Source: Pseudomonadota bacterium
Lineage (GTDB): Bacteria > Bdellovibrionota_C > UBA2361 > OMII01
DNA length: 37,437 nt
Direction: 5' to 3'
Assembly: GCA_900299035.1 (NCBI GenBank)
Contig: OMIG01000034.1
Span: 1-37,437 of the forward strand
The first letter of the stretch is position 1, and every line of letters starts with the position of its first letter. This document shows, in pieces, positions 1 through 37,437 of the stretch. The notes beneath the pieces were generated by a model. That model did no database searches, was not told the origin of the DNA, and worked only from the letters and a program-made list of their open reading frames with translations. Both the position numbers and the translations under genes were made by a program.

Positions 1-2460
1 CCAGTCACACACGAGCGCATAGATGTCATTCGTCCATCCCGGATACGGCGCGAAGTTGTAGGAGCCGGAGGGGCTAATGCTTCCGTATACGGTTGAGTCT
101 CCCGAGGCAGGATTCGAACCGAATCCTGATGCGAACGCCCAACCTGTGAAGGATGCGCCCACGTTTCTGTCTGTCGTCATTGAGACGTAGCACTGTCCTG
201 TGCCGCTACAGTCGCCGTACCATCCTGCAAACTGATAGCCGTCCGATGGCGATGCGATCAAGGTCTGTACGGAGTTGGCTGGATAGTAGCCACTGGCGAG
301 GTTAACGCTGCCCCCTTGGTTGGGGTTTATGTACAGGTAGTAGGAGCTTGGTGGGACCGGAGTGTAGGTTGCGGTGTGGGTTGAGGTTGCCGTCGGGGTC
401 AGTGTGGGTGTCCTGGTGGGGGTGTACGTGGGCGTGGCTGTAGGCGTCGTTGTGCGAGTAGTCGTTGGAGTGCTCGTTGCAGTGCTGGTGGGGCTCGCTG
501 AGGAGGTAGGGGTGTGGGTGGGAGTAGCCGTGCTGCTTGGGCTTTGCGTTGGAGTTCGCGTTGCCGTTACAGAAGGCGTCACCGAAGGCGTGTTGGTTGG
601 TGTTGAGGTTTGAGTTGGAGTGTGAGTTGGAGTTTGGGTGCTGGTTGGCGTGTGAGTTGCAGTAATAGAAGGCGTTAGCGAGGGGGTGTTGGTTGGTGTT
701 GAGGTTTGAGTTGGAGTGCGAGTTGGTGTTTGGGTGCTGGTTGGTGTGTGGGTTGCAGTAATAGAAGGCGTTAGCGAGGGGGTGTTGGTTGGTGTTGAGG
801 TTTGAGTTGGAGTGTGAGTTGGAGTTTGGGTGCTGCTCGGCGTGTGGGTTGGAGTGCGGGTTGCAGTGCTGGAGGGTGTCACGGAGGGGGTAGCAGTGGC
901 GCTTGCGGTTGGTGTGCTCGTTGCAGTGTTTTGGGGTGTTTCAGTGGGCGTGCTCGTAGAAGTGTTGCGCGGCGTGTTAGTTGGTGTGTTCGTCAGGGTG
1001 TCTATCGGCGTGTCAGTCGGGGTGTTCGTGGGGGTATCTTGAGGCGTTTCGGTTGGAGTGCGAGTTGGCGTGCTCGACGGGCTGACGCTAGGTGTGACCG
1101 TAGGCGTGGTGGTGGGCGAAACTGTCGGAGTTAAAGTGCTCGTGCTGGTGCTGGTCGGGGTTGTCGTAGGCGTGTCCGCGGGAGTGTCTGTGGGCGTGGC
1201 GCTAGGGCTATCAGTCGGAGTGCTGGAAGGCGTTGGAGTCGCCGTCTGTGTGTCGGCTGGGGAGGCTGTTGGCGTCGTTGTGGGAGTAATCGTGTCAGAG
1301 GGGGTTGCGCTTGGGGTCTCTGAAGGGGTGCTTGTGGGAGTGTCAGTTGGGCTCGCTGTAGGCGTCTCCGTGGGCGTGCCGTTGCCGCCATTCAAGGGCA
1401 CTGCCAACGGGGTGATTGTCGGAGTGCTAGGCGGCGTAGGGGTCGAAAGCTCAGTTGCAGCGCGTCCACAGACCACGCTCTGGCGGGGCAGCTTGTTGGC
1501 GGCCTGGAGGGCTTGGCGGTGCAGGCGGCGGATCTGCTTTACCGCGATCCGTCGCTCGGATATCGGCGCACCAGTCGCCTCCCCCGACCTCCGGTTTGCG
1601 AAGATTCCTATTCGCCGGAGCCTCATCAGGAGAGCGCGGTACCGCGCGTTTTCGCGCCGAAATGAGTGTGCAGCGCAGCCGGGTGGAACGGTCTTGCACG
1701 AGACCAGATTCTTGGGCAGCGAGAAGCTCTCGTTGATGATCGCGAATCGTATAAAATCGACCTGCCTCTCGGCAGCCGAAAGCTCTCTGTCGAGAGTCAC
1801 TCGTTGGGGCCCCGGCGGAAGGCCGGCAACGACGAGGTCTTTTGAGGCCTTAATCAGGCTTCGAACAAATGTCTGAAGGGCGATGGCTCTCTGGTCTGCT
1901 GCGGAGAGGCTGCCGGCCTTGTTTGTCGAGGTGCAGCTTTCCCCCAAGGAGCCTTTGGAGCGGCCGAGAAAGAGCTGTATGTCGCGGCTCTCGGTTGAGA
2001 GGAGCTGCTCGGGGAAGAATGCGAAGCCCTCAAGTCTTGGGACTAGCGTGTACGAGGAGTCAGAAGGGAGGCGAGAGAAGCGGAAGAAGCCTTTGCTGTC
2101 CGTTTTCGCTGACTGAAAGAGGAACCGCTTCTGGGATAATGATTCGACACTTCTCCCCTGAGGCAGAGACTCGCTGGATGTGCCTTCGCCCTGATTTTTG
2201 ATGAGGTACACGACAACTGGCTGGCCTAGGGGTTGTCCCTTCTCGGTGACGATCGATCCGTTTAGGCTCAATGAGTGCGGCGCGTGACTCGATACGCTTG
2301 AGGCTGGGGTCTGCTCGGCAGGGAGGATGGCTTTGCTAGCCGCTTTTGGCTGCCGGGGCCGCTCGTCGCAGAGTGCGGGCGGGGAACAGAGGGCTGCAAA
2401 GAGCCACAGCGTGGCGAGAGCCAGCCTCGTTCGCGAGAAATGTAGACTGCTTAGACCCAT
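1..2460 (-). CDS. Secreted/surface protein, 3' truncated by the window edge: signal peptide, N-terminal domain, long Thr/Pro-rich repeat linker, then an InlB B-repeat-like module
   Basis: Manual translation of the reverse strand from ATG at 2460 ([31 protein letters not shown]...) is open for all 820 codons to position 1. SD-like GGGGAGG precedes the ATG. Linker is ...[18 protein letters not shown]...; C-terminal visible part is [65 protein letters not shown]. Confidence 0.85.
591..878. repeat. 96-bp tandem repeat (two near-identical full units plus a diverging third) inside the Thr/Pro linker
   Basis: tgttggttggtgttgaggtttgagttggagtg... recurs at 591, 687 and 783 (exact 96-bp spacing); the third unit diverges after about 838. 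Confidence 0.85.
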
Positions 2461-2628
2461 GCCCTCCCCAAAGGAGCTTGGTACTATCACCACCAGAGTC
2501 GACAGAGTTCAAAGCTCCGTTAATGATCCGGGGCGATTTTCTTCCTGCGGAAGTGCGGCATTGAAGAACTCGCTTCGCCGGCTTAAACCGCAACGAGAGC
2601 ATAAGTGAGTAAGTTTAATCCCTTAAGC

Positions 2629-3147
2629 CTAGCGCCGCGGGGGAAATCGGTTTAGCAGGTCTCGTAACGGCTCTTCCAGCAGAGGGTAGATGTGCAGCTG
2701 GGGGTGCTTCTCGAGCAGTGCCAGGAAGGGGTCATACTCGTCTAGTTGCCACGGCTCTACGCCTGACTCAACGGCGCGGTCACGCTCTCGGAGTTCGACC
2801 CAGCGAGAGAGCCCCTGGCCGAGCAGCTCAATCAGAGAGCCGTCAGAGTCGTCGTGCAGCGCCGCTGCGATCTCGCAAAGGTGCTGGCTCATCGCATCGT
2901 CGGCGCGGCTCTTAATCTCAGAGAATGCCCGGTCGAAAGCGTCCTTGTTTGACCGGTCAGCTATCTCAGAGGTGATCGTTCCAAAGGCTAGGACCGGGTC
3001 CATCTCTGCCAGCTTCAGGCAGTCGGCTGGTGACAGCAGGAGGATCTCAGCAGGCGCTGAGAGCGCACCGAGAGAGAGCGCTGCTACTGGGGCTAGGAGC
3101 GCCTTACAGGTGGCTGAGATTGAGGCTGAGAGGCCCTGGGACGACAT
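2629..3147 (-). CDS. Hypothetical protein with hydrophobic N-terminal segment (possibly exported)
   Basis: ORF of 172 aa from ATG at 3147 (MSSQGLSASISATCKALLAPVAALSLGALSAPAEILLL...); the track's 3189 start is a TTG. Confidence 0.6.
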   Translation of the reverse strand: MSSQGLSASISATCKALLAPVAALSLGALSAPAEILLLSPADCLKLAEMDPVLAFGTITSEIADRSNKDAFDRAFSEIKSRADDAMSQHLCEIAAALHDDSDGSLIELLGQGLSRWVELRERDRAVESGVEPWQLDEYDPFLALLEKHPQLHIYPLLEEPLRDLLNRFPPRR

Positions 3148-3212
3148 AGTAGTGCCGATATATTCCGGCAAGGGGTCCGTAAGCCGCAAGGAGCAATAGT
3201 TTTAGCCTCCGA

Positions 3213-3446
3213 GCCGCCATAGCGCAGGCGGCGAGAGGGGTGTTCGTATCGGTCCTAATCGGAATGTAGAGGGGGAATCAGGGGCTACATTCAGAGCGGC
3301 CGTCAGTTAGTACTCACGGGCTAAAGCGTGAGTCATACCTCACTACAGTTCTGCGACAGCAGCGATATCGAGCTTCTGTCAGGTTCACTACAAGGTTGTG
3401 CTCTTCGTTTCGTTGAGGGCAGTTTCCCGCGATTCAAGCGCGGGAA
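3213..3446. other. Intergenic region with four perfect-stem hairpins; candidate structured RNA or leader
   Basis: GCCGCC/GGCGGC (3213-3232), GAATGTAG/CTACATTC (3262-3292), ACTCACG/CGTGAGT (3312-3333), TTCCCGCG/CGCGGGAA (3424-3446). Confidence 0.4.
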
Positions 3447-3503
3447 CGGACGAGGAGAGGGGGCTAGCTAGCTCCGTATCTGTGCAACCGTGAGAGTGAT
3501 TCC

Positions 3504-3920
3504 ATGGCAGTTCCTCCTAATACTCCCCCTACACCAACGAGCGCTAGCATCTCCCGCGCGGTAGCTGCGCTCGGCGCTGGCTCCGACGGCCGGATGGCGG
3601 TGGTGGTCAAAGATCCCCGGGGAGAAGCTGCTGCTGAAAAGCTAGTGTCTGTAGTTCCGACCGTAGTTGCCACGACCTTGAGCTGCGTGGTTGAGACCCT
3701 CGCCAAGCACGAGGTGGGAGCGATGATGGATGACCAAGCCAGTCAAGAAGCGGGAGGCGAGCTTCTCGTTGGCGTCGACATACGTCAGCTGCCGACAGCT
3801 GATACCATGCTCCTGGCCGAGGGGCTCCGCCACTCGCGTGCGTGCGGGGCGGTGTTTGTCATGAGTGAGGGGCAGTTCGCCCTGTTCGATCGGGCGCTGT
3901 TTCACTTCGTGCTCGCATAA
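3504..3920 (+). CDS. Hypothetical protein
   Basis: 138-aa ORF, ATG start, does not overlap a better candidate; no family recognised. Confidence 0.6.
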   Translation: MAVPPNTPPTPTSASISRAVAALGAGSDGRMAVVVKDPRGEAAAEKLVSVVPTVVATTLSCVVETLAKHEVGAMMDDQASQEAGGELLVGVDIRQLPTADTMLLAEGLRHSRACGAVFVMSEGQFALFDRALFHFVLA

Positions 3921-3921
3921 G

Positions 3922-4233
3922 TTAATGCAGCTTGACCAGCAGCCGCTTCAGCACCGCGCTCTGCCGCTGGAACTGCTCAAGGTGGCGCTGCATCTCTGAA
4001 ATCGAGCGGCGCGATTCATCTTCGAGTTCAGCAGCCGAAGATTCCAGGGCGCCCGAGCGCTGCTCAAGCTCCTCCATACGCTCAACCAGCTCCTCAAGGG
4101 CCTGGAGCGGATTCGCTTCGTACGTTGTTGGAGCGCGGCCTTCCTGAGCCGGGGCCTGGGGCTCACGCACGACCTCAACCTCTATCTGGTCGACGAGACG
4201 CGAGCGCTTCTCTGACTCTTCATGCGTTGACAT
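3922..4233 (-). CDS. Hypothetical coiled-coil protein
   Basis: 103 aa, Glu/Arg/Gln-rich heptad-like C-terminal half (LQALEELVERMEELEQRSGALESSAAELEDESRRSISEMQRHLEQFQRQ). Confidence 0.6.
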   Translation of the reverse strand: MSTHEESEKRSRLVDQIEVEVVREPQAPAQEGRAPTTYEANPLQALEELVERMEELEQRSGALESSAAELEDESRRSISEMQRHLEQFQRQSAVLKRLLVKLH

Positions 4234-4395
4234 GGCTGGCCGTCCCCCTCTTCAGTAGCTTGGCTAATGTCACTAGGAGCAAAACTCGTTCTCAAGTCGG
4301 CAGCCTTTGCCCGCGCGCTCTTTCGGTGAGTTAGCGTCGCTGGTAGGCAGCTTCTGCCGGGGGCGGATTAGGCACAAACTGCCGGGACCAGAGAG

Positions 4396-5160
4396 ATGAT
4401 GAGCGCAGAACGGGTGAGTTGCCGAGGTGTCCTTTCCGCAAAAGGATGCTACAAGACCCTGATGCTCCCGGATTTTCTCGCCGATGCGCCCCTGTGGTAC
4501 CTCGCGTTCCTCTTTAGCACCGTGTGCCACGAAGCCGCACACTCACTTGTAGCGAAGTGGGGGGGTGACTACACCGCCTACGCAGGCGGGCAGGTTACCC
4601 TCGACCCGATGCCTCACCTGCGTCGTGAGCCTGTTGGGCTCCTCATTCTGCCGCTTCTGTCGTTCTTCCTCTTCCGAGGCGGGGGAATGATTGGGTGGGG
4701 CAGCGCTCCCTACGACCCGTACTGGCAGATCCGCTACCCACGCCGGGCGGCTCTCATGGCCTTGGCCGGCCCGATGAGCAATTTCCTCCTGGTGATCCTG
4801 TCCGGCACGCTCCTGCTTGTAGGGATTAAGGCAGGGGTCTTTGCGCTCTCAGACAGCATGCTCTCGCTCGCAACAGGTGAAGGCATATACGGCGCGTGCG
4901 CCTACTTCCTCGCCATATTCTTCAAGCTCAATCTCATCCTGGGCGTATTTAACCTTTTGCCGGTTCCGCCTCTCGACGGCCACTCAGCGTTAGGGCTCAT
5001 TCTGCCAGAGTCAACGTTCCTCAAGTTCCTTGAGCTGGTTCGTACCCCGACCTTCTCGCTGATCGGCTTGCTGGTCGCTTACAACGTCTTCCCCTACCTG
5101 CTGTGGCCGGTGCTCCAGTGGACAGTAGTAATGTTTTACAAGATTGCGCTTGCTACTTGA
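4396..5160 (+). CDS. Site-2 protease family (M50-like) membrane metalloprotease
   Basis: HExxH motif in FSTVCHEAAHSLVAK, downstream NLLPVPPLDG motif, several TM segments. Start could be 4462 (MLPDFLADAPLWY). Confidence 0.85.
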   Translation: MMSAERVSCRGVLSAKGCYKTLMLPDFLADAPLWYLAFLFSTVCHEAAHSLVAKWGGDYTAYAGGQVTLDPMPHLRREPVGLLILPLLSFFLFRGGGMIGWGSAPYDPYWQIRYPRRAALMALAGPMSNFLLVILSGTLLLVGIKAGVFALSDSMLSLATGEGIYGACAYFLAIFFKLNLILGVFNLLPVPPLDGHSALGLILPESTFLKFLELVRTPTFSLIGLLVAYNVFPYLLWPVLQWTVVMFYKIALAT

Positions 5161-5974
5161 GCGCCCGCGGCTTGCGCTGGCACGAGGGGCTGAGGTGCGT
5201 TCCGCGCTGCCCAACCACGATGCGGCGGATAGTCATGCCGCATCTTTGGCAAGGCTGACCGTCCCTGCCGTACACAACTGGAGAGTACATCCCACCGTCA
5301 ACGACGCCGTCTCCGAAGTCGGTGCCGAGCAGCGAGACCGCCTTTGAGAGCACCGATACGATTGCCGAGTGCAGCGCTGCGAGCTTCACTGGTGGAATTC
5401 GGTTGCAGGGCGTGAGCGGGTGAATGTTCGCCACCCACAGGCACTCATCAACGTAGATGTTGCCGAGGCCCGCGATGAGCGACTGGTTGAGGAGCGTTGG
5501 CTTAACGGCACCCTTGCGCGAAGAGAGGATAGTGCCGAGAGCCTCGGGCGTGAAATCTTCGCTCAGCGGCTCAATGCCGATGTCACCGACGACGTCATCG
5601 GGCGAGGCTGTCAGGTACATTCGCCCAAACTTGCGCGTGTCATTGAAGCGCAGGGTCTTCCCGTTGCTTAGGAAAATTACGACACGATCGTGCGGCTCTA
5701 CAGGGATGGCGGTTGGCAAGACGTCGAGGGAGCCGCTCATGCGCAGGTGGGTGTAGAGGAAGAGTGTTTTCTTCGCTGAGAGCTCCAAGCCGACAAACTT
5801 CCCTCGGCGAAACACGTGTGAGATGCGTGAGCCAGCGACCTGTTTCGGGAACAGGCGGGCGCCACCGTGGGCAACCGTGCGGTCCCACAGCACCTGGGCG
5901 CCCTCGATTGAGAGCCCCTCAACCCGCTCTCGCAGGTACCGTACGGTCGACTCTACTTCTGGCAGCTCCGGCAT
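5153..5974 (-). CDS. mutM: Formamidopyrimidine-DNA glycosylase (Fpg/MutM)
   Basis: MPELPEVESTVRYLRERVEG N-terminus (catalytic Pro after Met), GLGNIYVDECLW, C-terminal CQRCGMTIRRIVVGQRGTHLSPSCQRK. The track start at 5989 is 5 codons upstream. Confidence 0.93.
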   Translation of the reverse strand: MPELPEVESTVRYLRERVEGLSIEGAQVLWDRTVAHGGARLFPKQVAGSRISHVFRRGKFVGLELSAKKTLFLYTHLRMSGSLDVLPTAIPVEPHDRVVIFLSNGKTLRFNDTRKFGRMYLTASPDDVVGDIGIEPLSEDFTPEALGTILSSRKGAVKPTLLNQSLIAGLGNIYVDECLWVANIHPLTPCNRIPPVKLAALHSAIVSVLSKAVSLLGTDFGDGVVDGGMYSPVVYGRDGQPCQRCGMTIRRIVVGQRGTHLSPSCQRKPRALK

Positions 5975-6146
5975 GGTTTTACGTCGCAAATGGGCGTTTT
6001 AACGATCGGGGAGTGTAGCAAAAGGCCCAAAAGAGAGCCACTTCTGAGGGTTAGCCTGGCCTCTGGGGGTGCGCTGCATGGAAGCCCCTGTAATCGCTCA
6101 ATGTGGGGCACAGTTGTGCCGATCTTTACAAGTGAAGAGGAACACC

Positions 6147-7598
6147 GTGAAAGTCGTTCACCGCAAAGAGACGAACGTGATGATTCTGGAGCTGCTGGTC
6201 TCAGACGACCGGCTGAAGCTCTTTGCGCGCGTTGTCCCCCAGGCAGAGTGTAACTTGGCGCGCGAAGACGAGTTCCTCAAAGAAGTTGAGTCGATCGCCC
6301 CGAAAGACCTAATCGATCGGATGGTGGTGTGGGACATAGTCTCTGAGCTGAGGCAGGGAAAAGGGTGCGAGGGCCGCCGCGTGGCACGCGGAGTCGCTCC
6401 GGTGCAGGGCAGAGACGGCAAGCTCGTGTGGCTTGTGCGCCGATTCACTCCCGGAAAGGGAGAGGATGCCGACCGGGAATTTGTCGACTTCTTTACTCTA
6501 GGGCTCTTTGAGAACGTCGCTAAGGGCCGTGAGGTCGCTCGAATCTACAAGCCGACGGGCGGCACTCCAGGCATGGACGTTCTCGGAAAGCCGCTCTCCA
6601 CCAAAAGCGGCCGCGCTATCAGCCCGCGCTTTGACAAGACGATAGAGCCGCGCGCGGACGATGCCGAGGAGGCCTACACGACGCTGGTGGCTGCAGTTGA
6701 CGGCTACGTGCACGACGAGGGCGGCAAGTTCACTATTCGGGAGGTGCTGCACGTCACTGGAAACCTCGACTACAGCATGGGCCACATAGACTTCATCGGC
6801 AGCGTCCGCATCGGCGGCGACGTGCAAAAAGGGTTCAACATCAAGGCCCGCGGCAAGATTGAGGTGCTCGGCTCCGTGCTAGGAGACAACGTAATTACGA
6901 GCGAGTCATCGGTCACCATTAAGGGCTTTCACTACGGCGGCGAAGGGTCATCACTCTCCGCTAAGGGGGACTACACCGTTGACTCAGCCGAGAAGGTCTC
7001 TACCGATGTTGGCGGCAACATATTCGTGGCGCGCGAGGCGAGGGAGTGCGCGCTGTGCTCGTCTTCGGCAGTGATTTCGCCGCGCGCTGCCTTTATTGGC
7101 GGGACAGTATGGTGCGTTAAGGGCTTTGAGGGGCGCGTGGTCGGCAACCCAGCTGGGGTAAAGACGGTCATTGAGATTCGAAATGAGCTTGAAGTCACCA
7201 AGGAGTACCGCAAGCTTAGCGAAAACCTGAGGAAGTACGCTGCCGCCGGCGCCGCTCTTGAGCTGCACATCGGCCCGTACCTGAAGAACCGCAACCGAGT
7301 GCCGCTTTTGCGCAACCAGTTCAAGGAAAAGATGATGGCCCTGCTCGATAAGTACGACCAGGTCCAGAAATCCTTGGAGCACCTCAGGGGCATTGAGAAG
7401 AGAATGAGGGAAGGGAAGCCTCTTGAATCTTCTGCCCGGGTCAACATCCGGGAGACGGCGCACGCCGGTACCGCCCTCAAGACGGGCGAAACCGTCCTTG
7501 AGTTCAAGGACCCCCAGACTGGGCCGATTAGCTTCAGGCCAAGCGACGACAGGAGCGAGTGGCAGCAGCAAGAGTACGTAGAGCTTACAGTGGAGTAG
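6147..7598 (+). CDS. FapA / DUF342 family protein
   Basis: IYKPTGGTPGMDVLGKPLSTKSGR, GNLDYSMGHIDFIGSVRIGGDVQKGFNIKARGKIEVLGSVLG beta-helix and C-terminal coiled region typical of FapA. GTG at 6147 follows aagagg; track ORF starts at 6069. Confidence 0.82.
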   Translation: MKVVHRKETNVMILELLVSDDRLKLFARVVPQAECNLAREDEFLKEVESIAPKDLIDRMVVWDIVSELRQGKGCEGRRVARGVAPVQGRDGKLVWLVRRFTPGKGEDADREFVDFFTLGLFENVAKGREVARIYKPTGGTPGMDVLGKPLSTKSGRAISPRFDKTIEPRADDAEEAYTTLVAAVDGYVHDEGGKFTIREVLHVTGNLDYSMGHIDFIGSVRIGGDVQKGFNIKARGKIEVLGSVLGDNVITSESSVTIKGFHYGGEGSSLSAKGDYTVDSAEKVSTDVGGNIFVAREARECALCSSSAVISPRAAFIGGTVWCVKGFEGRVVGNPAGVKTVIEIRNELEVTKEYRKLSENLRKYAAAGAALELHIGPYLKNRNRVPLLRNQFKEKMMALLDKYDQVQKSLEHLRGIEKRMREGKPLESSARVNIRETAHAGTALKTGETVLEFKDPQTGPISFRPSDDRSEWQQQEYVELTVE

Positions 7599-7601
7599 GG
7601 T

Positions 7602-8099
7602 ATGGAAAAGAAAGACCTCTTAACAAACATTCACTCAGCTTGCGCGGTCGGGATGCAGCTCATTCCGCCCACGCTGCTGTGCGACAGCATCGGGTCTATA
7701 GGGCTCAAGACGCCGCTCGTGGTGAAGCCCGAGACGACCCTCGCCGAGTGCGTCGCCGTGCTGCAGCGGCACAAGGTGGGCAGCTTGCTCGTGGTCGATG
7801 AGCACGGCAAGCTCGTTGGCATCTTCACCGAGCGAGACTGTATCCTAAAGGTCATGGGCAAGGTTCCGTCGCTGCAAGATGCCGTGGTCGGGGACTTTAT
7901 GACAGCGCACCCAGCAAGCGAACGGCCCGAGGCATCGATAGCGTTCGCGCTCAACCTCATGTCGCACGGCGGATTCCGCCACGTGCCGATCGTCGACCAG
8001 GATGGGATGCCGATAGGAATTGTGTCCGTGAAGGACATCGTGGACCACATCGTGAGGAAGATGCTGGAGGCAATCTACGAGGCGGTAGACCAGCCGTGA
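7602..8099 (+). CDS. CBS-domain-containing protein
   Basis: Two CBS motifs: VKPETTLAECVAVLQRHKVGSLLVVDEHGKLVGIFTERD and RPEASIAFALNLMSHGGFRHVPIVDQDGMPIGIVSVKDIVD. Confidence 0.9.
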   Translation: MEKKDLLTNIHSACAVGMQLIPPTLLCDSIGSIGLKTPLVVKPETTLAECVAVLQRHKVGSLLVVDEHGKLVGIFTERDCILKVMGKVPSLQDAVVGDFMTAHPASERPEASIAFALNLMSHGGFRHVPIVDQDGMPIGIVSVKDIVDHIVRKMLEAIYEAVDQP

Positions 8100-8135
8100 C
8101 GCCCTGGGCCAGGAAGGTTCGGAGGCACAGAGCCA

Positions 8136-8172
8136 TAAAAAAAGGGGCCGCCAGATTTGGCAGCCCCTTTTA
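8136..8172. terminator. Intrinsic, probably bidirectional, terminator between convergent genes
   Basis: A-run, then GGGGCCGCCA gat TTGGCAGCCCC, then T-run. Confidence 0.8.
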
Positions 8173-8203
8173 CGTTTGGCCGAAACTTTCAGCCCTCAGT
8201 CCG

Positions 8204-10282
8204 CTACAGGAGCGGAGCGATGAGGAGCGAAAGAATCGAAACCATCTTGATGAGGATGTTGAGGGCTGGTCCCGAGGTGTCCTTGAAGGGATCGCCTACG
8301 GTGTCGCCAACAACCGCCGCCTTGTGGGCGTCGGAGCCTTTCTTCTCTCCCTCAACGAGCCCCTGCTCGATGAACTTCTTGGCGTTGTCCCAGGCGCCGC
8401 CGGTGTTCGACATGAAGATGCCGAGCACGACGCCGACTACCGTGGTGCCGAGGAGGAGACCTGCGAGAGCTGCTGGACCCATCGTGAACCCAACAACGAT
8501 CGGGGTGATGAGAGCGATCAGGCCCGGGGCCCGCATCTCGGTGAGCGCGGCCTTGGTCGAGATCTCAACGCAGCGGGAGACGTCTGGCTTGGCGCCTTCC
8601 TTGCCTTCGAGCAGGCCCGAGATCTCGCGGAACTGGCGGCGAATCTCGGTCACGATCATGCCGGCAGCCTTTCCTACCGACTGCATCGTGAATGCCACGA
8701 CGAGGCCCGGCAGGATTGCTCCAACGAACACGCCCATGACGAGCATCGGGTTAGTGATGCTCAGGTCGATCTTCTCGGCTGCGCCGGTGAAGGTCTGCGT
8801 GTAGGCGCCGAAGACGGCGAGTGCCGTGAGGCCGGCTGAGCCAATAGCGAAGCCCTTGCCGATGGCGGCAGTGGTGTTGCCCAGGGCGTCCAGCTTGTCG
8901 GTGATAGCGCGCGTGTCAGAGCCGAGGTGCGACATCTCAGAGATGCCGCCGGCGTTGTCAGCGATCGGGCCGTACGCATCGACGGTCATGATGATGCCCG
9001 TCGTTGAGAGCATCGCCACGCCTGCAAGCGCCACGCCGTACACGTCGCCGAAGTGGTGCGAGATGAGCACCGCCGCAACGATCAGGACGAGCGGAATTGC
9101 AACGCTGCGGAAGCCAACGGCGATGCCGTTGATGACGCAGGTGGCAGGGCCCGTCTTGGAGGCCGTGACGATCTCGAAGACCGGCTTGGATGAGGTGTAG
9201 TACTCAGTCGCAAGGCCGATCCCGATGCCGCACAGGGTGCCGAACAGAATCGGCATCCAGAGAGCGGTGGTGAGCGGCACGCTCGGGAGCAGCAAGAAGA
9301 TGCCGGCTGCGATGATGAAGAGCACCGAGGCGATCAGCACCGAGAAGCGCAGCGCCTTGGCCGGATCTCCGTCCTTGAGGAAGCCCATCCACTTGATGGC
9401 AACGAACGACGAAATTGCGCCGAACAGCCCGAGGATGAGCGGAGTTGCCATCAGCCAGAACTGACCAGTCTTGGCAGTCATCGCCGGGTCAACCTTGAGC
9501 AGGCGCATAATGTTTGCGTCGCTCATCGTGGCAGCCAGGGCGAGACAGCCGATGATGCAGGTAACGTACGACTCGAAGATGTCCGCGCCCATGCCGGCTA
9601 CGTCACCTACGTTGTCACCCACGTTGTCAGCGATAACGCCTGGGTTGCGAGGGTCATCTTCCGGGATTCCAGCCTCGACCTTGCCGACGAGGTCTGAGCC
9701 TACGTCTGCGGCCTTGGTGTAGATTCCGCCGCCTACGCGGGCGAAGAGGGCAACTGAAGAGGCTCCCATGGCGAAGCCGATGATCGGCTCGTGGCCCTTA
9801 ACGACGTCCTGAACTTCCTGCGGGAGGAAGTACAGGAAAAGTGCGCCTACGCCGATCAGGCCGAGCGCTGCAACGGTGAGGCCCATGACTGCGCCGCCGT
9901 TGAAGGCAACCATCAAGGCCTGTCCGGGCTGCTTATCGGAAGCTGCCTGGGCGGTGCGAACGTTCGCCATCGTGGCTGCCTTCATGCCGAGGAAGCCAGC
10001 GAGGAGCGACATGCCAGCGCCGAGCAGGAAGCACACAGCGGTCTCCCACTTGAGCATGTAGAGGATGGCGAGGAACGCCACGCCGATGAACCACGAGAGG
10101 TAGAGCGCCTGCTGCTTGAGGTATGCGAGCGCTCCATCGCGGATAGCGCCACTGATCTCCTGCATGCGGGCGTTGCCGGCAGGAAGGGCTTGGAGCGCAA
10201 CGTACATCCTGTACGCGACTATGAAAGCCAGCACACCGAACACCGGGGCGGCCCACGTTAAAACGGAATAGGTGGTAGACAT
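8204..10282 (-). CDS. hppA: Membrane-bound ion-translocating pyrophosphatase, apparently K+-dependent type
   Basis: DVGSDLVGKVEAGIPEDDPRNPGVIADNVGDNVGDVAGMGADIFESY, GNTTAAIGKGFAIGSAGLTALA, DNAGGISEM; 692 aa with many TM segments. Confidence 0.96.
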   Translation of the reverse strand: MSTTYSVLTWAAPVFGVLAFIVAYRMYVALQALPAGNARMQEISGAIRDGALAYLKQQALYLSWFIGVAFLAILYMLKWETAVCFLLGAGMSLLAGFLGMKAATMANVRTAQAASDKQPGQALMVAFNGGAVMGLTVAALGLIGVGALFLYFLPQEVQDVVKGHEPIIGFAMGASSVALFARVGGGIYTKAADVGSDLVGKVEAGIPEDDPRNPGVIADNVGDNVGDVAGMGADIFESYVTCIIGCLALAATMSDANIMRLLKVDPAMTAKTGQFWLMATPLILGLFGAISSFVAIKWMGFLKDGDPAKALRFSVLIASVLFIIAAGIFLLLPSVPLTTALWMPILFGTLCGIGIGLATEYYTSSKPVFEIVTASKTGPATCVINGIAVGFRSVAIPLVLIVAAVLISHHFGDVYGVALAGVAMLSTTGIIMTVDAYGPIADNAGGISEMSHLGSDTRAITDKLDALGNTTAAIGKGFAIGSAGLTALAVFGAYTQTFTGAAEKIDLSITNPMLVMGVFVGAILPGLVVAFTMQSVGKAAGMIVTEIRRQFREISGLLEGKEGAKPDVSRCVEISTKAALTEMRAPGLIALITPIVVGFTMGPAALAGLLLGTTVVGVVLGIFMSNTGGAWDNAKKFIEQGLVEGEKKGSDAHKAAVVGDTVGDPFKDTSGPALNILIKMVSILSLLIAPLL

Positions 10283-10459
10283 GTTACTCCCGACTCACTA
10301 GACGAACTGTTTCCTCACAATCGCTACTCGAAGGAAGCGAGGCAATCGTAAGTGCCTGAAACTAAAGGCGGGGGGATTGTAGCCGTTGTGACGGTAGAGT
10401 CAACTAACGGGACCGCAGCAAACACCCTTGCTAAGCCACTGAAATGACACTTAAAGGCG

Positions 10460-10520
10460 AAAAAGGGGACAGACACCTTTATCCCGCGAAGCCGGGGTAG
10501 AGGTGTCTGTCCCCTTTTTT
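10460..10520. repeat. Long palindromic element / terminator downstream of ettA (REP-like copy 1)
   Basis: AAAAAGGGGACAGACACCT ... AGGTGTCTGTCCCCTTTTTT; about 19-bp perfect stem. Confidence 0.8.
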
Positions 10521-10525
10521 GACGC

Positions 10526-12199
10526 TTAGTGCGTGAGCTTCTTGTACTTGATGCGGTGCGGGGTGTCGGCGTCGGTGCCTAGCCTGCGTCGGCGGTCGGC
10601 CTCGTAGTCTTGGTAGTTCCCCTCGAACCACACCACCTTGCTGTCTCCCTCGAATGCAAGAATGTGCGTTGCGATTCGGTCGAGGAACCATCGGTCGTGG
10701 CTGATGACCACTGCGCAGCCGCCGAAGTTGACCAGCGCCTCCTCAAGGGCGCGCAGCGTGTTGACGTCGAGGTCGTTCGTCGGCTCGTCGAGCAGGATGA
10801 CGTTGCCGCCTGAGCGAAGCATCTTCGCCAGGTGGACGCGGTTGCGCTCGCCTCCTGAGAGCTTGCCGACTTCCTTCTGCTGGTCAGGGCCGGCGAAGTT
10901 GAACTTTGCAACGTACGCACGGGCGTTAACCTCGCGCTCGCCGAGCTTGATCAGGTCTAGGCCGTCAGAGATCTCTTCGTACACGCTCTTCTTGCCGTCG
11001 AGGTGGTCGCGGCTCTGGTCCACGTAGGATAGGGCAACGGTCTCACCGACCTTGAAGCTGCCCTGGTCTGCTTTCTCTTGGCCCGTGATGAGCTTGAAGA
11101 GCGTCGTTTTTCCGGCGCCGTTCGGCCCGATGATCCCGACAATTCCTCCGCGAGGGAGGCTGAAGCTTAAGTCTTCAAAGAGCAGCTTGTCGCCGAAGGT
11201 CTTTGAGACGCTCTTGGCCTCGATCACCACCTCGCCGAGCCGTTTTCCGGGCGGGATGTAGATCTCTAGCTCTTCGATCTTCTTCTCCTGCTCGGCGTTG
11301 AGCATGTCTTCGTAGGCCTGGATGCGGGCCTTCGACTTCGCTTGGCGGGCGCGAGGCGACTGCTGAATCCACTCGAGCTCACGAGCCAGCGTCTTCTGCC
11401 GCTTCGACTCAGCCTTCTCTTCGAGCTCAAGCCGCTGCCGCTTCTGGTCGAGCCAGCTTGAGTAGTTGCCTTCCCACGGGACGCCGTGCCCTCGGTCGAG
11501 CTCGAGGATCCACTTGGCGACGTTGTCGAGGAAGTAGCGGTCGTGGGTGATGCACACGACTGCCCCCGGATACTCCTGCAGGTGGCGCTCAAGCCAGGCT
11601 ACTGATTCTGCGTCGAGGTGGTTGGTGGGCTCGTCGAGGAGCAGCAGATCCGGCTTCTGGAGCAAGAGCCGGCACAGCGCAACTCGGCGCTTCTCTCCTC
11701 CGGAGAGGCTGCTGACAGGCGAGTCTCCGGGAGGGCAGCGCAGCGCGTCCATGGCAATTTCGAGCGTTCGGTCTAGCTCCCACGCTCCGAGCGCGTCGAT
11801 CTTGTCTTGCAGCGCTGCCTGGCGGTCTATGAGCTTCTCCATCTCCTCCGGCGAGATGTCCTCCCCGAGCTTGGCGCTCACGGCTTCGAACTCGGCCAGC
11901 AGGGTTGCCGCTTCGCCACACCCCTCCATCACGTTCTCTTTGACCGTCTTGTTCGGGTTTAGCTTCGGCTCCTGCTCTAGGTAGCCGATGGTGAGGTTTG
12001 GGCGGAAGGTGAGCTCGCCGCTGAACTCCTTGTCGAGGCCAGCGATGATCTTGAGGAGGCTCGACTTTCCGGAGCCGTTGAGGCCCACGATGCCGATCTT
12101 TGCCCCCTCGAAGAACGAGAGCGAGATATCCTTAAGAACCTGCTTTCCTGGGGGAAAAGTGCGGTTCATGCGATGCATTGAGAAGATAATTGGTGCCAT
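10526..12199 (-). CDS. ettA: Energy-dependent translational throttle protein EttA (ABC-F ATPase)
   Basis: [54 protein letters not shown], two Walker A and two LSGGE(K/R) signatures, two LLLDEPTN(H/D)LD. Confidence 0.95.
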
Positions 12200-12467
12200 G
12201 CCGGGCACGATACCGTTCTTTTTGTTGGGGCTGCAAGGGCTGGGAGCGCAAGGTGCTCCGAAGCTACAGGGGTCTCCGCGCCGGGCTCAGCAAGGCGTTT
12301 CGAGCAGGGCGGATGCCAAACATCGCGCCACAGGCGGCCATTTTTTCTCCAGTCGGGATCTGTCCTCAACGGTCTCCCCCTAAATATCTTCCTTTGAACT
12401 TGGCTCGCAGCCGCCCTAGTGTCCTCGGGCATCGCCACCTTGCAGTCGCCTATTTTGGAGACCTGTG

Positions 12468-14843
12468 ATGCAGAGACGACCGCCGCGCGGCAACTACCTC
12501 CTCGAAGCCGCTGTTGTCACCTTTGGTGCTGCGTTCTTTGTCGTCGGCGCCACCGATGTTTCACGAATACTCCACGCGCGCAGTGCAGTTCGCGCAGGCG
12601 TGCGTGAGGGATTGCGCTGCCTGTACCCGACCGAGTCGGGCTGCGCGGCGCCGAGCGGACAGGACGCAGCAGCGTCGACGGCGCGCTACAACGTGTCAGT
12701 GTGGGATGAGACTCTGCAGTTCGTTGCGCCGACCGAGATCTGGAGCGCTGAGGCATCGTGGGTTACCGAGCCCGAGCTCCTCGTGCCGCTTGAGTCAACG
12801 GGCGTGTCGGCTGTCACGGTTGAGCTTGCTCGCGATCGGTACCGCGAGCGCGATGTACTCTTTCCTGTGCAGGGGCACCACCCCTACCTCGTGCAGCAAC
12901 GCACGTTTCCTCTCATAGGCGGCACAGACCCGCTCAATCCAGAGTTCCGCGACCGACTGACGCACGGTCGCGTGGCCCCGCACCGAGTTGTAGACGTCGC
13001 TTCTATCAGGGGCACTACTCGGCTCGTTCCAACATCAGCCCAGAGCGGGTTTGAGCCGCAGTTCAGGATCGGTTCTGTGCAGTTCTCCGTGCGTGACGCA
13101 TGGCCTGCGCGCGCAACGGAGCTGCCGGAGATTCGCGCCACTGAACAGGCGCACGGCGTTCAGGTGCCGTGCTACGCCGCCGAGCTTGCCAAGGGCGCTT
13201 CTCCTGCCCGCATCGACTGGTCGCGGCACTCCTCGCTCCCTCCGCTCTGTCGGTACCGCAACGACGCGCGGCTCTTCACAGCTGAAGGGCTGCGTGTGCC
13301 GATAATGCTGCGGCTTTCAGGCACGACCCGCGGCACTTCCAGCCTTGGTCAGGGGAAAGTCCTGATCCAGCTTCGCTGGACGCTCGGGAATGAGCGCGGC
13401 GAGCAGCGGCTCGGAGGCCGGCTCATCTCCGCCGGCGCGAGCGGCAACTTCGTCGTGCGCGGCGCAGCGCTCGACGACATCGCGCTCAACACGAGGGCGC
13501 CATACGAGAAGGGCGGCCCGTACTTTGAAGAGCTGCGCGACAACGGCACGATAATGCTCGTGCCCGCAGCAGCGCAGCTCTACCTGGATGTCTTCTTAGT
13601 CAGCCGAAACGGCGCTGCTGTCTCCTGGCAGGGAGGAGACCTCGAGCTCTTCTACCCGTCCTTCTCCTTTTTTCCAGAACGGTACAGCTGCGAGCTCTCT
13701 GTCGACCCCGCAGCCTGCGTTGGCTCGGTGCCGGTCCGGCCGCTCTACACTTCGCTCGAGCTTGCGAGGTCTCTGGCGAGCGCAGATACGCCGTCGACGA
13801 GCTGCCAGCGAGACCCTCCCGCGGGGCACCAGCCCGATCCCTCTGCTTACCTGGAGGCTTTGAGAGCGCGGCTGGTCTCGGGCGAATCTGCGAAGCGAAC
13901 GGCTTTCTGGGCCTCAGATGCGGCCGAAAATTCCGCGTGCACGCCAACCACCAAACGGCTGACGTGCGAGGGTAAGCCCCGTGAGCACCTGAAGGGGTGT
14001 GGTGAGTGCGAGGAGCGCCAGGAGCGCAAGCTTCCAGACGGCTGCGCGGAGCCGCTCTTCAACCCGGCTCGCGACAAGGTGACTGAGCTGTCGTGCCGGA
14101 CAGTTTCACTCGAACGCGTTGAGCGTCGGCTGGCGTGCAGTGGTGCCGAGCTTCCGAGCTGCGCGCGAACGCACGCGGAGCAGGGTGGCGACTTCCTGTG
14201 GGGCGGCGATGCTGCCTCGTGCAGCTCGGCAACGCCCCACCGCGCTGGCCCGGTTGAGAGCGACCCAGTGCTCGTTTCAAAGTGTGGTGCTGTGCCGCCA
14301 ATCGAGGACCTCTTGAGGAGCGAGCAGCGGGTGCCGGCGGAAGTGAGCGTGTCGCTCAGCAGGAGGGCATGGAGAGACAGCATCCTGCCGCAGGCGCCTG
14401 ATGATTCGTGCATCGACTACCGCCAGGAGCTGCGGCGCTCCCCGGAGCGGCTGTGCGGCTCCTCGCTCTCAAGCGCCGCAGCCTCACAGTGCTGCGCGCA
14501 GAGCGGCGGGCGGTGCATCTTGCGGACCGTGTCTCTGCCGGAGCCAGGGACTCTGCCCGGAGGGGGAGAGCTTCGGCTCGCCCCAGCCCTTGAGCGCACT
14601 GCTCGCACGATCGAAGCGGCCTACCCGCAGGCCGTGCGGCGCGACTCGTGCGCGGCTGGACAGGCTCACTGCCTCGCTGTCTCTGCTGAGGAGCTTGCGC
14701 CCCAGGGCGAAGCAGCCATGCGAGCCTCGATCTCGGTTCCCCTGCGGCTAGGTGAGCTGTTCGGGCAGCAGTCGGTCGCCGTGGAGCACCGCGAGGCCCG
14801 AAAGATTGAGCGAGCCTTGGTCGCTGAAGATTCGGCTGGCTAA
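12468..14843 (+). CDS. Large Cys-rich protein with TadE-like N-terminal membrane segment
   Basis: RGNYLLEAAVVTFGAAFFVVGATDVSRILHARSAVRAGVREGLRC resembles TadE/TadG-type N-termini; more than 20 Cys downstream; ggag upstream of ATG 12468. Confidence 0.75.
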   Translation: MQRRPPRGNYLLEAAVVTFGAAFFVVGATDVSRILHARSAVRAGVREGLRCLYPTESGCAAPSGQDAAASTARYNVSVWDETLQFVAPTEIWSAEASWVTEPELLVPLESTGVSAVTVELARDRYRERDVLFPVQGHHPYLVQQRTFPLIGGTDPLNPEFRDRLTHGRVAPHRVVDVASIRGTTRLVPTSAQSGFEPQFRIGSVQFSVRDAWPARATELPEIRATEQAHGVQVPCYAAELAKGASPARIDWSRHSSLPPLCRYRNDARLFTAEGLRVPIMLRLSGTTRGTSSLGQGKVLIQLRWTLGNERGEQRLGGRLISAGASGNFVVRGAALDDIALNTRAPYEKGGPYFEELRDNGTIMLVPAAAQLYLDVFLVSRNGAAVSWQGGDLELFYPSFSFFPERYSCELSVDPAACVGSVPVRPLYTSLELARSLASADTPSTSCQRDPPAGHQPDPSAYLEALRARLVSGESAKRTAFWASDAAENSACTPTTKRLTCEGKPREHLKGCGECEERQERKLPDGCAEPLFNPARDKVTELSCRTVSLERVERRLACSGAELPSCARTHAEQGGDFLWGGDAASCSSATPHRAGPVESDPVLVSKCGAVPPIEDLLRSEQRVPAEVSVSLSRRAWRDSILPQAPDDSCIDYRQELRRSPERLCGSSLSSAAASQCCAQSGGRCILRTVSLPEPGTLPGGGELRLAPALERTARTIEAAYPQAVRRDSCAAGQAHCLAVSAEELAPQGEAAMRASISVPLRLGELFGQQSVAVEHREARKIERALVAEDSAG

Positions 14844-14951
14844 GGGAAGAAGCAGAGCGATAGTTGGGGAAAATAGGAGCTTCCTTCGGCTGCTCCCTAA
14901 AAGATTGACAGGCGTCTTGCGGCAGAGAAGTCGCTGCCACATACTAAAAAG

Positions 14952-15476
14952 ATGCGAACAGTTCGTTTCATTACACGCGCAGCGTTTCTCTGTGGTGCTG
15001 CGTTCGCCGCTGTCGCGCTAGGTTCTGCGACCTGCCACGCAGGCGACCCAGCTTCCAAGCCCACGCCAGGAATTGAGGACGACGAGCTGCTCGTCGGCCG
15101 TGCCGATGCGTACAGCCAAGTGGTAGACCGGGCTGTTGGCTTTCTGGTGAGAGGAGACGCTGACGGGTTTCGCGCGATGCTGAGCGAAGCCACGATCGAG
15201 AGTGAAACTCGAGGCGCCGGCGCCATCGACGTCATCATCAAGTCACGCTTCATTCCGTTCTTCAGCGACTTCGCCCGCCTCACTGACACCGTCGCGACGC
15301 TTCCCACGCACGACGCAGGCAACAACCCTGGCCTGGCGATCTGCCGGACGTTTGAGACCAATTCGGGGCAGGAGCGGCCGTTCGTGATGTACGTGATAAA
15401 CCAGCACGGAAACTACGTGCTCGGAAACCTGATCCTCAACAAGACTTTCGAGGACCTGCGCGCGGAGACGCGCTAG
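14952..15476 (+). CDS. Hypothetical secreted protein
   Basis: 174 aa with clear signal peptide (MRTVRFITRAAFLCGAAFAAVALGSATCHA); no family recognised with confidence. Confidence 0.7.
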   Translation: MRTVRFITRAAFLCGAAFAAVALGSATCHAGDPASKPTPGIEDDELLVGRADAYSQVVDRAVGFLVRGDADGFRAMLSEATIESETRGAGAIDVIIKSRFIPFFSDFARLTDTVATLPTHDAGNNPGLAICRTFETNSGQERPFVMYVINQHGNYVLGNLILNKTFEDLRAETR

Positions 15477-15520
15477 TTAAGCTCGTTCTTCGCTGGCTTT
15501 GGCGCCTGGGCTAGTCCCAT

Positions 15521-16792
15521 TTACCGGAGCAGCAGGCTAACTGCCTGTTCCGCGACAGAGAAGATGTGCTGGGCAGGGTCCGGCGAAATCGATGAGGCTA
15601 GCTGCTCGGCCTCAAGCCGGCTGCCCTTGTTGAGCAGTGAGCGTATGCGGGCCAAGGCGAACAGGTAATTTGCGGGAAGCGCCTCGGCATGCTGCATCAG
15701 CAGGCGCGATCCTTCGCTTCCGCCCGTCAGCGCGTCCCAGCGCAGGTAGCAACGGATGAGGTGCACCGTTTCGATTTGGCTCGGGGCGTGCCCCTCTTCC
15801 AGCGAGCGGACAGCGCTCTCTACAGCTCCGTGCAGGGCAACTGCGGCGAGGCGCGGGTTGCGGTCGTTGACGATAGCGGCTGTGATGCCAAGGTTCGTCG
15901 CCATCGCCATGTGGCACGCGGCGCTCTTCGGGCGACTCTGGAGGGTCTTGAGGATCTCGTTGAGTGCGGCGGCTCGGTGCAGGGCGGTGTGCTTGGCAAG
16001 CACCTCTTCGCGCCCGGCTTGCGCAATCGCGTGCATGCGCTGAGGCTCTGCCAGCAGCTCGGCGGCCCTGTCGGCGACGTCTTGAACGTCACCGGCCGTG
16101 TACGTCACGAGGTGTTCACCTTCGTTGAACAGCTCGAGGAGCCCGTTGGAGCTTCGCTCTGTGAGGAGCATGCACCCGCACATCATTGACTCGAACACCC
16201 GAAAGTTCAGGTCGCCACTCACTGTTTGGTTCACGACTATCTCGGCGTGCGGGAAGATCTCCCAGTAGTTGCCGTGCTTGATAGTGATAGGTGCTACCTC
16301 TTGTAGCTTGCTGAAGAACTCGACTCGCTTCTTGTTCAGCTTCGGATCCATCGTGCCGACAAACGCCATCGGCATTGTTTTGGTTGACGATGCTTCGACG
16401 TGGCGAGACGCCCACAGAGGAAGCCAGGTAGTCGGGGTGCCAGAGGCAACGCAGTGATGCATGTAGTCCTTCTGTGCCACGAGCACGTGGTCGAAGCAGT
16501 GGGCGAGGCGTGAGTGCAGGTCCCAGTGGTGATGCGTGTCGACCGAGTAGAAGACAGTTGGAACCTCTGAGCGCTCGATGCCGATGTAGGTCACTGGCGC
16601 ACTGTCATCGAGCCACACGATAACATCTGGCGCGAATCCGCCCGGCAGCGAGCGGAGCAGGTCTTTCAAGTGAATCAACTGCGAGGGTATCCGGTAGTCG
16701 AGCTGCGGCGTCACGCCGCAGGTCAGGACCGAGTGCCCGAAGGAGCGAAGTTCATTCGCAAACCAGTCTTGGTTCAGGAGCAGAATGTTCAT
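15521..16792 (-). CDS. CgeB-like glycosyltransferase
   Basis: MNILLLNQDWFANELRSFGHSV..., FVGTMDPKLNKKRVEFF, NQTVSGDLNFRVFESMMCGCMLLTERSSNGLLELFNEGEHLVTY; helical C-terminal extension. Confidence 0.78.
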   Translation of the reverse strand: MNILLLNQDWFANELRSFGHSVLTCGVTPQLDYRIPSQLIHLKDLLRSLPGGFAPDVIVWLDDSAPVTYIGIERSEVPTVFYSVDTHHHWDLHSRLAHCFDHVLVAQKDYMHHCVASGTPTTWLPLWASRHVEASSTKTMPMAFVGTMDPKLNKKRVEFFSKLQEVAPITIKHGNYWEIFPHAEIVVNQTVSGDLNFRVFESMMCGCMLLTERSSNGLLELFNEGEHLVTYTAGDVQDVADRAAELLAEPQRMHAIAQAGREEVLAKHTALHRAAALNEILKTLQSRPKSAACHMAMATNLGITAAIVNDRNPRLAAVALHGAVESAVRSLEEGHAPSQIETVHLIRCYLRWDALTGGSEGSRLLMQHAEALPANYLFALARIRSLLNKGSRLEAEQLASSISPDPAQHIFSVAEQAVSLLLR

Positions 16793-16936
16793 GTTGCAGC
16801 GCAGCGGCGTGGAGCTTCAGAAACGACCTTTTTTTGATGACGGAGGAGGGCTCAGCGGCGCGCTCTTTTTGCGCTAGCGAGGTGCGGCTAGGGTGCTGAA
16901 AGGATGCGCAATTCCGGCGCCTTGCGACTGCGGTAT

Positions 16937-17869
16937 TTACGCCGCAGCGCGGAAGTCTGGGTTACGGGCGTCGTCGTTTGCTGGCTTGGTCTCGAGAGGG
17001 CCGCTCTTCGCCTCCTCGTAAATGCGCGCTGGAGGCTCTCTCAGGTTCCACACAAGCCCCACGGCTGCCAGGCATTTTAGGACGTAGTGCGAGATGTCTA
17101 GCTCCCACCAGTAGAAGCCCTGGCGCTCGGAGCCCGGGTAGCGGTGGTGGTTGTTGTGCCAGCCTTCCCCGAGGGTGATCACGGCGAGTAGGAAGCTGTT
17201 CTTGCTGTCGTCTCCCGTCTTGAAGCGCGGGCGGCCGATGACGTGAGCAAGCGAGTTGATGCAGAAGGTGCCGTGGTAGAGCAGCGTTGTGCTGATGCAG
17301 AAGCCCCACACTACCATCTGCGCGGCTGACGTGTGCAGCTCGGGCGCCTGCGCTGCGAGCAGCGAGCCTACCCCTGCCAACAGGGCTAGCAGCAGGGCTG
17401 GCGGAACCATGTGATACTTGTCGATCCAGCGCAGCTCAGGGAAGCGCAACAGATCCTTCATTCCCTCCATGCGTGTGGAGATAAACTGCGAGCTGAGAAC
17501 CCAGCCAACGTGAGCCCACCAAAGTCCGTAGATTCCTGGCGGATGAATGTCTTCCTCGGTGTCAGAGTGCTTGTGGTGGTGTCGGTGGTGAGCTGCCCAC
17601 CATATTGGGCCCTTCTGGGCTGCCGTTGCCCCGAGAGTAGCGAGGGCGAACTGGAAGGGCCGGCTGGTCTCGTACGAGCGGTGGGAGAAGTAGCGGTGGT
17701 ATGCGGCTGTGATGCCGAACATGCGAACGACGTACAGGGCGACACAGGTCCAGAAGGCCGTCCAGCTGAACCCAACCCAGATAACTCCGAGGCAGCCCAA
17801 GTGGATGGCCCAGAAAGCTCCCTGCTTTATCAGGTTCATCGGGTGAAACGGCTGGCCAGAGGGGGACAT
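16937..17869 (-). CDS. Acyl-CoA/acyl-lipid delta-9-type fatty acid desaturase
   Basis: Three His boxes HRYFSH, HHRHHH, HNNHH; multi-TM. Confidence 0.93.
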   Translation of the reverse strand: MSPSGQPFHPMNLIKQGAFWAIHLGCLGVIWVGFSWTAFWTCVALYVVRMFGITAAYHRYFSHRSYETSRPFQFALATLGATAAQKGPIWWAAHHRHHHKHSDTEEDIHPPGIYGLWWAHVGWVLSSQFISTRMEGMKDLLRFPELRWIDKYHMVPPALLLALLAGVGSLLAAQAPELHTSAAQMVVWGFCISTTLLYHGTFCINSLAHVIGRPRFKTGDDSKNSFLLAVITLGEGWHNNHHRYPGSERQGFYWWELDISHYVLKCLAAVGLVWNLREPPARIYEEAKSGPLETKPANDDARNPDFRAAA

Positions 17870-17948
17870 AGTCGGCGGGCTCCTTAGGACGACAGCGGGG
17901 ATAGTAGAGGAATACTGCCCGGGAAGAAACCCTTGCTCCGAAGAGCCG

Positions 17949-18020
17949 AAAAAAAAAGGGAAGAGGCACCCTTATCCTCGGCGTTGCCGCGGGGATACAT
18001 CTGCCCGTCCCCTTTTTTAA
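17949..18020. repeat. Diverged copy 2 of the palindromic terminator-like element
   Basis: AAAAAGGGAAGAGGCACCCTTATCC...GGGGATACATCTGCCCGTCCCCTTTTTT aligns along its length with 10460-10520. Confidence 0.65.
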
Positions 18021-18754
18021 GGTCTTCGACCGCTGATGCGAACCAGGCTGTCGGCCCTCGCTTTGCCGTGCACACGGTAGCCCACGTAGGCGCTACACAA
18101 GAGAGCTAAGGCCAAGAACGAACCGATTAGGATAGGCGAGAGCGAAACTATCTCTTCGACTAGGTGGAAGAGCACCCAGAAGCAGAGTGCTGAGAGGATA
18201 AATCCCACAATTCCCGGAAGGGTGTCGAGGAGGCGCAGGACCCGCTGCTGCTGCCGCTCTCCGAAGAAGACGATTGCTGTCGTCAGCGCGCCAACCACAC
18301 ACGAAGCCCCAACGAGCAGCCACATCACATCGGCGCTTGAAGCCTCGGGGATCCAGCTGCGGATGATCGCCCCGCCTGCGAGGGAGTGCAGCGAAAGCGC
18401 GGCTGCGGACGAAACCACTGTGAAGGAGCTTACGACCGCAGCCGGATGGTTTTCGCAGCTACAGTCGTCGTGCACGCGGTGGTGGAGGCGGTGGTGCACG
18501 AAGTGCCAGAGGAGAAAGATTGCGCCCCCGAGCATGAAGGCTTCCCCAAGCAGCTCAGAGTACTGAGTCGCTTCGGACACGAGCGCAACGCCAAGCACGC
18601 CGTACAGGGCGTGGAAGATCGCAAACGACGCTCCCCACAGCAACGCGTGTCCGCGAGTTGTGCTGGCGACAGCAATAGCTATGAGCAGGCAGCCGTCGCC
18701 GAGCAGCAGCATTGGGTAGAGCAGAATAATAGATGCCACGGCGCCAAACGACAT
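18017..18754 (-). CDS. Polytopic membrane protein with His/Cys-rich loop; possible metal transporter or sensor
   Basis: Multiple hydrophobic helices and the loop HFVHHRLHHRVHDDCSCENH. Confidence 0.7.
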   Translation of the reverse strand: MSFGAVASIILLYPMLLLGDGCLLIAIAVASTTRGHALLWGASFAIFHALYGVLGVALVSEATQYSELLGEAFMLGGAIFLLWHFVHHRLHHRVHDDCSCENHPAAVVSSFTVVSSAAALSLHSLAGGAIIRSWIPEASSADVMWLLVGASCVVGALTTAIVFFGERQQQRVLRLLDTLPGIVGFILSALCFWVLFHLVEEIVSLSPILIGSFLALALLCSAYVGYRVHGKARADSLVRISGRRP

Positions 18755-18903
18755 GGCGCGATTCTAGACGCTGGATGAGGGGGATAGCAAATCGGAGTGC
18801 CCCGTGCAGCGTTACTGGCAGTGAGAGACGCAGTGCAAGCGACCGAGGCGCGTATCTTGTTGATTGTTCGATAGGCCTGAGGCGAGCCCGCGAGGGGGCC
18901 TGC

Positions 18904-20451
18904 TTACGCGGCGAGCCCGCCGTTGCCGTCTCGAACGAACTCAAGCAGCTCAGCCAACATCTCGCGGTTGGTTATGATGCGCGGAACCTTGTTCTGCCCG
19001 CCGAGCTTCCCGCGCTTCTTCATCCACGCGGCGAATGTTCCCGCTGCAACCGGAAGGACCTGTGGGGCCTTCAAGCCAAATCCCCCAGAGCGGTGTGACT
19101 CGTAGTCCTCGTTGCGTTGGCAGAGCTTTCTGTCGAGCGCATCCGTGAAGCGCTGGAGCTGCTCGGCTCCTGGCTGCGAACCGCAGAACTCAACCACGTA
19201 GATGTGCCCACCGAGCTCGCCCGAACGCTCCGGGAAGACAGGACCTACCGTGAAGTCTGCGATCTCCGCAGCGATCTCCTTGGCGGCTGTGACGACGCCG
19301 TCCTCGACTTCCTCGGCGATCAGGTGTTCCCCGAACGCTGAGAGGTAGTACGAGGTGCGCCCCGTAACGAGCACGCGCGGCACCTTGGTGTCTACGAAGC
19401 GAACGGTGTCGCCGATGACGTACGACCAGAGGCCAGCGCAGGTGCTCATGACCACTGCGTAGTTGACGTCCGGCTCCACGTTGCCGATCCAGTGACGGGT
19501 TGGGGCAGGGCTCTCAAGCTCCTCCAGGGGCACAAACTCGTAGAAGATGCCGTGGTCGAGGTTCATGCGGAGCCCGTCGCCGTAGCCGCGGTCAGCAATC
19601 GCGAGGAATCCTTCGCTGGCCGGATACACCTCGCGCAGCTCAGCGTGGCCGCCGTCGAGCACGTCCTTGAAGCGCTGCAGGTACGGCGCGAAGTTGACGC
19701 CGCCGTGCACAACCATCTCGAGGTTCCTGTAGATGCTCGCGAGCTTCCCGGCGCCATCCGGGCTGAGCGAGGCGAGCTTGTCGAAAAAGATCAGGAGCCA
19801 GGCCGGCACGCCCGAGATCATCCGGATATCTTCCGAGAGCGAGAGCTGCGCGAGCGTGTCGACCTTCTCTTCCCAGTTCTTGATGAGCGCAAGCTCTGCG
19901 GGCGGGAAGTAGCGCGACTTGAGCCACCACGGGAGCGTCTTGACGGCTATGCCGCTCAGATCGCCGAAGAAGATTCCCGGTTTCGGCTCAGTTAGGTCCG
20001 TGCTGCCGCCCAGCATGAAGCTCTTGCCTCCGAGCAGTGACGACTTGGGGCGGTTTGTCACGTGGTGAACGAGCAGGTCGATGCCAGCCTTCGTGTTCGA
20101 CTTGAGCATGTCATCCGAGCACGGAATGTACTTCGTTGTGCCAGAGCTCGTGCCAGAGCTGACGGGGAAGAATCGAATGGTGCCCGGCCAGGTGCAGTCA
20201 GTGAGAGTTGGGAAGGGCTCCTTCCAGAACTCTTCCCAGAAGGCTTCGTACTTCCGCAGCGGAACGCGCTTCTGGTACTCCTCGATGGTTGCGATGGACG
20301 AGAAGCCGTACATGCGCCCGAAGGCGGTGTTGCGGGCCCGGTCAACGAGCCAGCGAAGCTGCTGTTGCTGCATCTCTTGTGGCGAGCGAGCGCGAAGCTG
20401 CTCGTTGCGCCAGCGAGCGTAGAGGCGAAGGAGGGGAGTAGCGTCGAACAT
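18904..20451 (-). CDS. GH3 (auxin-responsive promoter) family acyl-adenylating protein
   Basis: RNTAFGRMYGFSSI, RFFPVSSGTSSGTTKYIPCSDDML, YPASEGFLAI, YVIGDTVRF, LSAFGEHLIAEEVE. Confidence 0.9.
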   Translation of the reverse strand: MFDATPLLRLYARWRNEQLRARSPQEMQQQQLRWLVDRARNTAFGRMYGFSSIATIEEYQKRVPLRKYEAFWEEFWKEPFPTLTDCTWPGTIRFFPVSSGTSSGTTKYIPCSDDMLKSNTKAGIDLLVHHVTNRPKSSLLGGKSFMLGGSTDLTEPKPGIFFGDLSGIAVKTLPWWLKSRYFPPAELALIKNWEEKVDTLAQLSLSEDIRMISGVPAWLLIFFDKLASLSPDGAGKLASIYRNLEMVVHGGVNFAPYLQRFKDVLDGGHAELREVYPASEGFLAIADRGYGDGLRMNLDHGIFYEFVPLEELESPAPTRHWIGNVEPDVNYAVVMSTCAGLWSYVIGDTVRFVDTKVPRVLVTGRTSYYLSAFGEHLIAEEVEDGVVTAAKEIAAEIADFTVGPVFPERSGELGGHIYVVEFCGSQPGAEQLQRFTDALDRKLCQRNEDYESHRSGGFGLKAPQVLPVAAGTFAAWMKKRGKLGGQNKVPRIITNREMLAELLEFVRDGNGGLAA

Positions 20452-20482
20452 GAGGCGCTACGATACGGGAAGTCGGGGATAT

Positions 20483-20737
20483 TTAGAAGTTGCTCGCCTG
20501 GGCGAGCGCTGAACCGGTGTAAATGCCAGGGAATGCTGGGCCGACGAAGAGCACCACGGAGCCGTCGATGCGGCCAGCGCGTGCTATCTGCTCAAGCAGG
20601 TCCTTTCGGCACGAGCTGTGGTGGCGGACCTTGGCGGCTTGCGGGTGGATGCCGCCAGACTTCCAGGCGCAGTCGGTGAGCTCGACCCAGTGTCCTTCGA
20701 AGGCCTCTCTAATGCGGCTCCAGGGGATCTTCGCCAT
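20483..20737 (-). CDS. Hypothetical small protein
   Basis: 84-aa ORF between GH3 and divergent hisS. Confidence 0.5.
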   Translation of the reverse strand: MAKIPWSRIREAFEGHWVELTDCAWKSGGIHPQAAKVRHHSSCRKDLLEQIARAGRIDGSVVLFVGPAFPGIYTGSALAQASNF

Positions 20738-20957
20738 ACGGCAGCGCCTCTCAAAAAAAGTGCTCCGGCACTGTAACGCTAAACGGATCCTTATGGAAGT
20801 TTAAAGCGCGCCCTTGGGGGCCGGGATGATCTGGGTAACTCTGTGAAACAGAGACGTTTTTTGTGGTCGAGGAGGCACCGGGTGTCAGCGTGGTCAAAAC
20901 GAACCGGCGTGGTGTAGAGTTCGCCCCACACGTGTACGAGGTAGTCTTAACGGGCGC

Positions 20958-22271
20958 ATGGCTAAAGTAGGAAAGATATCGGGATTCCCGGAGTGGCTCC
21001 CTGAGCAGAAGATCGCCGAAGACAGGGTGATCGCCACCATCAAGCGCATCTTTGAGAGCTACGGCTTTGCGCCGATAGAGACGCCGGCGGTTGAGCTTCT
21101 CTCGACCTTAGGCTCCAAGGGCGTGATCGACAAGGAGATCTTCGTCGTGCGTCGGCTCAAGGCTGAAGAGTCGCAGGAGTCTGAGCTGGCCCTGCACTTT
21201 GACCTGACGGTGCCGCTGGCGCGCTACGTCGCGCAGCACCAGGCAGCCCTCACATTTCCGTTCAAGCGCTACCAGTGCCAGAAGGTGTGGCGCGGCGAGC
21301 GGCCGCAGCGCGGGCGATTCCGCGAATTCTACCAGTTCGACATCGACATCATCGGCCGGGACGAGCTGCCGCTGAGCTGCGACGCTGAAGTCGTGTCAGT
21401 GATTGGGCTGATCATGAAGGAGCTCAACTTCGGCCCGTTCCAGGTGCGCATCAACAGCCGCAGGCTCTTGGGCGGCCTCTACGCTGAGCTTGGCCTCGAC
21501 GAAGCGGCCCGCAAGGCAGCGATCGTTGCGGTCGACAAGCTGCTCAAGATCGGCGCAGATGGCGTCAAGGCAGAGCTCGAGAAGATCGCCGGGATCTCAG
21601 CCAAGGCGGTGGAGGTGATCCTCAAGAGCACAGAGATTCAGTGCTCCGCGTCGGAGCTTCCGGCCAAGGTTGCCGCACTCGGATTTTCTAGCGATCTCAT
21701 CTCGCAGGGCGTCAGTGAGCTGGTGGAGATCTTCGGGCTCATCCCCGATGACGTGCAGCCGTTCGTCACGGTCGATGTGAGCCTCGCGCGGGGCCTAGAC
21801 TACTACACTGGGCTGATCGTTGAGACGACACTCACGAAGTACCCTGAGTTTGGCTCGGTGTTCTCGGGCGGGCGCTACGAGGATCTCGCCTCTGAGTTCA
21901 CGACCCAGAAGCTTCCCGGAGTGGGAGTATCAATTGGGCTGTCGCGAATCATGGACCTTGCGCTGTCGGAGGGGCTCGTTCCGACCGGCCGCAAGAGCCC
22001 GACACAGGCAGTGGTGACGGTATACTCCGAGGAGAGCCGAAAAGCCTGCAACGAGGTCGCGCACACGCTGCGGCAGGCCGGGCTTCCGACCGAGGTGTTC
22101 TACAAGTCTCCCAAGCTCGGCAAGCAGATTGAGTACGCCGAGGCGAAAGGCGCCAGGTACGTGCTCTTCGTCGACGGTGCCACGCGCGAAGTGCAGGCCA
22201 AAGACCTCGTGACCAAGGAGCAGTCAGCGGTAGCTGACTTGGCGGCGTGGGCGAGGTCTGTCCTCGCGTAG
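20958..22271 (+). CDS. hisS: Histidine--tRNA ligase
   Basis: FDLTVPLARYVAQH, RYQCQKVWRGERPQRGRFREFYQFDIDIIG, SLARGLDYYTGLIVE, GGRYEDL, anticodon-binding C-terminus. Confidence 0.96.
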   Translation: MAKVGKISGFPEWLPEQKIAEDRVIATIKRIFESYGFAPIETPAVELLSTLGSKGVIDKEIFVVRRLKAEESQESELALHFDLTVPLARYVAQHQAALTFPFKRYQCQKVWRGERPQRGRFREFYQFDIDIIGRDELPLSCDAEVVSVIGLIMKELNFGPFQVRINSRRLLGGLYAELGLDEAARKAAIVAVDKLLKIGADGVKAELEKIAGISAKAVEVILKSTEIQCSASELPAKVAALGFSSDLISQGVSELVEIFGLIPDDVQPFVTVDVSLARGLDYYTGLIVETTLTKYPEFGSVFSGGRYEDLASEFTTQKLPGVGVSIGLSRIMDLALSEGLVPTGRKSPTQAVVTVYSEESRKACNEVAHTLRQAGLPTEVFYKSPKLGKQIEYAEAKGARYVLFVDGATREVQAKDLVTKEQSAVADLAAWARSVLA

Positions 22272-22275
22272 CGGC

Positions 22276-22680
22276 ATGGCTCAAACCCTCTCTATTCGAA
22301 CACGTGGACAGGGGCTACACGAAGTCACTGATGAGGTGTGGCGTGTCGTGCGCGAGTCTGGCGTCACCGACGGGCTGTGCACCGTGTTCATTCGCCACAC
22401 GTCAGCGAGCCTCACGATTCAGGAGAACGCAGACCCCTCAGCGCGCAGAGACCTCGAGGCCTGGCTCAATCGGCTCGTGCCTGAGCGCGACTCGCTCTAC
22501 ACCCACACAGCGGAGGGGCCAGACGACATGCCGTCGCACATCAAGGCGATCCTGACTAACGTGTCGCTCTCAATTCCGATCATGAACGGCGAGCTCGTGC
22601 TCGGCACTTGGCAGGGCATCTATGTCTGGGAGCATCGGCGCCACGGGCACGCGCGCCAGGTTGTCGTTCACTGCGGCTGA
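22276..22680 (+). CDS. yjbQ: YjbQ family protein (UPF0047; secondary thiamine-phosphate synthase)
   Basis: CTVFIRHTSASLTIQENADPSARRDLEAWLNRLVP ... GPDDMPSHIKAILTNVSLSIPIMNGELVLGTWQGIYVWEHR. Confidence 0.92.
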   Translation: MAQTLSIRTRGQGLHEVTDEVWRVVRESGVTDGLCTVFIRHTSASLTIQENADPSARRDLEAWLNRLVPERDSLYTHTAEGPDDMPSHIKAILTNVSLSIPIMNGELVLGTWQGIYVWEHRRHGHARQVVVHCG

Positions 22681-22854
22681 CGGCAGGAAGCTCAGCCGTT
22701 CCCGTGCGCGGCGCGTGGGGCCGGGCATGGAGCCGAGCGCTGTGCCCCCGCACAGGGCGCTTTGCCCATTATCCTCGCATACTTGGGCCGACAACCGAGC
22801 CAGGCGCCGGTTTAGCAGGTATCCTCATCTAAGATCTAAGGAGTATTCTGGTGC

Positions 22855-23505
22855 ATGGCGCCTCGGTCGGTGGCGCTGATTTTTTCACTGACTGCCGCCA
22901 CCTCCTCACGTATGCCGGGACGCTGGGACAAGATCGACAAAATTCTCCAGGACGTTTTCTTCGTCACCGGGAATCGCTTTAAGCTCGAAGAGACCGAGTC
23001 TGTCCTCGGCAAGATGCGACACGTGCATCTCGACCTGCCGGAGCTGCAAGAGCTTGAGCCTCGAAAGGTCGTCATCGCGAAAGCGCAGGCTGCCATCGAG
23101 CAGGGGTACTCGCCCGTCTTGATCGAAGACACCTCGCTGTCTATACACTCGCTGGGCGGGCTGCCGGGGCCTCTCATCAAGTGGTTCCTGAAGGCCTTGG
23201 GCGGAGAGGGAGTGCACCAGCTCGCCGCTTCGCGCAAAGACTGCCGGGCTGAGGTCCGCACGATCTTTGGGCTCGCGCTCGGCCCGCAGAGCTTCATCTA
23301 CGGCGAGGGAGTGATGCAGGGCGAGGTGGTTGCGCCGCGAGGATCCGGGTTCGGCTGGGACTCGATCTTTCAGCCGGAGGGAAGCAGCAAAACCATGGGA
23401 GAGATGAGCAGGGAAGAAAAGGCGTCCTTCAGCATGCGGGTCAAGGCTCTCCACGACCTGCGGGCGCAGCTTGAGCGGTTCTACGATGCCAGACGAAAGA
23501 AGTAG
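22855..23505 (+). CDS. Non-canonical purine NTP pyrophosphatase (RdgB/HAM1 family)
   Basis: VFFVTGNRFKLEE, PVLIEDTSLSIHSLGGLPGPLIKWFLK, GSGFGWDSIFQPEGSSKTMGEMSREEKASFSMR. Confidence 0.9.
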   Translation: MAPRSVALIFSLTAATSSRMPGRWDKIDKILQDVFFVTGNRFKLEETESVLGKMRHVHLDLPELQELEPRKVVIAKAQAAIEQGYSPVLIEDTSLSIHSLGGLPGPLIKWFLKALGGEGVHQLAASRKDCRAEVRTIFGLALGPQSFIYGEGVMQGEVVAPRGSGFGWDSIFQPEGSSKTMGEMSREEKASFSMRVKALHDLRAQLERFYDARRKK

Positions 23506-24598
23506 CGGAGCCTCTCGCAACGTCGAGCGGGTTGCGCAGTCGCTCTTCAGCGATTCCAGCGAGCGCCAGCGGTTCCTCGAAGCGCTCCAGTCTAAGGAGG
23601 CTTCCATCACCGCGGTTGCGGCGCTGCGCGGCGGGCTCTTTGAGGGCTCTTCGGCTCAGGGGCCGACTTGGCTGCCCGAATGGATCTCGGTGGCCAAGGA
23701 GGAGGAGCGCCCCGGCAAGAGCGACCGCCACGATCAGGGCGAGCTGTACTGCCTCGACCTGTCGTCAACATTCGCCTGCGCGGCGTACTCGCAGGTACAG
23801 GGCCCGGTCGGTGTGGCAGTCGACCTGTGCGCCGCTCCGGGCGGCAAGAGCATCGTGGCGAGCCGCTACCTCTCGCCGCGTTTCCTCGTGGCGAACGAAG
23901 TCATCCGCAAGCGAACAGCGCAGCTCATCTCAAACTACAAGCGCTGCCAGATCGACCCCTCAATCGTTACGTCGCGAGACCCGGGCAACCTCGCAAAGCT
24001 GATGCCCGAGGCGGCGCAGCTCGTGGTTGCCGATGTGCCGTGTTCTGGACAGTCGCTCGTGCTCAAGGGGCTGGCTGCGCCCGGCGCGTTCCATCCGGCA
24101 ACGATCTCGATGAATGCCCGGCGCCAGCGGCGAATCATGGCGTGCGCGGCACAGCTGCTCTCGCAGGGCGGCTACCTGCTGTACTCAACCTGCACCTTCT
24201 CGCGCGAGGAGAACGAGGAAAACATCGAGTGGTTCCTCGGCCGCCACCCAGAGTTCTCGGCAGTTGCAGTGCCGCTCCTAGATCCGTTCCGCTCTGCGCA
24301 CTCAGCGCAGCCTCTGTACCGGCTCTTTCCGCAGAGCGGCTTCGGCGCAGGAGCCTTCTGTGCGCTCCTCAGGCGCCACGGCGAAGCTAGTGCCGATGGA
24401 ATGGCGCGAACGATTGAGGACCTGACCGACACCATCAAGCCGATATGGCGCTCTCCGACCGTATTTAAGCTACTTCCCGCTCCCGTCAGGAGCGACGATC
24501 GCCAGGATGGCAGGAGGCCGGAGCGGCGGCAGCGGAAAGGAGGCTGGGATCGGGCTCGCGGGCGCGCGCAGCGATTTCGTGCCGACGATCACGAGTGA
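23486..24598 (+). CDS. RsmB/NOP family SAM-dependent RNA (cytosine-C5) methyltransferase
   Basis: DLCAAPGGKSIVASRYL, VADVPCSGQSLVLKG, GGYLLYSTCTFSREENEENIEWFL; ATG at 23486 overlaps the preceding stop by 20 nt. Confidence 0.9.
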   Translation: MPDERSSGASRNVERVAQSLFSDSSERQRFLEALQSKEASITAVAALRGGLFEGSSAQGPTWLPEWISVAKEEERPGKSDRHDQGELYCLDLSSTFACAAYSQVQGPVGVAVDLCAAPGGKSIVASRYLSPRFLVANEVIRKRTAQLISNYKRCQIDPSIVTSRDPGNLAKLMPEAAQLVVADVPCSGQSLVLKGLAAPGAFHPATISMNARRQRRIMACAAQLLSQGGYLLYSTCTFSREENEENIEWFLGRHPEFSAVAVPLLDPFRSAHSAQPLYRLFPQSGFGAGAFCALLRRHGEASADGMARTIEDLTDTIKPIWRSPTVFKLLPAPVRSDDRQDGRRPERRQRKGGWDRARGRAQRFRADDHE

Positions 24599-25276
24599 GA
24601 CGGGGCCGCGCAGCTCCCGCACCTCCACAGAGCCTCTCGCCGATACAACCGTAACTGAGAGAGCCTTGCCCGCTGCCAGCGCGCCGATCGATGCGTCGCC
24701 GCCGGAAACGATCAGCGAGTCACCCTGCACCTCAAGCACGCCAGACACCTCAAGCGTCCCTGGCGTGGCGAGCAGCGCAGGGCTTCCGGCGGTTGGCTCC
24801 GCCACCCTGAGCCAGTCAGCCTTGATGTTCTCAAGAGTAACGGCTGTTGCGGGGACGCTCCCCGTCATGCTGCAGGTGAGGCGCGCCACGGGAGAGGCAA
24901 ACGATCGCTGCCTGACAGCTTGAGGCGCAGACGGGCAGGGAGAGGCGCGCGAGAAGACGGCGTCAAAGTCGGGCCGCAGGCTAGGAAGAGCGACTCGTGG
25001 GTATGCGGTGACTGCTGGGAGTGCTTCGTAGCACACTGTTCGCTGCGCGTTGCCGTGCTGACTTCGCACGGTTAGCTGCGAGCATCGTCCCGGCGACGGC
25101 GCTGCAAGTGCCGCACTCTCAATCGCGTCAGCTTCTAGAGCTGCGCCGACTCGAGCGTGACGCCACGACTGCACGAGGCTCGTCGCGCGGTCGTGAAAGG
25201 CGCGCAGCATCGCCAAAGCGACTAAGCTCCCGGCTATAGCCAGCGGCAGCGTGTGGCCCCTACAGGATGTGGCCAT
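24470..25276 (-). CDS. PilX-like minor pilin-associated protein (putative)
   Basis: ATG at 25276: MATSCRGHTLPLAIAGSLVALAMLRAFHDRATSLVQSW; overlaps the stop of the upstream prepilin gene. The longer track ORF (25489) overlaps that gene. Confidence 0.6.
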   Translation of the reverse strand: MATSCRGHTLPLAIAGSLVALAMLRAFHDRATSLVQSWRHARVGAALEADAIESAALAAPSPGRCSQLTVRSQHGNAQRTVCYEALPAVTAYPRVALPSLRPDFDAVFSRASPCPSAPQAVRQRSFASPVARLTCSMTGSVPATAVTLENIKADWLRVAEPTAGSPALLATPGTLEVSGVLEVQGDSLIVSGGDASIGALAAGKALSVTVVSARGSVEVRELRGPVSLVIVGTKSLRAPASPIPASFPLPPLRPPAILAIVAPDGSGK

Positions 25277-26132
25277 AGTAGAGGCTCCCGCGCGCCACGG
25301 GGAACGGCGCAAGAAACGTTGACACTTGGCCGTGTGAGCCTCGCACCGTCGTTGAGAGCGCCACAGAGCCTCCAGCAGACGCGATTTCATCGAAGAGCAG
25401 GGCGCGCACGCCGCTCGCGAGCGGCTGGTTCTCTGTGATGCGGGCAGCTGTGTGGGAGGAGATGCGCAGCTGCTCCGTCCGATCGACAAAGAGCGAGTAC
25501 TCTCGGTTAACGGGTACGAGGCGGTGGAGCGAAGAGGGCAGGATGGCAGCCGGGTCGCTCACGAGCCCTGGGAGCGCATCTGCCACGAGCTCGACACACG
25601 ACGATGAGACAGTTCGCAGAGAGCCAGCGAGCTGCACCGGCCCAGAGACGCCTAGTGCCACGTAGCTCTTAAACTGCGAGGGCGCCGGGCGAGAGCTAAA
25701 TCCGCATGCGACGACGGTGACTGAGAGGCCGTCGATCGAGGCTTGCTCGATGGCGCCAGCGTAGTGTGGGGAGAGATCTAGGAACGAGATGACGTGTGAG
25801 TCCGGAGCAGGGGAAGACTTCCCGGAGAGGGCAGCCAACGGGTGTGCTGCCCCGTTCGGCAGCACGAGCGGAGCGCCCGGGCTCACAGTCACTGCAAACT
25901 GTTGCCGCGAGCGCCCGAGGGCGCGCACGCCCGCCCGCACGGCGGCTTCGGCCTGGGCGCTGACAGAGAGGTCAGAGATGGCGCTCATCGACTCACGGAA
26001 GGCGAGGCCCGAGGAGCCCAGCATCGCGCAGAGAGCCAGCGCCACCAACGAAGCAGCCCCGAGCGACGCTATGGTCTCAAGCAGCGTGAATCCTCGCTCT
26101 GACAAGAAGGGCACAGGCACATTTTGTTTCAT
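25260..26132 (-). CDS. Prepilin-type N-terminal cleavage/methylation protein (PilW/PulJ-like)
   Basis: MKQNVPVPFLSERGFTLLETIASLGAASLVALALCAMLG: G/FTLLE prepilin signature. Confidence 0.8.
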   Translation of the reverse strand: MKQNVPVPFLSERGFTLLETIASLGAASLVALALCAMLGSSGLAFRESMSAISDLSVSAQAEAAVRAGVRALGRSRQQFAVTVSPGAPLVLPNGAAHPLAALSGKSSPAPDSHVISFLDLSPHYAGAIEQASIDGLSVTVVACGFSSRPAPSQFKSYVALGVSGPVQLAGSLRTVSSSCVELVADALPGLVSDPAAILPSSLHRLVPVNREYSLFVDRTEQLRISSHTAARITENQPLASGVRALLFDEIASAGGSVALSTTVRGSHGQVSTFLAPFPVARGSLYYGHIL

Positions 26133-26422
26133 GGCACGTAGCTCCAAGCAGCTTTGCCACAGCCGCACCTGACAAGTGCTCCCGCAGCGCCGCAGCTTGG
26201 GCTTCTGCAAGCTGCCTCTGTTTCGGCGCGCGCGGCCGCAAGTGCTCTAGAGCTTCTGCCCATAAACAGCGCCAGCCCGAGTGAGAGGCAGGCGAGGATG
26301 CTGATGCTCACGAGCGGCTCGATCATCCCGAAGCCGCGCTGGGCGGGGGCTTGCGCAGGGGCGCGCCTTGCGGAGGCGCTGGCCCAGGGGCCCCTGTTGC
26401 TATGGGCGCCCAACACTAACAC
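26129..26422 (-). CDS. Prepilin-like protein (PilV-like)
   Basis: RGFGMIEPLVSISILACLSLGLALFMGRS with Glu at +5; ATGA overlap with the next gene. Confidence 0.68.
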   Translation of the reverse strand: MLVLGAHSNRGPWASASARRAPAQAPAQRGFGMIEPLVSISILACLSLGLALFMGRSSRALAAARAETEAACRSPSCGAAGALVRCGCGKAAWSYVP

Positions 26423-26832
26423 TGCACTCGCGTCCTCGCGCGCAATGAAACGACGAGAGTCGCCGAGAGCGCGCCGAGCGAGAGGGTGACTGTTGCGGGC
26501 GTCGCGGTGTGAGATGGGTAGAAGCTCAGCTCTCCTTCGATGTTCGCTGTCGTGCGCAGGGAGATGTCGGCAGGCAGCGGAAGGCGCTCGACGAGCGTGC
26601 CCTGAGGGTCTTTCAGCTCAGCGAACTGTGGCGTTAGGCGAACGGTGTGGACGCCCGCCGTCGCAAGGCTTCGGGTTCGGGCCCGGTCGAAGAGAAGCTG
26701 TAGCCGCCGCGACTCGCGGCACAGCCGTTGCGGCCGAGAGATGCTCGGCAGCCCCACGACTGAGATCGAGGCGAGCAGCGCAGCGATGGCGAGCGCAACC
26801 AGCAGCTCTGTGAGAGAGAACCCTTTTGGCAT
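26416..26832 (-). CDS. Prepilin-type protein (GspH/FimT-like)
   Basis: MPKGFSLTELLVALAIAALLASISVVGLPSISR; immediately upstream of the other three pilin-like genes. Confidence 0.82.
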   Translation of the reverse strand: MPKGFSLTELLVALAIAALLASISVVGLPSISRPQRLCRESRRLQLLFDRARTRSLATAGVHTVRLTPQFAELKDPQGTLVERLPLPADISLRTTANIEGELSFYPSHTATPATVTLSLGALSATLVVSLRARTRVQC

Positions 26833-26884
26833 ACAAGACGGGGTTTCGGGGATGAGGGCCTAAAGTTGCGTGACGGCTCTTAGG

Positions 26885-27706
26885 CTACCCCAGGAGGCGG
26901 CTCACGATGCCGGCGTTGAGGCGGTTGCCCTGCGCCAGCACGGCCAGGGAGGCCTGCGCCATGATCTCTCGCCCCGTGTTGAAGGAGGTCTGCGAGGCGT
27001 AGTCGAGGTCTACGATGCGCGACAGGGCCTCAGACTCTCCGATGCGCTGGGAGCTGATGTTCTGTTGGATGGTGTCGAGGCGCGATTGCGATGAGCCGAT
27101 GAAGCTGCTGCGAACGTTGCCGAGGCTTTGCGAGAACTGCTGTATCGCTCCGATGGCCTGCTGCGCTCCTGCTTGGGTGCCGATGTTCTGGGAGGCCGCT
27201 TGGGAGACGAGCCCCGAGATGTTTGCGCCGCCGATCACGAGCTGCGACGAGGCGCCGCTGCCGTTTCCGACCTGCGCGGTGATCTGCGATCCGTCGAGTA
27301 GCTTTACCCCGTTGAATTGGGTTGTCTCTGCGATGCGGCCGATTTCTTGCGTGATGGAGTCGTACTCTGACTTGAGCGCAGCGCGCTGTTCGTCAGAGTA
27401 GGTTCCGTTTGCTGACTGGACGGCAAGCTCCTGTAGGCGCCCCGATAGATCCTGGATCTGGCCAAGCGAGCCATCGGCGATTGCCAAGGCCGAGCCTGCG
27501 TCGCGCACGTTGCGCGATGCAACGTCGAGCGTGCCGAGAGATGACTCAAGCTGGGCCGAGATTGAGAGCGCGGCAGCGTCGTCTGAGGCTCGGGTGATTC
27601 TGCGGCCGGATGAGAGCTTCGCGTAGGAGTCCGAAAGCTCCGAGAGGATCTTGTTCAGGTTGTTGATGCCAGAGAGCCCGCCAGAGAGCGGGCTGAGCTT
27701 TGCCAT
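26885..27706 (-). CDS. Flagellin (short, D0/D1-only type)
   Basis: N-terminal SGLSGINNLNKILSELSDSYAKLSSGRRITRASDDAAALSISAQLES... and C-terminal SRIVDLDYASQTSFNTGREIMAQASLAVLAQGNRLNAGIVSRLLG; no long central variable domain. Confidence 0.92.
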   Translation of the reverse strand: MAKLSPLSGGLSGINNLNKILSELSDSYAKLSSGRRITRASDDAAALSISAQLESSLGTLDVASRNVRDAGSALAIADGSLGQIQDLSGRLQELAVQSANGTYSDEQRAALKSEYDSITQEIGRIAETTQFNGVKLLDGSQITAQVGNGSGASSQLVIGGANISGLVSQAASQNIGTQAGAQQAIGAIQQFSQSLGNVRSSFIGSSQSRLDTIQQNISSQRIGESEALSRIVDLDYASQTSFNTGREIMAQASLAVLAQGNRLNAGIVSRLLG

Positions 27707-27925
27707 GCGCCCCTTTTTCTCTCACAGAGAAAAAAATGGGCGAGGTGTGCTCATGAGGGCGGATCCCAAACACCCGATGCCAACACGCAGATCCTGCCTT
27801 CCGGAGGGCACCTCGCCCAACGGTAATGCCTCCCTGCTCGGTGCAACTTACAACAGAGCGCCGAGTCGGAAGCTTCCTCCCCATGACGTCCGTGCTATCG
27901 CACGTGCGTACGGTCATTACCTCCA
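27707..27925 (-). promoter_or_regulatory. Long structured 5' leader of the flagellin gene with terminator-like and SD-sequestering hairpins
   Basis: GGTAATG/CATTACC (27915-27921 with 27822-27828), 8-bp hairpin 27837-27844/27858-27865, GGGCGAGGTG/CACCTCGCCC (27738-27747 with 27809-27818) followed by U7, and CGCCC+UUUUUCUCU/AGAGAAAAA+GGGCG (27708-27742). Confidence 0.55.
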
Positions 27926-27932
27926 AGGGAGA

Positions 27933-27959
27933 GATTCGGCACCCTATTGGCGAGGGTTA
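27933..27959 (-). promoter_or_regulatory. Sigma28 (FliA)-like flagellar promoter
   Basis: Minus strand TAAC-N15-GCCGAATC versus consensus TAAA-N15-GCCGATAA, upstream of flagellin. Confidence 0.65.
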
Positions 27960-28130
27960 GGATTGGGAGCAAAAAAATTCTGATTCCGGGCTCTGAGCAC
28001 AGATCAAGGAGCTTAGGGACAACGCAACTCCCTGTTTTGCTTCCATATCACGTGAACGTGCTGCGCCAGCAAAGAGCGCACCGATGCCGCTAAGGCTCTC
28101 GTCTCCCCCGATAGCTGGCAGGTCTGAGGG

Positions 28131-28592
28131 CTACTCTTCGTTCGAGAGAGGCGCGAGTGCTTCGTCCGGAAGTCCCAGCAAGTCCCTGAAGCGCCTGCGC
28201 AGGTAGATCTCCATCCCGTCCACAACTCCGTTGCAGCGGATGAGGCTGTCCATGACGCTGCCCATCGCACGTTTGGTTGTCGGGTCGAGGGTGTCTTTGA
28301 GCAGGGAGGCGAAACTTGAGCTGCTGCCCATGTTAGAGAGGTGCGCCCGTGCTCGCGCCACCAAGCCGGCGGCCGTTTCGTCTGAGATCTCAAAAAGGTT
28401 CTTTAAGCCGTGGTGAATGACAGACTTTTCAAAGCGGTCGACCTGGCTGTCCGAGGACGCTATCTCCATCAGGACGATAGCGGTTGCGAGCGAGAGGTCT
28501 GCTTTGTTCTTGAGCACAGCTTTGCGCTGCTGGAGCGACTGCATGTGCTGAAAAATCGCCTCAGAGCTTAATCCAGAGAAGGAGTTGTTCAT
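28131..28592 (-). CDS. TerB-like protein
   Basis: ATAIVLMEIASSDSQVDRFEKSVIHHGLKNLFEISDE...: acidic helical TerB-type repeat pattern. Confidence 0.65.
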   Translation of the reverse strand: MNNSFSGLSSEAIFQHMQSLQQRKAVLKNKADLSLATAIVLMEIASSDSQVDRFEKSVIHHGLKNLFEISDETAAGLVARARAHLSNMGSSSSFASLLKDTLDPTTKRAMGSVMDSLIRCNGVVDGMEIYLRRRFRDLLGLPDEALAPLSNEE

Positions 28593-28707
28593 GGGAGTTT
28601 CTCCGTTAACGTCCTACTGCCCAAGGATATGGAGGAGTTGGAGGCCGGTGTAGCTTAACTCCTTGAAGAGAGGTTCAAGCGCCTGGAATCGCTACCTACG
28701 AGCGCTG

Positions 28708-29988
28708 CTACTGCAGCTTCTGGGCGAGCTTCTTGGCGGCGTCTGTGAACTTGCCGGGATCAAAGTGATTAGGGCTTTTGAGGGTCACAAAGAGCTTGTC
28801 GAGCAGGGACTTGTAACGCTTCGCCAGGTCGGGAGAGGTGGCCATCGCAGCCTGGATTCCCATGCCGATCTGCTCTGCAACTTCGTACTTCGGCGACTCA
28901 GCCGCCGCAGCGAACGTCGCCAGCTCTCGCATGACAGCAGCGCTCGTCTTCTCGCCTGGCTCAAGCTTCATGACGAGGGGGTGCACGCGCGACTTGAGCA
29001 GATCCTCCATCTTTCCGAGCGCATCTGAGGCGCCGTCAGCCTGGAACGATCCCTTAACCGAGACGACGAGCTGTCCTAGCTCTTCTGCCAGGGGACGGTC
29101 GAGCGCCAGGAGCGCGTGCTGCAGCATTACTAGCGGAGCGACGTTCACGTTCAGCTTACCAGGCTTTCCGCCGTACGTTCTGCTCTTCCACTGGTGTTCG
29201 TCTAAGTTGTGGTGGCACGAGAAGCAGTCAAAGACGCTCAACTCCGGGAAGGTTCCGTTGCGAGAGAGGGCTGGCGAGCGCAGCGTGGCAACGACTCCTT
29301 CGGCCAGGGTCTCTTGCCCGATGAACCAGGCTGCGAGCGGCGAGTAGGGGCCCTTGCGGCGCAGGTAGTCCTCGTCGACTACCCAGTGCTTCGGCTCTAG
29401 CACACCGTAGGTGTCGAGCTCAAAGCTCAGGCGCGGGTGGCCGGCGCCGTACAGGTCATGAGTGACGCGGCGGTCCTTGTCGCCGTAGTGGCACGAGACA
29501 CACAGCTGCGCGCGCTTGTCGAGCGAGACGGTGTCGGCGAGGCCGTTGGAGAGATTCTGTTGGTGCGTCGTGCCGAGAACCGCGTGCGTCTCAAGCCAGC
29601 GCTCCGCAGGACCGTGGCACGACTCGCACGACACGCCGTCCTCGGCGGAGTACTTCTCTCCGCGCTGCTCTGCGCTCGGGACGTAGGTCGAGTGGCACTT
29701 GAGGCACAGCGGCTCCTTTGCTGGATCGCCGAGGCCCATCAGTGAAGCCATGCGCTTGGCATCGGCCTTGAGCAGCACTGTGTAGGCCTGCGAGTGTTTG
29801 TCGTGCTTGAGCCAGGTGAAGTACTCGTTTTGGAGGACGTTGGAGCTCTTGCGGGCGTGGGTACTGCCGTGGCAGTTCGAGGATGAGCAGGTGCCTGTGC
29901 CCATGTACCTGTCGGGAGAGGCGGACGCCATCGCCGGAGCCAATAGGAGCACAGATATCAAAAGCTGTTTGATTTTGGAGATAGCCAT
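28708..29988 (-). CDS. Multiheme c-type cytochrome (cytochrome c554-like)
   Basis: Signal peptide from ATG 29988 (MAISKIKQLLISVLLLAPAMASA), four CXXCH (CLKCH, CESCH, CVSCH, CFSCH) plus one CX4CH (CSSSNCH); AAGGGA SD. Confidence 0.9.
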   Translation of the reverse strand: MAISKIKQLLISVLLLAPAMASASPDRYMGTGTCSSSNCHGSTHARKSSNVLQNEYFTWLKHDKHSQAYTVLLKADAKRMASLMGLGDPAKEPLCLKCHSTYVPSAEQRGEKYSAEDGVSCESCHGPAERWLETHAVLGTTHQQNLSNGLADTVSLDKRAQLCVSCHYGDKDRRVTHDLYGAGHPRLSFELDTYGVLEPKHWVVDEDYLRRKGPYSPLAAWFIGQETLAEGVVATLRSPALSRNGTFPELSVFDCFSCHHNLDEHQWKSRTYGGKPGKLNVNVAPLVMLQHALLALDRPLAEELGQLVVSVKGSFQADGASDALGKMEDLLKSRVHPLVMKLEPGEKTSAAVMRELATFAAAAESPKYEVAEQIGMGIQAAMATSPDLAKRYKSLLDKLFVTLKSPNHFDPGKFTDAAKKLAQKLQ

Positions 29989-30076
29989 CGTCCCTTCGTT
30001 GTTTGCTGTATCACCGAAAAGCGGGACGGTATCAAGCGCCAATATCGCAGGGCTTCTGCCTCACCCTCTCATGAGC

Positions 30077-30093
30077 TTGAATGCGCAATTCAA
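30077..30093. promoter_or_regulatory. Perfect dyad TTGAAT-N5-ATTCAA in divergent promoter region (putative regulator site)
   Basis: TTGAATGCGCAATTCAA in the 29989-30256 intergenic region. Confidence 0.45.
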
Positions 30094-30119
30094 CTTTCCC
30101 TGGTATCAGGCGTTTTAAA

Positions 30120-30148
30120 TTGCCACGCTGGAGATCGAAAATTATAGT
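30120..30148 (+). promoter_or_regulatory. Sigma70-like promoter for the redox operon
   Basis: TTGCCA-N17-TATAGT, one mismatch to each of TTGACA and TATAAT. Confidence 0.6.
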
Positions 30149-30256
30149 CAGGCAGCTGCGCTTACGCGTATGCGCTAATAAGTTCTGCCTCTCCCAGCAG
30201 ACACTTCGCCTTGAAGAGGAAAGGCCTCTCAAAGCGGGTGACTGCTCGTATGATCG

Positions 30257-32599
30257 ATGTCACAGCATTTTGAAATTGCGGTAATAGGAGCAGGCCCAGC
30301 CGGGATCGCCGCCGCCGCGAGCGCTGCGCACCACAAGATCTCCCACATTCTGCTGGAGAAGGGTGAGGTCGCCAACACGATCTACGACTACCAGCTCCGC
30401 AAGCACGTGATGGATGAGCCGGGCAGGCTGCCGCTGCGCGCGCACTGCCGGTTCGTGGCTGGCAGCCGAGAGAAGGTGCTGCAAGAGTTTAGCGAGGACA
30501 TCGCCAAGCATGCCGTGAACATGGTGCGTGCTGAGGTCACCGCCATCACCAAGAGCGGCGACCTGTTCCAGATATCGTACGGCGGGCAGTCGTGCACCGC
30601 AAAGCACCTGATCCTCGCGATCGGCGTGCAGGGCTCGCCGCGAAAGCTCGGAGTGCCTGGCGAAGACTCAGGGGCCGTCGCGTATACGCTCTCTGACCCT
30701 GACGCTTTCAAGGCGAAGAAGATGATCGTCGTCGGTGCTGGCGACGCAGCGATCGAGAACGCGCTTGCGCTCGCAGAGAGCAACTCGGTGGTGCTCGTGA
30801 ACCGAGGCTCCGAGTTTGCCCGCGCCAAGGACGCAAACTCAAAGCTCATTCTGGCTGCGATAGCCTCGGGAAAGATCCGCTGCCTGTACGGCGCAACCAT
30901 CTCGCGCCTCGAGGGGCAGAACGCCTTGATCAACACGCCAGATGGCGAGGTGACGGTGCCCTGCGACCAGGTCATTGCGCGGCTTGGTTGCGTGCTGCCG
31001 AGGAAGTTCCTGGAAGGTATCGGCATTCAGTTCCCGAGCGCCGACGCCAACTCGGTGCCTGTCGTCAATCGGCGGTATGAGTCAAACGTCCCTGGCCTCT
31101 ACATCCTCGGCGCGCTGATCGGCTACCCGCTGATCAAGCAGGCGATGAACCAAGGCTACGAGGTTATCGAGCACATTCGGGGCGAGCCGGTAGAGCCTGC
31201 CGACCAGCCACTGCTTGAGGAGCGCTTCGAGGGGCTGTCGGGAGGCTTCAGCCAGAACTCCCCGAAGATAACCCAGACCCTGCCGCTCTTTCAGGGCCTG
31301 AGCGAGCCGCAGCTCCGTGAGATGCTGATCGACTCCACGCTGCACGAGAAGCGCGCCGGGGACGTGGTGTTCGAGAAGGACGACTACACTGACACCTTCT
31401 TTAGCGTGGTGACTGGAAGCGTTGAGATTCTCATCGGCGGCGGCCGGAAGATTCGGCTCGCGCAGGGCGAGTTCTTCGGCGAGATGGGCCTTCTCTCTGG
31501 GCGGCGCAGGGTCGCCACGGCGGTTGCGGCGGAGAACGGCACGATCCTGCTTGAGACGCCGAGGAAGCAGATGCTCAAGCTGATCGCCTCAGTGGCGTCG
31601 GTCAAGCGCGCTCTCGACGAGCTGTTCATGTTCCGCGCCATGCAGACATCGATCTTCCCTGACACGCCAGAGGACTTCCTCAAGGCGCTCGTGCAGAAGG
31701 CGCAGATGAAGAGCTTCAAGAAGGGCGAGGTGCTGTTCCGTGAAGGAGAGCCCGGAGACGCCATCTACGTCATTCGAAAGGGATCCGTGAAGGTCTCTCG
31801 TCTCAACCGCAGCGGGGCAGATGTCGTTCAAACGTACGTGCCTGCTGGTCGCTACGTCGGCGAGATGGCCGTGCTGCAAGAGGAGAGCACGCCGCGCACC
31901 GCCACGTGCACCGCGGCAGTGGCGTGCGACACGATCCTCATAAAGAAGGAGGACGCACTGGCGATCCTCTCGCAGTTCCCAGACAACCGCAGGCGCGTCT
32001 TCGCCGTGGCCGATGAGCGCCGCGTGCAGAATGTCGTGACGGACTGGAGTGATGAGGCAGGCAAGCTGCTCGACTTCATGATGCGAGAGGGGCTCTCTGA
32101 CGCAGAGAACGTGCTCCTGATCGACTCGGACCGCTGCGTCGCGTGCGACAACTGCGAGGCAGCCTGCGCGGCGACTCACAGCGGCTACTCACGGCTCGAC
32201 CGCAAGGGGGGCAAGAGCTTCGCGGCGATTCAGCTTCCGATCTCTTGCCGTCACTGCGAGAACCCGCTGTGCATGACAGACTGTCCGCCGGATGCGCTCG
32301 TGCGGCAGGCCGACGGAGAAGTTGTCATTAAGGAATCGTGCATCGGCTGTGGCAACTGCGTGAGCAACTGCCCGTACGGCGTCATTAAAATCGTCTACGA
32401 CCACGCCTCAACGGGCTTCTCGCTCAAGGCGCTCCTCGGGCTCAAAAAGCCTGAGAAGGGCCCGGCCAAAGCGGCTAAGTGCGACATGTGCCACCAGCTG
32501 CCGGGCGGGCCGGCGTGCGTGAGGGCCTGCCCAACAGGCGCCGCCATGCGAGTCAACTCTAGCAAGCTGGTGCAGATAGCCGCCGGGAGGAGAGAGTAG
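30257..32599 (+). CDS. Fusion protein: FAD/NAD(P)-dependent oxidoreductase + two cyclic nucleotide-binding domains + 4x[4Fe-4S]-type ferredoxin
   Basis: IAVIGAGPAGIAAAASA and MIVVGAGDAAIENALALAE; CNB cassettes GEFFGEMGLLSGRRRVATAV and GRYVGEMAVLQEESTPRTATCTA; CVACDNCEAAC, CRHCENPLCMTDC, CIGCGNCVSNC, CDMCHQLPGGPACVRAC. Confidence 0.92.
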   Translation: MSQHFEIAVIGAGPAGIAAAASAAHHKISHILLEKGEVANTIYDYQLRKHVMDEPGRLPLRAHCRFVAGSREKVLQEFSEDIAKHAVNMVRAEVTAITKSGDLFQISYGGQSCTAKHLILAIGVQGSPRKLGVPGEDSGAVAYTLSDPDAFKAKKMIVVGAGDAAIENALALAESNSVVLVNRGSEFARAKDANSKLILAAIASGKIRCLYGATISRLEGQNALINTPDGEVTVPCDQVIARLGCVLPRKFLEGIGIQFPSADANSVPVVNRRYESNVPGLYILGALIGYPLIKQAMNQGYEVIEHIRGEPVEPADQPLLEERFEGLSGGFSQNSPKITQTLPLFQGLSEPQLREMLIDSTLHEKRAGDVVFEKDDYTDTFFSVVTGSVEILIGGGRKIRLAQGEFFGEMGLLSGRRRVATAVAAENGTILLETPRKQMLKLIASVASVKRALDELFMFRAMQTSIFPDTPEDFLKALVQKAQMKSFKKGEVLFREGEPGDAIYVIRKGSVKVSRLNRSGADVVQTYVPAGRYVGEMAVLQEESTPRTATCTAAVACDTILIKKEDALAILSQFPDNRRRVFAVADERRVQNVVTDWSDEAGKLLDFMMREGLSDAENVLLIDSDRCVACDNCEAACAATHSGYSRLDRKGGKSFAAIQLPISCRHCENPLCMTDCPPDALVRQADGEVVIKESCIGCGNCVSNCPYGVIKIVYDHASTGFSLKALLGLKKPEKGPAKAAKCDMCHQLPGGPACVRACPTGAAMRVNSSKLVQIAAGRRE

Positions 32600-32601
32600 C
32601 C

Positions 32602-33420
32602 ATGTCGCAGGAGACGTTCCTCAACTACCGGCGCTTTAAGTGGCTCTGGATAACAGCGGCGGCTCTCGTCGTGCTCACGATCATCTACGCTGTCGACCGC
32701 CCAATCGGCGGCCGCAACGGCGGCACAGCAGTTGGGTACACCTACGGCACGCTAGCGGCGCTCGGCATCGTGTGGCTGATGGCGTTCGGGCTCAGGAAGC
32801 GTTCCTACCGCTCCTCTCTCGGAACGCTCGAAGGGTGGCTTGCGGCGCACGTGTGGATTGGACTTGGTCTGCTGCTGCTTGTGCCGCTGCACTCCGGGTT
32901 CAGCTTTAGCTGCAACGTCCACACGCTCGCGTACCTGTTGATGGTCGTCACGATAGTGACCGGGATCTGGGGCGCTGCAAACTACTCGACGCTCTCGGCC
33001 CGCATCTCGGCCCACCGCGGAGGGGCGAAGGACGAGCTCGTGGTGGAGCGCATCCAGGACCTGAGCGACCAGGCAGAGCAGCTCTGCCGCGGCAAGAGCG
33101 AGGCGTTCTTGAAGCTCTACAACGAGTTCTGCGTGCCATTTAAGCCTTCGCTTGGCTGGATTCTGCTCAGGAGCCGGCAGCCCAAAGTCGACGCGAGCGC
33201 CGCCAGCGGCATGCTGTCGGGCGTTGCCGAGGGCGAGCGTGCCGACGCCGTGAGCATGATCGGGCTGCTCGACCAGCGGCTCGACATGCTGCGCAGCCTG
33301 GCCGAGCAGGCCCGCATTCGGGCGCTGCTTCGGGTTTGGCTGTACGTCCACGTGCCGGTCTCGTTTGCGCTCTGCGTGGCGCTCGTTGTCCACATCTTCT
33401 CAGTTTTTTACCTCTGGTAG
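32602..33420 (+). CDS. Cytochrome-b-like integral membrane protein
   Basis: About five TM segments with in-membrane His (AAHVWIGLGLLLLVPLHSGFSFSCNVHTLAYLL; YVHVPVSFALCVALVVHIFSVFYLW); 2-nt gap to the upstream CDS. Confidence 0.75.
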   Translation: MSQETFLNYRRFKWLWITAAALVVLTIIYAVDRPIGGRNGGTAVGYTYGTLAALGIVWLMAFGLRKRSYRSSLGTLEGWLAAHVWIGLGLLLLVPLHSGFSFSCNVHTLAYLLMVVTIVTGIWGAANYSTLSARISAHRGGAKDELVVERIQDLSDQAEQLCRGKSEAFLKLYNEFCVPFKPSLGWILLRSRQPKVDASAASGMLSGVAEGERADAVSMIGLLDQRLDMLRSLAEQARIRALLRVWLYVHVPVSFALCVALVVHIFSVFYLW

Positions 33421-33423
33421 CTC

Positions 33424-35103
33424 ATGGCGTTCGGATTTCGCTTCATACACGAGAAGAGCTCCGGTACCGGCGCATCAGAGCGGCGGGTTGTTGACCTCCA
33501 GCAGAGGGAAGTGATCTTTGGCCGCGGCGGCGCGTCTCACGTGCTGCTTTCGAGCCACAAGGTAGGGACCGAGCACGCAAAGTTCTTCTGGGATGGCGAG
33601 AAGCTCCTGGTAGCAGACTTAGCATCGCCTACCGGCGTGCGAGTGAATGGTCGGCTGGTGAGCCGGGCAGAGCTGCACGACGGCGACACGGTGCTGCTGG
33701 GAGATGTCGAGCTTACGTTGAGGCTCGACGGCTCAATTGCGGAGCTCACCTGGCTTGAGGCGCCGCAGGCATCGATTCCCGATGCTGAGCGCATCGCGTC
33801 GGCGGTAGGGAAGCTGCGTGTTGACTCGTACCTGCCGTCGATTCGGGCTCTCTCGATTGTGCTCGTGGCGCTCGGCACGGTGGCTTGGCTCGCGTACCCA
33901 CTAGGCACCAGCAGCAAGCGCCAGTGGAGCTCAGGGCCGATCTCGAGCCAGCACAAGCTGATCGAGAATGACTGCGTGAAGTGCCACGCTGAGCCGTTTA
34001 AGCCAGTTCGGGACCAGGAGTGCCAAGCATGCCACTCGATGAGTGAGCACGCGCAAGGCTACAGCACCTTCGTGTCGCAGCACGCGGGGCTTGAGATGCG
34101 CTGCGCGCAGTGCCACATGGAGCACAACGGCGACCACGCCCTCATCTCGCGTGACCAGCGGTTCTGCACCTCCTGCCATGCCGAGATGTCAAAGCTCAAG
34201 CCGGGCGCGGATATCGAGGACGTGTCCTCCTTTGACCAGCACCCACAGTTCCGGATAGAGGTGCGCGACGCGCTCGGAGCAGTGACAAAAGTCAGCCTCG
34301 ACGACTCAAGCCGCGCAAAAGACTCCTCTCAGATAAAGCTCAACCACAAGCTGCACCTCAAGCAGGGCCTTGAGGGAAAAGACGGCCCGGTGACGCTTGA
34401 GTGCTCGGCGTGCCACCAGCTCGACGAGAACTTCAAGCAGCTCAAGCCGATAGAGTTCGACAAGCACTGCCGCGACTGCCACTCACTCGGCTTTGACGAG
34501 CGGCTGCCCGAAGCGGAGGTGCCGCACGGTGACTCTGAAGCGGTGTTCCCGGCACTCTTTGCGGCCTACTCGCGGGTGGTGCTGCTGGGCGAGGACCAGT
34601 CGCTGCCCAACCCGGCTCGTGACATGGAGCGGGACAAGCCCGGAGACCTCGACCCAGAGCCCGCTCAGATCGAGGGCAGCGGCGTGTCAGCTGTAGTCGA
34701 GAACGCCCGAGAAGCCGAGCGGCAGCTCTTCACCCGGACTGGGTGCTTCCTGTGCCACTCGTACAAGGAGAAGCCTGAGCTTCTACAGACCTCAACCAAC
34801 TCTCACTACGAGGTGCTGAAGCCAGGAGTTCCAAATGTGTGGTTCACGGCAGCCCGCTTCAGCCACGGGGCACACGAGGAGTTCACCTGCGAGTCCTGCC
34901 ACGAGAAGACTCGGGAGTCGACCCAAACCTCAGAGCTGCTCCTTCCCGGCAAGAAGATGTGCCAGGACTGCCATGCATCGGGAAGGCGCCAGGGTTACGT
35001 CTCTTCTGACTGCGTGGAGTGCCATTCGTACCACGACTCTCTTGGTTTTCCGCACGAAAAAAAGCAAGATATCGCCTCGTACATCAAGGGCCTAACTAGG
35101 TAG
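33424..35103 (+). CDS. FHA domain - TM - decaheme c-type cytochrome
   Basis: FHA motifs (EVIFGRGGASHVLLSSHKVGTEHAKFFWDG...VNGRLV), TM RALSIVLVALGTVAWLAYPLG, then ten CXXCH motifs (CVKCH, CQACH, CAQCH, CTSCH, CSACH, CRDCH, CFLCH, CESCH, CQDCH, CVECH). Confidence 0.92.
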   Translation: MAFGFRFIHEKSSGTGASERRVVDLQQREVIFGRGGASHVLLSSHKVGTEHAKFFWDGEKLLVADLASPTGVRVNGRLVSRAELHDGDTVLLGDVELTLRLDGSIAELTWLEAPQASIPDAERIASAVGKLRVDSYLPSIRALSIVLVALGTVAWLAYPLGTSSKRQWSSGPISSQHKLIENDCVKCHAEPFKPVRDQECQACHSMSEHAQGYSTFVSQHAGLEMRCAQCHMEHNGDHALISRDQRFCTSCHAEMSKLKPGADIEDVSSFDQHPQFRIEVRDALGAVTKVSLDDSSRAKDSSQIKLNHKLHLKQGLEGKDGPVTLECSACHQLDENFKQLKPIEFDKHCRDCHSLGFDERLPEAEVPHGDSEAVFPALFAAYSRVVLLGEDQSLPNPARDMERDKPGDLDPEPAQIEGSGVSAVVENAREAERQLFTRTGCFLCHSYKEKPELLQTSTNSHYEVLKPGVPNVWFTAARFSHGAHEEFTCESCHEKTRESTQTSELLLPGKKMCQDCHASGRRQGYVSSDCVECHSYHDSLGFPHEKKQDIASYIKGLTR

Positions 35104-35115
35104 CGAGTGCCTCAC

Positions 35116-37005
35116 ATGAAAAACACCCCTGCACGTCTCCTGTCAGCGGCTATGACTCTTTCAGTAACCCTGGCCGGATGCGGCGGTGGTTCAGGCTCAA
35201 GCGGCTCCAGCAGTGGCGGCGATCCGAACGCCAACTTTAACTGCGACGGAGGCTGCGCGAACCAGTCGCTCTCGGCTGAGGATGTAACAACGATCTTGCG
35301 TCAGGCGATAACGGCAGCCAACAACCTCGGCACCGCAGGAACGTTCGCGGTCGTCGACCGCACGGGAAACGTGCTCGCGCTGTACCAGATGAATGGAGCG
35401 CCGCTCACGACCGTAATCAATGGCCAGACGGGAGCCACCGGGCCGCTCGAAGGGCTCGCTGTTCCGTCAACGCTGGCAGCGATCTCGAAAGCCGGTACAG
35501 GAGCGTACCTCAGCTCTCAGGGGAACGCCTTCTCGACGCGCACCGCTGGGCAGATCATCCAGCAGAACTACCTCCCTGGGCAGCGCCAGCAGCCGGGCGG
35601 GCCGCTCTTCGGCGTGCAGTTTTCGCAGCTAATCTGCAGCGACGTCACCCGCGCCAACGGAGCGACCGGCCCGCGGCCGTTGCCGCTCGGACTATCGGCT
35701 GACCCGGGTGGCTTTCCGCTCTACAAGCAGGGCGACCCAGTGGGCGGAATCGGGGTCGAGTTCGACGGCCTCTACACAATAGACCCTGACATGCAGAACT
35801 ACGATGCAGACCCCGAGGAGGAGGTGGCGCTCTCGGCGAGCGTTGGGTTTGAGGCTCCAGCACAGCGCGTTGGCGACAGTATCTCCCTTGCTGGCCGTTC
35901 GCTTCGCTACTCCAACACGAGCTACTCTGAGATCGTCGTGCCGACGGATCTTGCGCCGCTCAATCCGGCAGGCCTGAAGTCTCAGCCTTCGTACACCAGC
36001 GGCGGCATCCGCCCGGGCACGACCTTCGGCACTGGGCCCTCAGGCATCGCCGACACCGTGAAGGCAGGGCTTCCTGCGGCTGTTGTCACGGGACGGTTCC
36101 CAACGATAGGAGGCCGGCCGCTCCCCGGAGGAGAGCAGCTCTCGGCGTCCGAGGTGAACGCGCTGCTTGACTCGGCGCTCATCACGGCCAGCAGGGCGCG
36201 CTCCGCTATCCGCACGCCGCTCGACACGGCGGCGCGCGTGTCTATCTTCGTCGTCGACAACTTAGGAAACCCGCTCGGCTTCATTCGCTCTCAGGACGCG
36301 CCGGTGTTCGGCGTCGATGTGGCGCTCCAGAAGGCGAGAGCTGCGGCATTCATGAGCTCTGCAGACGCAGGCTCGACCCTGTCAGCGGGAGGGCTCGGCG
36401 GCTTTGCTTCATCGTTCGCCGCGTTCACGGGCACCTCTCTGGACGGCAGCCACGCCATCTCTTCGCGAGCAGTCGGAAACGTCTCTCGCCCGTTCTTCCC
36501 GGACGGCATTAACGGGAACTCAAACGGGCCATTCTCGCTTCCGTTCCCTGGAACCGCTCCTGGCCAGAGCTGGTCGGTCTTCAACACAGGGCTGCAGCTC
36601 GACCTGGTGCTTGGCGGCTTCACCGGCCCGATCTTAAATCCGGGCTCGGTTCCCAACGGCTGCACGAACGGCGCCTTCGGCAGCCGAGTCAAGAACGGCA
36701 TACAGATCTTTCCGGGCGCGGTTCCGCTGTACCGCAACGGCGTGCTGATCGGCGCGGTCGGAGTGAGCGGAGACGGCGTCGACCAGGACGACATGGTTGC
36801 CTTCTACGGAGCCAGCAGGCGCGGGCTCGACTACGCGGGGTACACCACGGTTGGCGATGCCACGCTCGGCTTCAACTCGCCTAACGCGATCCGCTCAGAC
36901 CTCATTGAGCCGCAGCCCAATGCGAGGCTGAGGTACGTCAACTGCCCCGAGGCGCCCTTCAGTGGCAGCAACGAGCAGGGAGTGTGTGTCGATGGAGAAG
37001 GCTAG
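35116..37005 (+). CDS. Lipoprotein with two GlcG/HbpS-like (heme-binding family) domains
   Basis: ATG 35116, lipobox LAGC; TFAVVDRTGNVLALYQMNGA and RVSIFVVDNLGNPLGFIRSQDAPVFGVDVALQKARAAAFMSS; GAVPLYRNGVLIGAVGVSGDGVDQDDMVAF. Confidence 0.83.
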   Translation: MKNTPARLLSAAMTLSVTLAGCGGGSGSSGSSSGGDPNANFNCDGGCANQSLSAEDVTTILRQAITAANNLGTAGTFAVVDRTGNVLALYQMNGAPLTTVINGQTGATGPLEGLAVPSTLAAISKAGTGAYLSSQGNAFSTRTAGQIIQQNYLPGQRQQPGGPLFGVQFSQLICSDVTRANGATGPRPLPLGLSADPGGFPLYKQGDPVGGIGVEFDGLYTIDPDMQNYDADPEEEVALSASVGFEAPAQRVGDSISLAGRSLRYSNTSYSEIVVPTDLAPLNPAGLKSQPSYTSGGIRPGTTFGTGPSGIADTVKAGLPAAVVTGRFPTIGGRPLPGGEQLSASEVNALLDSALITASRARSAIRTPLDTAARVSIFVVDNLGNPLGFIRSQDAPVFGVDVALQKARAAAFMSSADAGSTLSAGGLGGFASSFAAFTGTSLDGSHAISSRAVGNVSRPFFPDGINGNSNGPFSLPFPGTAPGQSWSVFNTGLQLDLVLGGFTGPILNPGSVPNGCTNGAFGSRVKNGIQIFPGAVPLYRNGVLIGAVGVSGDGVDQDDMVAFYGASRRGLDYAGYTTVGDATLGFNSPNAIRSDLIEPQPNARLRYVNCPEAPFSGSNEQGVCVDGEG

Positions 37006-37010
37006 CCGGG

Positions 37011-37437
37011 ATGACTGAGCCTCACGCTTCACGTCCCCGGTCTCGGGGAGTTGGGGCAGCCGAGAGGTTCTCGGCTCGGGGCTCTCTCGGCGCAGCGATG
37101 TCGCTGGTCCTCTGTTTTACTGCAGAGGCCGCCTGGGCAGAGCCTCAGGCGGAAGAGCACGTTCCGCGCGAGGCCCTGGAGCGGCAGTTCCCGGACAAGG
37201 AAGCCGAGGCCTTTCCTGACTACATCTACGAGTCGATACCGCCAATCCAAGACTCGGCCTCCGAGTTCATCGCAATCCCCGACCGCTGGAGAATGTTTTA
37301 CGCCGGCAAGTACTACGACCCCTACAACCAGAACGTGCTCAAGGCCGACATTCCCGTGTTCGGAAAGCCAGGGCAGGAGTGGTTCGTTGAAACTTCTGCG
37401 ATCTCCGACTCCATGTTTGAGACGCGGCGCATCCCGG
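37011..37437 (+). CDS. Exported protein, 3' truncated by window (possible outer-membrane protein)
   Basis: Open frame from ATG 37011 to the edge: MTEPHASRPRSRGVGAAERFSARGSLGAAMSLVLCFTAEAAWAEPQAEEHV...IPDRWRMFYAGKYYDPYNQNVLKADIPVFGKPGQEWFVETSAISDSMFETRRIP; missing from the ORF track. Confidence 0.75.
   Translation, partial: MTEPHASRPRSRGVGAAERFSARGSLGAAMSLVLCFTAEAAWAEPQAEEHVPREALERQFPDKEAEAFPDYIYESIPPIQDSASEFIAIPDRWRMFYAGKYYDPYNQNVLKADIPVFGKPGQEWFVETSAISDSMFETRRIP

Follow-up and report, generated by a model that had tools for sequence, protein, structure and literature searches.

The closest described relatives of the system considered here are the porin-cytochrome c complexes PCC4 and PCC3. 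PCC4 is a predicted complex with an inner-membrane protein (IMP) of five TM helices that carries SGXXG on its fourth helix (TM4) and WX3HX13H twice. Its multiheme cytochromes are three in number, having 4, 5 and 10 heme motifs, and in subgroup II an Fe-S (PF13247) gene is found upstream of that encoding the IMP (He et al. 2017, PMC5566968). PCC3 contains a porin with extracellular and periplasmic cytochromes whose heme medians are 34 and 21 (He et al. 2017, PMC5566968), and its function was given as still to be tested (PMC12442390).

The window is the whole stretch of DNA that was analysed, a contig of 37,437 nucleotides from a Pseudomonadota bacterium. All of the open reading frames between positions 28708 and 37437 are present at the coordinates in Table 1, with their domains borne out by Pfam. 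The original prediction of a tightly spaced operon with gaps of 2-12 nt was right as to the spacing, and the gaps as counted are 2, 3, 3 and 5 nt, the last on the assumption that ATG 37011 is the start of the truncated gene. The open reading frame of the divergent 4+1-heme cytochrome can extend to TTG 30042, but the start is likely to be the internal ATG 29988, ahead of the signal peptide. The operon is broken off by the contig end (G000:C34:1-37437) before its outer-membrane half. The rest of the last gene, which encodes an outer membrane (OM) beta-barrel, was located on another contig of the source genome (G000:C10), which also carries, after the barrel remainder, a gene for a decaheme cytochrome of 1246 aa whose tail is a beta-propeller. 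The predicted 15 c-type hemes are correct within the window (four CXXCH and one CX4CH in the divergent cytochrome and ten CXXCH in the FHA protein) but not for the full system, which has about 25 c-hemes and two b-hemes.

Table 1. Genes of the system located in the window.
Feature	Coordinates	Strand	Remarks
4+1-heme cytochrome, Cytochrome_C554 family, exported	28708..29988	-	divergent from operon
FAD-CNB-CNB-4x[4Fe-4S] fusion, cytosolic	30257..32599	+	Pfam Pyr_redox_3, two cNMP_binding and 4Fe-4S
Di-heme b cytochrome, inner-membrane	32602..33420	+	two WX3HX13H, [S/T]GXXG
FHA - one TM helix - periplasmic decaheme c-type cytochrome	33424..35103	+	Pfam FHA and Cytochrome_C7/c3
Lipoprotein with two HbpS/GlcG-like domains	35107..37005	+	LAGC lipobox; Pfam HbpS-like
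OM beta-barrel protein, N-terminal part	37011..37437	+	truncated by contig end; about 600 aa in relatives

The original prediction depended on these genes co-occurring in other genomes, and they do. The fusion protein has 410 relatives in a species-level collection, and 79 loci were kept. The full six-gene order (FAD fusion, cytochrome b, FHA-decaheme cytochrome, HbpS lipoprotein, barrel and decaheme-propeller cytochrome) was found in 39 of the 79, with a rotated order in 13 more, and the complete system occurs in 37 of the 47 loci having at least 9.5 kb of downstream sequence. The arrangement is far beyond chance because the same order repeats in dozens of unrelated species. The genes constitute a real and widely conserved bacterial system, and its prediction as an electron-transfer operon is supported. 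All 11 Gammaproteobacteria picked out by the decaheme-propeller cytochrome alone also have the cytochrome b. The decaheme-propeller cytochrome is present in 12 of 274 sampled Gammaproteobacteria, and a close cytochrome b of the system in 17 of 190 sampled Alphaproteobacteria. Records named after cultured hosts include Alcanivorax sp. 1008, Colwellia echini, Panacagrimonas perspica, Oceanibacterium hippocampi and Solimonas sp. SE-A11. Two loci (L019 and L028) have the first three genes only, followed by other downstream genes.

The fusion protein consists of a TrxR/YpdA-like FAD-NAD(P) domain (residues ~1-320), two CNB domains (~350-590) and a HydN/DmsB-like ferredoxin part (~620-765) with four 4Fe-4S cysteine sets. 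Among 91 aligned sequences the FAD and NAD(P) motifs are conserved and all 16 Fe-S cysteines are invariant, but the FAD domain (residues 1-320) has no conserved cysteine and is therefore not a thioredoxin or bacillithiol disulfide reductase. A CDMCH motif in the fusion was rejected as a heme site, being part of the 4Fe-4S ligand run C742/C745/C754/C758. Both CNB domains have a phosphate-binding cassette with Glu and Arg; GE...RR in CNB1 and GE...R.A in CNB2 are invariant in the 91 proteins (G408/E409/R416-R418 and G535/E536/R547). The invariance of these binding residues lends support to the predicted cyclic-nucleotide sensing. Three genes with a Guanylate_cyc catalytic domain are present in the source genome.

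The heme-b ligands of the membrane protein, H83/H97 and H250/H264, lie in WX3HX13H motifs on two helices and are invariant, in keeping with the b-type membrane step of the original prediction. In 69 sequences W79-H83-H97, W246-H250-H264 and G121/G124, with S/T preceding the G, are invariant or nearly so, and five TM helices, the number described for the PCC4 IMP, were counted from hydropathy and the positive-inside rule only. The FHA-decaheme protein has its TM helix at residues 136-163 and ten CXXCH motifs that are invariant or nearly so in 61 sequences, although identity is mostly below 35% outside the window's gene order. Phospho-Thr sensing by its FHA domain, which had been part of the original prediction, is not supported and was rejected. 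The fold is present, but the pThr-binding Ser is Gly in the window protein and is found in only 1 of 57 homologues, so that this essential residue is missing in 56 of the 57 FHA domains, and the Arg after it is found in none (0/57). As to the rest of the GR...SXXH...NG motif, GR is present in 58 of 61 rows and His in 49. Two relatives with the same gene order are without most of the FHA domain. In the 4+1-heme cytochrome, all five heme motifs are invariant among 37 homologues.

Several parts of this inner-membrane half have counterparts in PCC4. The IMPs of PCC4-type clusters match the profile of the window cytochrome b (E about 1e-20), their CNB-Fe-S proteins match the fusion profile (E about 1e-61), and their tetraheme and decaheme cytochromes are homologous to the 4+1-heme (E 2e-20) and FHA-decaheme cytochromes, respectively. 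As in PCC4 subgroup II, an Fe-S (PF13247) protein is encoded upstream of the IMP, here as Fer4_11 in the fusion, and there is an OM barrel in the cluster. The outer halves differ. The window barrel profile found none of the PCC4-type cluster porins at E up to 10, typical window-type clusters have no homologue of the pentaheme cytochrome, and the cytochromes of the window system have 4(+1), 10 and 10 CXXCH where those of PCC4 have 4, 5 and 10 heme motifs. The flavoprotein of PCC4 is separate and of the FNR/Fer2 type, whereas in the window system a TrxR/YpdA-type FAD domain is part of the fusion; the FHA domain, the HbpS lipoprotein, the AlgE-like barrel and the decaheme-propeller cytochrome are further differences. 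Judged by these matches, the inner-membrane half is homologous to that of PCC4, and the window system and the predicted PCC4 conduit are sister variants that differ in their outer-membrane modules. PCC3 has the same kind of IMP, and a PCC3-like cluster (L141) also has a Fer4-Pyr_redox_3 flavoprotein; however, PCC3 has giant low-complexity cytochromes (the heme-rich open reading frames of L141 have 21 and 23 CXXCH), and L141 showed neither a CNB domain nor HbpS nor a propeller cytochrome. With ten hemes in each of its two large cytochromes, the window system is not a PCC3. The original claim of an undescribed system must accordingly be narrowed: it does not hold for the inner half, in view of the predicted PCC4 (PMC5566968), but the outer half (barrel, decaheme-propeller cytochrome and HbpS lipoprotein) has no detectable similarity to that complex and is not described in the papers searched. 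A search of the literature for CNB, FHA or LVIVD combined with multiheme cytochromes found no paper.

The truncated last gene bears out the suggestion that the system might reach the outer membrane. The barrel has no Pfam match, but its relatives end in ...YSVLxNLxLTY/F, an OM-type C-terminus, and a complete relative (L014) has both an OM beta-barrel fold and the C-terminal aromatic strand, its signal peptide being judged by eye. AlphaFold2 modelled this relative as 18 strands, with best PDB matches to the AlgE/OprD family. The MtrB barrel has 26 strands; with fewer, about 18, it is doubtful that a cytochrome is threaded through the barrel lumen. The decaheme-propeller cytochrome has no lipobox, and the heme part of its AlphaFold2 model is poor, so that its placement at the outer membrane is tentative.

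The identity of the modules, their order and conservation, the cofactor ligands and the OM barrel can be read from the sequences themselves. We infer the electron route, its outward direction, the gating and the final acceptor, and consider it somewhat probable that the system is an NAD(P)H-fed, cyclic-nucleotide-gated trans-envelope electron conduit. In the cytosolic fusion NAD(P)H would reduce the FAD, and electrons would travel along the four 4Fe-4S clusters and enter the di-heme b membrane protein at its cytosolic face. The two hemes of that protein would then carry them over the inner membrane to the periplasm, where the FHA-decaheme cytochrome, anchored in the membrane, would take them up. 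The 4+1-heme cytochrome may act as a shuttle, and the route would end at the OM module of AlgE-like barrel, HbpS lipoprotein and decaheme-propeller cytochrome. The tandem CNB domains are placed between the FAD and Fe-S parts, and on binding cAMP or cGMP they would switch the intramolecular hand-off.

The system could instead be a substrate-specific OM or periplasmic redox enzyme in which the decaheme-propeller cytochrome and HbpS are catalytic and the inner genes just supply electrons. Heme, a ferric chelate or some organic compound that comes through the AlgE-like barrel could be its one substrate, for instance. The decaheme-propeller cytochrome is the most conserved component, with about 55-65% identity between distant classes. 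Surface electron donors without specificity are not usually so conserved, which hints that this protein has a specific partner. In the HbpS lipoprotein, 134 positions reach at least 95% conservation across 59 sequences, in contrast to the low identity of the FHA-decaheme protein; the lipoprotein has no heme motif, and its family is annotated as heme-degrading. The barrel as modelled resembles the substrate channels AlgE/OprD, and many hosts, by record title, belong to groups that we take to be aerobic plankton or hydrocarbon and steroid degraders. Against this, the decaheme-propeller cytochrome yielded no known catalytic signature, and a fold search with its AlphaFold2 model, in which the propeller alone is confident and the heme part is poor (mean pLDDT 50), gave generic beta-propellers as the sole best matches. 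A PDB sequence search returned nothing useful. Furthermore, two hybrid clusters (L135/L136) combine the first genes of the window system with the pentaheme cytochrome and porin of PCC4, so that the same inner module serves a different outer module, which fits a general electron supply. We regard the enzyme as unlikely. A broader reading, possible if rather doubtful, is that a cNMP-switched electron supply feeds a hitherto unrecognized, highly conserved, one-substrate outer-envelope redox enzyme (decaheme-propeller cytochrome, HbpS and AlgE-like barrel) in hundreds of mostly aerobic proteobacteria, with PCC3, PCC4 and the window system as interchangeable outputs on a common inner-membrane NAD(P)H/b-heme base.

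An inward conduit, in which electrons of an external donor such as Fe(II) or Mn(II) come in by the OM module and are received either by quinone or, by way of the fusion, by NAD(P)+, appears improbable. That direction was hypothesized for PCC3 and PCC4 (He et al. 2017, PMC5566968), the latter with a homologous inner module, and a quinone-facing b-type membrane protein is also conceivable. However, with an NAD(P)H-flavin domain fused to the ferredoxin, electrons would naturally come from NAD(P)H, reduction of NAD(P)+ by electrons at the Fe(II) level is impossible without energy input, and the host record titles do not suggest metal oxidizers. A regulatory sensor, in which CNB and FHA monitor signals and the hemes sense the envelope redox state, would account for two CNB domains and an FHA fold within an electron path but is very improbable, given an operon without kinase, cyclase, response-regulator or DNA-binding output, an FHA domain that does not look phospho-binding, and a full chain of electron-carrying cofactors with invariant ligands.

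If the outward, gated conduit is correct, a single dedicated operon wires cytosolic NAD(P)H oxidation to the cell surface, with a second messenger as its possible switch; we know of no extracellular electron transfer system for which this holds. The comparison also makes PCC3, PCC4 and the window system members of one modular family and shows cyclic-nucleotide domains in PCC4-type clusters, which the main text of the original description leaves unmentioned. The system is common and is found in records named after cultured organisms, and is thus open to experiment.

Other known systems are more distant. The Ext (selenite/tellurite), DMSO and nitrite reductase complexes gave sub-threshold matches to single heme stretches only, and the Irc cluster of Sideroxydans, which has only mono- and diheme cytochromes, was set aside. 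MtrCAB, MtoAB and PioAB resemble the window system in having a periplasmic decaheme cytochrome, an OM barrel and another cytochrome, but the window system has an NAD(P)H-flavin input rather than a CymA-type quinol dehydrogenase. Membership in the Mtr group was rejected: the MtrA, MtrB and MtrC/OmcA families gave no match above cut-off, TIGR03508, a test for the MtrA/DmsE family, scores 24 and 21 bits where 192 would be needed, and the barrel is AlgE/OprD-like with 18 strands in the model. The YpdA/TrxR-like ferredoxin-NADP reductases share the fold and motifs of the FAD domain, whereas that of the window protein has two CNB domains and a ferredoxin with four clusters joined to it and is without a redox-active CxxC. 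The NADPH oxidases and ferric reductases (NOX/FRE) are alike in working, with NAD(P)H-FAD inside and two transmembrane b-hemes on HX13H helices. The likeness noted is one of mode of action, and electrons in the window system would go on to multiheme c-cytochromes and the outer membrane.

The open reading frames, domains and spacing of the original prediction were all found in the window sequence. The operon's first gene encodes a fusion of an FAD/NAD(P) domain, two CNB domains and four sets of 4Fe-4S cysteines. It is followed by genes for a membrane cytochrome b, an FHA protein with ten CXXCH motifs (FHA-decaheme), an HbpS lipoprotein and a predicted barrel, with intergenic gaps of 2, 3, 3 and 5 nt. 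The five heme motifs of the divergent 4+1-heme cytochrome are invariant in 37 homologues. The TerB-family gene between this cytochrome and the flagellin gene keeps its position in loci L014 and L015 of other genomes. The small proteins encoded beside the flagellin gene are possibly a minor pseudopilin set, judging from their N-termini. GH3-family proteins are uncommon in bacteria.

Coordinates of features in the window
Feature	Position	Strand	Remarks
Membrane H+-pyrophosphatase	8204-10282	-	
Open frame of 792 aa	12465-14843	+	No Pfam match
GH3-family protein	18904-20451	-	Acyl-adenylate/amino acid conjugating type
Several small proteins	24470-26832	-	Prepilin-like N-termini (GFTLLE, GFSLTE, GFGMIE)
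Flagellin	26885-27706	-	
TerB-family gene	28131-28592	-	
Divergent cytochrome	28708-30042		Likely start 29988; 4 CXXCH + 1 CX4CH

The window is an entire contig of a 276-contig, 3.0 Mb assembly, and its last gene is truncated. The product in relatives has about 600 amino acids, lacks heme, and ends in YSVLxNLxLTY/F, a signature of outer-membrane proteins. The complete relative in L014 was modeled by AlphaFold2 as an 18-strand barrel (pTM 0.73), with AlgE and OprD-family porins as the best PDB matches. The rest of the barrel gene lies on contig C10 of the same genome (5055 bp), together with a frame of 1246 aa that contains ten CXXCH motifs, and alignment to L014 leaves a gap of about 290 bp between the contig ends. 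The two contigs were joined by synteny and not by reads. This second decaheme cytochrome (decaheme-propeller) has C-terminal LVIVD repeats, which give a confident beta-propeller model; the heme part models poorly without heme.

We found 410 relatives of the fusion protein in a species-level genome collection and kept 79 loci, whose fusion proteins match over nearly the full length at 46-79% identity. Their records carry the names of Gamma-, Beta- and Alphaproteobacteria or belong to relatives of the window organism. In profile searches, 39 of the 79 loci had the exact order fusion, cytochrome b, FHA-decaheme, HbpS, barrel, decaheme-propeller, and 13 had the rotated order HbpS, barrel, decaheme-propeller, 4+1-heme, fusion. 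Where at least 9.5 kb lay downstream, the system was complete in the standard order in 37 of 47 loci. Co-occurrence also held in the reverse direction: a search with the decaheme-propeller alone found 11 further Gammaproteobacteria, and all 11 have the cytochrome b. Of 16 alphaproteobacterial genomes newly found to have the close cytochrome b, 11 contained the decaheme-propeller. The 4+1-heme cytochrome was present in all 12 genomes checked and adjoins the operon in several, and one genome (G350) has two copies of the window-type system.

The 91 fusion sequences share all 16 Fe-S cysteines without exception, and every one of them keeps the Glu and Arg of both CNB cassettes. The alignment of these 91 sequences contains no conserved cysteine in the FAD domain, and a disulfide reductase function was therefore ruled out. 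The FAD domain resembles the flavoprotein half of ferredoxin-NAD(P) reductase, and a conserved Arg and Lys after its second nucleotide motif (NRxxEFxRxK) suggest NADPH as the nucleotide. In the membrane protein, H83/H97 and H250/H264 are invariant, each pair in a WX3HX13H motif, with [S/T]GXXG between the two motifs. By its charge pattern, both the N-terminus and the long loop at 130-240 are cytosolic, which would give the Fe-S domain a place to dock. Three genes in the window organism's genome encode a Guanylate_cyc catalytic domain, which makes synthesis of a cyclic nucleotide likely.

The FHA domain, previously proposed to sense phospho-Thr, keeps its GR and usually its His. At the position of the phosphothreonine-binding Ser the window protein has Gly, and just 1 of 57 homologues has Ser; the Arg expected next occurs in none of the 57, and most of the domain is missing in L016 and L017. 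This leaves a phospho-Thr role unsupported; the domain more likely serves in structure or docking.

The cofactor chain and its conservation are evident at the sequence level, and our best reading, in which we infer the flow, its direction and its switching, is of electron flow from NAD(P)H to the outer membrane under cyclic-nucleotide control. NAD(P)H would give electrons to the FAD of the fusion, from which they would pass through its four [4Fe-4S] clusters to the two b-hemes of the membrane protein, and then via the FHA-decaheme to the outer-membrane module; binding of a cyclic nucleotide to the tandem CNB domains would switch this flow. The idea of an Mtr-like wire is tempered by two findings. 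One is that the predicted barrel has only some 18 strands. The other is that conservation is highest in the decaheme-propeller (55-65% between classes) and exceeds that of the electron-supply genes, which would be expected if it formed a specific complex or an enzyme, but not if it donated electrons promiscuously at the surface. The main rival explanation is therefore a terminal enzyme with a specific substrate.

The window membrane protein fits the inner-membrane protein (IMP) of PCC3 and PCC4, predicted porin-cytochrome c conduits, as described by He et al. 2017 (PMC5566968). PCC4 was described as having 4-, 5- and 10-heme cytochromes, a porin, an IMP after an Fe-S gene, and a tetraheme cytochrome gene preceded by a redox gene (PMC5566968). 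Our cytochrome b profile had four weak matches in Alphaproteobacteria (loci L127-L130), whose neighbourhoods show this same set of parts, except that L127 is a mere fragment and the Fe-S gene is absent from L128. These loci were assigned to PCC4 by their architecture. Their type of Fe-S protein, a CNB-4Fe4S protein, matches the CNB/Fe-S part of the window fusion (E ~1e-61), and the IMP, decaheme and tetraheme match the window cytochrome b, FHA-decaheme and 4+1-heme cytochrome (E ~1e-13 to 1e-20). The barrel, HbpS and decaheme-propeller profiles had no match in L127-L130. Cyclic nucleotides are unmentioned in the main text of the PCC4 description (PMC5566968); given the CNB domains of the Fe-S protein, cyclic-nucleotide control may extend to PCC4.

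Hybrid clusters were also found. In L135 and L136, the fusion, cytochrome b and FHA-decaheme are accompanied by a PCC4 pentaheme (59-64% identity to the L128 pentaheme) and a PCC4 porin (47-48%), which replace HbpS, barrel and decaheme-propeller; L137 is made up likewise but lacks the fusion. L141, a PCC3-like cluster, combines heme-rich ORFs (21 and 23 CXXCH motifs) with a related IMP and with a relative of the window fusion, a Fer4-Pyr_redox_3 flavoprotein. The inner-membrane base can thus be separated from the outer-membrane module, and the two appear to have been recombined. In one gammaproteobacterium, a PCC4-type cluster directly adjoins a window-type decaheme-propeller gene (L140, G393:C1:341000-352000). 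No paper combining CNB, FHA or LVIVD features with multiheme cytochromes was found among the open-access journal papers searched. A 2025 paper still described PCC3 as functionally untested (PMC12442390), and the window system is a relative of a known but still hypothetical kind, the PCC type.

Follow-up and report, generated by a model that had tools for sequence, protein, structure and literature searches.

A flavin oxidoreductase with two cyclic nucleotide-binding domains and an iron–sulfur module heads a conserved multiheme cytochrome operon and may feed an extracellular electron conduit

The 37,437-nucleotide stretch of DNA analysed here (the window) encodes a 780-residue protein in which an FAD/NAD(P)H oxidoreductase, two cyclic nucleotide-binding (CNB) domains and an iron–sulfur module with 16 cysteines are joined in one polypeptide, and its gene is the first of a conserved operon that encodes membrane proteins and multiheme cytochromes. 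On balance we favour the reading that this protein is the cytoplasmic, NAD(P)H-linked entry to a trans-envelope conduit leading to an extracellular acceptor, and that it is gated by cAMP and/or cGMP. The reading is built on the domain content, the residues of the nucleotide pockets and cysteine clusters, the gene linkage, and the flavin and barrel folds. The protein and its parts are as follows.

30257..32599, plus strand: FAD/NAD(P)H oxidoreductase–CNB1–CNB2–4x[4Fe-4S] (predicted) protein, 780 aa (Pfam, alignment, model)
30257..31186, plus strand: FAD/NAD(P)H domain, residues 1-310, with a YpdA/TrxR-like fold (Pfam, Foldseek)
31277..31591, plus strand: CNB1, residues about 341-445, cassette F407-G408-E409 ... 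R418-x-A-T421 (Pfam, alignment, model)
31649..31981, plus strand: CNB2, residues about 465-575, cassette G535-E536 ... R547-T-A-T550 (Pfam, alignment)
32111..32554, plus strand: HydN/HycB-like ferredoxin module, residues about 619-766, 16 Cys (Pfam, alignment)

The reading frame opens with ATG and has no internal stops. A preliminary description of this DNA had placed an FAD part, two CNB domains and a 16-cysteine Fe-S module in this one frame and had proposed a domain-architecture search; Pfam and the alignment bear it out, with Pfam returning Pyr_redox_2/_3 (residues 6-300), cNMP_binding twice and Fer4 dicluster families (at about residues 660-762). Matches to NCBIfam models all fall below the cut-offs, with YpdA hitting the flavin part, AegA and HydN the Fe-S part and CRP the CNB domains; among solved structures the closest chains are those of YpdA/Bdr and TrxR, the regulatory domains of PKA and PKG, and HycB-like ferredoxins. 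An AlphaFold2 model of the protein built with 58 homologues has a mean pLDDT of 80 and is mostly confident in the flavin and CNB parts, with the Fe-S part at about 50-60; because this part and the relative placement of the domains (pTM 0.68) are weak, the geometry of gating is not readable from the model.

A search for close relatives recovered 14 homologues at full or nearly full length (56-79% identity), and scanning a single genome from each species gave 425 relatives, the best 79 of which are 46-79% identical over nearly the full length. Such recurrence (the best 79 of 425) excludes a chance origin, and an artefact of gene fusion or assembly is ruled out by the presence of the full architecture in these 79 and on a complete plasmid. 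The best 79 loci belong to Gamma-, Alpha- and Betaproteobacteria, Nitrospinota, Myxococcales and Bdellovibrio/Oligoflexia MAGs, with hosts that include Alcanivorax, Colwellia, Lysobacter, Solimonas and Sphingobium. Conservation counts for the protein are taken from 80 aligned sequences with a minimum pairwise identity of 42%, a median of 56% and values up to 79%. Homologues from culturable hosts include those of Alcanivorax sp. 1008, Solimonas sp. SE-A11 and Sphingobium herbicidovorans (WP_231568103.1). Many genomes carry the family, which is annotated in public records as hypothetical or by its CNB alone; the RefSeq label of the S. herbicidovorans protein is only 'cyclic nucleotide-binding domain-containing protein'. 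The gene is also found on large Sphingobium plasmids, pMSHV (L122, NZ_CP020539.1) and 11 others, one of them typed as conjugative. A Nitrospinia MAG, OFTM166, has a second copy (L047:10001-12337) with the operon partners absent nearby, and domain-shuffled relatives (L024, L025, L028, L034, L026 and L035) are of three types: CNB and Fer4 without a flavin domain, flavin with one detected CNB and Fer4, and Fer4 and flavin without a CNB.

The two Rossmann motifs noted previously are present in the flavin domain, as GxGPxG at residues 11-16 and GAGDAA at 160-165, and the second is followed by N182-R183...R189-A-K191. R183 and K191 are kept in 80/80 sequences and R189 in 79/80, and residue 184 is Arg or Lys in 53/80. 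This pattern, after the second Rossmann strand, suggests by analogy with what is known of the TrxR family a preference for NADPH over NADH. The top Foldseek matches of the flavin part are the YpdA/Bdr structures 7apr and 7a7b (TM 0.85 to 7apr by target length), followed by TrxR-like ferredoxin-NADP reductases. Both groups share their fold and sequence family with the FAD part but are stand-alone dimers without CNB or Fe-S domains, and the match to the YpdA model (NCBIfam TIGR04018) reaches 141.9 bits against a cut-off of 339.9. In the NAD(P)H half, Cys209 (window 30881-30883) is conserved in 74/80 sequences and has no obvious role.

The two CNB domains match PF00027 (cNMP_binding) in two stretches (7.5e-38; 128.8 bits against a cut-off of 27.5), and the model places a helix at 409-414 in CNB1. 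G408, E409 and R418 of CNB1 and G535 and R547 of CNB2 are invariant (80/80), E536 is kept in 79/80, and the residue after the cassette Arg is Ser or Thr in most of the 80. The cassette Glu and Arg, which are the positions contacting the ribose and phosphate, are thus kept in both domains, while variation in the family is greatest in the linkers and in the remainder of CNB2. The second cassette had been singled out as close to canonical, and it is so; however, the first, FFGEMGLLSGRRRVAT, is equally canonical. It is probable from these residues that both domains bind a cyclic nucleotide (cAMP and/or cGMP), a view supported by the near-invariance of the cassette Glu and Arg and by the three class III nucleotidyl cyclases encoded in the host genome. 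A cyclase is present in 7/8 of the other operon-bearing genomes, and among relatives at least 80% complete it is found in 15/15 with the gene and 12/24 without it (p = 0.0009, uncorrected for kinship or incomplete assemblies); a supply of ligand in the hosts is plausible.

The kinship of the flavin part with YpdA and TrxR, its closest families, raises the question of whether this is instead a thiol-disulfide reductase acting on thioredoxin, bacillithiol or another thiol, with the other domains as accessories, and the conserved Cys209 would suit such an activity. However, the CxxC of thioredoxin reductases, which the preliminary description had also failed to see, occurs in 0/80 sequences, and the active cysteine of YpdA (in GGGPCG, position 15) is missing, being Ala or Gly in the family, Ala in the window and Cys in 3/80. 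On these two absences we reject thiol reduction as highly improbable, and the constant linkage of the gene to an electron conduit also speaks against it. A more serious doubt concerns the CNB domains, which might be structural linkers or bind some other ligand, leaving the enzyme constitutive. CNB folds without nucleotide regulation are known, a domain with an intact cassette can still be structural or a poor binder, and the Glu and Arg of the window's CNB2 cassette are separated by two additional residues, which 64/80 relatives lack. Nevertheless, the Glu and Arg of both cassettes rank among the most conserved CNB residues, their conservation amid a variable remainder argues against decayed or purely structural domains, and the hosts have cyclases, so that we think a constitutive enzyme rather unlikely, although worth keeping in mind.

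All four of the cysteine clusters described previously are present in the Fe-S module (C627/630/633/637, 664/667/672/676, 695/698/701/705 and 742/745/754/758), and the 16 cysteines, invariant in 80/80 sequences, are the predicted ligands for four [4Fe-4S] clusters. The HydN/HycB ferredoxins likewise have 16 cysteines for four [4Fe-4S] clusters but are usually separate subunits, whereas here the module is fused. AegA and YgfT, as here, combine a HydN-like Fe-S module with a pyridine-nucleotide flavoprotein, although in these the Fe-S module is N-terminal and CNB domains are absent; the AegA model (NCBIfam NF009408) matches the Fe-S part alone, with 90.7 bits against a cut-off of 1003 and a different domain order. 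The suggestion that this module is the acceptor for the flavin holds as far as an internal acceptor is concerned, but the module is unlikely to be the final one because the operon that the gene heads also encodes a di-heme protein of the inner membrane, an outer-membrane barrel and multiheme cytochromes. The neighboring features in the window are as follows.

28708..29988, minus strand: c554-type multiheme cytochrome, predicted to be periplasmic, with four CxxCH and one CX4CH (Pfam Cytochrome_C554)
29989..30256, no strand: intergenic region between the divergent genes, putative promoter region (sequence)
32602..33420, plus strand: inner-membrane protein, 272 aa, five predicted TM helices, two W-X3-H-X13-H (motif, TM prediction)
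33424..35103, plus strand: cytochrome c with an FHA domain, one TM helix and ten CxxCH (Pfam FHA, Cytochrome_C7; TM and CxxCH positions)
35107..37005, plus strand: HbpS-like protein with a lipobox-like LAGC, likely start at 35116 (Pfam HbpS-like, N-terminus)
37011..37437, plus strand: start of an outer-membrane beta-barrel gene, truncated where the contig ends (profile match, translation)

The conserved order is the flavin/CNB/Fe-S gene, the di-heme-b-type membrane protein, the FHA–TM–10-heme cytochrome c, the HbpS lipoprotein, an AlgE-like barrel and a 10-heme LVIVD cytochrome; in the window the first four of these genes follow one another with gaps of 2-3 bases. Among loci with enough contig the membrane protein is present in 67/74, the FHA cytochrome in 67/71, HbpS in 51/61, the barrel in 47/55 and the outer cytochrome in 43/50. 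Because the contig stops 427 bases into the barrel gene, the links to the barrel and to the outer cytochrome are seen in the relatives, in which the outer-membrane protein is 530-610 aa long and the ten-heme LVIVD-repeat cytochrome roughly 1240 aa. The seven genes on S. herbicidovorans plasmid pMSHV form two blocks that face each other, yet all of them lie within 17 kb. The 4-heme cytochrome is divergent in close relatives and downstream or absent elsewhere; its frame in the window would reach 30042 if a TTG start were used. Downstream of it is a TerB-family protein gene (28131-28592, minus strand) that stays near it in close relatives. Elsewhere in the window, which is from an uncultured bacterium, a GH3-family (auxin-conjugase-like) protein gene (18904-20451, minus strand) adjoins a fatty acid desaturase gene, and no structured RNA was found in the window.

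The His pairs of the membrane protein (His83/His97 and His250/His264) are kept in at least 90% of 72 homologues, and it probably binds two b hemes. A model of the barrel of one relative (L036; pLDDT 85.6) has the alginate porin AlgE as its best PDB match (E 8e-17), and no solved structure related to the barrel by sequence was found. The FHA cytochrome has 10 hemes in 66/71 relatives, and its FHA domain keeps the Arg in 66/68 and the His in 56/68. Three Hanks-type kinases exist, but we do not claim FHA-dependent control by kinases because the Ser aligned with the usual phosphothreonine contact is present in only 8/68. The FHA-type ten-heme cytochromes of Nitrospinota are larger (L050:8767-11553 and L046:13194-16259; 929 and 1022 aa), and that of L050 includes a large WD40 propeller region.

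From this arrangement we infer a route in which NAD(P)H would reduce the FAD, and electrons would pass from it through the four [4Fe-4S] clusters to the di-heme b protein of the inner membrane, then to the membrane-anchored ten-heme FHA cytochrome, and leave through the outer-membrane barrel with the ten-heme LVIVD cytochrome to an extracellular acceptor. An outward feeding of cell electrons is probable because the gene almost always adjoins a cytochrome chain through both membranes, and such a flow would follow the drop in potential and the membrane potential. The CNB domains, binding cAMP and/or cGMP, would gate transfer between the flavin and the Fe-S module; as they sit between electron entry and Fe-S exit, a ligand-driven movement could connect or disconnect the flavin and the wire, letting the cell open or close a drain on its NAD(P)H pool.

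The outer-membrane barrel and the 10-heme FHA and 10-heme LVIVD cytochromes, in their predicted cell locations, correspond to the components of a porin–cytochrome conduit, and the operon resembles in part PCC3 and PCC4, putative porin–cytochrome clusters that He et al. (2017, PMC5566968) put forward for Fe(II) oxidisers. As described there, the PCC3/PCC4 inner-membrane protein has five TM helices and two W-X3-H-X13-H motifs, which in PCC4 lie on TM3 and TM5, as they do in the window protein; it is likened to the di-heme domains of ferric reductase/NOX and cytochrome b, and a quinone-active role is proposed for it. A porin and several multiheme cytochromes are common to both. According to the same paper PCC4, which has members in Mariprofundus and Oceanospirillum beijerinckii, is found with 'other redox-active proteins', in its subgroup II the membrane protein gene is preceded by a pfam13247 Fe-S gene, and its multiheme cytochromes have 4, 5 and 10 sites, none extracellular, as against 4(+1), 10 and 10 here with an AlgE-like barrel. 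To the PCC4-type Fe-S gene the upstream protein here adds FAD/NAD(P)H and two CNB domains; cyclic-nucleotide-binding, FAD and FHA domains go unmentioned in the main text of PMC5566968. Given the shared W-X3-H-X13-H signature, the upstream pfam13247 gene and the 'other redox-active proteins', the operon may be PCC4 itself, with the make-up of its cytoplasmic module now visible, or a sister system. For 27 Gallionellaceae genomes a list of cytochromes (PMC10734462) includes an unplaced ten-heme one described as forkhead-associated, which may be the FHA cytochrome of this operon.

These same parallels invite two other readings of the operon. Since the W-X3-H-X13-H motif is that of putative clusters proposed for Fe(II) oxidisers, and a ten-heme forkhead-associated cytochrome occurs in Gallionellaceae, the conduit could run in reverse, drawing electrons from a donor outside the cell, for instance Fe(II) or Mn(II), and passing them inward to reduce NAD(P)+ or the quinone pool, with the cyclic nucleotide switching uptake. 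However, reduction of NAD(P)+ with outside electrons would oppose the membrane potential and start from a high potential, and Alcanivorax, Colwellia, Lysobacter, Solimonas and Sphingobium are known as heterotrophs, so we regard inward flow as unlikely. Still less probable in our view is a conduit in which the membrane protein is fed by quinol, as a quinone-active role would imply, with the flavin/CNB/Fe-S protein not the main donor but a redox sensor that loads from the side or regulates, for in most loci the flavin gene is directly upstream of the membrane protein gene, and its cofactor sites are complete.

An NAD(P)H-fed, outward conduit of this kind would differ from those already characterised. 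MtrCAB, MtoAB and PioAB also place a porin and multiheme cytochromes across the outer membrane, although their barrels and cytochromes are different, and they exchange with quinol via CymA or similar rather than with a cytoplasmic NAD(P)H flavoprotein. A point against the conduit reading is that an AlgE-like barrel is not known from a characterised porin–cytochrome complex. The working principle proposed here is shared with FRD/NOX enzymes, in which cytosolic NAD(P)H-FAD and a di-heme b membrane wire give outward transfer, whereas here the flavin family is another one, an Fe-S chain lies between, a multiheme c conduit lies beyond, and the polypeptides are separate.

The component parts are of known kinds; a search of 5.39 million open papers turned up neither their fusion nor a link of cyclic nucleotides to a trans-envelope conduit. 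None of these papers was found to treat cyclic nucleotide binding, extracellular electron transfer and multiheme cytochromes together, nor did wider searches of open papers find the flavin/CNB/Fe-S architecture. Known extracellular electron conduits are described as draining the quinone pool and as controlled through gene expression; the entry enzyme here would instead be fed by NAD(P)H and have two sensors of second messengers built in. It is possible, and we put this forward tentatively, that the operon represents a widespread class of conduit whose NAD(P)H-oxidising feeder responds directly and post-translationally to a cyclic nucleotide, giving a second-messenger on/off switch for export, in hosts that are mostly not deemed electroactive. 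If so, cAMP or cGMP could switch extracellular electron transfer within seconds, and the candidates for electron export would number hundreds of species, with culturable Alcanivorax, Colwellia, Solimonas, Lysobacter and Sphingobium among them.
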